A DNA stretch of 64,000 bases, taken from positions 62,001-126,000 of the forward strand of contig JAUIAH010000008.1 of the NCBI GenBank assembly GCA_030425385.1, read 5' to 3'. This document shows positions 1-64,000 of this stretch, piece by piece. Within the stretch, counting starts at the first letter, position 1, and every line of letters begins with the position of its first letter. This DNA is from Verrucomicrobiia bacterium. Lineage in GTDB: Bacteria; Verrucomicrobiota; Verrucomicrobiia; Verrucomicrobiales; DEV007. The notes beneath the pieces are model-generated. The model was not told the origin of the DNA. It saw only the letters and a program-made list of their open reading frames with translations, and did not search any database. The position numbers and the translations under genes were made by a program.

Positions 1-922
1 GCCCCAACCCGTCAGAAACCTCTGCAGGTCGCAGGAGCGCAAGAATTGCTTTCTTGTTAGGATCCGCATCCACTTGCTTCCCCCAGGCGGCGGAATAATC
101 CGCTGCCAACGGTCGCGTGACGTTCCCCAGGGAAACCGCGCTCGTTTGCATCGCATCGTAGAATCGCAGCGTGGCCTCACGACCACGGACATGCAGTACA
201 GCCGTCACCGGTTGGTATCGCCCCCCAGGAGGGTAATAGGGCGCCGATTGGGAATCGGCTGGCGGCCTCGCCTCAGCTACAAACGGTGCCCCTACGCCTA
301 ACTTACGCACACGCTTGCTTAGCTCGTTCACTTTCACCCGATCCGCAGCGAGCAAGGAGGCAAACGCGCTCGGATCCACCTGCGACCGCGTGCGCCGCTG
401 GTCCACCACCAGGCGGAGGTTGCCCGACAGCCCTGGCACATTCACCTGATCGCGCTTCTCTAGAGCCTCTACAATCCGCGCCGTGGCAAATTGACTCAAA
501 TGATAGAGCACGGGAGCCTCCTCAGGGCTGTAGGCGCTTAAGTATGGGGATGAACGACGCGCCGCCACCAAGTAGAGTCCTAAGGCTTGGTCCGGTGCGC
601 GCTCCTCCAGGGCCTGTGCGGCGAAGACGCATTGCTCCACCAGCGCTTGGGCTTCATTTGCCGTGACCCCATCTCGCGCAATATGCCGATCAAAGGATTG
701 AAGGGTTTCCAATGGCCGAGCCCGGAGTTCGCGTGGCCCTCTTCCCATTTCCTTCAAGGAAGCCGTCGCCACGGTGGATAGTTTGCCATGATTCAGTGCG
801 CACGGCCCGAGGCCGCGATAACATTGATGCAGATCTGCAGGCTCCACACGAAGCGAAGAACACTGTGTGAGGAAGCCGAGACTGCCCGCGACAACGCTGA
901 GAAAGACGGATGAACGAATCAT
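1..922 (-). CDS. Predicted lipoprotein, N-terminal part of an alpha/beta-hydrolase-family protein (partial)
   Basis: An open reading frame starts with ATG at 922 and runs leftward off the window edge, giving 307 codons without a stop. The N terminus is a short hydrophobic signal ending in a lipobox-like LTQC, so the mature protein is probably lipid-anchored at Cys21. The following region (TPR-like helical stretch, then 'KLGVGAPFVAEARPP', 'YYPPGGRYQPVTAVL', 'RPLAADYSAAW') resembles the region that precedes the catalytic domain in verrucomicrobial/planctomycetal alpha/beta-hydrolase lipoproteins as I remember them. The GxSxG catalytic part would lie beyond position 1 and cannot be seen. The start lies 4 bases after the stop of the upstream methyltransferase gene, so the two form a leftward operon. 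The hydrolase assignment is inference; the reading frame and lipobox are direct observations. Confidence 0.65.
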   Translation of the reverse strand, partial: MIRSSVFLSVVAGSLGFLTQCSSLRVEPADLHQCYRGLGPCALNHGKLSTVATASLKEMGRGPRELRARPLETLQSFDRHIARDGVTANEAQALVEQCVFAAQALEERAPDQALGLYLVAARRSSPYLSAYSPEEAPVLYHLSQFATARIVEALEKRDQVNVPGLSGNLRLVVDQRRTRSQVDPSAFASLLAADRVKVNELSKRVRKLGVGAPFVAEARPPADSQSAPYYPPGGRYQPVTAVLHVRGREATLRFYDAMQTSAVSLGNVTRPLAADYSAAWGKQVDADPNKKAILALLRPAEVSDGLG

Positions 923-926
923 GTGC

Positions 927-1793
927 TTACCGCTTCTCACATACCAATGAATACATCAATGGTAGGATTGGCAAACTTTCCGGCAGATACAGCCGCCGTC
1001 CCTCCTTCTCCACCATTTCTGGAAAGGGCCTCCACCCATTGCAATAAGGGTATTCTTGAAGGTCTGCTAGTTGAAGCCCAGCATCCACCAGGGCCATGAT
1101 CACTTCCGATAGTCCCCAGGCAAAGGAGTAGGCAGGATGGGGATTGGCGTAGGGATCGGCGAGCTTAGGCTCCCCCGATTCACTCACCGTCAGGTTGGCA
1201 CCCGAATCCCCCACATAGTCGCCCACGCCATCCAACTCCTCGACCATGCCTCCCCCCATGTAATCGAAGGCCGCTTCCCAATTTCCAGCGTCATCAAAGG
1301 TCTCAAAGAGTGGGTGAAATTCCACCACCACCACGCGGCCGCCCGGCTTGAGGGCGCGCGCGACGCCTTTTCCCCAGCGCTTGATATCAGAGAGCCAATG
1401 CAGCGCTCCGTAGGAAGCAAAGATCACATCCGACGGCTCGACATCGGGTTGATCCAACCAGTCGTAAACGTCGGCCCGCACGAACTCACCCGGAATCCCT
1501 GTCACATCTACCAAGGTTTGCGCAGCGGTGATGGCCTCATCACTGATATCCACTCCGATCACCTGTGCCCCGAGATGGCGAGCAATGCTGAGGGTGTCCT
1601 GCCCGCTATTGCACAGAAGATGAGTAAGTCGCTTCCCCTTGAGATCGCCTAACAATCCCATCTCCTCCGGGAACAATGTGTTGCCGCCTTCGCGCAGAAA
1701 GGTCGCTTGATTCTCCTTATGGGCATTATGACGCTCCGTCGCGTGATTCCACGACTTGCGGTTGGCTTCATGGACGTCCTCGGGCTTGGCCAT
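927..1793 (-). CDS. Class I SAM-dependent methyltransferase
   Basis: A 288-residue cytosolic protein with a Rossmann methyltransferase fold. Motif I is degenerate ('LTHLLCNSGQDTLSIA' in place of the usual DxGxGxG), followed by an acidic motif II ('VIGVDIS'), motif post-I 'FVRADVYDW' and motif IV 'SDVIFASYGALHWL'. These match Methyltransf_11/25-type proteins. The substrate cannot be told from sequence. I chose ATG 1793, which gives an N terminus reading MAKPEDVHEANRKSWN, a usual opening for this group; a frame extension to 1856 would add 21 residues that read like antisense of the divergent gene. The gene is first in a two-gene leftward operon with the lipoprotein gene ending at position 1, and is divergent from the cysteine-cluster gene with about 46 bases between starts. 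Confidence 0.8.
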   Translation of the reverse strand: MAKPEDVHEANRKSWNHATERHNAHKENQATFLREGGNTLFPEEMGLLGDLKGKRLTHLLCNSGQDTLSIARHLGAQVIGVDISDEAITAAQTLVDVTGIPGEFVRADVYDWLDQPDVEPSDVIFASYGALHWLSDIKRWGKGVARALKPGGRVVVVEFHPLFETFDDAGNWEAAFDYMGGGMVEELDGVGDYVGDSGANLTVSESGEPKLADPYANPHPAYSFAWGLSEVIMALVDAGLQLADLQEYPYCNGWRPFPEMVEKEGRRLYLPESLPILPLMYSLVCEKR

Positions 1794-1839
1794 GCGAAGC
1801 CGATAGCATTTCCAGGGAAACCTGTCCACTGTGAGGGCC

Positions 1840-2484
1840 ATGGCCACCCCGCTCATCGCCGCTCAAGCAATAGCAGATTCGCTACGGCCGGTCCTCCGCC
1901 AGGCCGAGCTGGATCGGGAAGCCTTTGCCCGTCCCCTGGCTCGTTGCGTCCTCTCAGAGTGCCGTGCCACCTGCTGTCACGATGGGGTCGTCCTCGATTC
2001 AGCCGAAGTGTCAGTGCTAGAAACATGCTGGCAAACCCACCGCCACCGACTTCAAGCCTACGGAATTGCCGCAGGGGATACCTGGTGGGAACGAGACGCC
2101 CGGGGTCGCCCCAAGATTGCCACCGCTCCCGCCTCCGCGGCGGAACTGGCCGAGGACTTTCCCGCGCATTTCCCCAAGACACGCTGCGTCTTCCTCGATG
2201 CCGAACATCGCTGTGCCTGGCAGCGTTTGGCCGATGATCTCGGGCTCCCGTCCTGGTTCTACAAACCAGTGTCCTGCTGGATGCATCCCATCGCCCTCCT
2301 ACCAGGGACGCCCCCACGCCTCACCCTCGCTGGGAATCCGCAGTTGGCCGACGATTTCGCCAGCCACACGCCCTGCGGTGAATCCTGTGCCCAGGGTCGA
2401 CCGGCGAAGGACATCCTCGCTTCCGAGCTGACCCTTCTCGGTCAAATCGCCGGACGCGATTTCGTGGGAGAGGCGCTTGATTGA
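1840..2484 (+). CDS. Cysteine-cluster protein, YkgJ/DUF3109-like
   Basis: A 214-residue soluble protein with a conserved Cys arrangement: C-x4-C-x3-CC near the N terminus (RCVLSECRATCC), single cysteines in 'TRCVFLD', 'HRCAWQ' and 'SCWMHP', and a C-terminal 'CGESC'. This spacing resembles the YkgJ/UPF0153 and DUF3109 families, predicted zinc- or iron-binding proteins whose cellular role is not established. The start could be GTG 1831 or ATG 1840; I prefer the ATG. It is transcribed divergently from the methyltransferase gene, so the roughly 46-base gap must hold both promoters. The metal-binding role is inference from the cysteine pattern. Confidence 0.7.
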   Translation: MATPLIAAQAIADSLRPVLRQAELDREAFARPLARCVLSECRATCCHDGVVLDSAEVSVLETCWQTHRHRLQAYGIAAGDTWWERDARGRPKIATAPASAAELAEDFPAHFPKTRCVFLDAEHRCAWQRLADDLGLPSWFYKPVSCWMHPIALLPGTPPRLTLAGNPQLADDFASHTPCGESCAQGRPAKDILASELTLLGQIAGRDFVGEALD

Positions 2485-2558
2485 CGATTTCATCGCCACC
2501 TTTGAGTGGTCAGTCGGGTTAGAGTCCTTACAGTCATTCTGATTCCAATCGTCATCAC

Positions 2559-4766
2559 ATGCGTTTCTCCTCCCTCTTCGTCGCTCCCGTCCTCTCCATC
2601 GCCCCTCTCCTAGTATTGGCCACGGCTGATACGGGAGACATTCATGGGCCGATCTGCTCTTGGCATCTCGATCCCACCACCACGATGACCATCCAGTGGG
2701 TGGAGAAAGCGCACACCACGATTCCACAAGAACGATGGTGGGAAGCCGTGTCAGGCTTCGGCTACGGCGATGATGATGACACCACGGTGCTGGACATGCA
2801 GGACAAGTACCAGCGACTCTACATCCGCACCGAGTTCGAGGGCAAAGACCTCCCTACGGTGGCTCAAATTGATCCTACAGGTGCATGGACGGCCAAAGCA
2901 CAAATCGATAAAGCCGAGTACGAATTCAACGTGCGTTTCGATTTCAAGGAAGGCAATTTATCAGGCGACATCACGCAATTGGGTGGTCAACCCAAGGCCT
3001 TCGAAGGTGGATACATCGGAGGTGAAACGGTCCACTTCCAGTCTACCTACACACTGCTCACGAAAGAATATACCATTGAAATCGCTGCCAAGCGCAAAGA
3101 CGAGGTGACCCTGGAGGGCGAATGGCGCGCGCTAAACAAAGAGGGCGAGGAGAAAGCCAAGGACAAGGTCGTCTTCACCAAGATCGAAACGGAAGAGGAG
3201 AAGAAGAAACGCGAGGCCATGACGGATGAAGAGAAGAAGAAAGCCGAAGAGGAGCGCAAGAAGGAGGCGGCTAAAGTTGCGGACCCTGACAAGTTTCAAA
3301 TCCAATTACGGGTGCGCTACGATGATGGCTTCATTGCCTATCTCAACGGTGAAGAGATCCAACGTGCCGGGATCGGCTCTGGCCGCGGCAAGGACGCCAA
3401 GGACATTGCCAATCACGACGCTGATAAGGAGGAAACGTTTACGATTGATAAGAAATTCAATCGGCTTCTCAAACCCGGTAAGAATATCCTCGCCTTCGAA
3501 GGGCACAATCGTTCCATCGACAGTTCTGATTTCACGCTTGATCCGAAACTCTGGGTCAAAGTCGATAAGAAGGAGCACAAATACCTGGATGGGAAGAACA
3601 AATGGCAATTCTTCCTCGGCGAACCTGCAGCCAATTGGACCACTTCGGAGATTCGCTCCAAGCCACTTCCCACCGCGACTTCTGGGGTGGAACCCTATGA
3701 GCTTCGATTTGGGAAACGTGGAGCTCCCGTGAGTTTGCCTCACCGCGCGGTTTCCGAGGTGCTCGAATTCGCTGACACCCGTAATGTGATTCACCGCGTG
3801 ATTCTAAAGGGGTTGGAACCCGATACCGGTTATGCTTTTGAGATTTCCGAACCCAATTCCACTCGCCGGCTCAAAGGAAAGAAATTCTTCTTCAAGACGG
3901 CGCCCACGCGCCTCGGAGACGGTGTCACCTTCGTCACTGGTGGGGATATGTATCACAAGCGCGATCTCCTAGACGCCATGAACCGCGAAGCCGCCGAGCA
4001 CAATCCTCTCTTTGCCCTCTTGGGAGGCGACCTCGCCTATGCGAATGGCAAGGATGCACACCTCTGGTATGATTGGATCGATTCCTGGCACGACTGGTGC
4101 GAAACGTCTGGCGACTATATGATCCCGATGATCGTCGCCATCGGCAATCACGAGTGCAGCAAACAGATCGATAGCGTGAAAGAAGAGGATTTGAAAGATT
4201 TCAAACCCGAAGAGCACGCGAAATTCTTCTATAGCCTCTTTCCTCTACCTGAAGGCAAGAGCAGCTACGCCGTGGATTTCGCTGATTACATGAGTATCAT
4301 TTGTTTGGATTCCAATCACACTCAACGCCCCGAAGACCAGGTACCATGGCTCAAAGCCGCACTTCGCGACCGGTCGAAGATGCCCAACCTCTTCACATGT
4401 TACCACCGGCCGACATTCGGCACTCTGGTCAAGGACGACGAGAAAGAAGTCCGTGAGCACTTCGTGCCCCTCTTTGATCAATATGGTGTCGACGCCGCGT
4501 TCGAGAACGATCACCACCTTTATAAACGCACGATGCCCATCAAGGGAGGTGAGATTCACAAGGACGGCACTATCTACATTGGCGACGGCTCGTGGGGTGT
4601 GAATCTTCGCGATGTCCCCTGGGAAAAGACCAATAAACTCGATTATCTCGTGCGCGCGGCCAAAGAGAACCACCTCATCCGCGTCCAGGTCTTGCCCGAT
4701 CGCCAGCAATACGACGCCTTCAATGGCTCAGGCACGCGTCTCGACAGCTACGCTCGTTTCCGTTAG
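2559..4766 (+). CDS. Exported purple-acid-phosphatase-like metallophosphoesterase with nested domain insertions
   Basis: A 735-residue secreted protein with a signal peptide at about residues 1-23. The catalytic domain (about 450-720) shows the calcineurin-like set: GGDMY (~461), GGDLAY (~489), GNHE (~528), YHRP (~614) and DHHLYKR (~650), which bind a dinuclear metal centre and hydrolyse phosphomonoesters. The fibronectin-like PAP N domain appears split: strand 'TTTMTIQWV' at ~41-49 and the rest at ~376-447. Between them lies a beta domain beginning GFGYGDDDD (~67) and RLYIRTEF (~86) and continuing as RYDDGFIAYLNG (~252); that domain is itself interrupted by about 140 residues ending in a Lys/Glu-rich, probably helical, stretch (~207-240). 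Its 3' end overlaps the convergent glycosyltransferase gene by 39 bases. The substrate is unknown. Confidence 0.8.
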   Translation: MRFSSLFVAPVLSIAPLLVLATADTGDIHGPICSWHLDPTTTMTIQWVEKAHTTIPQERWWEAVSGFGYGDDDDTTVLDMQDKYQRLYIRTEFEGKDLPTVAQIDPTGAWTAKAQIDKAEYEFNVRFDFKEGNLSGDITQLGGQPKAFEGGYIGGETVHFQSTYTLLTKEYTIEIAAKRKDEVTLEGEWRALNKEGEEKAKDKVVFTKIETEEEKKKREAMTDEEKKKAEEERKKEAAKVADPDKFQIQLRVRYDDGFIAYLNGEEIQRAGIGSGRGKDAKDIANHDADKEETFTIDKKFNRLLKPGKNILAFEGHNRSIDSSDFTLDPKLWVKVDKKEHKYLDGKNKWQFFLGEPAANWTTSEIRSKPLPTATSGVEPYELRFGKRGAPVSLPHRAVSEVLEFADTRNVIHRVILKGLEPDTGYAFEISEPNSTRRLKGKKFFFKTAPTRLGDGVTFVTGGDMYHKRDLLDAMNREAAEHNPLFALLGGDLAYANGKDAHLWYDWIDSWHDWCETSGDYMIPMIVAIGNHECSKQIDSVKEEDLKDFKPEEHAKFFYSLFPLPEGKSSYAVDFADYMSIICLDSNHTQRPEDQVPWLKAALRDRSKMPNLFTCYHRPTFGTLVKDDEKEVREHFVPLFDQYGVDAAFENDHHLYKRTMPIKGGEIHKDGTIYIGDGSWGVNLRDVPWEKTNKLDYLVRAAKENHLIRVQVLPDRQQYDAFNGSGTRLDSYARFR

Positions 4767-6044
4767 GGCCAACAGACCGTCCACCATCTGATCCACGCGA
4801 TGGTGGCTTTCAATGTGTTCGCGGGCCCGCATGCCCAAAGTCTCTCGCTCCGCGGCTTGTTGGAGGAGCGCTAGGACCGCTTCCACCAGGGCATCGACCG
4901 ATCCCGCCTCGATCAATCGGCCACACGCGCCATCCTGCAAGAGTTCGGGAAAAATGCCATGGGCCGGCTGCACGCAGGCACACCCCGCTGCCATCGCTTC
5001 TACCACAGATAAACCCTTCGATTCTGGATAAACGCTAGGCACTGAGAACACATCCACGCCCTCGAAGAAGCGGCGTTTCTCCCCCGCATCCACCACGCCC
5101 TCATACCGAACATGATCCGTGGCGCCAGCAGCGCGAATCGTAGCCTGGAGATCCTCCCAATACGCCCGGTCCTCTTTGCCTAGCCATCCAGCGATCCGCA
5201 ACCGACAGGCTTCCAGACCCGCTATCTGGCGCACTTTCAGAAAGGCATGCACCAGCAGGTGCAGACCTTTGTGAGGACAAATCCTCGCCAAATAACCAAT
5301 GACAAGTGGCTGGTCACCACCAGCAGGCTTCTCGTGCCTAGGGGGAACAGGCACTCCCAGCGGAATGATGGCGAAGCGCTCAGGAGACAATCCTAACAAA
5401 TCCGCCATCGCATCGCGGTAAGCTCTGCTATAGACCACGAAACGGTCTACCGAGGGTGCCAAGCGTCGCCATTGCGTGAGAACACGCACGCGATCCTTCC
5501 GAAGCAAGCTATCCAGAAACAAATCATCGCCTTGCAAGGTGACGAAGAGCCGCGCGTGAGGGAAGGCCTGACGCAGCGCCGGCAAACAGCCGCCAATCAG
5601 GAAATTGGAGAGCAAGACTACCTCAGGACTCCCCTCGGGTCGAGTCTGCAGCCATTCCACCAAACGCCTCAACTCTTTGCGCTGACGTCCTTCCTCCCCT
5701 GCCAGCATGGACAGGGTCATCGCTCCCGTCACCTGAGGGGTCATCGTTCCCGGTTCCCGCACCAATCGTCGAAGGATGCTAGACCGATTCAACCACCCAT
5801 CCAAAGTGGCTGGGAGATAGCGTAGCCACGGCAGACGCTGCTGCAGGTAGACGTTGATGCCGCCATAGAAGATCTCGTCCTCGGCCAGGTCGGCTTCCGA
5901 GTCGTCCGTCCGCAAAGGCGTGTAGAGTGGCACCAGCAGGGCGTCGTGTCCCGCCGCCCGCAAGGCCGTCACCAACGACCGGTCCCGCAAGCAACTCCCG
6001 CAATACATCCCTGCCGCCCCTGCCGTTAGGCTCACGATTCGCAT
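4728..6044 (-). CDS. Glycosyltransferase family 4 (GT-B fold)
   Basis: A 438-residue cytosolic glycosyltransferase. The N-terminal Rossmann domain opens MRIVSLTAGAAGMYCGSC, the inter-domain acceptor region has 'VTLQGDDLF', and the C-terminal domain has the group 1 nucleotide-sugar signature PESKGLSVVEAMAAG with the E-x7-E pair. It transfers a sugar from an activated donor; donor and acceptor cannot be read from sequence. ATG 6044 is preferred to upstream in-frame codons because the family starts at this motif. It overlaps the end of the upstream membrane-protein gene by 13 bases, which suggests translational coupling, and its own 3' end overlaps the convergent phosphatase gene by 39 bases. 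Confidence 0.85.
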   Translation of the reverse strand: MRIVSLTAGAAGMYCGSCLRDRSLVTALRAAGHDALLVPLYTPLRTDDSEADLAEDEIFYGGINVYLQQRLPWLRYLPATLDGWLNRSSILRRLVREPGTMTPQVTGAMTLSMLAGEEGRQRKELRRLVEWLQTRPEGSPEVVLLSNFLIGGCLPALRQAFPHARLFVTLQGDDLFLDSLLRKDRVRVLTQWRRLAPSVDRFVVYSRAYRDAMADLLGLSPERFAIIPLGVPVPPRHEKPAGGDQPLVIGYLARICPHKGLHLLVHAFLKVRQIAGLEACRLRIAGWLGKEDRAYWEDLQATIRAAGATDHVRYEGVVDAGEKRRFFEGVDVFSVPSVYPESKGLSVVEAMAAGCACVQPAHGIFPELLQDGACGRLIEAGSVDALVEAVLALLQQAAERETLGMRAREHIESHHRVDQMVDGLLALTETSVAVETRA

Positions 6045-6526
6045 TGGCCCCTCCGTTGCGTGAGCCACTGCCCCAACAATCCTAACACCATCAAAGCACC
6101 TAACCAACGCACCGGACCACTGGCAAAGATCACCGCTCCATTCACGATCATGAAGACGAAGAACGCATGCAAACTCACCGGGATCCATCGAGCACGCCTG
6201 GCATACCCTTCATCGCCTACCCACCACCAATAGAGCGCATCAACGACCCACACCGCCAGAAAGACGTAATTGAGATACAACCCGCTTCCAGAATTCATTC
6301 CCGTGAGTTCACGCGTCTGCCGAGCCGTCTCGCGCAGACCGACCGCATGACTCCAGGCGTAGTAGTAATGAAAGGCCGCCAACACATGGATGACAAAGGC
6401 CCCCAAGCCCAAGGTCCACATCCACCGCGCCCCAGCCCTCCCCCCTAACATCAACGCCACAGCAACACCGTAAGCTCCCAGGGCCGCCCAAATGGAAAAG
6501 CGAGTGAGGGCGTCGCCAGGAATCAT
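6032..6526 (-). CDS. Integral membrane protein, four or more segments, function unknown
   Basis: A 164-residue protein with hydrophobic segments at about residues 11-29, 35-55, 86-102, 117-136 and 139-155, separated by short charged loops (for example RETARQTREL). Histidines and tyrosines cluster in the second segment (HVLAAFHYYYAWSH). I do not recognise a named family. It is the first gene of a two-gene operon with the glycosyltransferase, which it overlaps by 13 bases, so a role in the same envelope or glycan pathway is possible but unproven. Confidence 0.7.
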   Translation of the reverse strand: MIPGDALTRFSIWAALGAYGVAVALMLGGRAGARWMWTLGLGAFVIHVLAAFHYYYAWSHAVGLRETARQTRELTGMNSGSGLYLNYVFLAVWVVDALYWWWVGDEGYARRARWIPVSLHAFFVFMIVNGAVIFASGPVRWLGALMVLGLLGQWLTQRRGQCES

Positions 6527-6626
6527 ACGATAGCAAGGCCCAAGATCGACTGGACTTCAACCATCCCCCATGCCGATTGCGATAGTTGACGAGGCCGTCC
6601 GCGCATGGGTTCATGCAAGGGAAAGC

Positions 6627-7193
6627 ATGCCTCCCTCGCCGAATCACCTTGCCCTGCTACGTGGCATCAATGTGGGCGGACGGAATCGAGTACCCATGCG
6701 GGACCTGAAAGTTGTTTGCGAGAGGTTGGGATGGACCTCTGTCGGGACTTGCCTGCAATCCGGAAATATCGTCTTTGCGTCGTCTCAACCGACAGATTCG
6801 TTGGAATCAAGCCTCGAAGCCGCGATCAACGCTCATTTCAAACTCTCGATCCCCGTGGTCTCGAGGAGCCTGGTGGCATTTGAGAGGATCTTGAAGGCGT
6901 CGCCACTGCGTTCGGAAGCGCGAGATCATCCCTCTCACGTGATCCTTTATCTCAGCAAGAATTCGGTGAAAGGAACGGCCCAACAAGACTTGCAATGCAA
7001 GGCTGAATCTGGGGAACGCGTGATCAGGGCCGGCCACGAGGCCCTGTGGATCGATTTCCCCAACGGCATCGCGCGATCGAAACTCACCCCAAAAGCCATT
7101 GATGCCGCTGTCGGCTCCCCTGCCACAGGACGAAATTGGAAGACAGCGTGCCGAATCATGGACCTCGCATCCTCTGAATATCCACAGCCATAG
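6627..7193 (+). CDS. DUF1697 family protein
   Basis: A 188-residue soluble protein that opens with the family hallmark 'ALLRGINVGGRNRVPM' and contains 'LQSGNIVF', both typical of DUF1697. The fold is known for some members but no cellular role is assigned. I place the start at ATG 6627 because an AAGGGA sequence lies upstream at about 6618 and the family begins here; an earlier ATG at 6570 would add 19 residues with no family match. The gene stands alone, followed by about 220 bases of apparently empty DNA before the tRNA gene. Confidence 0.85.
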   Translation: MPPSPNHLALLRGINVGGRNRVPMRDLKVVCERLGWTSVGTCLQSGNIVFASSQPTDSLESSLEAAINAHFKLSIPVVSRSLVAFERILKASPLRSEARDHPSHVILYLSKNSVKGTAQQDLQCKAESGERVIRAGHEALWIDFPNGIARSKLTPKAIDAAVGSPATGRNWKTACRIMDLASSEYPQP

Positions 7194-7413
7194 GAACTTC
7201 CCAAACGTCCACAACCAGTGAAGGAGAAGTCTGTTCTTGAGAAGCCTCCATGCTCTTCCCTCGTGGCAGATCGTCGGCGCCCTTCATCGATCCCAGGCGT
7301 GGAACAGTTCGTTCTTTCCAAGACCGGGAGTTGCGCTATCCTCCGCCCAATCCGACTCGGCCGCGAGATTTCCGCAAAGGCGGAAGCACCTCGCAAAAGT
7401 GCCAATGTCCAAT

Positions 7414-7486
<73 letters not shown>

Positions 7487-7615
7487 CTCCCTGGATATGA
7501 ATGAATTACGAAGATTGCTGGTCTAGATTCGTTGAATTTAATGGCCAAAAAACTTTAAATCGACGTAGTCTTCTAGATCCTCTGCGGGGCGACTCTGCTT
7601 CAGAATCAGAGTCTC

Positions 7616-8218
7616 TTGCGTTGTCGGGTCCAACAACACTCCCGAATAGGTCCGGGCGTTCCTCAAGTGCTTGCAGCGGAAGTTGAGGCCCTTTTGAAGG
7701 CCACGGGCAAAGGGAAAGCTGGCATTCGTGACCGGGCCCTGATCATGGTCCTGTGGCGCTCTCAACTGTGCATCAGCGAAGCTTTGGCTCTGAGGCCCTC
7801 AGATATCGGGGAGGACCGAATCACCGTCAGGCACGGGAAGGGGGACAAGGCGCGCGTGGTTGCGATGAGTGCCCAGGCCAAGGCGGCGATTGACCTGTGG
7901 GTGACCGAACGAGCCAAACTGGAACCAAAGCGAGGGACTCCTTTGTTCTGTCTCTTCACGAAAGGGAAGGAAGGTCAGAAGATCGACGACAGCGCGATAA
8001 GGAAGGCCTTTAAAAGATGGGGAGCGAAGGCGGGAATTGAGAAGCGTGTGCACCCTCACGGTTTGCGACACACTGGCGCATCAATGCTCGTGGAGAGAGG
8101 AGCCGACCTGAATTCAATCTCAGCACAACTCGGCCATAGCCGGTTGGCGACCACTGAGCGTTACCTTCACGAGATCAATCCCGACGAGCGAGTGCGGAAG
8201 CTGAACGCGTTGCTATGA
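7616..8218 (+). CDS. Truncated tyrosine recombinase/integrase, probably inactive
   Basis: The 200-codon frame encodes the catalytic half of a phage-type integrase. Active-site Lys75 (HGKG), the HxxR box (His148, Arg151), His174 (LGHS) and the nucleophile Tyr183 (TTERYLH) are present. The first catalytic arginine, normally in a 'GLRxSE' motif, is Cys52 here (codon TGC at 7769-7771, one C-to-T change from CGC). There is no SAM-like core-binding domain; homology begins around residue 15 and the only upstream start is TTG 7616. Both points suggest a decayed enzyme. It lies next to a tRNA gene and upstream of hicAB, as expected for an integrated element's integrase. Confidence 0.75.
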   Translation: MRCRVQQHSRIGPGVPQVLAAEVEALLKATGKGKAGIRDRALIMVLWRSQLCISEALALRPSDIGEDRITVRHGKGDKARVVAMSAQAKAAIDLWVTERAKLEPKRGTPLFCLFTKGKEGQKIDDSAIRKAFKRWGAKAGIEKRVHPHGLRHTGASMLVERGADLNSISAQLGHSRLATTERYLHEINPDERVRKLNALL

Positions 8219-8411
8219 AGCGGTTTGATGCGGTTCAACAGGAACACTACACCGTCCGCAGTCACTGGTGCGATGACAACATAAGCAGTTCGATCTAGGT
8301 GTGAAGGAAGTCGTTGCCCCGACGGATAACGTGTGTATGGTGTGTATAACAACACCCTTCGAACTAGGATGAGAAAGACTGCGCCTCTACAACACCCGCC
8401 GCCACAAATAC

Positions 8412-8606
8412 ATGAAATCCTCAGACGTCATTCGACGCCTCAAAAAGGACAACTGGACCCTCGTCAATTCGAGAAGTTCACATCAACAATTCAAGCACCC
8501 CGATAGACCGGGGCGTGTCACCGTTCCACATCCTAAGAAGGATCTTCCGAAGGGCACCCTTCGAAGCATCTTCTCTCAAGCTGGTTGGCCGTGGCCACCT
8601 GATTAA
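8412..8606 (+). CDS. hicA: HicA-type mRNA interferase toxin
   Basis: A 64-residue protein with the dsRBD-like HicA fold: 'MKSSDVIRRLKKDNW' at the N terminus, the catalytic His24 in 'SSHQQFKHP', and 'TVPHPKKDLPKGTLRSI' at the C terminus. HicA toxins cleave mRNA in the cytoplasm and are neutralised by HicB. Toxin-first order and a 6-base gap to hicB are typical for this family. The upstream region (8332-8352) contains a direct repeat GTGTGTAT, a possible binding site for the HicB DNA-binding domain. Confidence 0.9.
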   Translation: MKSSDVIRRLKKDNWTLVNSRSSHQQFKHPDRPGRVTVPHPKKDLPKGTLRSIFSQAGWPWPPD

Positions 8607-8612
8607 AATGTT

Positions 8613-9011
8613 ATGAAATTTCCTGTAGTCATCCACAAAGATCCAGACTCGGACTTTGGCGTGACTGTTCCAGATCTTCCCGGCTGCTTCTCAGCTGGAG
8701 ACACCCTTGAAGACGCTTTTGAGAATGCCGTTGAAGCGATTCAATGCCACATCGAAGGCCTCTTGATCGACGAAGAGCCTGTCCCTAGTCCACAATCAAT
8801 GGACGCCCATTACAAGAACCGTGCTTACAAAGGGGGTGTGTGGGGTCTCGTTGATGTCGATCTATCCAAACTCTCAGGCAAGGCGAAGCGAATCAACGTA
8901 ACGCTCCCCGAGAGAATTCTAACACAAGTCGATTCTTACGCTGAATCTCACGGGCTGACTCGTTCGGGCTTCCTTGCTCAGGCTGCTCTTGAGTCGATGG
9001 CTAGAGAGTAG
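8613..9011 (+). CDS. hicB: HicB-type antitoxin with ribbon-helix-helix domain
   Basis: A 132-residue antitoxin. The N-terminal partial RNase H fold is shown by 'DFGVTVPDLPGCFSAGDTLE' and 'NAVEAIQCHIEGLL'; the C-terminal ribbon-helix-helix domain by 'KRINVTLPERILTQVDSYA' and 'GLTRSGFLAQAALE' (about residues 92-130). HicB binds and masks HicA and usually represses its own promoter through the RHH domain. It lies 6 bases after hicA. Its last 11 bases overlap, on the other strand, the end of an interrupted gene at 9001-9246. Confidence 0.9.
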   Translation: MKFPVVIHKDPDSDFGVTVPDLPGCFSAGDTLEDAFENAVEAIQCHIEGLLIDEEPVPSPQSMDAHYKNRAYKGGVWGLVDVDLSKLSGKAKRINVTLPERILTQVDSYAESHGLTRSGFLAQAALESMARE

Positions 9012-9246
9012 TGCTCCTTCCCCACATCGAACGTAGCTCTTTGATTTGCTCTTCGACATGCTCATCTGATATCTTTCTCGTGAAGGGATTATCACGCAAC
9101 GGTCAGGTCTCACTGTTGGCCCACAGATACGCCTCAAGAGCATTCTCTACCTCTTCTAGAGAAGCTCCCGCAGCTTTAGCAAGAGCGATCATGTCTCCCG
9201 CTCTAACTCTATCCTCGCTATGCAATGCAAAAACGAGGTCTGACAC
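9001..9246 (-). pseudogene. Small reverse-strand gene interrupted by an in-frame TGA
   Basis: Reading leftward from GTG 9246 gives 47 codons (for example 'AGDMIALAKAAGASLEEVEN' and 'ALEAYLWANSET'), then TGA at 9105-9103, and the same frame continues as 'PLRDNPFTRKISDEHVEEQI' and 'KELRSMWGRSTTL' to TAG at 9003-9001. Both halves have plausible protein composition with amphipathic helices, and no other frame here does. I interpret this as one short protein of about 80 residues broken by a nonsense mutation. I do not recognise the family. It is convergent with hicB, overlapping its 3' end by 11 bases, and belongs to the same accessory segment as the tRNA-adjacent integrase. Two separate small genes are possible. 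Confidence 0.4.
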
Positions 9247-9413
9247 ACCACAACAAGCTGGGAACAATAATGGCCAATCTTATGTCGCGAATCTCGGAGC
9301 ATTGCCGCCACTTCGCGCACCTTGCCTGGCCGAATTCAGCTGTGCTTCGCGCCGTTCGACTTCTCTTGATCCTCGCGGTTCTCTCTGGCACTCTCTTTGA
9401 GAGAATCGGAACG

Positions 9414-11369
9414 ATGAAGGGATCTGCTTACCTTTGGGGAATCGCTTGCTTGGGAATTGCCCTCGGCAGTGGCATCCGTCTCCTTTCCCACACGGATCCG
9501 CATCGTGAGGGTCCTGACGGCCCAACGACGACGTTGCCGGAGATGAACGCTCTACCAAGCGTTCGTCCTCCCCTCTCCAGCCCATCCATGGATGACATCC
9601 TCGCGGCTGATGGTCTCGCGCAAGAGGTACTGATCCGTCGCTTTCTGCTAGTCGCTTCCGTGGACGACGCCCTCACCCTCCTAGAGAGGGCAGCGCGCTT
9701 TGACTACACTCAGAGAAAGCGCATTGTGTCACGAGCAATCGATCTCGATCCGCAGCGCGTCTTTGAGACCCTCACACGTGCGTCAACCCGCGAATGGCGA
9801 CTGGATGCTCTTCTTAACTGGGCAAGGAAGGACCCAAAGGCCGCCCTTGCCGCTGCTGTCGACCACACCATGAACGTTGAGGCGGTTCTCTTGACGATCG
9901 CCAAGACTCACCCAGACAAAGCCCGGGCGCTTGCCGCCAGCCTAGATGAGAGCATTCTGACTCCCAAGTTGAGGGAGCATCTTGAGGACCAACTGGAGAC
10001 GCAATGGGCACTAGAGCATCGCGAGGAAGCCTTGCAGCATCTGGCAACTCTGACAAATCCATTGGAACGAAAGAGTCTTCTTTCCACGATCTTGCAATCG
10101 TGGGCCAAAGAGGATCCCCTCGCAGCCCTAGCATGGGCGGATGCTCAAGAGGGCATGGATCTGGACCGTCTCCATGTGCTAGGGTTCATCATTCCAGAAC
10201 TCGCCAAATCGGATCCTAGCAAAGCACTTGATACATTGACGTCAGTCCCAAAGGGGTTCAAGCGCGGCCTCTTGGAGAGCCAAGTGCTCGCCTCCATGGC
10301 GACCAACCAACCAGAGGCTGCCCTCGCCCTGGCGGCGAAGCAGCCCAAGGGAGCCTATCGCGACTACCTCTTGAACGAAATCGCCCCCAAACTGGATCTC
10401 GAGTCCAGTGAGTTTCTCGACTTGTTAGATGACTGGGGCGTGAATTGGCGGAGACCGACGGCATTTGCACTCCGCAAGATCTCGCTCAGGTCCAGAGGCT
10501 GGGGATCCACCGAATCCTCCAGCGAAAACCAACTCGCGACCAGAGTCCACAATGCCTTTCTCGAGCTCGCCCAAGAAGATCCACGACAGGCCCTCCGCAG
10601 AGCGGTCGCCATGACCTCGCACAACCACGAGATCACCCATTCTATCTTTAAGACTTGGGTCACCCAGGATCCCAGAGAAGCTGCCGAATGGGTGACCGCC
10701 ATGCCAAATTCCACCACAGCGCAGTCATTCAAGGAATCGGTATTTGGACAATGGAGCCAGACGGATCCGGCTCGGGCAGCAGCCTTTCTCCACGAGTCAG
10801 CGGGATGGCAAAGCGAAGGCTCGGCCGAGCTCTACCGCTCCATTGCAGCGAGTTGGGCGAGACAAGATCCAGAGGGCTTGTTAGCATGGAGCACCAGTCT
10901 ACCGGCAGAGCATCGCGATCAAGTGTTAGGCATTTCCCTAACGGCAACCGCCTCTCAGGATCCTATCATTGCCCTTGAGCATGTGACTTCCGTGGAGGAC
11001 CCTGCTCAACGCTCTGTCCTGGAAGCAAGCATAGGCAAGCAGTGGGGGGAACGAGATCCAGCAGCCGCACTCCCGTGGATGGACGTTCACGCGAACGCAT
11101 CGACAGCCCTGCACGCAGTCATCAAGGACACGGCGAAAGCGTGGGTGCTGAGCGATCCGCAGCAGGCCTCCCAGTGGATCAGCCAGCTTCCATCGGGGAG
11201 GTCGCGCGACCATGCAGTGGCCGGAATGGTGCATGCTCTCGTTTCCGGCCTGAATCCTATCAATGAATTTGAAGCCGCCACCCAATGGGCGCGCACGATC
11301 GACGATCCCGCCATGCGCGAGGAATGGATGGCACTGATCGCCCAACGTCAGCAGACTGCCGATGAGTAG
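9414..11369 (+). CDS. Membrane-anchored 'DPxxAxxW' helical-repeat protein, first copy
   Basis: A 651-residue protein with one N-terminal hydrophobic segment (residues ~5-22, 'LWGIACLGIALGSGIRLL'), so an anchored or exported protein with a large extracytoplasmic part. The rest is a tandem helical repeat of about 30-40 residues with the signature W-x-x-x-D-P-x-x-A-x-x-W, seen in 'WARKDPKAALAAA', 'WAKEDPLAALAWADAQ', 'WVTQDPREAAEWV', 'WSQTDPARAAAFL', 'WARQDPEGLLAW', 'WGERDPAAALPWM' and 'WVLSDPQQASQWI'. Such repeats are common in Verrucomicrobiota hypothetical proteins, but no function is established to my knowledge. I prefer ATG 9414, just before the hydrophobic segment. The stop overlaps the start of the next gene by 8 bases, and that gene encodes the same repeat type, so the pair is co-translated. 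Confidence 0.75.
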   Translation: MKGSAYLWGIACLGIALGSGIRLLSHTDPHREGPDGPTTTLPEMNALPSVRPPLSSPSMDDILAADGLAQEVLIRRFLLVASVDDALTLLERAARFDYTQRKRIVSRAIDLDPQRVFETLTRASTREWRLDALLNWARKDPKAALAAAVDHTMNVEAVLLTIAKTHPDKARALAASLDESILTPKLREHLEDQLETQWALEHREEALQHLATLTNPLERKSLLSTILQSWAKEDPLAALAWADAQEGMDLDRLHVLGFIIPELAKSDPSKALDTLTSVPKGFKRGLLESQVLASMATNQPEAALALAAKQPKGAYRDYLLNEIAPKLDLESSEFLDLLDDWGVNWRRPTAFALRKISLRSRGWGSTESSSENQLATRVHNAFLELAQEDPRQALRRAVAMTSHNHEITHSIFKTWVTQDPREAAEWVTAMPNSTTAQSFKESVFGQWSQTDPARAAAFLHESAGWQSEGSAELYRSIAASWARQDPEGLLAWSTSLPAEHRDQVLGISLTATASQDPIIALEHVTSVEDPAQRSVLEASIGKQWGERDPAAALPWMDVHANASTALHAVIKDTAKAWVLSDPQQASQWISQLPSGRSRDHAVAGMVHALVSGLNPINEFEAATQWARTIDDPAMREEWMALIAQRQQTADE

Positions 11370-13251
11370 CCTTACGAAAGCAATACTAACATTCCTACTT
11401 ACCGTAATCATCGGCTGGTGGGTAACCGGAATTGCCTTCAAGGCCGCGCCATCTCCAGAACAGAATCAGGACGACGCTCCCGCATCACTGTTAGGCCCAC
11501 GTGGTCAAGGCCACGAAATGGATGCCCTGAGCCCCATCGATCGAAATGGCCCCAACTGGCTGGAAGAGGAACTCGAGGTGCTGCAGCAAATCGCGGGTGC
11601 TTCGATCGAACAGTTGGAAGCATGGATGCAGGCTTCCTCTGGTGATCGTCAGAAGCTGGGCTGGCTCGCCACCAAGATGGCTGAACTCGACCCGGAACGG
11701 GCCTTCGCCTTTGTCGAACGGTATGATTCCTACCATCGACTTCAGGGAATTGTCATGAGCGTGTGGATGAAAGCCGATCTTCATACGGCCCTCTCTGAAG
11801 GTATCAAGCTCGACCCCGCCGGCTGGAGTCTGGGCAACGCCATGGATCACATCGATAGCGATTCCGTCAGGGAGGCTTTCACCTTTCTCAAGGAGCATGG
11901 TTGGGATCAGTCGAATCCCGATCTACTCGCCAATATGATAGACGCATTCTACGGCAGCGATCCCAAGGAAGCCGCCTCCCTGGGCCTAGAGCTGGCCATG
12001 AGGGGCTACGAACAGGGACTCGGAAACGTGTTGGACCTGTGGACAAGGGCTTCTCCTGACAAAGCCCTCCACTGGGTCCAATCTCTCGAGAGCCCGATCG
12101 AACGCGAACGGGCACTAGAGATCCTTGCCTTTGAATGGCCGTCGTCGGCCCAAGCACAGGGCTTGGAAACGCTCTGGCCACTTCTGACGACCGATGCTCA
12201 GAAAGGCCGTTTCATCACAAAGCTCGGACTGGCAATCGAAGACCCAGCAGACCTTCAACGCGTTCTGACTTGGAGCGATGACCACCTCACGAACGAGTCT
12301 CAGCGTCAGAAGGTGCTAGAGCGAATGGTTAGTAGCAGCGCCACAAGGCAACAACCCGAACTCCTGGCCAAGGTCCTCCCTGAAATGACTGCCTCGATGC
12401 GATCTTCACAAGATGTCCTGAGGGCGACGGAGCGCTGGGCAGAAACGGATACTGCAGGATTCTCTACGTGGTTGGAAGGACAGGATTCTGATTGGATCCA
12501 GGAAGTGGGTCAACTAGCACTCTTCAACCACCATGCCAAGGAGAACCCTTTGGAAGCTCTTCACCACTTACCCGAAGCTTCTCCAAAAGGCAATCTCGGT
12601 CGCAATCATGCGAATACGTTAGGACACCTCTTCACAAGCATTGAGGCAGAAGGCGGAGACATCAGCTCCCTAGCAAAGACGCTACCCGATTCCACAAGAG
12701 AGATGGCATGGACAGCCTACGCCGAATCGGCAGCGCGCCAACGGCCGGCCGAGGTCATGACAATGTTGCAACAGCAGAATGATCCAGAAGCTGTGAACGA
12801 TGCCTTACACTACACCGCCGGCTATTGGGCTGCCGAAGATCCCGAGGCGGCGGCTGACTGGGTGGCTCAGCTCGACGAAAGTGAGGGACGCGGCTATGCC
12901 ATGGGAAACGTGGTTGATAACTGGGCGCGGCTAGATCGTGAGGCCGCTATCCGATGGCTCTCCGATCAACCAGACAGTCCCAACCGGGACCAAGCCGCCG
13001 ACCGCCTCCTGACCAGTCTCGTCGACTACGATCCAGAGACCGCCCTATCATTGCTTCAGTCCTTGGGAACCGTGAGCGACACCCACCGCGACTCGCTTCA
13101 ACAGAGCCTGCAGACCATTGCCCAGCGGGATCTCGAGAAGGCTCAGCGTTTGATGGAAGCGATTCCCATGGACGCCGCGGTGCGCGAGCAGGTGAGGACG
13201 TCCTTGGACGAAGCTGCTGCTCTTCAGGCCTTTCTGATGAAACGGCCCTGA
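11362..13251 (+). CDS. Membrane-anchored 'DPxxAxxW' helical-repeat protein, second copy
   Basis: A 629-residue protein with an N-terminal membrane anchor (residues ~5-28, 'AILTFLLTVIIGWWVTGIAF') followed by the same kind of helical repeat as its upstream neighbour, here more diverged: 'SDPKEAASLGLELA', 'ASPDKALHWVQSL', 'ENPLEALHHLPEA', 'EDPEAAADWVAQL', 'LDREAAIRWLSDQ' and 'YDPETALSLLQSL'. It starts 8 bases before the end of the upstream gene. The tandem arrangement suggests duplication and possibly two subunits of one envelope complex; that is inference. No catalytic motif is visible. Confidence 0.75.
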   Translation: MSSLTKAILTFLLTVIIGWWVTGIAFKAAPSPEQNQDDAPASLLGPRGQGHEMDALSPIDRNGPNWLEEELEVLQQIAGASIEQLEAWMQASSGDRQKLGWLATKMAELDPERAFAFVERYDSYHRLQGIVMSVWMKADLHTALSEGIKLDPAGWSLGNAMDHIDSDSVREAFTFLKEHGWDQSNPDLLANMIDAFYGSDPKEAASLGLELAMRGYEQGLGNVLDLWTRASPDKALHWVQSLESPIERERALEILAFEWPSSAQAQGLETLWPLLTTDAQKGRFITKLGLAIEDPADLQRVLTWSDDHLTNESQRQKVLERMVSSSATRQQPELLAKVLPEMTASMRSSQDVLRATERWAETDTAGFSTWLEGQDSDWIQEVGQLALFNHHAKENPLEALHHLPEASPKGNLGRNHANTLGHLFTSIEAEGGDISSLAKTLPDSTREMAWTAYAESAARQRPAEVMTMLQQQNDPEAVNDALHYTAGYWAAEDPEAAADWVAQLDESEGRGYAMGNVVDNWARLDREAAIRWLSDQPDSPNRDQAADRLLTSLVDYDPETALSLLQSLGTVSDTHRDSLQQSLQTIAQRDLEKAQRLMEAIPMDAAVREQVRTSLDEAAALQAFLMKRP

Positions 13252-13339
13252 GGACAAACCAGGCGCATCATTGATGGGATCGATCTCAACTCAAAGAAGA
13301 TCGATTCGTCCACATCCGCTCAGACTTTAGTCTTGCCGA

Positions 13340-16300
13340 ATGGAGTACCTCGCCATTCTTGCACTTCTCATCGGTCTAGGGGCTCTGCTAGGGATGCTCG
13401 CCTTCTTCACCACCCTCAGTCATGCGCATCGGCTGGGAACGCTGGAGAATCACCGCACACAGGTGCTGAAGCGTTTGGAGACCTTGGAATCCCAACGGCG
13501 CGCACTGACGACGGGCGGCCACTTGCCAACAAATTCCCCCACCCACTCGCCTCAGAAGGCGACCACTTCGGTTGAGGAACCTCCTCCCCTTCCGCCTGTT
13601 TCCGCCACGTCTTCCAAGAAGGCATCAGCAACGCCTCCGCCTCCGTCAGAAACGCGCGCCACTCCGTTGCTCAAACCCACTCGCATTCGCATCTCATGCG
13701 ATTGGCGCGGATGGCTGCGGCGTCTACGGCTCATGCCTCCAGAGCAAGAGGGTACCGGTGAGGTTGGTCTCGCGGGTTGGTGGACAACGCGGATTGGCAT
13801 TCTGATAGGCGTGATCGCCGTGGTGTTCCTTGGGGTCTATGTGAATGGGTTCACGAGCCCCGCCATGCGCTTTCTGGAGTTGTTAGGCATCTCCACTGGC
13901 GTATTCGCGGCGGGCACCTGGCTAGCCAAACGCTATGGAACCTTTGGCGATGTGGTGAGCAGCGGCGGGCTGGCCATGCTCTACTTTACCGCCTTCGCCG
14001 CGCATGGCATCTCGGCAGTGCAGGTGACCACCAATCCTGGGCTGGGCTTGCTTTTGCAAATAGGAGCTCTCGGAGGGATGCTGGCCTGGAGCCTTCGCAA
14101 ACAAGATGCGCACCTTGCCACACTTGCCATAGGCTTAGGCTATGTGAGTTGTGCCTTCGCTGGCAATCAAGCCATGCCAAGCGTGACGGCGATGGGCTTG
14201 CTCGTGCTCGCCACGCTTGCCGGCGTCCTCTACGCCCGCACAGGCTGGAAGTGGCCCCTTGGCACTGCGTTAGTGGGCTCTCAGTTAGGATTCCTCGTCA
14301 TGAGCGCCCACTTCGGACCCGACGTCCTCCATTGGCTTCTTCTAGGCCCCGTCGCCCTCATGGCCACCTTTACCGGAGCCCTCATCTGGCAGGGCAAGAT
14401 CAAGGACCCCTTCTCTGAGAGATTCGCCATCACACAGACCTCCGCCGCTGCCGTGGCTTTGCTAGTCGGCACGTGGCTCGCCGACGCGACGCAGTTGGAA
14501 GCCGCCTATCTGATCCTCGGGCTCGCCTTTCTCGGCCATGTGGTTCTGAGCTGGCGAGGTGTCCTCTCCGAGAAACTCTATATCCCCTGGTTTCTCAAGG
14601 CGGCCACATTCATCGCCCTCTATCTTGCCACGACCTTTGATGGTTCCACACGATGGCTCGCCCTCATTGCACAGGCGGCGAGCATTCTATGGACGATGGA
14701 GGGGAAACAGCCTAACAGGCGCACTTGGCTTCGTGTCCCATTCATTGGGGTTTGGATCACCGCCTACCTCTTCTTTGCACGCGACGCCGTGTCATGGGGC
14801 AACGCGCCCTTCTCCCTGCAATCACCGGATCGTTGGATCGCTTGGGTCTATCTCATAGCCGCCATGCTGTTAGTCACTTTCATGAGAGATCCCAAGCACC
14901 GATGGCTCACGGTGGCCAAGAGCCTTCTCGTGGGCACTGGCATCATGCTTACCTTGCGTTCATCGATCGACGACTTCGTTCCTGTCGCTGCCTTCATCGG
15001 TTGGGGCATCGCTCTCCTCGGCATGAGTGTGTTTCGTCAATCATGGCTGCCACTGGTTGCTGGCGCGATCGCTGCCCTTGGAACCCATGCTCTGCTCTGG
15101 CAGCTCACGTTAACAGCAGAGATCTGGATGCCTGCCACGGTCATGGCTGCCTTACTGAGCGTGACGTCCTATTTCCTGGCCTGGCGTTCCTGTCACTTTG
15201 CTCAGGAGCATGCATCAACCACAAGCCTCGTGACCATCGGATGGATGACCCTCACGACTACCTCCTTCTGCATTCTCGGAACGGTCGCCTGGAAATTGCT
15301 CGATCCCTCGGGTTGGCTTGGTTTCGGATTGGTCACAACCACTGGTCTGGGCGCCCTCCTTGCGACCCGAGCCTTCGTTGGTCTTGCCGAAAGTGTTCGT
15401 GTGGTTCTGGCAGGATTCATCGGGGCCGTGGTGGGCACCTCTGCCGTGATCTGGCTCTCGCCGATGGTGGTGCCATGGGGCTTGATCGGCGTGGTGGCAC
15501 TGACTTTGGGCATTGTTTCCCTCAGCAAAGATCACGCCCTGGCGTTCATCGTGATGATCCCGTCTCTGCTCGCCACGCTCTGCTATCTTGAGCCGCTGAA
15601 TACACCTACTTGGAGCCGTCTAGAGGATCTTGCTCTCGGGGCTACATTGTTAGGAAGTCTAACCGTAGGGGCATGGTGGTTTCTCCGGAGCCAGAGTTCG
15701 CGCTGGTGGATCGACGCACTCATGCACACGGCCAGCATGCTCGTCATCGTCCTGGGATCTGGGCGCCATCTTGACCCTGACATTCACCTGGTGTCCATGT
15801 GCACCGTGACCTTGCTCGTCGCCTTGTGGGCGCGTCGCCTCCCCTTCCCCACTCTCAACACGGTTGCCTGGTTACCCGCCTCCTTGGTCCTCGCATGGTC
15901 TGCTGTGACCTTCACCATGAGCCACTCACCCTATCATTGGCTAGGCGCCACCATTCTCCTCGCAGCCTGGAGAATGGGCACCGCCCGCGTGATCGGCCTC
16001 ACCATCAGCGCCCTAGCATTGTTGTGGGTGATTCTGATCGAACTAGACGGCACCATGCGCCCTCTGGCCCTGAGCCTGATCAGCCTGGCTTATGCTGTCA
16101 GTTGGCGCAAGATCGGCGAAGAGGGTCTACCCGTGGTCGCCATGATTGGGCAAGCTATCGCCTTCATGTTAGCGCTCGCTTTTCTGACGGATCTCAATGT
16201 TTCTGGCACCAGGATGGACGTCCTCGCCTTAGTGATCACTGCGGCCAGCATGGGGATTCAAGGATGGATCCTCCATCGCCTAGAAGGTGGTGCTCCCTGC

Positions 16301-16648
16301 TGGCGCGATCCGTTGCGGACGTGGCTGCATGGTCTCGGCCTGCTCGTGCTCTGCATGGGGATGCCGTTAAGCACTGTCTTTGCGTTCGACGCGCTTGCCA
16401 CCGTGATCTGGGGCGTCACTAGCATCATCCTATTCATCGGTGGCCTTGTGGGTGGCTTGCGCGCCTACCGGATGCTCGGATTGCTAGGACTGCTGTGTTG
16501 TCTTGGGCGCATGTTTGTGGTGGACGTACAAGACACGTTCTATCGCATTGTCGCCTTCGCCGTGGTCGCCATTGTCCTCTTGGGGATCGGCTTTCTCTAC
16601 ACGCGGTTTCGCAGTCAGATCGAGGACCGGGAAGCCAAGGCGACGTGA
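13340..16648 (+). CDS. DUF2339 polytopic membrane protein
   Basis: A 1102-residue protein. One N-terminal transmembrane helix (residues ~4-26) is followed by a short coiled coil ('ENHRTQVLKRLETLESQRR'), a Pro/Ser/Thr-rich linker (~65-120), then from 'GWWTTRIGILIGVIAVVFLG' (~148) an almost continuous series of more than 20 transmembrane helices to the end. This architecture and the 'WxTRIGxLIGVIAVVFLGVY' entry match DUF2339, a family of large bacterial membrane proteins without known function. The gene is preceded by an 88-base gap after the repeat-protein pair and followed 44 bases later by the HtrA-type protease; all run in the same direction and may form one transcript. Confidence 0.85.
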   Translation: MEYLAILALLIGLGALLGMLAFFTTLSHAHRLGTLENHRTQVLKRLETLESQRRALTTGGHLPTNSPTHSPQKATTSVEEPPPLPPVSATSSKKASATPPPPSETRATPLLKPTRIRISCDWRGWLRRLRLMPPEQEGTGEVGLAGWWTTRIGILIGVIAVVFLGVYVNGFTSPAMRFLELLGISTGVFAAGTWLAKRYGTFGDVVSSGGLAMLYFTAFAAHGISAVQVTTNPGLGLLLQIGALGGMLAWSLRKQDAHLATLAIGLGYVSCAFAGNQAMPSVTAMGLLVLATLAGVLYARTGWKWPLGTALVGSQLGFLVMSAHFGPDVLHWLLLGPVALMATFTGALIWQGKIKDPFSERFAITQTSAAAVALLVGTWLADATQLEAAYLILGLAFLGHVVLSWRGVLSEKLYIPWFLKAATFIALYLATTFDGSTRWLALIAQAASILWTMEGKQPNRRTWLRVPFIGVWITAYLFFARDAVSWGNAPFSLQSPDRWIAWVYLIAAMLLVTFMRDPKHRWLTVAKSLLVGTGIMLTLRSSIDDFVPVAAFIGWGIALLGMSVFRQSWLPLVAGAIAALGTHALLWQLTLTAEIWMPATVMAALLSVTSYFLAWRSCHFAQEHASTTSLVTIGWMTLTTTSFCILGTVAWKLLDPSGWLGFGLVTTTGLGALLATRAFVGLAESVRVVLAGFIGAVVGTSAVIWLSPMVVPWGLIGVVALTLGIVSLSKDHALAFIVMIPSLLATLCYLEPLNTPTWSRLEDLALGATLLGSLTVGAWWFLRSQSSRWWIDALMHTASMLVIVLGSGRHLDPDIHLVSMCTVTLLVALWARRLPFPTLNTVAWLPASLVLAWSAVTFTMSHSPYHWLGATILLAAWRMGTARVIGLTISALALLWVILIELDGTMRPLALSLISLAYAVSWRKIGEEGLPVVAMIGQAIAFMLALAFLTDLNVSGTRMDVLALVITAASMGIQGWILHRLEGGAPCWRDPLRTWLHGLGLLVLCMGMPLSTVFAFDALATVIWGVTSIILFIGGLVGGLRAYRMLGLLGLLCCLGRMFVVDVQDTFYRIVAFAVVAIVLLGIGFLYTRFRSQIEDREAKAT

Positions 16649-16692
16649 TCAATCGACTTGCCTAGTGCGGGGAATGCTCTTTGCTGTCATCC

Positions 16693-17829
16693 ATGAGCTA
16701 TGGCTATGAGACATCACGGAGACGCATGGGGGCCCAACCTTGGCTCGTCCTCCTTTGTCTCATCCTTGGCTTGATGCTCGCCAAAGACTGGTGGCAAGAT
16801 CGTCAGTCGGCGCGATCCATGCGGGAAGTGGCCCCCCGTGCCGACTTGTCAGACTCGGAACAGAGCACCATTTCCCTCTTCCAAGAGGCAGGGCCATCCG
16901 TGGTCTACATCACCAGCATTTCCCTTGAGCGTGTTCGGCGTGATTTCTTCTCGTTCGACATTCAGAAGATCCCACGAGGAACGGGTACTGGCTTCATTTG
17001 GAATGATCAGGGACACGTCGTGACGAATTTCCACGTCATTCAGGGGGCCAACGAAGCTCAAGTGACCTTGGCGGACCAATCAGTCTATCAGGCGGAAGTG
17101 GTGGGGGCCGAGCCTGACAAAGACATCGCCGTGCTGAAGATCGATGCACCCAGGAATCTGCTCCGCCCTTTGCAGATTGGACAATCGTCAGACCTCGTGG
17201 TCGGTCAGAGTGTCTTTGCCATTGGCAACCCGTTTGGCCTGGACCAAACCTTGACCACAGGCGTGATCAGCGGGCTCGGACGCGAGATCGAATCCATCAC
17301 CCAACGGCCCATTCAAGGAGTGATCCAAACGGATGCCGCCATCAATCCTGGCAATTCTGGTGGACCTTTGTTAGACAGCGCTGGTCGATTGATCGGGGTC
17401 AACACAGCCATCTACAGTCCTTCGGGCGCCTACGCGGGCATCGGCTTTGCCGTCCCCGTAGATACCGTCAATCGTATCGTCCCCCAGATCATACAATTCG
17501 GCCGAGCTATTCGGCCAGTGCTAGGGGTAAATCTCTTTGATGACCACGTGGCTCGGCGTCTCAATATTTCAGGTGTGGTGATTGCCGAAGTGATCAAGGG
17601 TTCCGGCGCCGAGTCTGTGGGATTGCAAGGAATCAGTTATGACCGGTATGGACGCGTCGCTTTGGGTGATGTCATTGTGGAGATCGAGGGGACGGAAGTG
17701 CGCGATCAGAATGGGCTTTACCGAGTGGTGGACCGCTTTCGTGTCGGCGACACCGTCACCCTCAAGGTCCAGCGCCCCGGCCAGCGTGCCCGCGAAGTGG
17801 AGGTGACTCTTTCGCAAGGATCCAGTTGA
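16693..17829 (+). CDS. HtrA/DegP-like trypsin-family serine protease with PDZ domain
   Basis: A 378-residue membrane-anchored protease acting in the periplasm. After an N-terminal helix (~15-31) the trypsin-like domain carries the catalytic triad His114 (TNFHVI), Asp144 (DKDIAVLK) and Ser222 (GNSGGPL). One PDZ domain follows (~275-375, with 'ALGDVIVEIEGTEV'). DegS-like single-PDZ length fits quality control or regulated proteolysis in the envelope. ATG 16693 is preferred to TTG 16681. It follows the DUF2339 gene closely. The exact substrate role (DegP-like or DegS-like) cannot be decided by sequence. Confidence 0.9.
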   Translation: MSYGYETSRRRMGAQPWLVLLCLILGLMLAKDWWQDRQSARSMREVAPRADLSDSEQSTISLFQEAGPSVVYITSISLERVRRDFFSFDIQKIPRGTGTGFIWNDQGHVVTNFHVIQGANEAQVTLADQSVYQAEVVGAEPDKDIAVLKIDAPRNLLRPLQIGQSSDLVVGQSVFAIGNPFGLDQTLTTGVISGLGREIESITQRPIQGVIQTDAAINPGNSGGPLLDSAGRLIGVNTAIYSPSGAYAGIGFAVPVDTVNRIVPQIIQFGRAIRPVLGVNLFDDHVARRLNISGVVIAEVIKGSGAESVGLQGISYDRYGRVALGDVIVEIEGTEVRDQNGLYRVVDRFRVGDTVTLKVQRPGQRAREVEVTLSQGSS

Positions 17830-17908
17830 TTCGACCGAAGCTCCGCGAGAAGAATTTGCTCCAGGTTTTATAACCGCGGGAGTTGGAAAGCGTGCTAGCC
17901 TACGGCAC

Positions 17909-18721
17909 ATGGAGAGGAAGAAACATTACAAACACCTGCGAACCGATCGTATCATTGAAACGTCGGAGAAGCTCCTCCAACGCCTGCAAAACCGGTTCCC
18001 CGATGCCAGCCTCACGAGCTTGTGTGAGGATCTCGTCGTGGTCACTCGACTCGCCCATCAACGGAGCGAGGAATTTCGCAATCCCCTCATTGGGGTACGC
18101 ATCCTTTCTGCCCTTGTCATTATCGGCATCGTGGCGGGGTCCCTCTCCATCCTCCTCGCCTTGCGGAACAACACCGCCGACCTTACGCTTGTCGAATTCA
18201 TTCAAGTGTTAGAAGCCGGAATCAATGACATCATCTTGATTGGTGCTGCCGTCTTCTTTCTCATCACTCTGGAGACACGCGCCAAACGCCGCCGTTCGCT
18301 TGAGGCCATTCATGAGCTGCGCTCCATCGCTCATATAATCGACATGCATCAGCTGACCAAAGACCCGGTCTATGTCGTGGCGGAAGGAAAGGTCGGTTCG
18401 CAGGAGGTGCGTCCCATGACCCCGTTCGAGTTGAGCCGCTATCTCGACTACTGCAGCGAGATGCTCTCCGTTTGCGGGAAGATCGCCGCCATCTATGTGC
18501 AAACGTTAAACGACGCCGTCGTCATTGCCGCCGTGAACGAGATTGAAAGTCTCACCACCGGGCTCTCACGCAAGATCTGGCAAAAGATGCTCATCCTTGA
18601 GCACCAACTCCATCGCGAACCCCACATCGAGGAAAGCAAAGCTGTCTTCGGTGATGAACGCTCTACCCTCGGCGTGACGAAACGCCCCCACACCGCCCGG
18701 CCCATCATCACCGCCCGTTGA
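17909..18721 (+). CDS. Conserved membrane protein, two transmembrane helices, unknown function
   Basis: A 270-residue protein. A charged N-terminal cytosolic part ('MERKKHYKHLRTDRIIE') with predicted helices is followed by two hydrophobic segments at about 63-85 and 107-125 and a roughly 140-residue soluble helical C-terminal region containing 'LEAIHELRSIAHIIDMHQLT' and 'LSRYLDYCSEMLSV'. I recognise it only as a widespread hypothetical protein type. It is separated by 79 bases from the HtrA gene and precedes the P-loop kinase gene by 26 bases. Confidence 0.65.
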   Translation: MERKKHYKHLRTDRIIETSEKLLQRLQNRFPDASLTSLCEDLVVVTRLAHQRSEEFRNPLIGVRILSALVIIGIVAGSLSILLALRNNTADLTLVEFIQVLEAGINDIILIGAAVFFLITLETRAKRRRSLEAIHELRSIAHIIDMHQLTKDPVYVVAEGKVGSQEVRPMTPFELSRYLDYCSEMLSVCGKIAAIYVQTLNDAVVIAAVNEIESLTTGLSRKIWQKMLILEHQLHREPHIEESKAVFGDERSTLGVTKRPHTARPIITAR

Positions 18722-18747
18722 CAACCCTAGCACACCGACGACGCGAC

Positions 18748-19416
18748 ATGGAGACCACCACCCTCGATGAACTCGCTTCCGAACTATCGGCGCGCATGGA
18801 TCAACTCGCCCCCTATCAGCAGCACTGGATAGGCCTCGTCGGCGCCCCTGGAAGCGGCAAGAGCACGGTCGCCGAGGCTCTTCGGCAACAGCTCCCGGAG
18901 ACGATCACGGTCATCCCCATGGATGGCTATCATTTCTCCAAGAGCCACCTTGACGCGATGGAGAACTCCGCTGAGGCCTATGCGAGACGAGGAGCCCCAT
19001 TCACCTTCGACGCCGAAAGGCTGGTGCATGACCTCCGTAGCGCGCGCGCGAAGGGATCTGGCTTCTTCCCAAGTTTCGATCACACTAACGGAGACCCCAT
19101 TGCCGACGATATTGAACTCAAGCGTGGAAAGAGAATCGTCATCGTCGAAGGAAACTACCTGCTCCTCAATGAGACCCCATGGTCAGCGCTGAGGAGCGCA
19201 GTGTTTGACGACACTTGGTTCCTAGACGTGGAACCTGCCGAATGTGAGCGCCGCGTCGAGAATCGCCACGTCGAGACTGGAATGACCAGAGAAGAAGCCA
19301 AGCATCGCGTATCGACCAATGATAGACCAAACGCTGAACGCGTTCGCAAAGAGTCTATGAAGAACGCCAATCGAATACTCCAGTTGGCTTCTCCCACATC
19401 CAGCAAACGCCCATAG
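18748..19416 (+). CDS. P-loop nucleoside/pantothenate-kinase-like protein (PRK/URK family)
   Basis: A 222-residue cytosolic kinase. Walker A is GAPGSGKST (~35-43). The substrate region 'VIPMDGYHFSKSHLDAM' is the usual Asp-Gly-(Tyr/Phe)-His motif of the phosphoribulokinase/uridine kinase/PanK superfamily, followed by 'ARRGAPFTFDAERL', 'FDHTNGDPIAD' and 'IVIVEGNYLLLNE'. These match the YggC-type 'nucleoside/nucleotide kinase family' group often annotated as fructose or pantothenate kinase-like. The true substrate is unknown. ATG 18748 gives a natural start; TTG 18718 would overlap the previous gene. Confidence 0.8.
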   Translation: METTTLDELASELSARMDQLAPYQQHWIGLVGAPGSGKSTVAEALRQQLPETITVIPMDGYHFSKSHLDAMENSAEAYARRGAPFTFDAERLVHDLRSARAKGSGFFPSFDHTNGDPIADDIELKRGKRIVIVEGNYLLLNETPWSALRSAVFDDTWFLDVEPAECERRVENRHVETGMTREEAKHRVSTNDRPNAERVRKESMKNANRILQLASPTSSKRP

Positions 19417-19427
19417 ACCAAAGTGAT

Positions 19428-19859
19428 ATGGCCCATGGACGGAGAAGATCGTTTATAGGTGGCACGTTGATTGGTGGAATCGGCACGCTTCTCGGCGCGT
19501 GGCTGCTGATCAAGCTATCAGGAATTTCCCTTTTCGAGCCTCGGCGTGATGATGAATCGACCCGATATGAGATTCCCGCCGGAGGAGGTGCTGCATTTGC
19601 CGAAATGATTCCTCATACCGATAGAGGCACCGTAGAGATCTACACCTGGTGGAGCTCACTCATTCTCCCACACAGGAAGCCTTCCCGTGCGTTCGCGGTA
19701 GCCGGCAGCGAACGCGTCTTCGAGGGAATCGAGGCGTTTGCGATCCTTGGGGAGACGGCGAAGGTGGGTGAAATTACGCCTTCGTGCCCGCGCGGACAGG
19801 GGCCATGGCCGGAATCGTGTGTTGGCGACGTCGATCACGCCAAACTGGCCTTCTTCTAA
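19428..19859 (+). CDS. Possible small membrane protein, 3' half doubtful
   Basis: The frame starts with ATG 19428, 11 bases after the kinase stop, and encodes a basic N terminus and a transmembrane segment ('IGGTLIGGIGTLLGAWLLIK', ~10-30). From 19656 on it runs antisense to the convergent kinase-fold gene, and its sequence there is not protein-like. Only the first ~76 codons look plausible; a truncated or frame-shifted gene, or a spurious frame, are alternatives. Confidence 0.3.
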   Translation: MAHGRRRSFIGGTLIGGIGTLLGAWLLIKLSGISLFEPRRDDESTRYEIPAGGGAAFAEMIPHTDRGTVEIYTWWSSLILPHRKPSRAFAVAGSERVFEGIEAFAILGETAKVGEITPSCPRGQGPWPESCVGDVDHAKLAFF

Positions 19860-20276
19860 CAGAAGGATATTTCCCAAATGGCAGGACCGGAAGTAGATCC
19901 CCTTCTCGTGGAGCTCTCCGAAGAAATACCCTAACGCCTGTCCATCGATTGCCTCGACGTGTCGCAAGCATTCGCCCGGCAAGCGCTCGTAGAGAACGTA
20001 GTCACGTTGGAGCGACGGCGCTTTGCCCCAGCGCAGGCAACGGACGCTGGGGATCCCTCGCGCACGAAACTTCTCCGCGTTGGTGACGAAGCGTTTCACG
20101 TAGGGGAGCCATGCATTGGACGATAGTCGCCGTTTCGAACGAAAGAGCTTGAGTATACGCCCATCCTTTAGAGCGTATACCTTGGGGCCGAAGCGGTCTT
20201 GCTCTAACAATTCCGCGGAGGCGATCAAATCCTCGGCTTCAGCCGCTGAGAGTGGCTTCTTGGCAGGGGCATTCAT
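19656..20276 (-). CDS. Kinase-fold protein, lipopolysaccharide-kinase (InaA/WaaP)-like
   Basis: A 206-residue protein with a small protein-kinase-like fold. The conserved parts visible are 'KVYALKDGRILKLF' (ATP-binding lysine region), 'YVLYERLPG', 'CHLGNILLLEEGQFGVIDVA' with His-x-x-Asn and Asp in the order of the catalytic and metal-binding loops. This resembles the Kdo/WaaP and InaA lipopolysaccharide-kinase group. Function is inference. It lies 7 bases downstream of mpaA in a leftward operon, which suggests an envelope role. The start could also be an in-frame codon at 20291. Confidence 0.7.
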   Translation of the reverse strand: MNAPAKKPLSAAEAEDLIASAELLEQDRFGPKVYALKDGRILKLFRSKRRLSSNAWLPYVKRFVTNAEKFRARGIPSVRCLRWGKAPSLQRDYVLYERLPGECLRHVEAIDGQALGYFFGELHEKGIYFRSCHLGNILLLEEGQFGVIDVANTRFRPWPLSARARRRNFTHLRRLPKDRKRLDSLEDAFAAGYRERTGRLPVWENE

Positions 20277-20283
20277 TGACGGA

Positions 20284-20988
20284 TCAATCAAAGGGCCATT
20301 GCCCTGTCAGCACTTGTGTGAGAGCTGGCAGGTGATCGATGACCAAGGCTTCCACACTCTTTCTGGGAAACTCATAGGTGATGACAGGAAGTTTCCGCTC
20401 GGCGCACCATGAGCCAAAGCTGCCCGGAGTGGGATAGCCAACATCTGGGACCACCGGCAGGCCCGTTTCCCTTCCTAACCAATGTGCCTCGCTCGATCCT
20501 AACGGATCATCGATGCACGCCAATGGGGCATGCAGGGCGATGACGCGCTGGGGATCAAGCGCATCGATGAGGCCCATCAAGGCACCCGTCTCAGGTTCGG
20601 ATCCTGGTCCGCTTCCGGTGCTGAGCAGGACGTCGCTCGCTTCTTCCACAACCCACCGATGGGTCACGGGATCCGGCTGCCAATTGGCAGCGGGGAAATT
20701 GCGATTCAGATCCACGCCATTGGCGTTGCCACGCGTCCCGCGCACGAGCCCATCGGGGTTGGCCCCCAGGACAACAGCGCAGCGTTGCAAGTCCCCTTCC
20801 AACGCACGCAGAGCGCGCGAAAGGACAACGGTGGTTTCTGGCTCTTCCCCATGCATGCCGGCAAAGAGCAGCGTGTGGACTGACCCTGCAGTCGGTTTCC
20901 ACACCTCAAGAGCGGTTCCCAATACGGAGCGACCATACGTTTCGGGTAAACTTCGAAACGTGCCGCGATTTGAACGTGGACGAAGCAT
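20284..20988 (-). CDS. mpaA: Murein peptide amidase MpaA-like M14 zinc carboxypeptidase
   Basis: A 234-residue protein of the M14 family. Zinc ligands are in 'GMHGEEPE' (His46, Glu49) and a later His in 'VIALHAPL'; 'NGVDLNRNFPAANW' is the substrate-binding Asn-Arg motif and the general-base Glu is in 'ITYEFPRKS'. Length and motif set match MpaA, a cytoplasmic enzyme that cleaves gamma-D-glutamyl-diaminopimelate from recycled muropeptides. No signal peptide is seen, consistent with a cytosolic site. It is the first gene of a two-gene operon with the kinase-fold protein, and divergent from the large CotH gene with an 83-base gap. Confidence 0.85.
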   Translation of the reverse strand: MLRPRSNRGTFRSLPETYGRSVLGTALEVWKPTAGSVHTLLFAGMHGEEPETTVVLSRALRALEGDLQRCAVVLGANPDGLVRGTRGNANGVDLNRNFPAANWQPDPVTHRWVVEEASDVLLSTGSGPGSEPETGALMGLIDALDPQRVIALHAPLACIDDPLGSSEAHWLGRETGLPVVPDVGYPTPGSFGSWCAERKLPVITYEFPRKSVEALVIDHLPALTQVLTGQWPFD

Positions 20989-21071
20989 GCCGAGACGTTA
21001 GCGAAGCCCAGTTTGAATACAAACGGCAAGCGTTGACGGCGAATCCCGCGCCAGGCTAGGCTACCCTACTC

Positions 21072-24000
21072 ATGAAGACCCCATTTGCCCACTCCCTCCT
21101 CGCGGCCGTCCCCCTGTGGCTCGGAGCCTCTCTCAGCGGCAGTGCTGACGTCGTGATCAACGAGATTCACTTCGCACCGATGCTTAACAATGAAGCCTCC
21201 GATTTCATCGAACTTCACAACGCTGGTGCGTCCGCGGTCGATCTCAGCGGATGGCAATTCACAGATGGCTTCTCTTACACATTCCCAGAAGGCAGTACCA
21301 TCGACCCGGAAGGCTACTGGGTCCTGGCCGAGAACGCGACCACATACAATCGGAAATTCGGCAGCATCTTCGCCAATGGACGGAAAGCGGATGGTGCTTT
21401 TGAAAGTGGTCAACTGGCAGATGGCGGAGAAGAGATCACCCTCCGCAATGCCGCCGATGAGGTGGTGGATCGGGTGGATTTCGAAGACCGCTTCCCTTGG
21501 CCTGTGGCCGCTGGTGGTGATGGCCCATCCATGGAACTGATCCATCCCAGCCTCGACAATGACCTCGGGGGCAGTTGGCGCTCGAGCATCGCCCCCACAC
21601 CGGGCGAGCGCAATTCCATCTACGCGGAAACGGCGCCCCCACACATTCGCCAAGTGGACCATGCCCCTAAGAGTCCCCTTCCAGGAGATGATGTCATCGT
21701 CACGGCCAAGGTCACCGATCCCGAGGGCGTCGGCTCTGTGACCCTACGATACCAACTCGTCACCCCTGGCAATTACATCGACCTGACGGACGACGCCTTC
21801 CTCACGGATTGGACGACGTTGCCGATGGAGGACGACGGTGGGGGCACGGATACCTTCACAGGCACGCTGCCGGGCGATCTTCAAAAGCACCGTCACCTCA
21901 TCCGGTATCAGATCCGAGTAGAGGATAGTGAGGGCACCGCCATCACCGTTCCCTATCCTGACGATGGTCAGCCGAATTTCGCGTATTACTGTTATGGGGA
22001 CATGCCTGCGTGGACAGGGGCAGTGGAACCGGGCGAAACGGAGCCCGTGACTTATGAACCCGAATTGCTGCAAAGCATTCCGGTCTATCAATTGCTCACC
22101 AAGAAAGAAAGTCACGTTGAAGCTCAACACATCATTGGGTCGAGCCGCGGGAGCGGTTACACGGGAGACGATTACCAATGGAAAGGGACCCTCGTTTATG
22201 ACGGCGATGTTTATGATCACATTTCTTACCGCGCTCGTGGCGGCGTTTGGCGGTACGCCATGGGGAAGAACATGTGGAAATTCCTCTTCAATCGCAGTCA
22301 CGAATTTCAAGCGCGCAACCCTTTGGGTGAGAAATATCCCGTGAAATGGCGTCGGCTGAATTTCTCCGCCATCATTCAACAAGGCAACTTCAATCATCGC
22401 GGCGAACAAGGACTCTTCGAGAGTGTGGGCTTTGCACTCTTCGACAAAGCCGGCATCGAAGCTCCCAACACCCATTACGTGCATTTCCGGATTGTGGAGA
22501 ACACGGGCGAAAGCAATATCTTTGGAAACCAGTATAACACAGACTTCCAAGGGCTTTATCTCGCAATCGAACAATTAGACGGACGTTTCATGCGCACCCA
22601 CGGATTGCCCGAAGGCAATCTCTACAAGATGGAGGACGGCACCGGCGAGAAGGGGCTCAACGGCGAACTCAAGAATCTGGGACCCTACCCCATGACGGAC
22701 GACTACAGCGACCTGGAGGCATTCAAGAAATTGGGATACGAACGTGGGCCCGATCCTGAGTGGTATCGGGAAAACATGGATCTGCCCCGTTATTACGCCT
22801 ATCGTTCAATCGTTGAGGCCATCCATCATTATGATATCGGCGGAGGCAAGAACTATTACTACTACCACAATCCTGTCAGCGGGAAGTGGGCCACCTTGCC
22901 GTGGGACCTCGACTTGACTTGGGATGATAACATGTTTGGGCCCGGAACAGAGCCCTTTCAGCGTCGCGTGGCCGAAACGGATCCTTTCGAGCAGGAATAT
23001 CATAATAAGCTACGAGAGGTCCTCGACCTTCTCTATAATCCTGAGCAAACGGGACTGCTCATTGAGGAGAAAGCGTCTGCGGTCTATACGCCCGGGGAGC
23101 CTTCATTCGTCGATGCGGATCGCGCGATGTGGGATCACAATCCCATCCTGGCTTCGCGCTATGTGAATCCTTCCAAGGCCGGCCATGGTCGCTTCTATCG
23201 CGTGGCCGCCACTGACGACTTTCCGGGAATGATGACGCGGATGAACGCGTATGTGATGAGCCGCTCGGATTGGATCAAACGCAATGTTCTCAAGAGCACG
23301 GAATCGCTGATTCCCCAGCCTCCCACAGTGACCCTCATTGGCGACGATGCCTATCGCGTTGATGACTTGGTATTCGAGTCCAGCGCTTTCAAGGGTGGCA
23401 GTATCTTTGCTCCCCAGACGTTTGGAGGCATGAAATGGCGCTTAGCAGAAATCACCGATGTCACGGCTGACCATTTCTCACCTGAACCACCCAACCAATA
23501 CGAAATCGATCCCGTTTGGGAAAGCGACGTCCTGACAGAGTTTCAGAATTCTATCACAATCCCCACTGAAGTGGTTCGCCCAGGCCGCGTCTACCGGGTG
23601 CGCGCGCGAATGCAGAATACCAATGGGTATTGGTCGCACTGGTCGGAACCCATTCAGTTTGTGGCAGGCCAACCGGATTTGGAACCCTATCTGCAGGGGC
23701 TTGTCATCTCTGAAATCCTGTATGCCCCCGCGGAGGCCACCGACGCCGAAAGGCTTGCTAGCTTCGAAACGGCGGACTTCGAATTCATTGAATTGCTCAA
23801 TTTGGGCGACACCGCCCTCGACCTCAGTCATGTGCGTTTCACGAAGGGCATCGACTACGACTTTTCTCTCGCCACCCAAACGATGATCGCTCCAGGGGAA
23901 CGTCTTGTCCTGGCGCGCCATCGCGCAGCTTTTGAAAGCCGCTACGGAATGGACCTTCCTGTGATTGGCGAATATGGCAGTGTCAGTGGTTCCAAGCTCG

Positions 24001-24578
24001 ACAACAATGGCGAGCGTCTCAAGCTTTCCTTCGGTGCGGGCATCGCCATTCGTGATCTCGACTACGATAACGGAAAGGGGTGGCCTGAACTGGAGAAGGG
24101 CACCTCCCTCAATCTCGTGGAAACGTCCGCTGTCTCAGATCATGCTCTCGCAAGTCATTGGGGGGCGGGCAGCCAGCCTGGTGGCACTCCTGGGACCGCG
24201 GATGATGCGATCACGACGACACCAACGGGTGGAGATGCTGGCTTTGCCGCCTGGCAAGCCGCTCGCTTCTCTGCTGAAGCATTGGCCGATGCCTCGGTCT
24301 CCGGCCCTCTCGCGGATCCCGATGCGAATGGCTTGGTGAACCTGCAAGAATACGCGTTTTCAGGGATCCTGCCAGAATTGGTGCAATGGAAAGATGGCCC
24401 TGCCATTGCCATCAAATGGTCGGAATCGATCAAGGATATCACCTATCTGTTAGAGCATTCCGACGATCTTCAAGAATGGACACCTCAGGCAGTGAGCATC
24501 GCACTCGATGGGAACACGGGCTATTTCCCCTTAGACGCAGCCACGGGATTCTGGCGCGTTGTCACCACCTTGAAGTAG
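21072..24578 (+). CDS. Secreted CotH-kinase protein with two lamin-tail domains
   Basis: An 1168-residue exported protein. Order: signal peptide (1-25), lamin-tail domain (26-~135, 'VVINEIHFAPMLNNEASDF'), an Ig-like stretch (~190-310), CotH kinase domain (~330-740) with the basic nucleotide-binding region 'SYRARGGVWRYAMGKNMWKF' (~380) and the metal-binding 'LPWDLDLTWDDN' (~610), second lamin-tail domain (~876-1010), and a calcium-loop motif DPDANGLVNLQEY (~1081) before a short beta domain. CotH proteins are atypical kinases that phosphorylate secreted proteins in spore formers; whether this one has the same activity is inference. It is co-transcribed with the quinoprotein dehydrogenase gene, which starts 2 bases after its stop. 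Confidence 0.85.
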   Translation: MKTPFAHSLLAAVPLWLGASLSGSADVVINEIHFAPMLNNEASDFIELHNAGASAVDLSGWQFTDGFSYTFPEGSTIDPEGYWVLAENATTYNRKFGSIFANGRKADGAFESGQLADGGEEITLRNAADEVVDRVDFEDRFPWPVAAGGDGPSMELIHPSLDNDLGGSWRSSIAPTPGERNSIYAETAPPHIRQVDHAPKSPLPGDDVIVTAKVTDPEGVGSVTLRYQLVTPGNYIDLTDDAFLTDWTTLPMEDDGGGTDTFTGTLPGDLQKHRHLIRYQIRVEDSEGTAITVPYPDDGQPNFAYYCYGDMPAWTGAVEPGETEPVTYEPELLQSIPVYQLLTKKESHVEAQHIIGSSRGSGYTGDDYQWKGTLVYDGDVYDHISYRARGGVWRYAMGKNMWKFLFNRSHEFQARNPLGEKYPVKWRRLNFSAIIQQGNFNHRGEQGLFESVGFALFDKAGIEAPNTHYVHFRIVENTGESNIFGNQYNTDFQGLYLAIEQLDGRFMRTHGLPEGNLYKMEDGTGEKGLNGELKNLGPYPMTDDYSDLEAFKKLGYERGPDPEWYRENMDLPRYYAYRSIVEAIHHYDIGGGKNYYYYHNPVSGKWATLPWDLDLTWDDNMFGPGTEPFQRRVAETDPFEQEYHNKLREVLDLLYNPEQTGLLIEEKASAVYTPGEPSFVDADRAMWDHNPILASRYVNPSKAGHGRFYRVAATDDFPGMMTRMNAYVMSRSDWIKRNVLKSTESLIPQPPTVTLIGDDAYRVDDLVFESSAFKGGSIFAPQTFGGMKWRLAEITDVTADHFSPEPPNQYEIDPVWESDVLTEFQNSITIPTEVVRPGRVYRVRARMQNTNGYWSHWSEPIQFVAGQPDLEPYLQGLVISEILYAPAEATDAERLASFETADFEFIELLNLGDTALDLSHVRFTKGIDYDFSLATQTMIAPGERLVLARHRAAFESRYGMDLPVIGEYGSVSGSKLDNNGERLKLSFGAGIAIRDLDYDNGKGWPELEKGTSLNLVETSAVSDHALASHWGAGSQPGGTPGTADDAITTTPTGGDAGFAAWQAARFSAEALADASVSGPLADPDANGLVNLQEYAFSGILPELVQWKDGPAIAIKWSESIKDITYLLEHSDDLQEWTPQAVSIALDGNTGYFPLDAATGFWRVVTTLK

Positions 24579-24580
24579 TC

Positions 24581-26638
24581 ATGCCTCGTCCCATCATTCT
24601 CGCCATCCTCTGGGCCCAAGCAACTGCGGTCCTGGCCGATCCTCAACAGGCCGATTGGCCTATCTACCTGGGCGGCAAGACGCGCAATCTCTACGCTCCT
24701 TTCGACCAGATTCATCGTGACAATGTAAGTGAACTCACGGTTGCCTGGACCTATGAAACGGGTGATCAAGGGGAGTATCAGGCGAACAATCTCATCGTGG
24801 ATGGCGTCCTCTACACACCGTCATCCTCCCGAAAGGTCATCGCGCTGGATGCGGCCACCGGCAAAGAGAAATGGGTTTGGGATCCCGCGACCGAACGCTC
24901 GGGAAAAGGCCGTCCCCGGCAACGTGGACTGGTTTACTGGCAGAATGCTAGCGGCGGAGAGAAACGCCTTTTCACCGGTGTGGGTGGTTACCTCTTCGCG
25001 CTCGATCCAGCGACTGGCGCTGTCGTACGCAGCTTTGGAGAGAACGGGGCTGTCCCGCTTCATTCCGGTCTTAATACGCCCGGAATCATCTATCAGGATC
25101 TCCTCATACTCGGCGGCGTAGGCGGCAAAGGCAGTGTCCGCGCGCTCGACGTGCGCACCGGGGCACAGCGCTGGATCTTCCATCTCATCCCGCGCCCTGG
25201 AGAAGTGGGCCACGACACGTGGCCTCCTAACGCTCACCAAACGGCGACCGGCGTCATGCCCTGGTGTGGCCAATCTCTCGATGACGCTCGAGGCATTGTC
25301 TACGTCGCCACCAAGACAGCGGAGCCTGATTTCTATGGCGGAGCGCGTCACGGCAAGAATCTCTTTGCTAATTGCCTCCTGGCACTCAACGCCAAGACGG
25401 GCGAGCGACTCTGGCACTATCAGATCGTTCATCATGATTTGTTAGACAAAGACCTCCCCTGCCCGCCTGTCCTTCTCACGGTGACCCACGACGGCGAGAA
25501 GATCGATGCCGTTGCCCAGGGAACCAAGCACGGGCGCCTCTTTGTCTTCAATCGCGTCACCGGTGCTCCCCTCTGGCCCATTGAGGAACGGCCCGTGCCC
25601 CCATCCGATCTCGTGGGTGAGCAAGCCTGGCCTACCCAGCCCTTTCCTACGAAGCCCCCACCCTTGATGCGTCAGCGGTATACGGAAGCCGATGCCTCTA
25701 ACATTTCCCCGGAGACGCACCAGCTAACCCTTGACCGTATCCGCGCTTCCCCAAACTTTGGCCCGTTCCCCGCGCCAAGCTTGAAGGAGACGGTGATGTT
25801 TCCAGGATTCGATGGTGGGATGGAATGGGGTGGCGGGGCTGCGGATCCAGATGGCATCTACTATGTGAATATCAATGAGATGCCGTGGCTCCTTCAGATG
25901 GTGGAAACGAATCGCGCTGACGGATCGGCCCTGCGGCCGGGAGAGCGCGATTACAAAGTCTTCTGCGGGGCGTGTCACGGGCTGGACCGCAAGGGCAATG
26001 CGGAAGCGCAATTCCCGTCGCTCATCGATATCGGAACCCGGAAGAGCCGCGAAGAGATTGAGACCATCACGCGCCAGGGAGGTGGCCGGATGCCTGGCTA
26101 CGCCACCATGCCTGAGGGCAAACGGAAGGCCATTCTCGACTATATCCTCGACGAATCGCCTGCTGCTCCGAAACGAGACGCCGACACTGATCCCACACCG
26201 CATCAGCCATCCTATGCCTTTGCCGGGTTTCGGCGGTGGCTGGACGACGAGGGCTATCCTGCTATCAAGCCGCCGTGGGGCACGCTCAACGCAGTGGATC
26301 TCAATACTGGTACGATCAAGTGGACGGTGACCTTGGGAGAGTATCCAGAACTCACCGCTCGTGGCATTCCCCCGACCGGCACCGAGAACTACGGAGGTCC
26401 CATCGTGACTGCGGGAGGGCTCCTCTTCATCGGCGCTTCGGCAGATGAGACGTTCCGCGCTTTCGATAAGGACACTGGGAAGGTCTTGTGGCAGGCGAAA
26501 CTGCCATTCAGCGGCAACGCCACTCCCAGTACCTACCTGGTCGATGGGCGCCAGTATGTGGTGATCTCGGCGGGCGGCGGGAAATCTGGCCGGCCCCGTG
26601 GAGGTAGCCTCGTCGCCTTTGCCTTGCCATCTCTATAG
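24581..26638 (+). CDS. PQQ-dependent quinoprotein dehydrogenase with inserted cytochrome c domain
   Basis: A 685-residue exported enzyme with a signal peptide at ~1-18 ('AILWAQATAVLADPQ'). The beta-propeller repeats carry 'ALDAATGKEKWVWDPA', 'LALNAKTGERLWHYQI' and 'FDKDTGKVLWQAKLP', the tryptophan-docking blades of PQQ dehydrogenases. A cytochrome c domain is inserted at ~450-530, with the haem motif CGACH at 462-466 and Met 'GRMPGYATM' as probable sixth ligand. Such enzymes oxidise alcohols or sugars in the periplasm and pass electrons to the chain; the substrate here is unknown. ATG 24581 follows the CotH stop by 2 bases, so translation is coupled. Confidence 0.9.
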   Translation: MPRPIILAILWAQATAVLADPQQADWPIYLGGKTRNLYAPFDQIHRDNVSELTVAWTYETGDQGEYQANNLIVDGVLYTPSSSRKVIALDAATGKEKWVWDPATERSGKGRPRQRGLVYWQNASGGEKRLFTGVGGYLFALDPATGAVVRSFGENGAVPLHSGLNTPGIIYQDLLILGGVGGKGSVRALDVRTGAQRWIFHLIPRPGEVGHDTWPPNAHQTATGVMPWCGQSLDDARGIVYVATKTAEPDFYGGARHGKNLFANCLLALNAKTGERLWHYQIVHHDLLDKDLPCPPVLLTVTHDGEKIDAVAQGTKHGRLFVFNRVTGAPLWPIEERPVPPSDLVGEQAWPTQPFPTKPPPLMRQRYTEADASNISPETHQLTLDRIRASPNFGPFPAPSLKETVMFPGFDGGMEWGGGAADPDGIYYVNINEMPWLLQMVETNRADGSALRPGERDYKVFCGACHGLDRKGNAEAQFPSLIDIGTRKSREEIETITRQGGGRMPGYATMPEGKRKAILDYILDESPAAPKRDADTDPTPHQPSYAFAGFRRWLDDEGYPAIKPPWGTLNAVDLNTGTIKWTVTLGEYPELTARGIPPTGTENYGGPIVTAGGLLFIGASADETFRAFDKDTGKVLWQAKLPFSGNATPSTYLVDGRQYVVISAGGGKSGRPRGGSLVAFALPSL

Positions 26639-26701
26639 AAATTTATAATAAATGCATTGGCTACGGTTGATTATCTACAGGCATGGGGCTAATCTGCCGC
26701 T

Positions 26702-27637
26702 ATGCGCACCTCTTCCCTGCTGATCACGATTTCTGTCAGCCTGCTGTGGGTTGTCTCCAGTCACGCTTCCCAGGTCCTTTGGGGCAGCGCTCGCTTGGCC
26801 AACAATTACCTCAGCGCGGGCCCTCCCAGTGCCATGGATGCGGGATTCACCTTCCAGTTGGGCGCTTTTGACGAGGGCTTCACGCCGACTCCTGAGAACG
26901 TGGCTGACTGGCTCGATCACTGGACTCCCGCGCAGGGGCGCACCTACAACGACACGACCCGTTTCTTCACCGGGTCATTCGTTTATCAGCAGAATGTCAC
27001 GCCTTTCATGCCCTCGAATCAGGCTTACATCTTTGGATTCAATCGTTGGGCTACCTCGGAGGGCGGCTCCCAAGCTGAGTGGATTCTCGCCACGAACCCC
27101 GCATGGAAATGGCCTGCGGGCGGTGGCATTTCCCCACCGGTGCAATGGTCCATGAGTTCAGCTAGCGAGATCGTTCTAGGATCCGTGAACGCCCCCTCTG
27201 GCAATGCGCACATGCAGACGGAAAGCGTCCCCACCCCGGTAGCATCGCTTTCCGACGATCTCCGAGCGAAGCGCTACCTCGATCTCGAAGATCCCGGCGC
27301 CAGTGGAGGTCAGGAAGATCCCGATCACGACGGACTCTCGACCGCGCTAGAATTGGCGTTCGGTTTGGATCCTGAGACTCCCAATCAAGGCCGTTATCCC
27401 AACACGGAGATTGTCTACGATAGCGGCCAAGCCTATGTGGAGATCTCCTTCCTCAAGCTGGGCCAACAGGCTGACGTCACCCTGGGTCTACAAGTGTCTG
27501 ATGACCTCGAATCTTGGCAGAACGACACCGTGACGGTGGTGGAAGATTCCTTACTTATCTACCGTGCCCGCGCGAGCAAGCCGATCCATCTCACGAGCGG
27601 CGAGCATCGCTACTACCGCTTGGCCGTGAATCCCTAA
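26702..27637 (+). CDS. Secreted protein with C-terminal calcium-loop motif, unknown function
   Basis: A 311-residue protein with a signal peptide (1-23, 'LLITISVSLLWVVSSHAS'), an N-terminal beta-rich domain starting 'QVLWGSARLANNYLS' and a C-terminal region with the calcium-binding DPDHDGLSTALELAFGLDP typical of verrucomicrobial exported proteins, followed by a short beta domain ('VTLGLQVSDDLESW'). No enzyme motif is visible. A TATAAT sequence lies at 26644-26649, 53 bases upstream of the start, a possible -10 element. It is convergent with the dehydrogenase gene (19-base gap). Confidence 0.75.
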   Translation: MRTSSLLITISVSLLWVVSSHASQVLWGSARLANNYLSAGPPSAMDAGFTFQLGAFDEGFTPTPENVADWLDHWTPAQGRTYNDTTRFFTGSFVYQQNVTPFMPSNQAYIFGFNRWATSEGGSQAEWILATNPAWKWPAGGGISPPVQWSMSSASEIVLGSVNAPSGNAHMQTESVPTPVASLSDDLRAKRYLDLEDPGASGGQEDPDHDGLSTALELAFGLDPETPNQGRYPNTEIVYDSGQAYVEISFLKLGQQADVTLGLQVSDDLESWQNDTVTVVEDSLLIYRARASKPIHLTSGEHRYYRLAVNP

Positions 27638-27656
27638 CGACGCAATGGCGTGTTCG

Positions 27657-28655
27657 CTAGAGCACGACACCATTGACCGGATTCCAAGGGTGCTCACCTC
27701 GCAGCACCCGCGCAACTTCGGCGGCGCTCTTCTGACGAATTTCTAACAAGCCCTCATCGGAATAGTAGGCCGTGTGAGGCGTGATCATCAGATTGATTGG
27801 CGGGGTGTGTTCTGCTTGCCAGAGGGCGACTAACGGATCGTCGGCACTGGGGGGCTCCAGAGGCAAGACGTCGATCCCCGCCCCGGCGATGCGTCGCGTC
27901 ACTAACGCTTCAGCAAGCGCCTTGGTATCAACGACAGCGCCGCGCGCGGTATTGATGAGCACAGCTTCTGGTCGCATCTGCGCGAGGGTATCTGCATTGA
28001 TAAGATGCCGAGTCTCCTCCGTCAGTGGCGTGTGCAGCGACACCACATGACTCTCTTCTAACAGTTGGTCTAATTCCACTCGCTCAACTCCTAACACTTT
28101 CTCTTGTCCGGGCCTCAAATAGGGATCATTGACCAGAACCCGCATCTTCAGCGCCCGTGCCCGCAAGGCGGTGGCAGAACCAATACGACCCGCACCAATG
28201 ATACCTAAGGTTTGCGTGCCCAACCGCGGCACGGGCCCAACCGCGTGGCGATCCCACGGAGAAAGGACTTTTGACACGCGCAGGGAGCGGTCGGCGAGAA
28301 CAAACCCGCGCAAACACGCTAACATCATGCCGATGGCGTGATCAGCCACCTCATCCACCCCGTAGTCGGGGACATTACAAACGAGAATGCCACGTTCTTC
28401 AGCTGCCCGCACATCAACATTGTCGAATCCGACCCCACCACGCACAATCACCTGACACTGTTTCATTTCCGCCAAGACAGCATTTGTCAGGGTCACCTCA
28501 TGATAGAGGATGACACCATCGGCATCTGCCAATCTACCTTTCAATGCCTCCGTTGACTTGGCACCGAGACAATCTACCCGCGCCAATCCAGCCAGCATCT
28601 CATCCTCGATGCGAACGGGAGGTTGAAGACAATCCGTGATCACAACGCGTTTCAT
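27657..28655 (-). CDS. D-2-hydroxyacid dehydrogenase, CtBP-like
   Basis: A 332-residue cytosolic NAD-dependent dehydrogenase. The dinucleotide fold 'LGIIGAGRIGSATALRA' (~150), the catalytic Arg in 'LINTARGAVVDT', the Glu in the following helix region and the catalytic His in 'LMITPHTAYYSD' are all present. 'VRGGVGFDNVDVRAAEERGI' is the substrate-domain motif. Overall it resembles the C-terminal-binding-protein branch of the family. The substrate is not predictable. The small membrane gene upstream ends 9 bases before its start, so the two form a leftward operon. Confidence 0.85.
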   Translation of the reverse strand: MKRVVITDCLQPPVRIEDEMLAGLARVDCLGAKSTEALKGRLADADGVILYHEVTLTNAVLAEMKQCQVIVRGGVGFDNVDVRAAEERGILVCNVPDYGVDEVADHAIGMMLACLRGFVLADRSLRVSKVLSPWDRHAVGPVPRLGTQTLGIIGAGRIGSATALRARALKMRVLVNDPYLRPGQEKVLGVERVELDQLLEESHVVSLHTPLTEETRHLINADTLAQMRPEAVLINTARGAVVDTKALAEALVTRRIAGAGIDVLPLEPPSADDPLVALWQAEHTPPINLMITPHTAYYSDEGLLEIRQKSAAEVARVLRGEHPWNPVNGVVL

Positions 28656-28664
28656 GCTCCTCTC

Positions 28665-29003
28665 CTAGACCGAGGGCTCCTGCTCTGTCGAGTCCCGCCC
28701 TCGGTTTCGCCACCAGAAATATGGAAGCGCCACTGGAAAGAAGAGGCCCATCACATAGAAACGGAGGAGGGTCTGCTGCTGGCGAATAGGCATGCCCTGC
28801 AACTCGGCAATCCATGCGAAAAACCGGATACCTAACAGTGCCATGGCGATGACAAGCACCGCAGGATGCCGCGACCAGGCAAAGGCATGGAGCGCTATCC
28901 AGAGGGGAACCGAAGTCCAGCGGAGGGGCGGCCCCTGGCGAACCGCCCGAACCCCTTGCAGAGTGGCGACGGTCCCGGTCAGGACGATGAGAAAGAACTG
29001 CAC
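28665..29003 (-). CDS. Small membrane protein, unknown function
   Basis: A 112-residue protein starting with GTG 29003. Hydrophobic segments lie at ~2-20, ~33-63 (probably two helices) and ~80-97, with a basic/acidic C terminus. I do not recognise the family. It is the first gene of an operon with the hydroxyacid dehydrogenase (9-base gap). The start codon choice rests on the hydrophobic N terminus rather than on a strong ribosome-binding site. Confidence 0.55.
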   Translation of the reverse strand: MQFFLIVLTGTVATLQGVRAVRQGPPLRWTSVPLWIALHAFAWSRHPAVLVIAMALLGIRFFAWIAELQGMPIRQQQTLLRFYVMGLFFPVALPYFWWRNRGRDSTEQEPSV

Positions 29004-29071
29004 TGCTCACTTATGGGCACCATTCGCCCCAATCGCAACCGCCAGCTCTATCACCAACCAACAGCAATCTT

Positions 29072-30106
29072 CTAAGACACAGCCCGTGGCCTTCGCAAAT
29101 CTACCAGCCCACGCCATCCGGCTATCCCTGGGGAACGCAAAGCCCGCGCTCCACGCCTCCGTTTCACGCGCATCTGCTCCCGATGCCTGACAAACACCTC
29201 TTCCACGAAGGCCTCACTCCCTAGGGCCAACCCCTCACTGAAATAGCGCACCCGCACCCGCACCACCTGAGCTAAGCTCAATCGTCCGCCTTGCCGTTTC
29301 ACCTTCTCAACCGCGCCTCCACTCATGCCGAGGCGCGCTTTCCCACCCCCCTCTGGAGCCGGCTGACCCTCTTCTCCCAACCCGTACAGATAGCGCCGAT
29401 ACTGCGCCTGACACGTTCGCCACTGCTGCTGCCCCCCGTGCTCGATCCCTAACACCCGCATCAAGCCTCGACGCCGCGCTCTATTCCCCGCGACAGCCTC
29501 CCCATAGCTGCTCCACCGATAATCCTTCGGATCTTCCACAATCCCCGCCCTCACCGGATTCAGATCGATGTAAGCCGCCATCGTCAGCAACACCGTCTCG
29601 TCATTCTCTAACAACACACTCTTAAACCGATCCTCCCAAAGCGGCCCCTTGCGCTGAACCTTCTTGTTATACCACTGCGTGAAGCGCTGCTTTAGCTCCT
29701 TCATGAACATCGACACATCCGCCATCCGGTCTAGAAAGCGCTGCCGATACTCCGGATATCCCTTCTCAGGACACTGCTCCTTCATCCGCGCTAACATCTG
29801 CCGCACCTCGATCAACTGCTCCTCGGAGCGCGTCACCAGTGCCAGCCGCCGCAGCAATTCTGCATCATCAATCGCGGCGCGATGTTCCTCCGCATTCGGC
29901 ACCTCGATCAGAAGATGGATGTGGTTCGACATGATACAAAAGCAAATCAACTCCACCCCCGCAAACCCGCACTGGATCTCCAGCAGTTCTCGAAATTTCT
30001 CTTTCACCGGCCCCTCAAGCACGAAGCGCCCTTCAATGATCCGAGACATCACGTGGTAACAGTTTGAAGCCGCGCCAGCATCTCCCTTGATTCTAACCGA
30101 TCTCAT
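29072..30106 (-). mobile_element. REP-associated tyrosine transposase (RAYT, Y1_Tnp)
   Basis: A 344-residue single-gene transposase of the IS200/IS605-like HUH type. The metal-binding HUH motif is 'IMSNHIHLLIE' (~58-68). The region 'MKELKQRFTQWYNKKVQRKG' (~135-155) carries the catalytic tyrosine, and 'GPLWEDRFKSVLLEN' with 'YIDLNPVRAGIVEDPKDYRW' are typical of RAYT proteins. The C-terminal extension is Arg-rich. RAYTs act on REP palindromes rather than moving as full insertion sequences. No flanking IS ends are seen; a perfect 10-base palindrome lies 38 bases upstream of the start (30144-30166). The protein seems intact. Confidence 0.85.
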
Positions 30107-30143
30107 CCCCCCACTTCAACCTACATCACTCACTGCGTCAACC

Positions 30144-30166
30144 AATTTGTGGTCTGACCACAAATT
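30144..30166. repeat. Perfect 10-base inverted repeat upstream of the transposase
   Basis: AATTTGTGGT (30144-30153) and ACCACAAATT (30157-30166) are exact inverted copies around CTG. The site lies between the divergent transposase and CotH genes, 37 bases from the former and 58 from the latter. It could be an operator, a REP-like palindrome or part of a terminator; which cannot be told here. Confidence 0.7.
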
Positions 30167-30224
30167 ATCTGTGGACGTGTGCAAGGGGGTCGACATCCTG
30201 GGGGCACCTCGCTAGGTTTCCTGG

Positions 30225-33200
30225 ATGCTGATTCCCCGATTTCTTTCCTCCCTTGTCTTGCTGAGCACGGGCGCGACGCTGCATGCCGTGCCTGATTTGG
30301 TGGCTCATTGGCCGCTGGACGCTCTCACAGATGGTCAGGTGTCTGACATCAGTGGCTCCCATGGCCTCGACGCCTCCGGGTTGAGTTCGGCAGATCTGAT
30401 CCCTGGTCGGCATGGCCAGGCGGTCGCCTTCGATGGTTCCCGAGAGACCCTCCTGGCGCGCACACACGCCGCGGATGATCGCCTTCCCATCAGCCAATAC
30501 GAAGCTTTTAGCGTCAGCCTCTGGGTGCGCGGTCAGGGGCAGGGCCAGGACGATCTGCGCGTCTTCTCCGAAGCCAGTTCGGCAAGTAATACGCCTCTGT
30601 TCAACATCGGGACTGATCAATCCGGAAACTCACGCGTGGTGGATATCTACATTCGACCGGGAGCCGGTCATCGCCTTTCAGATGCCAACGCTTTCGACAA
30701 TGCCTGGCACCACCTTGCTTGGGTTCAGGATGGAAACAGCGCCACTCTCTACATTGATGGCACGGCCGACGGCGCTTCCTTTGAAGCCGCAAGCGGTCTG
30801 GATGTCGATATCACGTCTATTGGGGGGATTCGGCGTTCGGGAGGCGATTCCCATTGGTTCACAGGAGGCATCGACGACGTCTCGCTCTGGGAGGGAGCGC
30901 TCACCGCAGACGAAGTGGCTCGGTTGGCCAGCGGTGAAACACCGCAGCAATTGACGGGCGAGGAATCGAACGGAAACGGCGGAGAGGAGCCGACTGATCC
31001 CACGGACTTCGTCGCTGAGGGCGATCATCTTCGGATCATGGAGTTCCTGGCCTCGAACCAGAGCCAATTGGCTGATGGCAACGGGGACTATTCCGACTGG
31101 CTTGAACTGTGGAATCCGACGGGCGAAGCCATCCAACTGGAGGGGCATTTCCTCACCGATGCCGAAGGCGAAACCTCCTGGGTATTTCCATCCGTGATCA
31201 TGGAGCCGAACGAGCGCCTGATTATCTGGGCTTCCGGCACCGGAAACAGCACCGTCGATGAACTCCACACAGATTTCCGGCTCTCGAGAGATGCGGGGGG
31301 CTACATCGCTCTGATTGCTCCCGATGGAACCACCGTGATCGATGCCATCGCCAACTACCCGCGGCAGCGCTCGGATGTTTCCTACGGCTACGATACCAAT
31401 GATCAGTTAGCCTATTTCCCCGCCCCTACTCCGGGCGAGAAGAACAACTCAGCGATCGCAGGTTATGTGCAAGACACACGCTTTTCGGTCGATCGCGGTT
31501 TCTACGACGAACCCTTCGCTCTCGAAATCACCACGGACACGGAAGGCGCATCCATCTATTACACGACCGACGGGAGCGAACCCACCCAGCCCTCACTCTT
31601 TAAACCAGCTAATGGAACGCTCTACGAAGGGCCGATTCAGATTGCGACGACAACGACCATCCGTGCCAAGGCCTTCAAGGCAGGTTTCCGCCCCACTGAC
31701 ATCGACACACAGACTTATCTCTTCATCAACGACGTCACGAAACAACCTGCGCAGCCTGAAGACTGGCCGGAGGATTGGGGGCGGAATGGTGAAGTGCCAG
31801 GACGAGTGGTGGCGGACTATGAAATGGACCCCCGTGTGGTCGATCATACAGAGGAAGGCTATAGCGTCCGTGAGGCCCTGCTCGATATCCCTACCCTTTC
31901 CATCGTGATGGACCGCGATGATTTCATCGGTTCCAATGGGATCTATACGAATCCACAATCACGGGGCGCGGACTTTGAAAAGCCCTGTTCTCTCGAACTC
32001 ATCTATCCCAATGGAGACACTGGATTTCAGGTTGATTGCGGTGTGGAAGTACACGGAAATTCCAGTCGGCGCCCCTGGCGGATGCAGAAGCACTCTCTGC
32101 GCGTGTCTTTCAAAAGCGTTTATGGTGTTTCCGTTCTTAATTACCCACTGATCGAGGGATCGCCGATCGAATCCTTCAATAAAATCGTTCTCCGCGCCTG
32201 TTTCACTGATAGCTGGGGACTGGTGAGCTGGGGACCTTCTCGCTACCGCCCGAACGATTCCCAATACATCCGTGACATGTGGATGAAACATTCCATGCGT
32301 GACATGGGGCACGATTCCTTGGATGGCACCTTCATGCATCTTTATGTGAACGGGCTGTATTGGGGGCTCTTCAATCCTGCCGAGAAGATGGAAGCCGAAA
32401 GTCTGGTGACCCACTTGGGTGGACAGGAAGGCGACTACGATGTCATTGACGACTTCACGCTTCCTCCTATCGATGGGAATGTGGCAGGATGGAACAGGAT
32501 GCACCAGCTTTCTCGAGAAGATCTCGATGAAGAAAGCAACTACCGTGCACTAGCAGAAGTGCTGGATCTGGAAAACTTCGCCGACTACATGCTTCTCCAC
32601 TTCTTTGGAGATGCCGAAGATTGGCCACACCACAATGGTCATGCGATGAGCAATCGCGGCGCGAATGGGCCTTTCCAGTTCTATGTCTGGGATCAAGAAA
32701 TCGCTTTGGATAATCTCCAAATGAAACGCTACGATTCCGCTGACGCAAATCGCCCCGGAGGCTTGTTCCAGCAATTGCGCGATAGCGAAGAATTCCAGCT
32801 CCTCTTTGCCGACCGCGTGCAGAAACACCTCTTCAATGACGGTGCGCTCACCGTGAAAGCTTGTCAGGACCGCTACATGGCCCTGGCCAATCGAATCGAC
32901 AAAGCCATCGTCGCGGAATCGGCCCGCTGGGGAGATACCCAGGAGAGCACGCCCTATGGCAATACCATCGATCAACCGCGCGATCCCAGCGACGTAGACG
33001 ACTTGGCTTATCCGGGCAACTTGCAGGGCTATTTCACACGCGAGAATTCCTGGGTCATCGAGCGCGACAATGTCGTGAACCACTACATCCCCACCATTCA
33101 CGACCTTTCCAACAACAATAGCATCTTTAATGAATTGGAAGATGCCGATCTCTGGCCGAACACCAAAGCCCCTAGCTTCAGCCAGCATGGCGGAATGGTG

Positions 33201-34367
33201 CCGGAAGGGTATCTGCTAGAAATTGAACCCAATGGTGGCTTTCGCGGTTCGGACGCATTCTACTACACGATGGATGGCAGTGATCCCCGTCTATGGGGAG
33301 GCGATATTTCCCCTACGGCCACTGCCTACACGCCCTCCACAGAAGGCATCCCACTAACAGAATCCGTGACCATTCGAGCGCGGTTGCTGAGCAAATCAAA
33401 TCCTTTCTTGCTCAAGGGAGAATGGAGTCCTCTCATTGAAGCTACTTTCCGAGTCGGCAGTTACGCTAGTCCCTCCGCGCTCCAAGTGAGCGAGATCATG
33501 TATCAGCCCGCGCTCCCTTCCGATGAGGAGGTCGCAGCGGGCTTTCAGAATCGCCGCGACTTCGAATTCCTGGAATTGGTCAACACGAGCTCGAACAAGA
33601 TCTTGCTTGAGGGCCTGCAGATCAGTTCGGGACTCACCGTCAGTTTCCCTGAAGGACCAAGCGCTGAAGTAGGTCCTGGCGACGTTATCCTCTTAGTGGC
33701 GAACCGTGAGGCCATGGCAGTCCGTTACGGAGAGAACCTGCCAATCGTGGGTGTCTTTGAACGATCAAGCCAATTGGCCAATAATGGAGAAGCCATCGCT
33801 CTAGCAGATGCCTCTGGAATGGAGATCTGGCGCTTTGCCTACAATGACGCGGAGGATTGGCCGCAGGAGGCGGATGGCGCTGGTCACAGCTTGGAGAATG
33901 CTGCTCCTGGAAGCGGAGGCGATCTCAATGAGCCCACGGCGTGGAAAGCCAGTGCTCAGGTAGGCGGCACGCCTGGTTCCACGGGATCGGTCACGACGCC
34001 TACGGGCGGCTATGCCACCTGGCGGGCTGCGCAATTTGGCGACGATGCCAGTGACGCTTCTGTCAGTGGTCCGCTTGCGGATCCTGATGATGATGGCTTT
34101 CCCAATCTCCTTGAGTACGGCCTGGGGATGTCACCACTCGCTCCCTCCACCCCGGAGGTTCAGGTGACTCAGGAAGGCGATACCACCACCGCTCGCTACG
34201 TGCGCGTCCCAGGCATCACCGACCTCGATTGGGCAGCGGAACAGTCTAGCGACTTGGAAAACTGGGACACCCTTGAGCCCACCCTCAACGAAACCGACTT
34301 GGAGGTTTCCTTGCCCAGCGGTCCAAATCGTCAGTTCCTTCGCTTGCGGGTCACGCCGATGCCTTGA
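30225..34367 (+). CDS. Secreted multidomain CotH-kinase protein with LamG and lamin-tail domains
   Basis: A 1380-residue exported protein. Order: signal peptide (1-21), LamG/concanavalin-like domain (~25-240, 'LVAHWPLDALTDGQVSDISG' and 'WHHLAWVQDGNSATLYIDG'), lamin-tail domain (~267-400), chitobiase/hexosaminidase C-type beta domain (~419-500, 'ASIYYTTDGSEPTQPS'), CotH kinase domain (~545-900) with 'GVEVHGNSSRRPWRMQKHSL' (~605) and a 'VWDQE' metal-binding motif (~818), a second 'FYYTMDGSDP' domain (~1010), a second lamin-tail domain (~1085-1210) and a DPDDDGFPNLLEY calcium loop (~1286). The carbohydrate-binding folds suggest surface attachment. It is the neighbour of the NRPS-PKS gene, separated by one small membrane-protein gene. 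Confidence 0.85.
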   Translation: MLIPRFLSSLVLLSTGATLHAVPDLVAHWPLDALTDGQVSDISGSHGLDASGLSSADLIPGRHGQAVAFDGSRETLLARTHAADDRLPISQYEAFSVSLWVRGQGQGQDDLRVFSEASSASNTPLFNIGTDQSGNSRVVDIYIRPGAGHRLSDANAFDNAWHHLAWVQDGNSATLYIDGTADGASFEAASGLDVDITSIGGIRRSGGDSHWFTGGIDDVSLWEGALTADEVARLASGETPQQLTGEESNGNGGEEPTDPTDFVAEGDHLRIMEFLASNQSQLADGNGDYSDWLELWNPTGEAIQLEGHFLTDAEGETSWVFPSVIMEPNERLIIWASGTGNSTVDELHTDFRLSRDAGGYIALIAPDGTTVIDAIANYPRQRSDVSYGYDTNDQLAYFPAPTPGEKNNSAIAGYVQDTRFSVDRGFYDEPFALEITTDTEGASIYYTTDGSEPTQPSLFKPANGTLYEGPIQIATTTTIRAKAFKAGFRPTDIDTQTYLFINDVTKQPAQPEDWPEDWGRNGEVPGRVVADYEMDPRVVDHTEEGYSVREALLDIPTLSIVMDRDDFIGSNGIYTNPQSRGADFEKPCSLELIYPNGDTGFQVDCGVEVHGNSSRRPWRMQKHSLRVSFKSVYGVSVLNYPLIEGSPIESFNKIVLRACFTDSWGLVSWGPSRYRPNDSQYIRDMWMKHSMRDMGHDSLDGTFMHLYVNGLYWGLFNPAEKMEAESLVTHLGGQEGDYDVIDDFTLPPIDGNVAGWNRMHQLSREDLDEESNYRALAEVLDLENFADYMLLHFFGDAEDWPHHNGHAMSNRGANGPFQFYVWDQEIALDNLQMKRYDSADANRPGGLFQQLRDSEEFQLLFADRVQKHLFNDGALTVKACQDRYMALANRIDKAIVAESARWGDTQESTPYGNTIDQPRDPSDVDDLAYPGNLQGYFTRENSWVIERDNVVNHYIPTIHDLSNNNSIFNELEDADLWPNTKAPSFSQHGGMVPEGYLLEIEPNGGFRGSDAFYYTMDGSDPRLWGGDISPTATAYTPSTEGIPLTESVTIRARLLSKSNPFLLKGEWSPLIEATFRVGSYASPSALQVSEIMYQPALPSDEEVAAGFQNRRDFEFLELVNTSSNKILLEGLQISSGLTVSFPEGPSAEVGPGDVILLVANREAMAVRYGENLPIVGVFERSSQLANNGEAIALADASGMEIWRFAYNDAEDWPQEADGAGHSLENAAPGSGGDLNEPTAWKASAQVGGTPGSTGSVTTPTGGYATWRAAQFGDDASDASVSGPLADPDDDGFPNLLEYGLGMSPLAPSTPEVQVTQEGDTTTARYVRVPGITDLDWAAEQSSDLENWDTLEPTLNETDLEVSLPSGPNRQFLRLRVTPMP

Positions 34368-34378
34368 ACAATGCCCCG

Positions 34379-34720
34379 ATGATCTACTGGCTTGCTGGTG
34401 CCCTTGCGCTCGAAATTGTGATCGTCATCACGGGGCTCCTCATGCATGGCCCCTATCTGCGCCATCTGAGGCACCACCATCGCCCTCTTTGGGAAGACAT
34501 CAGCCGCAAAGCCCCTCGCCGCTGGCGCTATTTCAAGGGGATGCCAACCACAGGACTCCTCATCAGTAGCTTCATCGGCAATCCGGCTTACAAGGCAGAC
34601 GAAGAGCGTGGCAAACTGTGGATGGGACGGATCATCGTGGCTCTCAACCTCCTCCACCTTGTCATTCTGGCTGCCGTCGTGCTCCTCGGTGTGTGGGTCT
34701 TTGCCCTCGGAGGCCCGTAA
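34379..34720 (+). CDS. Small membrane protein, unknown function
   Basis: A 113-residue protein with hydrophobic segments at ~2-20 and ~82-110, and a His/Arg-rich stretch between ('HGPYLRHLRHHHRPLWEDIS'). ATG 34379 is preferred, 11 bases after the CotH stop; a TTG at 34364 overlaps that stop. I do not recognise the family. The close spacing suggests co-transcription with the CotH gene upstream. Confidence 0.6.
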   Translation: MIYWLAGALALEIVIVITGLLMHGPYLRHLRHHHRPLWEDISRKAPRRWRYFKGMPTTGLLISSFIGNPAYKADEERGKLWMGRIIVALNLLHLVILAAVVLLGVWVFALGGP

Positions 34721-34798
34721 ACGGCGAGAAACAACCTCTGGTTAATATGAAATATTTGTAAATTATCATTTATATGGCAATCTAAACCACTGACTGCC
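34721..34798 (+). promoter_or_regulatory. AT-rich leader of the NRPS-PKS gene
   Basis: The 78 bases before the NRPS-PKS start are strikingly AT-rich compared with their surroundings (34741-34776 is almost entirely A and T). This is the kind of region where a promoter would lie, but I cannot place -35/-10 boxes with acceptable spacing. Confidence 0.4.
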
Positions 34799-37700
34799 AT
34801 GCCGTCCGACTTGCGTTCCCCCATCGCTGACTCGCCTCTTGCCCTCTTAGAGCGCTGGAATCCCGCGCCTGTCACAACGTTCTTCTCTTATTCGCCCAGC
34901 GAAGTGTTCACGCTTCACCGGCGGTTTGAAGCCCAGGCAGATGCGACTCCCGATGCGATCGCCGTGACGTTTGAAGGGGAGGACTGGTCTTTCCGAGAAC
35001 TAGACGAGCACGCCAATCACATCGCTCGCACCTTGCGGGACTATGGCCTAGGACCAGACAAGCTCGCGGGGCTATACTTGGAACGCGGTCCGGCCCTGAT
35101 CCTCGCGATTCTTGCCATTCACAAGGCCGGAGGGGCCTACGTGCCTCTAGATCCCTCCCACCCGACCGAGCGTCTCCAAGCGATTGCTGAGGATGCGGGC
35201 GTGACGGTGATGGTGACCCAATCGTCCCTGGCGCAACAGCTCGCCGTGCCGGAGGCAGCCACCATTCTGTTAGACCCACGGACGGCGCTCATGACAGAAC
35301 GGGAGACCGAGCGTTTGGCGACTGTTGGCGTGCATTCGCGTCACCTCGCCTACCTGATCTACACATCGGGATCCACAGGGAAGCCCAAGGGCGTCGAGAT
35401 CACGCATCATTCGGCGGTGAATTTAGTGCTCGCCACACACGAACAGCTAGGCCTTCAGGCGGGAGAAGCCATGCTAGCCATCACCACGGTGTCTTTCGAT
35501 ATCTCAGTGCCGGAAATCTATCTCCCGCTCATGACTGGAGTGCGCATGGTATTGACTCCGCGAGGCATGGGTGCCGATGGTGAGAGCTTTGCCGCGGTGT
35601 TAGAGCACGAGAATATTCGCTTCGCGCAAGCCACCCCGACTACCTGGCGATTGGTCTTGGCCACCGGTTGGAAAGGGAAAGCCGATCTGAAGATCGTCAG
35701 CACTGGGGAAGCGATCGACCGCGAGCTCGCCAATCAGCTCGCGCCCATGTGCGAGGAGCTTTGGAATTTCTACGGTCCCACCGAGACGACCGTGTGGTCC
35801 TCCTTCGCCCGCATGCACAAGGAAGAAGGCCCTATCCTGATTGGGTATCCCGTCGCTAACAATCGCCTCTATATTCTCGACGAGCATTTGCAACCGTTAG
35901 GAGTAGGCGAAACGGGTCGTCTCTTCATCGGTGGCGAAGGCTTGGCTCGCGGCTATGCCAATCGCCCCGAGCTTACGGCTGAGAAGTTCATCCCCGATCC
36001 CTTTGTCGATGATGACGCCGCCCGCATGTATGATACGGGGGACTTAGCGCGTTGGATGGCCGATGGCCAAGTCGAATGCCTCGGTCGGGTGGATCACCAA
36101 GTGAAGATCCGTGGCTACCGCATTGAGCTCGGCGAAATCGAATCCGTGATCAAGCAGCACCCCAGTGTGGGAGATGCAGTCACCAACGTCTTCAAAGATG
36201 CTTTTGGCGAGCCGCAGCTCATTGGCTACACGGTGCCTGCCAATGGTGCTGCTCCAGAATCGGAAGAACTACGCTCCTTTCTCAGTAGCAAGCTTCCCGA
36301 CTACATGGTTCCAATTGCTTTCGAACCGTTGGCGAAGTTGCCCATGACGCCCTCACAGAAGGTCGATCGCAAGGCCCTTCCAAAGCCAGCCATTCTGGAT
36401 AAAACGTCAGAGCCTGTCGCTCTCGAAGGCACCGCAGAAGAGGTCATCACGCGCATCTGGGCATCTGTGTTAGGCAAAGAAGGGCTCTCAGCAGAGGATC
36501 ACGTTTTTAAGTTAGGCGCTCATTCTCTTCACGTGGCGCGGGTGCATGCACAATTGAGACAGGCGTTTCCCAAGAAGATCACCATTGCCCAGCTCTTTCA
36601 GTATGGGACGCCGGCTGCCTTAGCACCCTATTTCGAGACGTCCGCAAACAAACGCCTGCACGTGAGGACGCAGAATGCCGTGAACACCTCACGCGACATC
36701 GCCATCATTGGCATGGCAGGACGTTTTCCCAAGTCTCCCAATCTGGATGCCTACTGGGCTAATCTCCGCGACGGTGTGGAGTGCATTCGCGACTATGCTG
36801 AAGACGATCTGATCGCCGCGGGCGTTGGGCCCGAAGTCTATCGGGATCCTCGCTATGTCAGTCGCGGTTGTGATCTTGAGAGGCACGAGCAGTTTGATGC
36901 GGGCTTCTTCGAGATGAGCCCGATCGAGGCGAAGCTTACAAACCCACAACATCGGATCTTTCTCCAAGCAGCTTGGGAAGCACTGGAACACGCGGGCTAC
37001 GCAGCCAGCCGATTTGAGGGTGCCATCGGCCTCTATGGAGGCGCTGGGCACAACCGGTACGCGCACCGTTTGGAAACGGAACCCGGTGTGCAGTACCTGC
37101 AATTACTGGTCGGCAACGAGCACGATTACCTCACCACTCGCACCGCCTTTAAGTTAGGTTTGCGAGGACCCGCCCTCAATATTCAGACGGCGTGTTCCAC
37201 CTCTCTGGTCGCCATTCACGAAGCCTGTGATGCGCTCATCAGCGGGCAATGTGACATGGCGCTGGCTGGCGGCGTCTCTCTCGCGTGGCCGGAAGGGCGC
37301 GGCTATCTCTACGAGGAAGGGATGATCTTTTCCAAGGACGGACATTGTCGCGCCTTCGATGCAAACGCGACGGGGACGGTCTTCAGCCCCGGGGTTGGCA
37401 TCGTCGCCTTGAAGCCTCTCGCCCAAGCGTTAGAGGATGGTGATTCCGTCCATGCGGTCCTCCGTGGCATCGCGATCAACAATGATGGTAACCGCAAGGG
37501 AAGCTTCGCCGCGCCGAGCATCGAAGGGCAAGCCGAGGTGATCGCCGAGACGCTTGCTCAACAGCAAATCGATCCAAGCACCATCAGCTATGTCGAGGCG
37601 CACGGCACGGGAACAGTGGTAGGCGATCCCATCGAGGTTGCCGGCCTCACCCAGGCTTATCGCGAACACACGAGCAAGTCTCAGTACTGTGGCCTTGGAT

Positions 37701-40700
37701 CGGTGAAGACAAATATCGGGCACACTGATTCCGCCGCTGGAGTTGCCGGGCTTCTCAAAGTGGTGTTGGCCATGAAGCACAAGCAATTGCCTCCGAGCTT
37801 GAACTTCGAAACACCGAATCCCGATCTCCAACTCGAGGACAGTCCGTTCTATATCCAGACATCATTACAAGAGTGGCAATGTGAGGGGCCACGGCGTGCC
37901 GCTCTCAGTTCGTTTGGCCTAGGCGGCACCAATGCTCACGCGATTCTAGAGGAGGCTCCGGAAACAGCACCCTCTGGCTCCATCTCCCGCCCCTATCATT
38001 GTTTCCCATTCTCCGCTCGCACAGAGAAAGCGTTAGAAGGGCTCCTCGATAAATGGCCATCTTTCCTGGAGGATCAGCCTGACCTCTCCCTTCCCGATGC
38101 GGCCTACACCCTGCAGGTGGGAAGGACAGACTTTGAAAGCCGAGCCTTTGTCGTCGCCCGCGACCACAGCGAACTGCAAGCCCGCCTGGGAGAGAAGCGA
38201 AGCATTCGTCTACCGGCCCCCCCGAAGAAACGCCGTGCCATCTTCCTCTTCACCGGACAAGGTGCTCAGTACACGGGCATGGCGCGGGAGTTAACCTTCA
38301 CGGAGCCGGTCTTCGCCGCAGCCCTTGACGAATGCAGTGATCTATTGGAACCCCACCTGGGATTGCGCTTGGTGGACGCCCTCTACCCACCCGAAGGTTC
38401 CCCCCCAGCTGATCTGAATCAAACAGCCTTGGCGCAGCCAGCCCTCTTCGCCATTGCCTACGCGCAGGCAAGGCTATGGATGCAATGGGGCATCGAGCCC
38501 GTGGCGATGTTAGGCCACAGCATCGGTGAATACGTCGCCGCGACTCTGAGCGGTGTCTTCTCGTTGGAAGAGGCACTGCGTTTGGTCGCTCGTCGCGGGG
38601 CGCTCATGCAGTCGATGGAGCCAGGCGACATGTTGGCCGTCAGTCTCCCCGTCCACGACGTGGAGACTCTGCTCAGCGATCATCCTGACATTGATCTAGC
38701 CGCTTCCAACAGTCCCCGGCTTACCGTAGTGGCTGGGCCTACTCAGGCCATCGCCGTCTTCCAATCTGCGGTTGAGGTAGCGGGCCATCGGGCGCGGCTT
38801 CTCCATACTTCGCACGCCTTCCACTCAGCCATGATGGAGCCGATGTTAGGAGAATTTGAAGCCCTCGTAGCAGAGACGACGCGTTCCGCACCGGGCATCC
38901 CTTACCTCTCCAACGTCACAGGCACGTGGATCACGCCCGAAGAAGCGACTTCCCCTCACTACTACGCTCGCCATGTGCGCGGCACTGTTCGCTTTGCCGA
39001 AGGGCTACGCGTGATCCTGGAGAAGCATCCAAATTGCCTTCTGTTAGAAATGGGCCCCGGTCGCACTTTGGCTACCTTGTCCAGTCATCAGATCACGGAT
39101 CCGAAGGCAACGATCGCTCTTCCCACGCTCCCCGGCCCCAAAGACGAGGCTGAAGCCTCTGCCTATGTGATGGAAGCGTTAGGCAAGGTTTGGGCAAGTG
39201 GGCAGGCCATTGACTGGCAGGCCTTCTACGCCGAAGAGGATCGACGGCGCATCCCATTACCTACCTATGCTTGGCAGGAACGTCCCTATCTCCTCGATCG
39301 CGAAGAGACGATCGAAGCCGCTCTCCAACCCAAGCGCGAGACGGATTTGCAACACTGTGCTTACGTGCCGGTTTGGCAACAAGCTCCACCACAAGCACTC
39401 GCCGAATCAGGACCGGAAGATCTCACAGGCACATGGATCTTCGTTAGACCCAGGAAGGAACCTCCATGGCTCGCCCCCTTTGCCGCACACCTGGAAGCCT
39501 GCGGCGCGCGGCTCCTCTCGAAATCGGTAGATACCCTCGCCGACTCCGTCGGAGATTGGGTGGCGACGGCTCTTGAGAACGATGATCTCGCGGGAGTGAT
39601 CCACGCGGGCGCGCTGGGAAGCGCGGGCATGGAGGACGGTTTCTGGCCGCTCTTTCACCTTGTTCAAGCCCTCGGCAGCAAAGCGTTAGATCGTCAACTA
39701 AGGCTGTTCACGCTCACGGATGCCACTCTCGCTGTGCATTCGGGAGAACGGATTCTTCCTGACAAAGCCACACTCATTGGCCTCTGTGGCGTGATTGATC
39801 AGGAATACACGCATTATCGGAGCCGCTGTCTCGATGTGGGCGAACAACCGCATTTCAAGACGCTCCTCGCCGCCCTGAAAGACGACTCTGGGCAACCACT
39901 GGCAGCGGTGCGGCATCGGCATCGCTACTGGCGCCGCTTCGAACCGGTCACGCTTCCGGAAACGCGTGAGACCCGGCCGCTGAAAGATGGGGGCACCTAC
40001 CTCATCACCGGTGGACTTGGCGGCCTTGGTCTCACCATAGCTCACCACCTGGCGACCAGCGTGAAGGCTCCCACCCTGCTTTTGTTAGGCCGCTCGCCCC
40101 ACCCTGCTAAGGAGGGAAACCAAGAGCGTCTAGACGCCATTCAGGCCTTGGAAGATCGCGGTGCCAAGGTGGACTATGCGTCCGTGAATGTGGCCGATGC
40201 AGACGCACTCGCAGCGTGGTGGCACGCACACGGCCACGTGGATGGGATTGTCCACACAGCTGGCCAATTGTCTGACGGCATCATTCAGCTGAAGGACGCG
40301 AAGGCCATGCAGCCAGTGCTCGATAGCAAGGCCACAGCCGCAACACACCTGTTAGCCCTATCAGAGAAACAAGCGGGAGGTGCGCCTGATTTCATCGCGC
40401 TTTTCTCGTCCATCAGCGCTCTCCTCAACACCCCTGGACAGTCCGACTACTGCGCGGCCAATGCCGTCCTCGACGCCCTGGCATTTGAGGCTCAGCAACG
40501 CGATCTCCCGGTCATTTCCATCAATTGGCCTGCCTGGCGCGACACCGGGATGGCTGCCCGGATGCAAGTGGCGGGCATGCGCGATGATGAGTATCAGGCC
40601 ATGATGACCTACGCGCTCTTTCCCGATGAAGGAGCCGCAATGCTTTTACGAGCGTTAGAGCATCGCGAAGTGGCCCCGCAATTCGTGGTCTCCACGCGCC

Positions 40701-41950
40701 CCTTTCAAGAGCACTACGAAGAGGAAGCCATCCTCACACAAGCACTGATTGAGGAAGCCACGGTGGCGCCCGAAACCTGTGGCGCTGAGGACAATGCGGA
40801 TCTCACCGAGTCCGAACGGAGTATGCTGGGCATCTGGCGCGATGCCTTCTCGAATCCCCAGCTGACTCTTGACGACGACTTCTTCCAGTCCGGAGGCGAT
40901 TCCCTCTTGGCGGTTGGCTTGTTCACTCGGATTGAACGAACTTTCGAACAATCCCTTCCCCTCTCCGCGCTCTTCGACGCGCCAACGGCCAGGCAATTGC
41001 TCGCCGTCGTGCGTCCTGAAGAACGTGCGTTGCCTTTGGCTGCCGAATCCGCACAAGATGCAGGGCCAGATTCGGAGAGCGCGCTGGCCACTCCAACCTC
41101 GGCGCCCCATTCAAAAGCACCTCAAGCGTCCATCCCTCCTCATGTCATCGCGCTCACAAAGGCGGGATCGGGCACCCCTCTATTTGCCTTTCATGGGGCA
41201 GATGGTGGCGTGTTGTTCTATCGGGAATTCGCCCAAGCGCTGGGCGACCAGCGCCCATTCTACGCCGTGGAGGCCCCCATGCTGCGCGACCTTGCACTGG
41301 AACCCCTCCCCACGGTTGAAGCCATCGCAACGGCCTATTTGAAGGACATCCGCGCTGTACAACCGAAAGGACCCTACGTGCTCGGTGGATACTCCTTTGG
41401 CGGCACCCTTGCCTACGAAATCAGTCAGCAACTGCGGGCCGAGGGCGATGACGTGGCCATGCTGTTCCTCTGGGACGTTCCCAATCTACAAGTGCCTCCT
41501 CGCAAACTCGGAATGACGGAGCGCATTCACACGCATTGGCGACGGCAATCTGGAAATAGCGTCTCTCGGCTGGGAGCGCTCACCAAGCGAGCCTTTCAGG
41601 GAGCGGCCTGGAAGGTCCAACACGAATGGGAGAACCGCTCTGCCTCCAAGCAGGGCGCGGCGGAGAAAGCAGGCGTCGGCGAATACTACCGTCATGTCCA
41701 GGCACGCATCGCTCATGAAGCGCGGATGGCTCTCTATGTGCCCAAGCCATACGCGGGTCCCGTCCGGCTCTACGTCGCCGACGACCGCGGGGACAAGTTT
41801 GAGTTCCAACCCGATCTAGGTTGGAGAGGACTCTTCACGGGCGATCACGACATCCTGCCAGTGACTGGCGAGCATTTGGAAATCTTCCGCGGATCAAACC
41901 TCCCGATCATCGTTGAAGCCACGGCTGGCGTCTTGCGGGCGTTGGGATAA
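34799..41950 (+). CDS. Hybrid NRPS-PKS megasynthase (A-PCP-KS-AT-KR-ACP-TE)
   Basis: A 2383-residue cytosolic megasynthase. Adenylation domain (~40-535): A3 'YTSGSTGKPKG' (~188), FDISVPE, 'NFYGPTETT', 'YDTGDLARW' and lysine 'SQKVDRKAL'. Peptidyl carrier: LGAHSL with Ser576. Ketosynthase: Cys799 (TACSTS), His935, His975. Acyltransferase: Ser1241 (GHSIGEY) and HAFH (1339-1342), the malonyl-CoA signature. Ketoreductase: GGLGGLG (~1738) and Tyr1884; the 'LSD' motif points to a B-type reductase. Acyl carrier: GGDSL with Ser2035. Thioesterase: Ser2199 (GYSFGG). No condensation, dehydratase or enoylreductase domain. With no C domain, the A domain probably loads an amino acid starter that is extended by one malonyl unit, reduced and released, giving a statine-like gamma-amino-beta-hydroxy acid or its lactam (inference). 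No phosphopantetheinyl transferase is seen nearby. Confidence 0.92.
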   Translation: MPSDLRSPIADSPLALLERWNPAPVTTFFSYSPSEVFTLHRRFEAQADATPDAIAVTFEGEDWSFRELDEHANHIARTLRDYGLGPDKLAGLYLERGPALILAILAIHKAGGAYVPLDPSHPTERLQAIAEDAGVTVMVTQSSLAQQLAVPEAATILLDPRTALMTERETERLATVGVHSRHLAYLIYTSGSTGKPKGVEITHHSAVNLVLATHEQLGLQAGEAMLAITTVSFDISVPEIYLPLMTGVRMVLTPRGMGADGESFAAVLEHENIRFAQATPTTWRLVLATGWKGKADLKIVSTGEAIDRELANQLAPMCEELWNFYGPTETTVWSSFARMHKEEGPILIGYPVANNRLYILDEHLQPLGVGETGRLFIGGEGLARGYANRPELTAEKFIPDPFVDDDAARMYDTGDLARWMADGQVECLGRVDHQVKIRGYRIELGEIESVIKQHPSVGDAVTNVFKDAFGEPQLIGYTVPANGAAPESEELRSFLSSKLPDYMVPIAFEPLAKLPMTPSQKVDRKALPKPAILDKTSEPVALEGTAEEVITRIWASVLGKEGLSAEDHVFKLGAHSLHVARVHAQLRQAFPKKITIAQLFQYGTPAALAPYFETSANKRLHVRTQNAVNTSRDIAIIGMAGRFPKSPNLDAYWANLRDGVECIRDYAEDDLIAAGVGPEVYRDPRYVSRGCDLERHEQFDAGFFEMSPIEAKLTNPQHRIFLQAAWEALEHAGYAASRFEGAIGLYGGAGHNRYAHRLETEPGVQYLQLLVGNEHDYLTTRTAFKLGLRGPALNIQTACSTSLVAIHEACDALISGQCDMALAGGVSLAWPEGRGYLYEEGMIFSKDGHCRAFDANATGTVFSPGVGIVALKPLAQALEDGDSVHAVLRGIAINNDGNRKGSFAAPSIEGQAEVIAETLAQQQIDPSTISYVEAHGTGTVVGDPIEVAGLTQAYREHTSKSQYCGLGSVKTNIGHTDSAAGVAGLLKVVLAMKHKQLPPSLNFETPNPDLQLEDSPFYIQTSLQEWQCEGPRRAALSSFGLGGTNAHAILEEAPETAPSGSISRPYHCFPFSARTEKALEGLLDKWPSFLEDQPDLSLPDAAYTLQVGRTDFESRAFVVARDHSELQARLGEKRSIRLPAPPKKRRAIFLFTGQGAQYTGMARELTFTEPVFAAALDECSDLLEPHLGLRLVDALYPPEGSPPADLNQTALAQPALFAIAYAQARLWMQWGIEPVAMLGHSIGEYVAATLSGVFSLEEALRLVARRGALMQSMEPGDMLAVSLPVHDVETLLSDHPDIDLAASNSPRLTVVAGPTQAIAVFQSAVEVAGHRARLLHTSHAFHSAMMEPMLGEFEALVAETTRSAPGIPYLSNVTGTWITPEEATSPHYYARHVRGTVRFAEGLRVILEKHPNCLLLEMGPGRTLATLSSHQITDPKATIALPTLPGPKDEAEASAYVMEALGKVWASGQAIDWQAFYAEEDRRRIPLPTYAWQERPYLLDREETIEAALQPKRETDLQHCAYVPVWQQAPPQALAESGPEDLTGTWIFVRPRKEPPWLAPFAAHLEACGARLLSKSVDTLADSVGDWVATALENDDLAGVIHAGALGSAGMEDGFWPLFHLVQALGSKALDRQLRLFTLTDATLAVHSGERILPDKATLIGLCGVIDQEYTHYRSRCLDVGEQPHFKTLLAALKDDSGQPLAAVRHRHRYWRRFEPVTLPETRETRPLKDGGTYLITGGLGGLGLTIAHHLATSVKAPTLLLLGRSPHPAKEGNQERLDAIQALEDRGAKVDYASVNVADADALAAWWHAHGHVDGIVHTAGQLSDGIIQLKDAKAMQPVLDSKATAATHLLALSEKQAGGAPDFIALFSSISALLNTPGQSDYCAANAVLDALAFEAQQRDLPVISINWPAWRDTGMAARMQVAGMRDDEYQAMMTYALFPDEGAAMLLRALEHREVAPQFVVSTRPFQEHYEEEAILTQALIEEATVAPETCGAEDNADLTESERSMLGIWRDAFSNPQLTLDDDFFQSGGDSLLAVGLFTRIERTFEQSLPLSALFDAPTARQLLAVVRPEERALPLAAESAQDAGPDSESALATPTSAPHSKAPQASIPPHVIALTKAGSGTPLFAFHGADGGVLFYREFAQALGDQRPFYAVEAPMLRDLALEPLPTVEAIATAYLKDIRAVQPKGPYVLGGYSFGGTLAYEISQQLRAEGDDVAMLFLWDVPNLQVPPRKLGMTERIHTHWRRQSGNSVSRLGALTKRAFQGAAWKVQHEWENRSASKQGAAEKAGVGEYYRHVQARIAHEARMALYVPKPYAGPVRLYVADDRGDKFEFQPDLGWRGLFTGDHDILPVTGEHLEIFRGSNLPIIVEATAGVLRALG

Positions 41951-41962
41951 AGGTTGCATTTC

Positions 41963-41984
41963 CGATCTCAACCTGTCGAGATCG
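41963..41984 (+). terminator. Weak hairpin after the NRPS-PKS gene
   Basis: CGATCTC (41963-41969) and GAGATCG (41978-41984) are inverted 7-base arms 12 bases after the stop, with an 8-base loop and no T-run. It may be a weak terminator or an insignificant fold, so readthrough into the VTC operon is possible. Confidence 0.3.
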
Positions 41985-42053
41985 TGACAACACCGTTGAC
42001 GGCGGGCGCTTCATCCGTTTAAGAAGCCATCCCGCTTTCTTTCTATTTCCTCT

Positions 42054-42926
42054 GTGAGTACTCCAAATCAACCCTCCGGCAAGACATCCCTGGAACCCCT
42101 GGGGCCGAGCCGGAAAGGGGTGAAGGACCAGGTCATTGAGCGGTTCGAGCAGAAGTACATCGTCCATCCCGCGATCGTCCCCAAGATTCGGGAGTTCATC
42201 AAACCATTCTGCATTCCAGATCCCAACGGGAAAGGCGCCGTTCCTGAATACACCGTCACCACGCTCCAGTTGGACACGCCGACGATGGATCTCGCTTTGG
42301 CGAAGGAGCGCAAGACATTCGCACGGTTCAAATTACGCATTCGCACCTACGGGACGAAGCCCGAGCATCCCGTCTTCTTCGAGCTGAAGCGGAAGGTGAA
42401 TAACGTCATCATCAAGAGCCGCGCCAAGATGACATTGGGACAGTATTATAGCGGTCCTTTCCACGGCTATATCGTCGTCAATCCGAACGAGGCGCCCATG
42501 CTCAAGACGCCCAAGGATAACAACAATTTCCTGGAGTATTGTCGATTGGTGCACCGGCTCAATGCGCGTCCCAAGATGCTCATCAAATACGTACGCGAGT
42601 CGTATTTCGGAGCCAATGATGACTACGCACGCGTCACGTTCGACCGTCGGATTTGCTATCGTCCTACACGTCAGTGGACGATTCCGGTCGAAGATGATGG
42701 CGAGCTCTGGCGCCCAATGGACACGCAGATGGGTCTCAATCGCCCCTTTGCCGGCTATATCTTCGAGTTGAAAGCGATGAAAGATTCCCCCCGCTGGATG
42801 CTGGAATTGGTCGAGCGATTCAACCTCCAAACCACGGGCTTTTGCAAATACGCCACCGCTTGGCGGCTGGAGACCATTTATCGAGGCTTCGAATACTCCG
42901 TCCAGTCGGAGAATACGACGTATTAG
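42054..42926 (+). CDS. VTC-domain polyphosphate polymerase-like protein
   Basis: A 290-residue protein with the VTC/TTM tunnel fold: 'ERFEQKYIVHPAIVPKIREF' at the N terminus, then basic strands 'FARFKLRIRTYG' and 'PVFFELKRKVNNVIIKSR', 'ARVTFDRRICYRP' and 'FAGYIFELKAMKDSPRWMLE', ending in 'TGFCKYATAW'. In yeast Vtc4 the equivalent Arg/Lys/Glu residues bind nucleotide, metal and growing polyphosphate. Bacterial members are often paired with DUF4956, as here. The start is GTG 42054. It is 103 bases after the NRPS-PKS stop and heads a three-gene operon. Polyphosphate synthesis is inferred from the fold. Confidence 0.85.
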   Translation: MSTPNQPSGKTSLEPLGPSRKGVKDQVIERFEQKYIVHPAIVPKIREFIKPFCIPDPNGKGAVPEYTVTTLQLDTPTMDLALAKERKTFARFKLRIRTYGTKPEHPVFFELKRKVNNVIIKSRAKMTLGQYYSGPFHGYIVVNPNEAPMLKTPKDNNNFLEYCRLVHRLNARPKMLIKYVRESYFGANDDYARVTFDRRICYRPTRQWTIPVEDDGELWRPMDTQMGLNRPFAGYIFELKAMKDSPRWMLELVERFNLQTTGFCKYATAWRLETIYRGFEYSVQSENTTY

Positions 42927-42989
42927 GAGGCATAATTCGATTGACCGCAGAACACCCACTACTGACTCTCACCGACGACTGACACGCCG

Positions 42990-43673
42990 ATGGAATCCTT
43001 TCTCACCTCTCTAGGCCCCAGCAAAGCGCTGGCACCAATTGAAATCTTCTTCTCCCTCTGCATGAGTTTCGTGCTGGGGATGACCATTGCCACGGTCTAT
43101 CGTTACACCCATCAGGGCTTCACCTACGCCCGCTCCTTCCTTCACACCATGGTCTTGGCAACCATTGTCATCACCATCATGATCATCGCCATCGGCAATA
43201 ACCTCGCTCGGGGCCTTGGGATCATGGGAGCCATGGCGTTTGTCCGTTTCCGGACACCCATTCGTGATCCTCGTGACATCATCTTCCTCTTCTGCGCCCT
43301 GGCAGTGGGCATTGCCTGCGGATCGCAGGTCTACAATGTCGCCTTAATGGGCACGGCCTTCTTCAGCTTTGCCGCGTTCTTTCTCATGTGGTCCCCGTTT
43401 GCCTCTCGACGAGAATTCGAGGGCCTGTTGCGGTTCCTCTTGCCGCCGGAGTCTGATACTCAGAACCTGATCGATAATGTCTTCCAGCGGTACACCACCC
43501 ATACCGAACTGGTCGCCATGCGCGAAGCCATCCAAGGTGAGGTGCTTGAGTATTCCTATAGCATTCGTCTGATCGACCCGAGCTACAAGACGGACCTTGT
43601 GGATGCCTTGGGCAAACTTCCCGAGATGTCGGAGGTGAGCCTCGTCATGCAGCGCACCACGGTGGAAATCTAA
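42990..43673 (+). CDS. DUF4956 membrane protein
   Basis: A 227-residue protein with about four transmembrane helices in the first 130 residues, the conserved 'GIMGAMAFVRFRTPIRDPRD' (~76-96) that identifies DUF4956, and a soluble C-terminal domain ('LVAMREAIQGEVLEYSYSIR'). DUF4956 is frequently encoded beside VTC-domain polymerases and is thought to act with them at the membrane. It lies 63 bases after the VTC gene and 25 bases before the HlyD gene. Confidence 0.88.
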   Translation: MESFLTSLGPSKALAPIEIFFSLCMSFVLGMTIATVYRYTHQGFTYARSFLHTMVLATIVITIMIIAIGNNLARGLGIMGAMAFVRFRTPIRDPRDIIFLFCALAVGIACGSQVYNVALMGTAFFSFAAFFLMWSPFASRREFEGLLRFLLPPESDTQNLIDNVFQRYTTHTELVAMREAIQGEVLEYSYSIRLIDPSYKTDLVDALGKLPEMSEVSLVMQRTTVEI

Positions 43674-43698
43674 CCTTTGGACCCAGGAGAGCCCTTTC

Positions 43699-44856
43699 AT
43701 GAGCGCTGAAACGCCTTCCATTCCCAATCACAAGCTGCAAAAGCGGATCATGCGGCGCAAAGCCATCCGCGAGAGCTGGCCCTTGCTCGTCTGGCTGGGC
43801 ATCGCTGCCCTCGCCGTGTGGGCTTACAAGACCGGCGGCGAGTTCCATCGCATGCGCGGCATCGTGTCGAAACCCGTCCAAACCATTGCCGCCCCCTACG
43901 CGGGCACGCTGGTGCCCGTGCCGACGGACAATGTTGACATCCCAGCACCGACCAATGACGACGGGACACCGAAAGCTCTCCAGCAAGGGACTTTCGTGAA
44001 TCAAGGGCGCGCCGTGGCGATGCTCGATACGAGCGAGCTGCAATTGGAGATCAAAGCGGAGGAACAGAATGCTACCTTTGAGCGCGCACAATTGCAGCAG
44101 CAACTCGGGCAGCAAGTTCTGGATTACCAGGCCATGATTCCTCAATTGGAAGCGGAAGAAGACCGGATTCAAAGCGAACTTGAAGCCAAACGCAAGGTCC
44201 TGCCATCAGTGAGGAAGAATGTGGAGGATAGGAATGCTCTCCAGTCCGAACTCGATCTCTTGCAAAGTGAGATTGATACCCTGGTTGGTGAGTTAGCCTC
44301 CGCCAAGCGCGTCACCGACAACACCCGCGGACTCGTGGACTCCTCGCTTGAGAATATCACGAAGCTTCAGGAGCAAATCGACACCCCCATGGAAGAGAAT
44401 GCGAAGGTGAATCTTCTCAAAGAACGCATCAAGCGCTCTGTCATCACCACCCCCAACGCGGGCTTTGTAGACAAGATCTACGCGCAGCCAGGCACCTTCG
44501 TCCGCGAAGGCGATCCCATCATGGACGTCGTCGTGCAAGCTCCCAAGACGATCACGGCGCTTATTCCGGAAGCCGAGGCCCTCAACGTCACGCAGGGCGA
44601 CACGGTCTACATTTCCATACCCAACAACCGCAAAGAGTATGTCACCGCAACGGTCGAAACCTTGCAGCAGTCGCTTTCGCAGATTCCAGATTATGCCAGC
44701 CCCATTCGCGGCCGCATGGTCCGCGGACGCTTGGTGGAATTTGGCAATCTTGGGGGCGGTGAAGACAGCCAGCTTCCCCTGCTTCCGGGTTCCGAAGTGA
44801 TCGTTTCGCTCGATCCTCCCGGCCGGATTCCCTTCCTCTCGTGGTTCACGCAGTAG
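43699..44856 (+). CDS. HlyD-family membrane fusion/adaptor protein
   Basis: A 385-residue protein: cytosolic basic N terminus, one transmembrane helix (~27-45), a biotinyl-lipoyl-like half motif ('IAAPYAGTLVPV'), a long alpha hairpin (~108-245, rich in Gln/Glu with 'LQSELDLLQSEIDTLVGEL'), and a beta-barrel part with 'VITTPNAGFVDKIYAQPGTF'. This is the HlyD/EmrA type of periplasmic adaptor. No ABC or MFS partner or outer-membrane channel is nearby. As the third gene of the VTC-DUF4956 operon it may link the polymer or another substrate to the envelope (inference). Its 3' end overlaps the convergent symporter gene by 11 bases. Confidence 0.85.
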   Translation: MSAETPSIPNHKLQKRIMRRKAIRESWPLLVWLGIAALAVWAYKTGGEFHRMRGIVSKPVQTIAAPYAGTLVPVPTDNVDIPAPTNDDGTPKALQQGTFVNQGRAVAMLDTSELQLEIKAEEQNATFERAQLQQQLGQQVLDYQAMIPQLEAEEDRIQSELEAKRKVLPSVRKNVEDRNALQSELDLLQSEIDTLVGELASAKRVTDNTRGLVDSSLENITKLQEQIDTPMEENAKVNLLKERIKRSVITTPNAGFVDKIYAQPGTFVREGDPIMDVVVQAPKTITALIPEAEALNVTQGDTVYISIPNNRKEYVTATVETLQQSLSQIPDYASPIRGRMVRGRLVEFGNLGGGEDSQLPLLPGSEVIVSLDPPGRIPFLSWFTQ

Positions 44857-46558
44857 CCGCTGCAGGGGGTGCCGATTTGCGGGGAATAAGGACTCCGCAA
44901 AGGAAGGTGAGGATGGTCGTCAACGGCCAGGTCCACACAAAGGTGAACTTGGATTTCAAGCCACCTTCGGGCGTGTAATCGTAAGTGGGCAGATTTCCGA
45001 GCCAAGCATGGAGTTCCTCACTGCGCCCAAAGAGAATCCACACATCCGTGCGCACCAAGAGCACGATGAGGAAGGAGATCACCGTGCCAATGATCAAGCC
45101 GCGCACGCTTCCCTTCCCTAGCATTGCGACGAGAAAGATGGCCAGCATGGGCCCCACCGTGTAACTCGTCATGCCAAAGGCGAGTGGAAGGATCGGAATA
45201 TTCTCGCGCACCGCCAGCATGAGGTAGGTGAAGAAGGTGAGGACGATTCCCCACCCCACCACCAAGAGTCGCGATTTCCCCACGAGCGATGGATCATCCG
45301 CCGCCACGCCGTCATCACTTTCCGGATGATAGATCAATGACAGAGTCGTTTGGCTCAGCGCCGCTAGAATGCTGTCCAGGCTGGAAATGGCTGCGGCAAA
45401 GACTCCCGCCAGCAACAGCCCACTCAGCCCCGCGGGAAGCATCGACACAATCCACATGGGGAAGATGGCATCCGCATCTTTCGGCACGTGCACATTGCTC
45501 TCCACGCCGTCCTGGCTCGTCGCCAAGGGGGCCTCCTCCATGATCTGCATGGAAGTCATGTCGTCCTTGGCAGGAAAGGCCACCGCAGCCTCATACTCAT
45601 TGAAGGGATGCTGGTGATAGTGCACGAAGAGGGCCGCCCCCACCATCAACATGAGGAAGGTCACCAATTGCCCAGCCGAACTGAAGATGATCGCCTTCCG
45701 CGCTGCGGACTCACTCCCGCAACAGAAGACCCGCTGGGCACAGAGTTGATCCACGCCAAACATGGTCAGGTTCTGAAAGGTGACCGCAAAGAGCGCCACC
45801 CACATGGTGAACTGCAGCTCCGCACCGATCCCAAACGTCCAGTCGAAGGTCGTGGTGCGATCGAACGCCTTAGCCGTCGACCACAGCTCCCCCATTCCGC
45901 CAGGCAAACTGTTCACCACCGTGAAGAGAGCGATGATCCCGCCGATCGTGAAGAGGAAGAATTGCATCACGTCCGTCCAAATCACCGTTCGCATGCCCCC
46001 CATGAGGGTCCATCCAATGGCGAAGAGCCCGATAATGATGATGCAGATCCGGATATCCAAGCCTGTCACCACCTTTAGAGGCAACGCCGCCACCAAGACC
46101 CGAACACTCTGCGCCAGGATGGATCCGATGAAGAAGAGCACGGTCGCCAAGGTCTTGGCGCCCCTACCCAACCGATTCCCCATGTAGTCGTAGGAACTGT
46201 ATATTTCCCGCTCATAGTAGGCCTTCACGAACCATACCCCCACGATCACCCGCGCGAGAATCGACCCAATGGCCCACTGCATGTAGGTGAAATCGCCCTG
46301 AGCGGCGAAGAGACCCGCAGGCACGCCAATGAAAGTCACGCCACTGAGTTCGGTCGCGATGATGGACCCCGAGACGGCCGGCCACGGCAGGGTCTTGCCT
46401 CCCAGAAAGAAATCGCGAATCGATGCCTGCTTCCCGCGCATCAAGTGCCCGATGACAGTGCAGAAGATGAGGTAACCAAAGAGCACTCCCCAATCGAGCG
46501 GGGTGAAGAGTTGAGCGATAGGTTTCTCAGCCATGGGCGGGACGTTCATGGAGAGCAT
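44846..46558 (-). CDS. Sodium/solute symporter (SSS family)
   Basis: A 570-residue transporter with about 13-14 transmembrane helices. The SSS family signature is visible in 'IRDFFLGGKTLPWPAVSGSI', 'ATELSGVTFIGVPAG', 'GNRLGRGAKTLATVLFFIGS' and 'AGLSGLLLAGVFAAAISSLD', with the sodium-site serines in the last motif. It uses the sodium gradient to import a solute, perhaps a sugar; the substrate is not predictable. A hydrophilic insertion of about 45 residues lies near residues 320-365. ATG 46558, 46549 and 46534 are all possible starts. It is convergent with the HlyD gene (11-base overlap) and divergent from dnaA across the candidate origin. Confidence 0.88.
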   Translation of the reverse strand: MLSMNVPPMAEKPIAQLFTPLDWGVLFGYLIFCTVIGHLMRGKQASIRDFFLGGKTLPWPAVSGSIIATELSGVTFIGVPAGLFAAQGDFTYMQWAIGSILARVIVGVWFVKAYYEREIYSSYDYMGNRLGRGAKTLATVLFFIGSILAQSVRVLVAALPLKVVTGLDIRICIIIIGLFAIGWTLMGGMRTVIWTDVMQFFLFTIGGIIALFTVVNSLPGGMGELWSTAKAFDRTTTFDWTFGIGAELQFTMWVALFAVTFQNLTMFGVDQLCAQRVFCCGSESAARKAIIFSSAGQLVTFLMLMVGAALFVHYHQHPFNEYEAAVAFPAKDDMTSMQIMEEAPLATSQDGVESNVHVPKDADAIFPMWIVSMLPAGLSGLLLAGVFAAAISSLDSILAALSQTTLSLIYHPESDDGVAADDPSLVGKSRLLVVGWGIVLTFFTYLMLAVRENIPILPLAFGMTSYTVGPMLAIFLVAMLGKGSVRGLIIGTVISFLIVLLVRTDVWILFGRSEELHAWLGNLPTYDYTPEGGLKSKFTFVWTWPLTTILTFLCGVLIPRKSAPPAAATA

Positions 46559-47250
46559 GCCCCTTGGCGAGCACTTTGTTCGAGCAACTGCCCCGGTCCC
46601 AGAGGTGTCTGTGGAACATTTCCCCGCCCATTCGCGCCGCCATCAGGGATAAATGAGACGTTCCACAGATCGAATTCTACCAAAGTTTCGCACTCGATTA
46701 AACCTATCATTTCCACCAAAGAATCCGCCTCCTGAAATCAACCACAAAATTCTTAAAAATTTGCTTAGAAATTCGAATGATCGGCTTGCAAATGGCACGG
46801 AGTTCAGGCAAGACTCTCCCGGATGAGCCTCGAATTTGACAAACTTTCTCAAGTTCGTTTTAAAAAATTTGCAGCTACTACCCACCGGTCGCTACAGGGT
46901 AGTTTGCCCGCTTGATCAGTCTCGGCGCTTCGCGCCATTTCCCTAACAACAACCACTATTTGAACCATCGCCTTCTCTTGCCATCGCCCTTCGGGAGAGA
47001 AGCATGTTTCATAACTCGATATCAACCAGCCACTTAACCCTGATGCGTCCCACAACCTTCTCCTTCAACTCTGACTCGTCGCAACTCCCATCACCATCCT
47101 CACACTCTTCTATCACTCGACATTCTAGATATCCTTTCCCCTCACTCACGGCCACGACATCCCGCTTGGATTCCATGCCTAGTCAACTTGTTAGGTCAGC
47201 CGCCTAACCATCTCAACCATCGTGAAATTACTAGGTATTAGATAGTACAG
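46559..47250. other. Gene-free AT-rich region upstream of dnaA, candidate oriC
   Basis: This 692-base stretch has no convincing gene. It contains AT-rich blocks (46741-46775 and 46855-46872) suitable for DNA unwinding and an inverted pair TCTGTGGAAC (46608-46617) / GTTCCACAGA (46660-46669) that resembles diverged DnaA boxes (TGTGGATAA). I find no perfect TTATCCACA box. Its place directly before dnaA, with dnaN following, is the classic origin location, but some Verrucomicrobiota may have origins elsewhere. The dnaA promoter must also lie here; the last ~30 bases (47221-47250) are AT-rich. Confidence 0.45.
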
Positions 47251-48651
47251 ATGTCTGAAACATACTCCTCTGACTGGAACAAGATCCAGGGCATCCTCGG
47301 GGGCCAAGTGAGCCAGGATACCATGGAGCGTTGGTTCTCCCACATCGGGATAGCCCAACTCGACGACTCTATCATCGTCCTCGAAGCGCCGAACCAGATC
47401 TACCAGTTCTGGATCGAGACCAATTACCTGCCGCAGCTGATGGACGCCATCGAAATCGTCATCGGCAGCCGACGCAAGATCGCCTTCAAGTTCCGGGAAA
47501 CCGATCCTCTGGCACCTGCCTCTGAGAAGGCAGCTCTTGAAAGCAGTGTCTCACCCGTGAAGAAGCGCGTGCGTAAGCGAGGCAAGCCCGCCGCCGAAGA
47601 GATCGCGGCGAGCGAACTCGGCCTCAACCACCGCTACGTCTTCGAGTCCTTCGTGGTCGGCTCCAACAACGAATTTGCCCACGCGGCCTGCCAAGCAGTC
47701 GCCCAGTCGCCCGGACGGACCTACAACCCGCTCTTCATCTATGGGGGCACGGGCCTGGGGAAGACACACCTGATGCATGCCATCGGTCACGCTATCCTGA
47801 AGGAGCGCCCTCGGGCCAAGGTTGTCTACATCACGAGCGAGCAGTTCACGAACCAATTCATCGAAGCCATCAGCGATGGCTCATTGGTAAAATTTCGACA
47901 ACGCTATCGCGAAGCAGACGTTCTCTTGATCGATGACATCCATTTCTTGGCCAAGAAGGAGAAGTCTCAGGAAGAGTTCTTTCACACCTTCAATACCCTC
48001 TGCGACTCCCACGGAAAGCAGATCGTGATGACCTCGGACATGCCTGCGGGTAAGATCAAGCATTTGGAGAAGCGGTTGGTGACTCGATTCGAATGGGGCC
48101 TCACGGCCGAGCTCACCGCCCCCGATACCGAAACACGGATCGCCATCCTGAAGAAGAAGGCCAAGGAGTGGAAAGTCAGGCTAGGGCGCGACGTCCTTGA
48201 GTTCGTGGCTCAGCGGATCCGCAACAACGTCCGACGGCTTGAGGGGGCCCTCATTCGCCTGGCCTCCTACCGCACGATGCATGCCGAGGCTGACCTCGAC
48301 ATCAAGAGTGTGCAGCGACTCTTGCAGGATTTCCTGAATGATGAGACTCGTGAGGTGACGATCCCGGATATTCAGAAGCATGTGGCGGAGTATTACGATG
48401 TTCGCGTGTCTGATCTTCTGGGGAGGAAACGCCCCGCGCAAATCGCTCTCGCTCGCCAAGTGGCGATGTATTTCAGCCGCGAATTGACGGGCGCCTCCTA
48501 CCAGGACATTGGCGATGCCTTTGGCGGGCGCGACCACGGCACGGCTATGCACGCGTGTCGTACGGTGAACGCGAAGTGTGAGAAGATTGAGAAGATCCGC
48601 AAACAAGTGGATGCCCTCTATGGTGAGCTGACGGACAGCCCGGGACGCTAG
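47251..48651 (+). CDS. dnaA: Chromosomal replication initiator DnaA
   Basis: A 466-residue protein with all four DnaA domains: N-terminal helical domain I (1-~80, 'TMERWFSHIGIAQLDD'), a short linker, the AAA+ domain with Walker A GGTGLGKTH (165-173), Walker B 'VLLIDDIHF' and sensor 'KRLVTRFEWGLTAELTAPD', and the C-terminal DNA-binding domain with the signature 'GGRDHGTAMHACRTV'. DnaA binds origin boxes as ATP-bound filaments and opens the duplex. The DNA-binding loop has Gly where E. coli has Thr (HTTV). It follows the candidate origin and precedes dnaN by 127 bases. Confidence 0.97.
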   Translation: MSETYSSDWNKIQGILGGQVSQDTMERWFSHIGIAQLDDSIIVLEAPNQIYQFWIETNYLPQLMDAIEIVIGSRRKIAFKFRETDPLAPASEKAALESSVSPVKKRVRKRGKPAAEEIAASELGLNHRYVFESFVVGSNNEFAHAACQAVAQSPGRTYNPLFIYGGTGLGKTHLMHAIGHAILKERPRAKVVYITSEQFTNQFIEAISDGSLVKFRQRYREADVLLIDDIHFLAKKEKSQEEFFHTFNTLCDSHGKQIVMTSDMPAGKIKHLEKRLVTRFEWGLTAELTAPDTETRIAILKKKAKEWKVRLGRDVLEFVAQRIRNNVRRLEGALIRLASYRTMHAEADLDIKSVQRLLQDFLNDETREVTIPDIQKHVAEYYDVRVSDLLGRKRPAQIALARQVAMYFSRELTGASYQDIGDAFGGRDHGTAMHACRTVNAKCEKIEKIRKQVDALYGELTDSPGR

Positions 48652-48669
48652 CATTCCCCTCATTGCCTG

Positions 48670-48695
48670 GCCCTCTCGGAAACGGCCGAGAGGGC
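48670..48695 (+). terminator. Hairpin between dnaA and dnaN
   Basis: GCCCTCTCGG (48670-48679) and CCGAGAGGGC (48686-48695) form a perfect 10-base GC-rich stem with a 6-base loop, 18 bases after the dnaA stop. There is no T-run, so it may be a weak terminator, an attenuator or an RNA-processing site that uncouples dnaN from dnaA. Confidence 0.6.
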
Positions 48696-48778
48696 GGTAA
48701 TTCGCCGGTTGCCAAACGGAAAGGCTTCCACTATAGGACAAGCCCCATTCAGCTACCGAACGCGGTTTTCCAATTACC

Positions 48779-49876
48779 ATGAAGCTAAGGATCACTAAAG
48801 AGCACTTCCTCAACGGACTCCAACAAGTCCAACACGTGGTCAGCACGCGCACCACGCTCCCGATCCTCTCTAACGTCCTTCTTGAGGCCCAAGATGGTGA
48901 ATTGACGCTCACGACGAATGATCTCGACGTGGGTGTTAGTGCCAAGGTGACGGCCGATGTAGAGACGCCCGGAGCCACCACGCTTCCTGCCCGCAAGCTT
49001 GTCAATATCGTCAAGGAATTGCCCGCACAGGAGATTGAGATTGATGTGGACGCCGACCATGTGGCCTCCATCACGTGTGGCCCCAGCTTCTTCAAGATCC
49101 TCGGACTGACTCATGACGAATTTCCCGCCCTGCCGAATTTCGACAACGCGAAGGAGTTCAAGTTTCCCCAAGCCACGCTTCGGGATAGCTTGAAGAAGAC
49201 TTCTTACGCGATCTCGACCGACGAGACCCGCTACGTCCTCAATGGGATCTACTTCGCATTTGAGAACAACACGCTCATCATGGTCGCTACAGATGGGCGC
49301 CGATTGGCGATGGTCGATCACGAGCTGGAGTTTCCTAAGAGCCAGGAAACAACCATGATTGTTCCTACGAAGGCAGTGAATGAATTGCAGCGTTTGTTAG
49401 GCGACTCCGGTGACGTCACGATTGCCATCGCCGAGAACCAAGTTGCCTTCAAGCTGGAGAAGCTGATTCTCGTCAGCCGCCTCATCGAGGGCAACTACCC
49501 CAACTACCGTCAGGTCATTCCCGAAAAGACGGTGGACCGGATCACGCTCGAGCGTGAATCGTTCCTCAAGACGGTCAATCGCGTTTCCCTCCTCACGAGC
49601 GACAAGTCGCATTCCCTCAAACTCGTCTTTGGGGAGGATAACATCGACATCATGGCCAACTCACCAGAGATCGGTGAAGCGCGCGAGTCTCTAGCCGTTT
49701 CTCATAAAGGGAACCAATTCTCCATCGCCTTCAATCCTGAGTTTCTCATGGCGCCATTGCGAAATCTGGACACAGACGAGGTCTACCTGCATCTGATCGA
49801 TGAGATGAGCCCTGGCGTTCTGAAGATCGATACCTCGTTCCTTTACGTGCTCATGCCTATGCGGGTGACACAGTAG
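48779..49876 (+). CDS. dnaN: DNA polymerase III beta sliding clamp
   Basis: A 365-residue protein with the three-fold clamp structure: 'MKLRITKEHFLNGLQQVQHV' at the N terminus, 'RTTLPILSNVLLEA', 'FPALPNFD', 'LNGIYFAFENNTLIMVATDG', 'RLIEGNYPNYRQVIP' and the C-terminal 'LYVLMPMRV', which forms the partner-binding pocket. It encircles DNA and tethers polymerase. Length and motif order match the family. No recF follows, unlike in many bacteria; the next gene is a convergent histidine kinase 19 bases away. Confidence 0.97.
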   Translation: MKLRITKEHFLNGLQQVQHVVSTRTTLPILSNVLLEAQDGELTLTTNDLDVGVSAKVTADVETPGATTLPARKLVNIVKELPAQEIEIDVDADHVASITCGPSFFKILGLTHDEFPALPNFDNAKEFKFPQATLRDSLKKTSYAISTDETRYVLNGIYFAFENNTLIMVATDGRRLAMVDHELEFPKSQETTMIVPTKAVNELQRLLGDSGDVTIAIAENQVAFKLEKLILVSRLIEGNYPNYRQVIPEKTVDRITLERESFLKTVNRVSLLTSDKSHSLKLVFGEDNIDIMANSPEIGEARESLAVSHKGNQFSIAFNPEFLMAPLRNLDTDEVYLHLIDEMSPGVLKIDTSFLYVLMPMRVTQ

Positions 49877-49895
49877 GTCACGAGGCATTCGAATC

Positions 49896-51416
49896 TCATG
49901 CCGCTTGTGGCAAGATGACGGCAAAGCGCGTCATCGACTCCCCCCCTCCATCTAGCAATCGTAGCGTTCCCCCATGCGCTTGTACAATTTCGTGGGCAAT
50001 GTTAAGGCCCAGGCCGAATCCATCTTGGCGCCGCGTGCGTGCGTCATCTCCCCGGAAGAAACGGTGAAAGATGTGAGGACGTACCTCTATTGGAATTCCC
50101 GGACCGGTATTCGCAACTTCCACACAGACAAGGGCTCCCTGCTCCCGCAAGGCAATGGTTACCCTACCGTCCTCTTGGTTGTATTTGATAGCATTGCTAA
50201 CCAGGTTGTGCAGCACGGATAGCAGCAACGCACGATCCGCATGGACTTTGAGTCCTTCTGCGATGGACGTGCGCAATGTGAGACCTTGATCCTGACACAT
50301 GATCTCCGCATCCTCACAGAATCCCTGAAGTGCTTGACTGAGATCGAAGGTTACTCGCTCTAAAGGCATCGTCCCAGCATCCGCACGCGAAAGCATGAGC
50401 AGCGCTTCTGTGATCTTGTTCAACCGATGAACTTCTTCATTCAGGTTCAGCAGGCGCTGCTCCTCGTCCGAACCGGGCGCACATTCCCTTAAGCCGCGCT
50501 CCACTTCCCCACGCATCACCGACAAAGGAGTCTTCAGTTCATGCGAAGCGTCCGCACTGAAGCGCACGGCCTGATGAAAGCTACGCTCCAAACGCTCCAT
50601 CATGGCATTGAGAACTTCCACCATCCTCACAAACTCCTTATCTTCACGTGCCGTGAGGGGGATGCGCTGGTCCAAGCCCTTTGCCGTGACTTGCTCTGCC
50701 GTGGCCACGATACGGTTCACCGGGCGAATCGCTTTGCTTGCCACCAGCCACCCCACCACAGCGGACAACCCGATGCCTCCAAAGACAGCCCACAAGAACA
50801 CTTCGCGCATACGACGGACCTCTTCGTGAAAGGAGGCAAGGTCGACCCCGACAAAGACACTGGCAAAGCGATTGGTAAAGCGCCCCACGCGCCAGGAATT
50901 CCCATCGATGACTTTGGTAAAATAGGTAGGTGGCAGTTTCGGGCCCCCCCGATGGTCTCGACGCGGCGGCGGCGGCGGGCGTCGATCGCGCCTGTCTCTG
51001 TCCTCTCTCTCAGGACGATGACGCGATCGCGGCGAACGATGGTCCTCTCGCGGCGGCTCGCTCACCCAATCTTCAGGCAACGGTGCGGACGCCACCAAGT
51101 CCAGCTTCTCCACAAGTCCAGCTTCACTCTCTGAAATGACCTCCCCATCAGCATTCTGCACCACTGCGATCCAACTGAGCCCGTCTTCGTCGCCTCGGTC
51201 GTTGACAAACCCAGTCGTCAATCGCTGAAAGTCCTCGCGATCCAAATGAGGCCCCACCCGCTTGGTGAAGGCGTTCGCAGGCAAGCTCATGCGTGCATCA
51301 ACAGATTCTAGCATATACCGATACATCATCCACCAAGCCCAACCACCTAACGTAAGCACCAAAGCCGCCGGAGCCAGGGTCATCACCAGGGCGAGTTTGA
51401 AACGGAACGATCTCAC
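49896..51416 (-). CDS. Two-component sensor histidine kinase
   Basis: A 506-residue inner-membrane kinase. Transmembrane helix 1 (~8-31), periplasmic sensor (~32-202), helix 2 (~203-224), HAMP domain, phospho-acceptor His292 in 'SADASHELKTPLSVM', and an ATPase domain with 'LVSNAIKYNQ' (N box), 'VANTGPGIP' (G1) and 'GFGLGLNIAHEIVQAHGG' (G2). The sensor contains an unusual Arg/Asp/Pro-rich tract (~122-157, including PPPPPRRDHRGG). It phosphorylates the OmpR-type regulator encoded upstream, with which it overlaps by 4 bases. The signal is unknown; its neighbour is a divergent haem peroxidase gene. Confidence 0.92.
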   Translation of the reverse strand: MRSFRFKLALVMTLAPAALVLTLGGWAWWMMYRYMLESVDARMSLPANAFTKRVGPHLDREDFQRLTTGFVNDRGDEDGLSWIAVVQNADGEVISESEAGLVEKLDLVASAPLPEDWVSEPPREDHRSPRSRHRPEREDRDRRDRRPPPPPRRDHRGGPKLPPTYFTKVIDGNSWRVGRFTNRFASVFVGVDLASFHEEVRRMREVFLWAVFGGIGLSAVVGWLVASKAIRPVNRIVATAEQVTAKGLDQRIPLTAREDKEFVRMVEVLNAMMERLERSFHQAVRFSADASHELKTPLSVMRGEVERGLRECAPGSDEEQRLLNLNEEVHRLNKITEALLMLSRADAGTMPLERVTFDLSQALQGFCEDAEIMCQDQGLTLRTSIAEGLKVHADRALLLSVLHNLVSNAIKYNQEDGRVTIALREQGALVCVEVANTGPGIPIEVRPHIFHRFFRGDDARTRRQDGFGLGLNIAHEIVQAHGGTLRLLDGGGESMTRFAVILPQAA

Positions 51417-52123
51417 TGCTCCCTCCGAGAGGACTCTGATTCTCCCAGCCGATAGCCGACACCCCTCACCGTATGAATCAATTTCATCTCATACGGTTGA
51501 TCAATCTTCTTCCGCAAGCGCTTGATATAGACATCGACAAGATTGGTTTGTGGGTCAAAGTGATAGTTCCACACATGTTCACAAATCTGAATCCGCGTGT
51601 AAACGCGACCGGGTGACCGCATCATGTACTCCAAGAGCTCAAACTCACGTGCAGTTAACTCAATGGGATCGCCCGCACGCGTCACCGTTCTCGCCATCAA
51701 ATCCACTGTGAGATCGTCTACCTTGAGCAGATTCAATGTCTGACCAGAACTTCGCCGCACGATGGTGCGCAACCGCGCCACTAACTCTTCCACAAAGAAG
51801 GGCTTAGTAAGATAATCATCCGCACCAAGATTCAGTCCCTCCACACGTTCATTCAATGAATCTCGGGCCGTCAGCAGCAGCACTGGCACGGAATTCTTCC
51901 GCTCGCGGAGATGCCTCAGAATGCTGAGCCCGTCGCGCCCCGGCAACATGATATCAAGCACCACGGCATCATAGGGCATGGTCGCTACCATTTCGAAGCC
52001 TCTATCTCCATCATCACAGACATCCACGACCATGCCTTGCTCCTCCAGGCCCTTCTTGACGAAGGACGCTATCTTTGCCTGATCTTCTACCACGAGAATG
52101 TGCACGAAAAGACCATAAGCCAT
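51413..52123 (-). CDS. OmpR/PhoB-family response regulator
   Basis: A 236-residue regulator. The receiver domain has 'ILVVEDQ', phospho-acceptor Asp in 'AVVLDIMLPGRDG', 'LLLTAR' and 'DDYLTKPF'; the C-terminal winged helix ends in 'LIHTVRGVGYRLGESE', typical of the CopR/CusR/MprA type. Start ATG 52123 is chosen; GTG 52105 (MHILVVEDQ) is also good. The kinase gene overlaps its stop by 4 bases. The roughly 210 bases to the divergent peroxidase gene contain repeated TCATG elements that might be its binding sites. Confidence 0.9.
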   Translation of the reverse strand: MAYGLFVHILVVEDQAKIASFVKKGLEEQGMVVDVCDDGDRGFEMVATMPYDAVVLDIMLPGRDGLSILRHLRERKNSVPVLLLTARDSLNERVEGLNLGADDYLTKPFFVEELVARLRTIVRRSSGQTLNLLKVDDLTVDLMARTVTRAGDPIELTAREFELLEYMMRSPGRVYTRIQICEHVWNYHFDPQTNLVDVYIKRLRKKIDQPYEMKLIHTVRGVGYRLGESESSRREQ

Positions 52124-52244
52124 TCCCGATGATTCCGAGAGAGGAATTCTCCAAGATGAACTGTTTGTCATCTTCGCGCCCCCATTCTTGTCATTCTTTC
52201 CGCGGGGCTTTCATGACAAAGGATTCATCTGAGCGAGCCCCCTC

Positions 52245-52265
52245 CCGTCATGTTTCCCCGTCATG
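52245..52265. repeat. Direct repeat CCGTCATG between regulator and peroxidase
   Basis: CCGTCATG occurs at 52245-52252 and 52258-52265, 13 bases apart; related TCATGAC and CATGAC elements lie at 52211-52217 and 52280-52285. OmpR-family regulators bind tandem half-sites, so this could be the operator of the neighbouring two-component system, but the spacing is not canonical. Confidence 0.35.
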
Positions 52266-52332
52266 ATGTCAGGGTGGCCCATGACGCCACGCCAGAGTCA
52301 CCAGACTCTGCCATCACAACACCCACCCTGAC

Positions 52333-54081
52333 ATGCATATGAACTATACCCTTCCCCTACTTTCGACTCTCGTCGCGACGCTCCTAGCCCCTTCGGCGCT
52401 CTTCGCTCAAGACGACCGCCGTCGGCGCGCACGAGACGCCCGCACCCCCGATCAAGAAGCCGCGCCCATTCCCACACCGACAACGGAGCGGCGCGCCCGT
52501 CGCACGGATCCCAGACCAGCAATCGACAATCCAAACGAGCGCACATTCGAACTCCCCACCGCCTTCCGAAGCATCGACGGCTTCGGCAATCACGAAGAGT
52601 TCCCATCGCGTGGGGCAGCGCACACGCCCTTGATTCGCATGACCCCGGTAGCCTACACGGATGGCGTGGCGTCTCCCGCAGGCGAGCATCGGGAAAGTGC
52701 CCGCGTGATCAGCAATGCCTGTGTCACCCAGAATGATTTGGTCGCCAATGCCCGCGAGGCGACCGATTTCCTCTGGCAATGGGGGCAGTTCCTTGATCAC
52801 GACATCGATCTCACTCACGCAGCGACTCCCGCCGAGCCTTTTGATATTCCTGTTCCTAACGGAGATGCCTCTTTCGATCCTTCGCAATCTGGAACAGTTG
52901 TGATTCCGCTCAATCGATCGGAATCCGCCATTGATGCCGACGGGGTCCGACAGCAGCTCAACGGCATCACCGCATTCATCGACGCCTCCAACGTCTACGG
53001 ATCAGACGCCGCACGCGCGGAGGCTCTGCGCACCTTGGATGGGACCGGACGGCTAAAGACGAGCCCTGGCGATCTGCTCCCCTTCAACACGGAAGGACTT
53101 GCCAATGCCCCAAGCGCTACAGCGCCCACATTCTTCCTCGCAGGCGATGAGCGTGCCAACGAACAAGTCGGACTCACCGCCATGCACACGCTCTTCGTGC
53201 GGGAACACAACTATTGGGTAGGCATCTTGGCTCGGGAGGATCAATCGCTCAGCGGCGAAGAACGCTATCAATTTGCTAGAATGATCCTCGCTGCCGAGAT
53301 GCAAGCCATCACCTATCGCGAATTCCTTCCCGTCTTGTTAGGCAGAGATGCCCTCCCACCTTACCGGGGCTACGACTCCGAAGTTGATCCTAGCATTGCC
53401 AACAGTTTCTCAACGGCTGCCTTTCGGCTAGGACACAGCATGCTTTCGCCCACCCTCCTTCGGCTCGATCGAAATGGATCCGAAAGCCCATTCGGCCATC
53501 TTTCTCTAGCGCAAGCATTCTTCAGTCCCTCGCTCATCACAGATCAAGGCGGCATCGATCCCATCCTCCGCGGATTAGCCTCCCAAATGTGCCAGGAAAT
53601 CGATAACAAAGTCGTCGATGCTGTTCGCAACTTCCTCTTTGGCGCCCCAGGATCCGGCGGATTCGATCTCGCCTCGCTCAATATCCAGCGGGGTCGGGAC
53701 CACGGCCTAGCGGATTACAATACCACTCGCCAGGCCTACGGACTTCCCCCCGCTCGTCGTTTCCGGGACATCAATCCCGACCGCAGTGTGCAGGACGATC
53801 TCCAAGACGTTTATGATTCCGTGAACGATGTCGATCTCTGGGTGGGAGGACTCGCTGAAGCCCACGTTCCAGGGGCCATGGTCGGTCCCACCTATCACGC
53901 CATCCTCACCGATCAATTCCAGCGTCTACGAGATGGAGATCGTTTCTGGTATCAACACTACCTCCCCGAGAACCTGCAGGCACTTATTGAGGATCAGACG
54001 CTCGCCACCATCATCCGACGCAACACCGGTATCGGCGATGAACTGCCTAACAATGTCTTTCGTCTACAAGACAACTCGTAA
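52333..54081 (+). CDS. Exported animal-type haem peroxidase
   Basis: A 582-residue protein with a signal peptide (1-26, ending LFAQDD) and an Arg/Pro-rich linker (~27-65). The catalytic domain resembles the myeloperoxidase/peroxidasin family: distal Gln152, Asp155 and His156 in 'WGQFLDHDID', catalytic Arg290 in 'LFVREHNYW', proximal haem ligand His368 in 'FRLGHSML', and the strongly conserved 'LNIQRGRDHGLADYN'. It oxidises substrates with hydrogen peroxide outside the cytoplasm. It is divergent from the two-component operon, which may control it (inference from position). Confidence 0.92.
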   Translation: MHMNYTLPLLSTLVATLLAPSALFAQDDRRRRARDARTPDQEAAPIPTPTTERRARRTDPRPAIDNPNERTFELPTAFRSIDGFGNHEEFPSRGAAHTPLIRMTPVAYTDGVASPAGEHRESARVISNACVTQNDLVANAREATDFLWQWGQFLDHDIDLTHAATPAEPFDIPVPNGDASFDPSQSGTVVIPLNRSESAIDADGVRQQLNGITAFIDASNVYGSDAARAEALRTLDGTGRLKTSPGDLLPFNTEGLANAPSATAPTFFLAGDERANEQVGLTAMHTLFVREHNYWVGILAREDQSLSGEERYQFARMILAAEMQAITYREFLPVLLGRDALPPYRGYDSEVDPSIANSFSTAAFRLGHSMLSPTLLRLDRNGSESPFGHLSLAQAFFSPSLITDQGGIDPILRGLASQMCQEIDNKVVDAVRNFLFGAPGSGGFDLASLNIQRGRDHGLADYNTTRQAYGLPPARRFRDINPDRSVQDDLQDVYDSVNDVDLWVGGLAEAHVPGAMVGPTYHAILTDQFQRLRDGDRFWYQHYLPENLQALIEDQTLATIIRRNTGIGDELPNNVFRLQDNS

Positions 54082-54105
54082 GCCCGCCCCAACGACCCCA
54101 TGTGT

Positions 54106-54136
54106 CCAAAGCCCGAGCATGTCGCTTGGGCTTTGG
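54106..54136 (+). terminator. Hairpin terminator candidate after the peroxidase gene
   Basis: Arms at 54106-54118 and 54124-54136 form a 13-pair stem (CCAAAGCCCGAGC against GCTTGGGCTTTGG, one G-T pair) with a 5-base loop, 25 bases after the stop. No T-run follows, as is common in GC-rich bacteria. Confidence 0.6.
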
Positions 54137-54187
54137 CATGCACGCTTCCAAGTAGTGCCCGAAATCACGCGACGGCAAGATGCCGTC

Positions 54188-54732
54188 CTAGCTGCCAGAG
54201 TGATCGCGAAGCCAGACTTCCAATTGCTCCACACTGGCAATGTTAGGGAAATCGATTGCAAGTTCCTGCAGCGCCGAGGGGCTGAGTTTCTTGAGCCGTT
54301 TCTCCCAGGATTCTTCTGCGGAGAAACGGGCGTCGAAGTAACTCGCCACCGCACTCAGCAGCCCAGCCTGGCGACCTTCTTGGATCCCTGCTTTACGCCC
54401 TTCCTTACGGAGTTGATCAGCGCTAGTGAGAACGGCTTCTTGCATTCCTTCACTTGTGTACCACCGGCTCCATGGCTGCAAGTTTCTCCATGACGCCGGA
54501 TTCGTTCTCGGCCAGGTAGCAGAACATGCTGGTGACCAACGAATTGCCGTCCGAGGGATCTAGCACGGCTTCGACTTCACCAATGTGGCGTTCGATCCAG
54601 GCGAGGCCACGTTTGGCAGCGATGCTCTTCATAAGGCCCACCGCTACACGGCAAATCGCTGGCGAGCTTCTTGCGTTGGAAAACGACTTTGAAGAAGCGA
54701 TCGTGATGATTGGGGAAAGAATCCTTAGCCAT
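54188..54732 (-). pseudogene. Degraded Rpn/PD-(D/E)XK nuclease-type transposase gene
   Basis: Three fragments of one protein lie in order in different frames. ATG 54732 opens 'MAKDSFPNHHDRFFKVVFQR', the usual N terminus of this family. A second frame (about 54641-54450) reads 'LAWIERHIGEVEAVLDPSDG' and 'LVTSMFCYLAENESGVMEKL'. A third (about 54461-54188) continues 'SEGMQEAVLTSADQLRKEGR', the typical 'KAGIQEGRQAG' helix and a C-terminal 'LSPSALQELAIDFPNIASVE'. The full family is about 300 residues, so the middle is deleted and at least two frameshifts are present. Rpn proteins are recombination-promoting nucleases. It lies beside a vapBC-type pair. Confidence 0.65.
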
Positions 54733-54761
54733 GCATGACCCAGACGCGCGGAATGTGCGCG

Positions 54762-55292
54762 CTAGTAATTGGTCGCCTCTTGCGCCCGCGGAATGTCCTG
54801 TGGCTGGAAGACTTCCAGCTCATTGAGATGGTCAAAGGTGGAATCGCACGTGGCTAACTGGCGGATCCCCAGACGCGACATCACCGCGAGATTGAGGGAA
54901 TCGTTCGTCATCATCCCAAAGCGTTCCTGAATGGTGAGCGCCGCAAAGATATCTTCCTTCTCTACGCTGACGACTTCGACTCCACCATGCAGCCAATGCT
55001 GGACCGGCGTGCGATACTCGCCCAAACACCGCACGAGCGAATTCCTCTTGGCGAGGAAACTAGCAGGATTGCTATTTGAAAGAATGCCTTTCTGCCGAGC
55101 TTCTAACATCATGGCGTGATGACAGAATTCTCCCACCACCATGGTGGTGATGTAAGCCTGCACGGCGCCCTCATTGCAGCGGGCTCCCAATCGAATGCAC
55201 TCGGAGGAATTACCCGTGAAAAGATAAAGCCACACATCCGTATCAATGAGGATCCTGCTCCCATCGGGTACGGCATCGAGTGATTGGGTCAT
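54762..55292 (-). CDS. PIN-domain ribonuclease toxin (VapC-like)
   Basis: A 176-residue PIN-domain protein. Acidic residues expected for metal binding are at Asp17 and Asp19 ('ILIDTDVWLY'), Glu55 ('VVGEFCHH'), Asp131 ('MTNDSLNLAV') and Asp150 ('ATCDSTFDHL'). VapC toxins cleave RNA and are held inactive by a DNA-binding antitoxin. The antitoxin gene overlaps its start by 4 bases. It is somewhat longer than typical VapC (about 130-140 residues), so its closest relatives may belong to another PIN subgroup. Confidence 0.82.
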   Translation of the reverse strand: MTQSLDAVPDGSRILIDTDVWLYLFTGNSSECIRLGARCNEGAVQAYITTMVVGEFCHHAMMLEARQKGILSNSNPASFLAKRNSLVRCLGEYRTPVQHWLHGGVEVVSVEKEDIFAALTIQERFGMMTNDSLNLAVMSRLGIRQLATCDSTFDHLNELEVFQPQDIPRAQEATNY

Positions 55293-55546
55293 AACTGGTA
55301 AGTGTCTTCGTCTAGCACCGCTCTAACGTCGCTATATGAAGCCTTGAGGGCTGGATGTTTCAACAGCTTTTCTGGCTCAACTGGAGCCCGCTCGGCCGCG
55401 GATTGGGTTTCGAGATAGAGCGCAATCGCATCCGCAATGATGTCCGCCATGGGACGACCTTCCTCAACGGCTTGAAGCTTGAGACGCTTCAACAACTGGG
55501 TTTCAAGCACTGTCCCAACCTTCCGTTTCTTGGCGACTTCTGACAT
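55289..55546 (-). CDS. Ribbon-helix-helix antitoxin partner of the PIN toxin
   Basis: An 85-residue protein with a basic N-terminal ribbon-helix-helix ('RKVGTVLETQLLKRLKLQAV', then 'GRPMADIIADAIALYLE') and an acidic C-terminal tail that would bind the toxin. It overlaps the toxin gene by 4 bases. RHH antitoxins usually repress their own promoter, here in the AT-rich gap at 55547-55741. Confidence 0.75.
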   Translation of the reverse strand: MSEVAKKRKVGTVLETQLLKRLKLQAVEEGRPMADIIADAIALYLETQSAAERAPVEPEKLLKHPALKASYSDVRAVLDEDTYQL

Positions 55547-55741
55547 GCACCATACATGACATAGCCAATAAAAATTGCAAATATGAAATTTATAAAGAAC
55601 GACGCCGATCGACCGTATTTCTCAAATCTGAGCCAAACGGAGAATCGGAGAGCCATTCCTTCATCAGCGGGACCTCCAGGAATCTCTCTCTTGCGTTTGC
55701 GCACACTCTCGACACGTTCGGGCAAACTTTCGAGAAATTAG

Positions 55742-56320
55742 ATGACGCCCGCCACTGCTAGCCATTCCCCCGATCCCCGCCAAATCATTGAACAGCGCCT
55801 CCTCAACACGCGCACCATCATGATCTACGGGGGCATCAGCCAAGAAGTGGCGCAGGACGTCTCGGAGAAGCTCATCATTCTCTCTCAGGAGTCGGACGCT
55901 GACATCACCATCTACCTCAATTCCCAAGGTGGTCATGTGGAGGCGGGTGATACCATCTTTGACATGATCCGTCACGTCACTCCCCGCGTGCGCATCGTCG
56001 GCACCGGTTGGGTGGCCAGCGCTGGCGCCCTTATCTACGCGGCGCCCCCACGTGATTGCCGTTTCGCGCTTCCCAACACGCGCTTCATGCTGCACCAACC
56101 CAGCGGCGGCGTCGGTGGCACGGCATCCGATGTGAAGATCGAGGTGGAGGAACTTCTCAAGATGCGCAAGCGGCTCAATCAGATCTTTGCGGATCAAACA
56201 GGCCAATCCTTGGAGCGCGTGACGGAGGACAGCGATCGCAATTTCTGGATGAGTGCCCAGGAGGCTGTGAACTACGGGCTTGCTGGCAAGGTCGTGCAGA
56301 GCGCTTCCGAGCTGTCCTGA
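55742..56320 (+). CDS. clpP: ATP-dependent Clp protease proteolytic subunit, atypical triad
   Basis: A 192-residue ClpP. Family motifs are 'LNTRTIMIYGGI', 'ITIYLNSQGGHVEAGDTIFD', the nucleophile Ser93 in 'GWVASAGALIYA', and His118 in 'FMLHQPSGG'. The third triad position, normally Asp in 'RDxxMSA', appears to be Asn167 in 'DSDRNFWMSAQEAVNYGL'; Asp165 is two residues earlier. Asn at this place is known in Listeria ClpP1, which depends on a partner ClpP. A second clpP elsewhere in the genome is therefore likely. The trpF gene begins 3 bases after its stop. Confidence 0.92.
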   Translation: MTPATASHSPDPRQIIEQRLLNTRTIMIYGGISQEVAQDVSEKLIILSQESDADITIYLNSQGGHVEAGDTIFDMIRHVTPRVRIVGTGWVASAGALIYAAPPRDCRFALPNTRFMLHQPSGGVGGTASDVKIEVEELLKMRKRLNQIFADQTGQSLERVTEDSDRNFWMSAQEAVNYGLAGKVVQSASELS

Positions 56321-56323
56321 CAC

Positions 56324-56980
56324 TTGGCTTTCTTCGAATCAACCGAGGGGACACGGGCCAAGATTTGTGGCCTCTTGCGACTTGAGGACGCTCACTTCTG
56401 TGCCCAAGAAGGCGCGGATGCGATCGGTCTCAATTTCTACCCACGATCAAAACGCTACCTCGCCCCCGAAGTCGCACGTTCGTGGGCAAGCGATCTCCCC
56501 TCTGAACTCACGCGCATCGGTGTCTTTGTGAATACATCATTGGATGCGATTCGATCCCTGTTAGACGACGGCACGATTCATGCCGCTCAACTTCATGGCG
56601 ACGAGACGCCAGAAGACTGTGCGCACCTGAAACGCAACGGGCACCGCGTGCTCAAGGCATTCGGCATCCGCGATGAAACGTCGCTCGCAGGGCTCAGCAC
56701 GTTTAATGTCGACGGGATCGTCCTCGACGCGTTCTGTCCTGGCGACTATGGCGGGTCAGGAAAGACCTTTCAGTGGGAACTCGCCTTGGCTGCCAAAGAA
56801 CGGGTGGGCACCACCCCCATCATCCTTTCAGGCGGCCTGAACTCGGACAATGTGCGTGCCGCTATCGATCGCGTCCATCCGTTCGCGGTGGATGTCGCCA
56901 GTGGCGTGGAAGACCCACCGGGGGTGAAATCCCAAACACGCATCCGCGACTTTCTTCACGCAGCACGTTCCTCGCCGTAA
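56324..56980 (+). CDS. trpF: Phosphoribosylanthranilate isomerase
   Basis: A 218-residue TIM-barrel enzyme of tryptophan synthesis. Visible motifs: 'TRAKICGLLRLED' with the catalytic Cys, 'GADAIGLNFYPRSKRYL', 'AAQLHGDETPE', 'GIVLDAFCPGDYGGSGKTF' with the catalytic Asp, and 'PIILSGGLNSDNVRAAI' with 'AVDVASGVED' for phosphate binding. The start seems to be TTG 56324, unusual but the only one compatible with the family's N terminus, 3 bases after clpP. Its 3' end overlaps the convergent MFS gene by 25 bases. Other trp genes are absent from the window. Confidence 0.92.
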   Translation: MAFFESTEGTRAKICGLLRLEDAHFCAQEGADAIGLNFYPRSKRYLAPEVARSWASDLPSELTRIGVFVNTSLDAIRSLLDDGTIHAAQLHGDETPEDCAHLKRNGHRVLKAFGIRDETSLAGLSTFNVDGIVLDAFCPGDYGGSGKTFQWELALAAKERVGTTPIILSGGLNSDNVRAAIDRVHPFAVDVASGVEDPPGVKSQTRIRDFLHAARSSP

Positions 56981-58158
56981 TTGTCCTCAGGCCGAAAGAG
57001 GAAGATCAGAATCAGCATGGCTGTCAGGGCCAACCCGGCAGCCGCGAAGAAGAGCATGCGAAGATCGGCCTCTGCAATCAGTCCCCCCACGCGTCCGGCA
57101 AGGATCCTGGCTCCACCGATGACCATCATCGTATAGACCCCTTGGATCGAGTTGCGGAAATGGTCAGAGGCTAACTGATTGAGGAACATGACAGGCAAGA
57201 CCATGATCGCGCAGATCTCCAATCCGTGGAACACTTGAGTCAGCGCCGCCGTCCACACAGAAGGAAACAGGCCCAGCAAAGTCAGACGTGCGACCATGCA
57301 ACAGAGCCCAGCAATCATCAGCGCCTTCATGCCAAAGCGACTCCGCAGACGCGATAGTGCTAGAATGTAGAAGATTTCTAACACCACTCCTAAATTGACG
57401 ATCAAACCAATATTCTCTGAGGAAACGCCCACCATCTCTCGCAGATACACCGGAAAGAAGGTATGGTAAGCGGTCGATGCCCCGTACGCCAGGAAGAGAC
57501 TGAGGAGGAACCAGCGTCCCCGAGGACCGATCAATGTCTTGAACGCCTCAGTGGACGGCATGCGTCCCTTTCCTTTGACCACCGTCCCCTCCTTCACTTT
57601 CGGAAGCCACTGGGCATGCAACGCACTGAGCACGCCAAACCCAACGGCTGTCCACACCACCATGCTGAGGTCTTGCCACCACTTGAGGAAGAAATAGAGC
57701 CCCAAGGTTGGGACGATGTAACCCACGGTCCCCCACACGCGCACTCGATTATAATTCGCCGTGTTTCCACCCGTTGCCTTCGCATGAGCAAAGTAATGCC
57801 CATCTTGCAAGGCCACCACTGGCATAAATGCCAGGCTATGCAGAGTGTAGAAGAGCAACGCTAGGGGCACTCCCGTCGTCGTAGCGAGCATGGCAAAGGC
57901 TGCGCCGCTGATAAGAAACGCCACGCCAAGGATGCGCCTCGAATCCAAACGCAAGTCGGCTAACAACGTGATCAGGATTGGCGAAAGAACCGTTGCCACA
58001 CTTGTGAGCGCTTGATTCAGACCGATCTCGGTATTGGTAAAGCCCTTCACCTCCTTCAGGTAGACCGGCAAGTGTGGGCCGATGCACCCGTAAATGGCGT
58101 AGGAGATGAGAAACTGAATCTGCAGCGGACGCATGGAGGCAAGCGAAGGCAAGCCCAT
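56956..58158 (-). CDS. Major facilitator superfamily transporter (MFS_1-like/nucleoside type)
   Basis: A 400-residue inner-membrane protein with 12 predicted helices. The N-terminal 'RPLQIQFLISYAIYGCIGPH' and 'LPVYLKEVKGFTNTEIGLNQ', and the motif 'VRVWGTVGYIVPTLG' after helix 4, match the LacY/nucleoside:H+ symporter-like MFS_1 group. A cytosolic loop between halves is short and Lys-rich ('PKVKEGTVVKGKGRMPSTEA'). Substrate unknown. ATG 58158 or 58134 could be the start. The 3' end overlaps trpF by 25 bases. Confidence 0.85.
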   Translation of the reverse strand: MGLPSLASMRPLQIQFLISYAIYGCIGPHLPVYLKEVKGFTNTEIGLNQALTSVATVLSPILITLLADLRLDSRRILGVAFLISGAAFAMLATTTGVPLALLFYTLHSLAFMPVVALQDGHYFAHAKATGGNTANYNRVRVWGTVGYIVPTLGLYFFLKWWQDLSMVVWTAVGFGVLSALHAQWLPKVKEGTVVKGKGRMPSTEAFKTLIGPRGRWFLLSLFLAYGASTAYHTFFPVYLREMVGVSSENIGLIVNLGVVLEIFYILALSRLRSRFGMKALMIAGLCCMVARLTLLGLFPSVWTAALTQVFHGLEICAIMVLPVMFLNQLASDHFRNSIQGVYTMMVIGGARILAGRVGGLIAEADLRMLFFAAAGLALTAMLILIFLFRPEDNYGEERAA

Positions 58159-58180
58159 GCTTGCCCAGAATCAACCGGAA

Positions 58181-58212
58181 AGCCTCTCCGCAATCTGAAT
58201 TGCGGAGAGGCT
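58181..58212 (-). terminator. Perfect 14-base stem after the oxidoreductase gene
   Basis: AGCCTCTCCGCAAT (58181-58194) and ATTGCGGAGAGGCT (58199-58212) form a 14-pair stem with a 4-base loop. It lies 31 bases downstream of the leftward oxidoreductase gene and 22 bases before the MFS start, so it probably ends the former's transcript or forms the MFS leader. Confidence 0.7.
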
Positions 58213-58242
58213 AATCAAAGGTCATTCGCCCACCCCCTAACA

Positions 58243-59562
58243 TCAACCTTGAAGCGACCACTGGTCCCGGTAAGGCACATCTTTCAGGAGCTTATCCGCG
58301 CTGGCGTCGCCAATGACTTCTTCTTTGGCAGGATCCCATTTGAGCGGACGTCCTAGTTGCAGGGAGACATAGGCCAGATGCCCCGGGGTGATGGATCGGT
58401 GGGCCGTTTCCGCAGGTGCGATGCACTCCTTGCGTGTACGGATGCCATCGACGAAGTTGCGATGATGTCCAGGGGATGCGTAGGCCTTGATCGGTCCGCG
58501 ATCTGTCTTCTCCCGGATCCACTCTTTGTTAGAGGCTTCGATCTTGCCGCGATCCACCCAGATCCATCCGTTCTCACCAATCCACTTGGTACCCATCCGA
58601 TTCTCGCTGGAAATGGAAGACGTGTAGCCTTCGGCAAACTGACATTTCACTTCATACTTGGTCGGACCGTCCCACATGCCTTTGTTAGGAAACTCGAATC
58701 CCACTGCTTCCACTTGAACTGGGCCTGACTTGTCGAGGCCGAGCCCCCAATGGGCAATGTCATTGTGATGACCGATCCAGTCCATGAGTTGCCCCCCACC
58801 GTAGTCGAGGCACCACCGCCAGTTCCAATGCAGGCGATGCTTCGAGTAGGGCAGGTAACGGCTTGGCCCACACCAGAGATCGTAATTCAGATTGTCCGGG
58901 ATGGGTTCCCCTACCCGACCTTCGTGATCCGTGCCCCCACCTTTCGGCAGTCCCACCTCCACGTGTTGGATCTTCCCTAACAAACCGTTCTGAACTGCCT
59001 CCACCGCGATGCGAAAACGAACATCCGAACGTTGCTGAGACCCCGTTTGAAAGATAGCGTTTCGCTTGGCTACTTCGCGATACACCGCCTGACCTTCTCC
59101 AAAGAGATGCGTGACGGGCTTCTCACAGTAGACGTCCTTACCATTGCGTAGCGCTTCCAGCGTGGCAAGCGCATGCCAGTGATCAGGGGTCGCCACGACC
59201 ACGGCATCGATATCCTTACGAGCACACAATTCGCGAAAGTCCTCGTAGGCAGCGCACCCCTTGTAATCGCCTTTCCCTTTCTCGGCGTAATACTTCTCGA
59301 CGCGAGCCTTGGCTGGCTCACGTCCGCCACTATCCTTCCCCTCATGCTGCCGATCGACGTCACAAACGGCCACCACCTGAACCTCCTCCTGACGCATGAG
59401 CGCATTCATGTCACCATTGCCCATTCCTCCCAGACCGATGACGCCAAGGGTCGTTCGTTCACTCGGAACGGGGCGGTCTCCTTGGGCAATGGCTGATGCA
59501 GGGATGATAGTAGGAGCTCCGAGGGCTCCGGCGGATGATTTCAGGAAATGTCGGCGTTTCAT
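58243..59562 (-). CDS. Tat-exported Gfo/Idh/MocA family oxidoreductase
   Basis: A 439-residue protein. The N terminus 'MKRRHFLKSSAGALGAPTII' is a twin-arginine-type signal (KRRHF), so it is exported folded with its cofactor. The NAD(P)-binding fold is 'TLGVIGLGGMGNGDM', the catalytic-lysine motif is 'DVYCEKPVTH', and the C-terminal domain contains 'DYGGGQLMDWIGHHNDIAHW'. Such proteins, abundant in Planctomycetota and Verrucomicrobiota, act on sugars or inositols; the substrate is unknown. ATG 59562 places the signal at residue 1. It is divergent from uppP with a 90-base gap and ends before a strong hairpin. Confidence 0.92.
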   Translation of the reverse strand: MKRRHFLKSSAGALGAPTIIPASAIAQGDRPVPSERTTLGVIGLGGMGNGDMNALMRQEEVQVVAVCDVDRQHEGKDSGGREPAKARVEKYYAEKGKGDYKGCAAYEDFRELCARKDIDAVVVATPDHWHALATLEALRNGKDVYCEKPVTHLFGEGQAVYREVAKRNAIFQTGSQQRSDVRFRIAVEAVQNGLLGKIQHVEVGLPKGGGTDHEGRVGEPIPDNLNYDLWCGPSRYLPYSKHRLHWNWRWCLDYGGGQLMDWIGHHNDIAHWGLGLDKSGPVQVEAVGFEFPNKGMWDGPTKYEVKCQFAEGYTSSISSENRMGTKWIGENGWIWVDRGKIEASNKEWIREKTDRGPIKAYASPGHHRNFVDGIRTRKECIAPAETAHRSITPGHLAYVSLQLGRPLKWDPAKEEVIGDASADKLLKDVPYRDQWSLQG

Positions 59563-59651
59563 CGTTGGTAAATTCAATGTCTGGGTTCCAACCCCGCATC
59601 CAGCACAAAAGTCGCCCCTTGCAGATTGTCTCAGGGCGGCTAGTAGCGGGG

Positions 59652-60500
59652 ATGACCTCTTTGGAAGCCATCATTCTCGGCATCGTCGAAGGCGTCACGG
59701 AGTATCTCCCCGTGTCGTCCACCGGCCACCTGATCCTCACACAGCACGCACTTGGGATCGAGGACACGGCCGCTTCCAAAGCCTACGCCATTTGCATTCA
59801 AGCCGGAGCCATTCTCGCCGTGCTCGGCCTCTACTGGAAACATGTGAAGGAAATCATCGAGGGCTGGCTTGGCAAGATCGGCGTCGGTGGAGGCAATCCC
59901 CATGGCTTTCAATTGGGTTTCAATATCATCGCCGCCTTTCTCCCCGCCGCGGTTCTTGGCCTTCTCTTTGATGACATGATCGAGGCGAAACTCTTCGGTC
60001 TTTGGCCTATCGTCTTCGCCTGGTTCGTAGGCGGGGTCGCCATTCTCGCCACTGCGTTCTATCGCAAGCGCCGTCAAGAAGGAGGAGGTGAAGGGAAATC
60101 CCTCATGGACATGACTTGGAAGATGGCTCTGATCATTGGCTTCATCCAATGCATCGCCATGTGGCCAGGTACGAGCCGAAGCTTGGTCACCATTGTGGGA
60201 GGCGTCCTCGTAGGCTTGAGCCTAGCTTCGGCCGTCGAGTTCAGCTTTCTGTTAGGCGTACTAACCCTCTGCGCCGCCACTGTCTACAAAGCAATCGAGA
60301 ACGGCCCCATCATGTTAGAGGCCTATGGATGGACCCCCATGATCATCGGTTCCATTGCCGCCTGGATCTCTGCCGTGATCGCGGTGAAATGGATGGTGGC
60401 CTACTTGCAGAAACACGGCATGGCCATCTTCGGCCATTATCGCATCATCCTCGCCATCATCGTCGCCGTGTTGATCTCGATGGGAATCCTTGAAGCGTAG
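59652..60500 (+). CDS. uppP: Undecaprenyl-diphosphatase UppP/BacA
   Basis: A 282-residue inner-membrane enzyme that recycles undecaprenyl pyrophosphate to the monophosphate for peptidoglycan and polysaccharide synthesis. Signature motifs are 'GIVEGVTEYLPVSSTGHLIL' near the N terminus and 'MWPGTSRSLVTIVGGVLVGL' in the second half; about eight helices are predicted. ATG 59652 gives the family's N terminus. The next gene, a lipoprotein, is convergent with a 12-base gap. Confidence 0.95.
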   Translation: MTSLEAIILGIVEGVTEYLPVSSTGHLILTQHALGIEDTAASKAYAICIQAGAILAVLGLYWKHVKEIIEGWLGKIGVGGGNPHGFQLGFNIIAAFLPAAVLGLLFDDMIEAKLFGLWPIVFAWFVGGVAILATAFYRKRRQEGGGEGKSLMDMTWKMALIIGFIQCIAMWPGTSRSLVTIVGGVLVGLSLASAVEFSFLLGVLTLCAATVYKAIENGPIMLEAYGWTPMIIGSIAAWISAVIAVKWMVAYLQKHGMAIFGHYRIILAIIVAVLISMGILEA

Positions 60501-60512
60501 CTTCGGTTCAAA

Positions 60513-60860
60513 TCAATAACGATATTCCGGGACTTTCGTTGGAATACCATCAATTTCGAGGACCATGAACTTACCTTCATTCCGAGGCCACTGCATCGCT
60601 TCTGCATGCCCAAGACACTCAGCAGTATAGATCCATCGAGAAAACGATTCCCCATCCTCTTCCCAAATCAAGTAGTGCATTGCTAGGGTAATTGCTGCCT
60701 CACCATCGTGAAATCGGTTGACCCGCTTCTCATACTCCTCGATTTCTTTTGTAGAGAGTGAGAATCCTTCACCTGGGGTGATTCTGTTGACCTTGATGCA
60801 TCCCGTCATCGCCAGGAACACCCATGCGATGATAACCATGCCCTTGAGGCGTAGCCTCAT
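60513..60860 (-). CDS. Small predicted lipoprotein, unknown function
   Basis: A 115-residue protein with a signal peptide and lipobox AMTGC (~17-21), so probably anchored to a membrane. The mature part is acidic and has no motif I recognise; it includes 'YEKRVNRFHDGEAAITLAMH', which might be a TPR/Sel1-like helix pair. ATG 60860 gives a natural signal peptide. Its upstream region contains the CACAGA repeats and inverted repeat at 60861-60918. Confidence 0.65.
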   Translation of the reverse strand: MRLRLKGMVIIAWVFLAMTGCIKVNRITPGEGFSLSTKEIEEYEKRVNRFHDGEAAITLAMHYLIWEEDGESFSRWIYTAECLGHAEAMQWPRNEGKFMVLEIDGIPTKVPEYRY

Positions 60861-60918
60861 GCATCTGTGGTCTCTGTGAAATCTGTGGTTCACTACTGAA
60901 TCAGCTTACCACAGATGC
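60861..60918. repeat. TCTGTG repeats and a 10-base inverted repeat
   Basis: TCTGTG occurs three times at 9-base spacing (60864-60869, 60873-60878, 60882-60887). GCATCTGTGG (60861-60870) is perfectly inverted as CCACAGATGC (60909-60918). On the other strand this reads as CACAGA-type repeats, which are frequent between genes in Verrucomicrobiota by my recollection. It sits directly upstream of the lipoprotein start codon. Confidence 0.6.
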
Positions 60919-60951
60919 CACCTCCTTGAGGCATAAAGGTAGTCGAATCGG

Positions 60952-62376
60952 TCACGACTCTTCCGCCTCCGCGCGCGCGAGAATCCTAACAGATTCGTCC
61001 ACCCCATCTCTCCGCGGAGTGACTTTAGAAAGCACGGCTTCCAACAGGGGCGTCATCATGTTCAGGCGTTTGAGCTGGATCACCATGTTCCAGAGTGGCT
61101 CAAACTTCTTCCATCCACTCGTATAACAGAAATGCTTGAGCTGGTGCTTGGCAGATCCATGGAAGAGACTGGCTTTGGCAATAGCCCTCCACGTGTAGAA
61201 ATCGCGGTAGGCGCGATCATAGCCATCTTTCAGTGCAGCTCGTGTCATTCCGTGAGGTTCGAAGACCACATGACGCGTGTCATAGAGATCCCAATCATCG
61301 GTCAGCAGTCTCCCGGCACGCCGCATCTCCTCATAGAAGGCCGTTCCTGGATAGGGAGTGGCGATGTGAAAGGTGGACGTCGTGATTCCACTATCAATGG
61401 CCCAGTCCACGGTTCGTGAGAACACGTCCTCATCGTCACCATCCAATCCGAAGACGAAACTGCCATTGATCATGATTCCAAGATCATGCAGACGCTCCAC
61501 CACGCGGGCGTAATCGCGTCCGAGGTTCTGCTGTTTGTTGCTTTGCTGGAGATTGCGTGGATCCAAGCTTTCGAACCCAATAAAGATGCTGCGAAGCCCA
61601 GCAGCGGCAGCCTCCTCAATCAAATTGCCCTCAAGGATGGAATCCACCGTGGCCGCTCCTTGGAAGACACGATCCATGCCACGCATGCTTCGAAATAAGT
61701 CCCTAGCAAAGCGTCGATGCCCTAGCAAATGATCATCAAGGAAGTAGAGATGCCGTCCCGGCAAGCGCTCGATTTCTGTGAGGGCGTCGTCCACCTTCTG
61801 GGTGTAGAACGATTTCCCTCCTTGATAGAAGGCATCTTTATAACAGAACTCGCAATGATGAGGGCACCCTCGCGTGACGACAATGGAGTTTGGTACCAAG
61901 TAGCGACGGCGTTCAATGAGGTCTCTCCGCATTGGCGGGACCCCCACTAACGAACGAGCCTTCGAGAAGTACCGCTTGGCATGTTTCCCCTTTCGGTAGT
62001 CCTGAAGAAACCGCGGAAAGGATTCCTCTGCCGGCCCGAGAAAGATGACATCAGCATGAGCCGAAGCCTCCTCGGGCAAGGAAGTGACGTGGAGCCCGCC
62101 CAAGATCACGCAAACGCCCTTTCGCCGGTAGGCATCCGCGATGGCATAGGCGCGAGAGGCATTCGTGATATAGACCTGAATCGCAACCAGGTCGGGCGCG
62201 TCTTCAAGATCCAGACGCTGAACGTGCTGATCCACGATTTCAGCGTCGTCCTCATCAGGATCCAGGTAGGCGGCGAGGGTCGCTAATCCAAGCGGCGGAA
62301 AGAGCGCGTATTTGATAGGACGCCAGAACGGACTCTCAGCCTCCGTGAGTGATGGCAAGATAAACTTGACTTTCAT
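60952..62376 (-). CDS. B12-binding-domain radical SAM enzyme
   Basis: A 474-residue cytosolic protein. The N-terminal cobalamin-binding-like domain includes 'EIVDQHVQRLD' and 'GVCVILGGLHVTSLPEEASA'; the radical SAM core has the iron-sulfur motif C171-x3-C175-x2-C178 ('VTRGCPHHCEFCYKDAF'), 'HLYFLDDHLLG', 'IFIGFESLD' and 'INGSFVFGLDGDDEDVF'. This matches the class of B12-dependent radical SAM methylases and related enzymes (HpnP/BchE type). The product is not predictable. ATG 62376 gives the family's N terminus. Immediately upstream is a perfect 13-base palindrome, probably an operator. Confidence 0.88.
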   Translation of the reverse strand: MKVKFILPSLTEAESPFWRPIKYALFPPLGLATLAAYLDPDEDDAEIVDQHVQRLDLEDAPDLVAIQVYITNASRAYAIADAYRRKGVCVILGGLHVTSLPEEASAHADVIFLGPAEESFPRFLQDYRKGKHAKRYFSKARSLVGVPPMRRDLIERRRYLVPNSIVVTRGCPHHCEFCYKDAFYQGGKSFYTQKVDDALTEIERLPGRHLYFLDDHLLGHRRFARDLFRSMRGMDRVFQGAATVDSILEGNLIEEAAAAGLRSIFIGFESLDPRNLQQSNKQQNLGRDYARVVERLHDLGIMINGSFVFGLDGDDEDVFSRTVDWAIDSGITTSTFHIATPYPGTAFYEEMRRAGRLLTDDWDLYDTRHVVFEPHGMTRAALKDGYDRAYRDFYTWRAIAKASLFHGSAKHQLKHFCYTSGWKKFEPLWNMVIQLKRLNMMTPLLEAVLSKVTPRRDGVDESVRILARAEAEES

Positions 62377-62407
62377 CAGAGTTACTTTGTATTGCAAAGT
62401 AACTCTG
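62377..62407. promoter_or_regulatory. Perfect 13-base inverted repeat (probable operator)
   Basis: CAGAGTTACTTTG (62377-62389) and CAAAGTAACTCTG (62395-62407) are exact inverted copies around TATTG, starting right next to the radical SAM start codon and 75 bases from the divergent gene. A long perfect palindrome at this place is typical of a dimeric repressor's operator and could control one or both genes. Confidence 0.7.
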
Positions 62408-62482
62408 TCAATGCACTTGCGAATTTCTGAACGCCGACGATTTCCCTTACTCCTTCGTGGGATCTGTGAGAGGGTCTCGCCA

Positions 62483-64000
62483 ATGCGATGGATTTTATGG
62501 ATCTGGATTCTCGCGGGACTCCCTACACTGGCCTGGGGAGATCCCGAACTAGAGGTGCGCGATGCGCGCTGGGGGTTTGATGGCAAGAAGCGCTTTGAGG
62601 CATTCAATCTCCTCACGCTCCAGGTCCACAATCCGTCAAACGAGCCCTATCAAGGGTTCATACGCCTCAATCCAATCCTAGGTACGTCATCCGTGGGGCT
62701 CGCGGAAGAACAGCGAATCAGTGTGGCACCTGGAGGAAGCCGTACCGTTCAATTCACCCCTTTCCTGAAACCGCATGGGGCCCACGACTGGGAAGTTCGT
62801 TGGCAAGGAGGAAGCAATCGTCTCGCGCAGCTCCTCTCGGATCAGGACGCGAGTGGCCTTGCTACCGTCAAACTACGCATTGGGGAGCAATCCTCTGGAA
62901 ACTTCGCGAGCTTTCCGCCCGAGCAGTTTCCGACGAATGTGAGTGCTACAAGCACCCTCGGCGCCTTGTTCGTGGGAGCCGATCCCCAATGGGGCGCAGC
63001 GCGCGCAGACACCTTTCTTCAATGGTTGCGGCGAGGCGGCCATTTGCATCTTTGTCAGGATGCAACCGGCGAGGACATCCGCTTCCAAGGCAGCTTGGCC
63101 GTTCTCAATGATTCCAATGTTAGGAGTCTTGGTCACGGAATCATCACGCGTCATGCGAAGCGTCTGCGCGATTTCTCCCGTAGTGACGCTATCGCCCTCA
63201 CACCAAGCACCACCCAAGCGCAATTGGGAGCCATCGCGCAGCCTCGGAATCAAGCCTTTCGTGGCTTTGGACTGACAACTCTCCCAGACATTCCTTGGCC
63301 TTGGATCTACGCAGGAGCCGTGCTCTACCTCTGTCTGGTCGGACCAGGACATTATTTCTTTGCTAGGAACAGCCGCCGAGACTATCGCCTCATTCTTTCT
63401 GCCCTTCTCCTACTTGTCGTGGGCTTCTCTTTCCTCTTCTCCTATGTCGGCCGACGCGGCTTTGGCGAAGCCGATCGCTGGGTGACCGGAGCAATCGCCA
63501 CTTCGCTAGATGACGGCACTTACGATGTTCATCAGTGGTCCCATGCCTTTGTGACTAAAGGTGCCAGCTATACCTTTCGCTATCCTAGCAAGCATCAACT
63601 CGTTGATGTCGATCACGAGGTTGAGCGTGTGCCGGGTATCCTCTTATCTGGTCCTGGCGGAGCCATGCAACTGGATCTCCCACGTTACAGCTCACGCAAT
63701 CTTGTGAGTCAGGCGCTGTTGAGAGGACCTGACATTGATGTCGAGCTGCATCAATGGACAGATCCGTTTGAAGGCCGTGTCGAAGCCAGCATTCGTACGG
63801 AAGTCATCATTCGGAAGGCTTACTGCGTTCAAGATGATACGCTTTATAGGATGGAATTGCAGGGCGCCAATCGCTGGGTTTCAGGGCAACCCATTCGCAA
63901 CTGGAAGACCTCTCATCGACATCCCAACCACGCTTCGTATCGCGACGCCCCGTGGGAGTCTCTGAACCACGACCTTCCCAATTGGCTCCTCGCTCGTCTA
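62483..64000 (+). CDS. Exported/membrane protein, unknown function (partial)
   Basis: An open reading frame from ATG 62483 runs 506 codons to the right edge without a stop. It has a signal peptide ('ILWIWILAGLPTLAWGDPEL'), a beta-rich extracytoplasmic domain ('VHNPSNEPYQGFIRLNP', 'ISVAPGGSRTVQFTP'), and near residues 275-330 two hydrophobic segments ('WIYAGAVLYLCLVGPGHYFF' and 'LILSALLLLVVGFSFLFSYV') with a 'VGPGHYF' turn between. Similar proteins occur in Planctomycetota and Verrucomicrobiota as unnamed membrane proteins; I do not know a function. It is divergent from the radical SAM gene, sharing the palindrome-containing region. Confidence 0.75.
   Translation, partial: MRWILWIWILAGLPTLAWGDPELEVRDARWGFDGKKRFEAFNLLTLQVHNPSNEPYQGFIRLNPILGTSSVGLAEEQRISVAPGGSRTVQFTPFLKPHGAHDWEVRWQGGSNRLAQLLSDQDASGLATVKLRIGEQSSGNFASFPPEQFPTNVSATSTLGALFVGADPQWGAARADTFLQWLRRGGHLHLCQDATGEDIRFQGSLAVLNDSNVRSLGHGIITRHAKRLRDFSRSDAIALTPSTTQAQLGAIAQPRNQAFRGFGLTTLPDIPWPWIYAGAVLYLCLVGPGHYFFARNSRRDYRLILSALLLLVVGFSFLFSYVGRRGFGEADRWVTGAIATSLDDGTYDVHQWSHAFVTKGASYTFRYPSKHQLVDVDHEVERVPGILLSGPGGAMQLDLPRYSSRNLVSQALLRGPDIDVELHQWTDPFEGRVEASIRTEVIIRKAYCVQDDTLYRMELQGANRWVSGQPIRNWKTSHRHPNHASYRDAPWESLNHDLPNWLLARL

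Follow-up and report, generated by a model that had tools for sequence, protein, structure and literature searches.

The closest described design is that of SwnK, the fungal swainsonine synthase (A-T-KS-AT-KR-ACP-R; PMC8403587, PMC5473758). SwnK is a single protein that takes one amino acid without a condensation (C) domain, adds one malonate and reduces the beta-ketone, and the bacterial protein described here, encoded within a window of 64,000 nucleotides (the whole stretch of DNA analysed), likewise carries A-T-KS-AT-KR-ACP in one chain without a C domain. SwnK ends in a thioester reductase, whereas the C-terminus of the window protein is a PF00975 thioesterase, and the fungal gene is clustered with genes for oxygenases, reductases and a transporter, with no such cluster around the bacterial gene. 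Statine and isostatine modules sit within longer assembly lines. In didemnin, burkholdac, hapalosin and thalassospiramide an NRPS module followed by KS-AT-KR-ACP gives a 3-hydroxy-4-amino acid; the KR route to statine units is reported as not verified (PMC12081711). The window protein also has an A-PCP pair feeding KS-AT(malonyl)-KR-ACP, but stands as a complete protein, and its pocket is glycine-like, whereas the didemnin starter is larger (Ile). The product predicted here, 4-amino-3-hydroxybutyrate (GABOB), occurs in microsclerodermins (PMC3826127), where it is part of a cyclic peptide that a PKS/NRPS line of many proteins assembles (PMC6163206).

Hybrids of an AMT type (A-PCP-KS-AT-...-AMT-C-A-PCP-TE, about 3400-3900 aa) are found in the same bacterial family. 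They share the A-PCP-KS-AT order and their hosts with the window enzyme but have an aminotransferase in place of the KR, valine-like codes and a second NRPS module; a domain HMM scan of the window protein gave no AMT match. These hybrids were seen at loci L040-L045, L047 and L048, and NRPS-PKS matches occur in many of the family genomes searched. A literature search for the literal term A-PCP-KS-AT-KR-ACP-TE found no paper, which does not by itself prove that none exists.

We read the window gene as encoding a stand-alone, self-priming NRPS-PKS, a probable GABOB maker reduced from a longer assembly line, with a probability of roughly 57%. The fuller proposal, a one-gene bacterial route from glycine, malonyl-CoA and NADPH to free GABOB or its lactam that arose by way of an eroded C domain with intermediates surviving in relatives, is put forward tentatively, at odds somewhat short of even. 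A protein that uses a single substrate, extends and reduces it once and releases the product itself would be about the simplest system for testing in vitro, and a homologue series with a full, a half and no C domain would be a record of an NRPS module becoming self-starting.

Domain organization of the window protein

The gene is one uninterrupted ORF with an ATG start (Table 1), along which Pfam finds the order A-PCP-KS-AT-KR-ACP-TE with E-values of 1e-78 to 1e-25; a chance explanation of the ORF and its domain order is out of the question. The initial annotation had described a 2383-residue protein of this architecture lacking a C domain, with its catalytic residues visible. Both points are borne out: the Pfam scan found no C domain in the protein, and all eight residues named sit in their expected motifs. 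The same eight are kept in the homologues, the sole exception being the thioesterase nucleophile of a paralogue, which is Cys. Inactive domains on alignment had been named as grounds for giving up the proposal; every catalytic motif is intact. Pfam detects two PP-binding sites, and of the 25 top-ranking NCBIfam models TIGR01733, for generic amino acid adenylation domains, was alone in passing its cut-off.

The HAFH motif in AT domains denotes malonyl-CoA, and its presence indicates that the AT of the window protein uses this extender, in agreement with the single malonyl extension first proposed. The domain order and motifs agree equally with the self-starting A domain, single ketoreduction and TE release of the same proposal.

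Table 1. Features of the megasynthase gene and of the genes adjoining it (window coordinates; catalytic motifs in brackets)
Feature	Position	Strand	Basis or remark
Hybrid NRPS-PKS megasynthase gene, 2383 aa	34799..41950	+	Single ORF, domain scan, full-length homologues
C-A interdomain linker remnant LLERWN, residues 16-21, N-terminus	34844..34861	+	Aligned with LLETWN/MLETWN-type motif of four homologues
Adenylation (A) domain, residues 43-521	34925..36361	+	PF00501/PF13193; AMP-binding at residues 43-386, 1e-78; AMP-binding_C also matched
Peptidyl carrier protein (PCP), Ser576 (LGAHSL)	36431..36628	+	PP-binding; HMM built here
Ketosynthase (KS), Cys799 (TACSTS), His935 (EAHGTG), His975 (NIGHTD)	36692..37978	+	PF00109/PF02801; ketoacyl-synt at residues 632-877, 6e-65; C-terminal half at 885-1004
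Acyltransferase (AT), Ser1241 (GHSIG), malonyl-type HAFH motif	38240..39088	+	PF00698; Acyl_transf_1 at residues 1148-1412, 5e-50
KR structural subdomain, residues 1520-1725	39356..39973	+	Alignment; equivalent region of homologues matches PF21394
Ketoreductase (KR) catalytic domain, Tyr1884 (SDYCAAN), LSD replacing B-type LDD	39992..40543	+	PF08659, KR alignment; KR at residues 1732-1915, 9e-43
Acyl carrier protein (ACP), Ser2035 (GGDSL)	40829..41014	+	PP-binding
Type I thioesterase (TE), Ser2199 (GYSFGG), His2358	41174..41923	+	PF00975; Thioesterase at residues 2127-2373, 3e-27
VTC-DUF4956-HlyD-like operon	42054-44856		Adjoins megasynthase
HlyD-like gene	43699-44856		Within 5 kb of megasynthase
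Sodium:solute symporter	44846-46558	-	Within 5 kb of megasynthase

Predicted substrate and product

The pocket code of the A domain, read from an alignment, is DIPQVTFVWK (D234, I235, P238, Q277, V300, T302, F324, V332, W333 and K521). Aspartate at the position of GrsA D235 marks an alpha-amino acid substrate, and D234 fits such a substrate. When the pocket segment was compared with the PDB, only three sequences were found at 1e-15: 4zxh (AB3403) and 5u89 (DhbF), both glycine-activating enzymes (PMC11253843), and 8www, for which a literature search found nothing. In DhbF a Trp that forms a hydrogen bond with a Gln occludes the pocket (PMC11253843). Gln277 and Trp333 of the window A domain lie at the aligned, presumably matching, places. 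The corresponding codes are DITQMGFVWK in the paralogue and DILQLGLVWK in a basal homologue (G003), the latter being what we take to be a classic glycine code. Glycine is favoured as the most likely substrate, because the pocket best matches glycine enzymes and the Gln/Trp pair is retained.

The main doubt on glycine comes from Thr302, which stands where glycine codes have Gly (the GrsA-301 position). A Thr there is atypical of such codes, so the substrate may instead be alanine or some other small residue. An enzyme that is just as much a stand-alone one, with an A domain that takes Ala, Ser or a non-proteinogenic residue and so gives a 4-substituted statine-like acid, seems to us somewhat unlikely. 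Pro238 also falls outside the classic glycine code, the codes DPKFLGVIFK and DVPNMGEVFK in the same clade imply that specificity drifts in the family, and promiscuity can occur in A domains for small residues, IdnL7 among them (PMC11253843); against this, the closing Gln/Trp pair is kept, and Phe324 together with Thr302 should shrink rather than enlarge the pocket. The statine-like unit suggested by the initial annotation fares worse, as statine proper needs a leucine-type pocket and that of the window protein, judged from sequence, is small and glycine-like (PMC11253843): its code, with the Gln/Trp closure, is not that of a Leu/Ile-type A domain.

The KR has LSD in the place of the LDD of B-type domains and lacks a Trp at the eighth position before the catalytic Tyr; by established KR typing this suggests a D-configured alcohol, which in GABOB would be (S). 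A gamma-amino-beta-hydroxy acid, the product class originally named, is expected from the domain order, with which it agrees, and GABOB or its lactam is our best guess at the product itself.

Relatives and loss of the condensation domain

Homologues were sought in 96 related genomes and later throughout the family; the class sample comprised 122 genomes. The 96-genome search found a paralogue in the source genome (G000:C24, 51% identity along the entire protein) as well as full-length relatives in G030 (44%), G057 (42%) and G003 (40%), to which the family-wide search added G101 and G110; the window gene is not unique. According to domain HMMs built here, the order A-PCP-KS-AT-KR-ACP-TE is common to the paralogue, G030, G057 and G110; G101 agrees with it up to the TE, where its contig ends, and in G003 the same order is preceded by AMT-C. 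A scan of GTDB-220 contigs with the protein gave no more than two relatives; their architectures differ from that of the window protein, and the closer one is a Mucilaginibacter AMT-type pair. On named public plasmids, A-PCP-KS-AT is matched at 37-46% by NRPS-PKS pairs from cyanobacteria and proteobacteria, which are for the most part separate genes.

Trees of KS and A domains, proposed earlier as a check, both place the KR-type enzymes in one region with the C-containing G003 protein basal, and pair the window gene with the paralogue (95/87 in the KS tree, 99/98 in the A tree). In the KS tree the window enzyme belongs to a set of 9 rows (99/96) that includes a contig-cut gene and one lacking KR. 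With the contig-cut G006 gene and the KR-less G035 gene falling in the region of the KR-type enzymes, the KR architecture does not strictly form a single clade there. L029 (5677-9816, minus strand), which falls in this region of the KS tree, encodes a KR-less KS-AT-ACP-TE protein. Pairwise dN/dS among the G030, G057 and G101 copies is 0.08-0.13, a rough figure with synonymous sites nearly saturated (dS 2-3), and on this ground the enzyme type, as represented by these copies, is under purifying selection.

The Cys nucleophile of the paralogue (L023, 8107-16059, minus strand) lies in the motif GYCFGG, where the majority of TEs in the set carry Ser (GYSFG or GYSYG); the TE of L038 (G009:C306) likewise reads GYCMA. 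As a Cys TE closes the beta-lactone in the obafluorin synthetase (PMC6668435), the paralogue may, by analogy, release a beta-lactone from a beta-hydroxy acyl chain.

About 200 residues precede the A domain in the paralogue, G030, G057 and G101. By profile comparison, these residues correspond to the C-terminal half of C domains (columns 187-427/428, probability 97.9, E 6e-13); an AlphaFold model of the N-terminal remnant of the paralogue had a pLDDT of 53, and the profile comparison was used in place of a fold search. The last 50-65 positions of the Pfam Condensation model are matched in G030 (7e-5) and G057 (7e-4). The HHxxxDG motif belongs to the missing half and is absent from the remnants of all four homologues; the basal homologue G003 retains a whole C domain. 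The window protein begins MPSDLRSPIADSPLALLERWN, inside the linker of LLETWN type that follows the C remnant elsewhere. Upstream of the ATG the frame stays open for 16 codons (2399 residues in all), and no further C remnant lies upstream of the ATG, where tblastn of the remnants matches only the linker. Since four homologues have half a C domain, the basal one has a full C domain and the window protein starts in the linker, we regard the absence of the domain, on these alignments, as a secondary loss. Parsimony on the tree would give the order full C, half C, none, and these proteins seem to form a small, stand-alone family descended, through C-domain loss, from a longer assembly line.

Genomic context and proposed route

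The megasynthase gene is flanked by CotH, VTC, DUF4956, HlyD, SSF and dnaA genes, with a CotH-LTD protein and then a 113-residue ORF upstream and VTC-DUF4956-HlyD downstream. The latter trio is intact in the congeners G001, G002 and G003 (VTC 87-90%, DUF4956 93-94%, HlyD about 55%); in G002 and G003 neither a megasynthase nor CotH lies beside it, and the G001 contig, which ends at VTC, shows only the operon. VTC-DUF4956 also occurs in more distant family members, independently of the megasynthase. When the ORFs were read by eye, no gene was common to the window locus and the loci of the paralogue, G030 and G057, the three copies compared. Named in the same way from translations, the neighbours are transporters and aroE around the paralogue, dfp-like and inositol-monophosphatase-like genes around the G030 copy, and an RNase R-like gene and a sulfatase around the G057 copy. 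A stand-alone unit is supported because the inspected copies share no neighbours and the operon is intact in congeners without the gene.

The claim that there is no conserved cluster thus holds, as no gene recurs beside the inspected copies. That no transporter adjoins the gene was too strongly put, the HlyD-like gene and the symporter lying no more than 5 kb away, though the former is part of an operon independent of the megasynthase. It is also correct that no phosphopantetheinyl transferase (PPTase) is encoded locally, with the qualification that the genome has an Sfp-like one of 267 aa, and an AcpS, away from the window gene. No MbtH-like protein was found in the source genome; many A domains work without one. 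The gene content hints at a host among the Verrucomicrobiota. A complete one-gene pathway, as first suggested, is plausible and supported by the genomic context.

That the enzyme instead serves a larger pathway as one of its arms, handing on its product or ACP-bound chain to enzymes encoded elsewhere, for instance the AMT-type megasynthase G000:C35, or receiving a starter that is N-acylated beforehand, we consider unlikely. The G003 unit comes after an aminotransferase-condensation segment, and in G138, a member of a different family in the class, A(Gly-like)-PCP-KS-AT-KR-ACP forms the first protein of a two-gene line (L075, 7687-19733); but the window protein has its own TE, and no partner gene recurs near the inspected copies. 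The TE might also form an oligomer, a cyclic diolide or dilactam, or another condensed product in place of the monomer. Macrodiolide-forming TEs are known, as for conglobatin (PMC4504003), and TE sequence alone does not discriminate, but nothing specific here points to oligomerisation, which we judge quite improbable. A decaying relic, with C-domain loss as pseudogenisation, would account for the N-terminal erosion relative to the homologues but is scarcely credible and was rejected, as the 7.1-kb frame and every catalytic motif are intact and the same order persists in other genomes under purifying selection.

In the stand-alone, self-priming route that we infer, with its substrate, single extension round, stereochemistry, release mode and independent role, an Sfp-type PPTase encoded elsewhere would activate both carrier domains, and the A domain would activate a small alpha-amino acid (glycine is the likeliest) and load it onto the PCP. 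The KS would accept the aminoacyl group for one condensation with malonyl from the AT, the KR would reduce the beta-ketone, and the TE would free a gamma-amino-beta-hydroxy acid, which with a glycine starter would be GABOB as the free acid or the 4-hydroxy-2-pyrrolidinone lactam. This product could be altered by enzymes encoded elsewhere. The ancestor would have been a C-A-PCP-KS-AT-KR-ACP-TE terminal unit of a longer line, with the C domain lost stepwise.

Several other features of the window may be mentioned. Two large CotH-kinase/lamin-tail-domain proteins are encoded at 21072-24578 and 30225-34367, the second just upstream of the megasynthase, from which it is separated by the hydrophobic 113-residue ORF (34379-34717), which has no Pfam match. 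A gene resembling REP-associated tyrosine transposases (29072-30106, minus strand; best NCBIfam match below cut-off) lies in a region with a strong GC skew (-0.37). Near dnaA/dnaN, at 52333-54081, this bacterial genome encodes a protein of the animal haem peroxidase family (E 8e-156).
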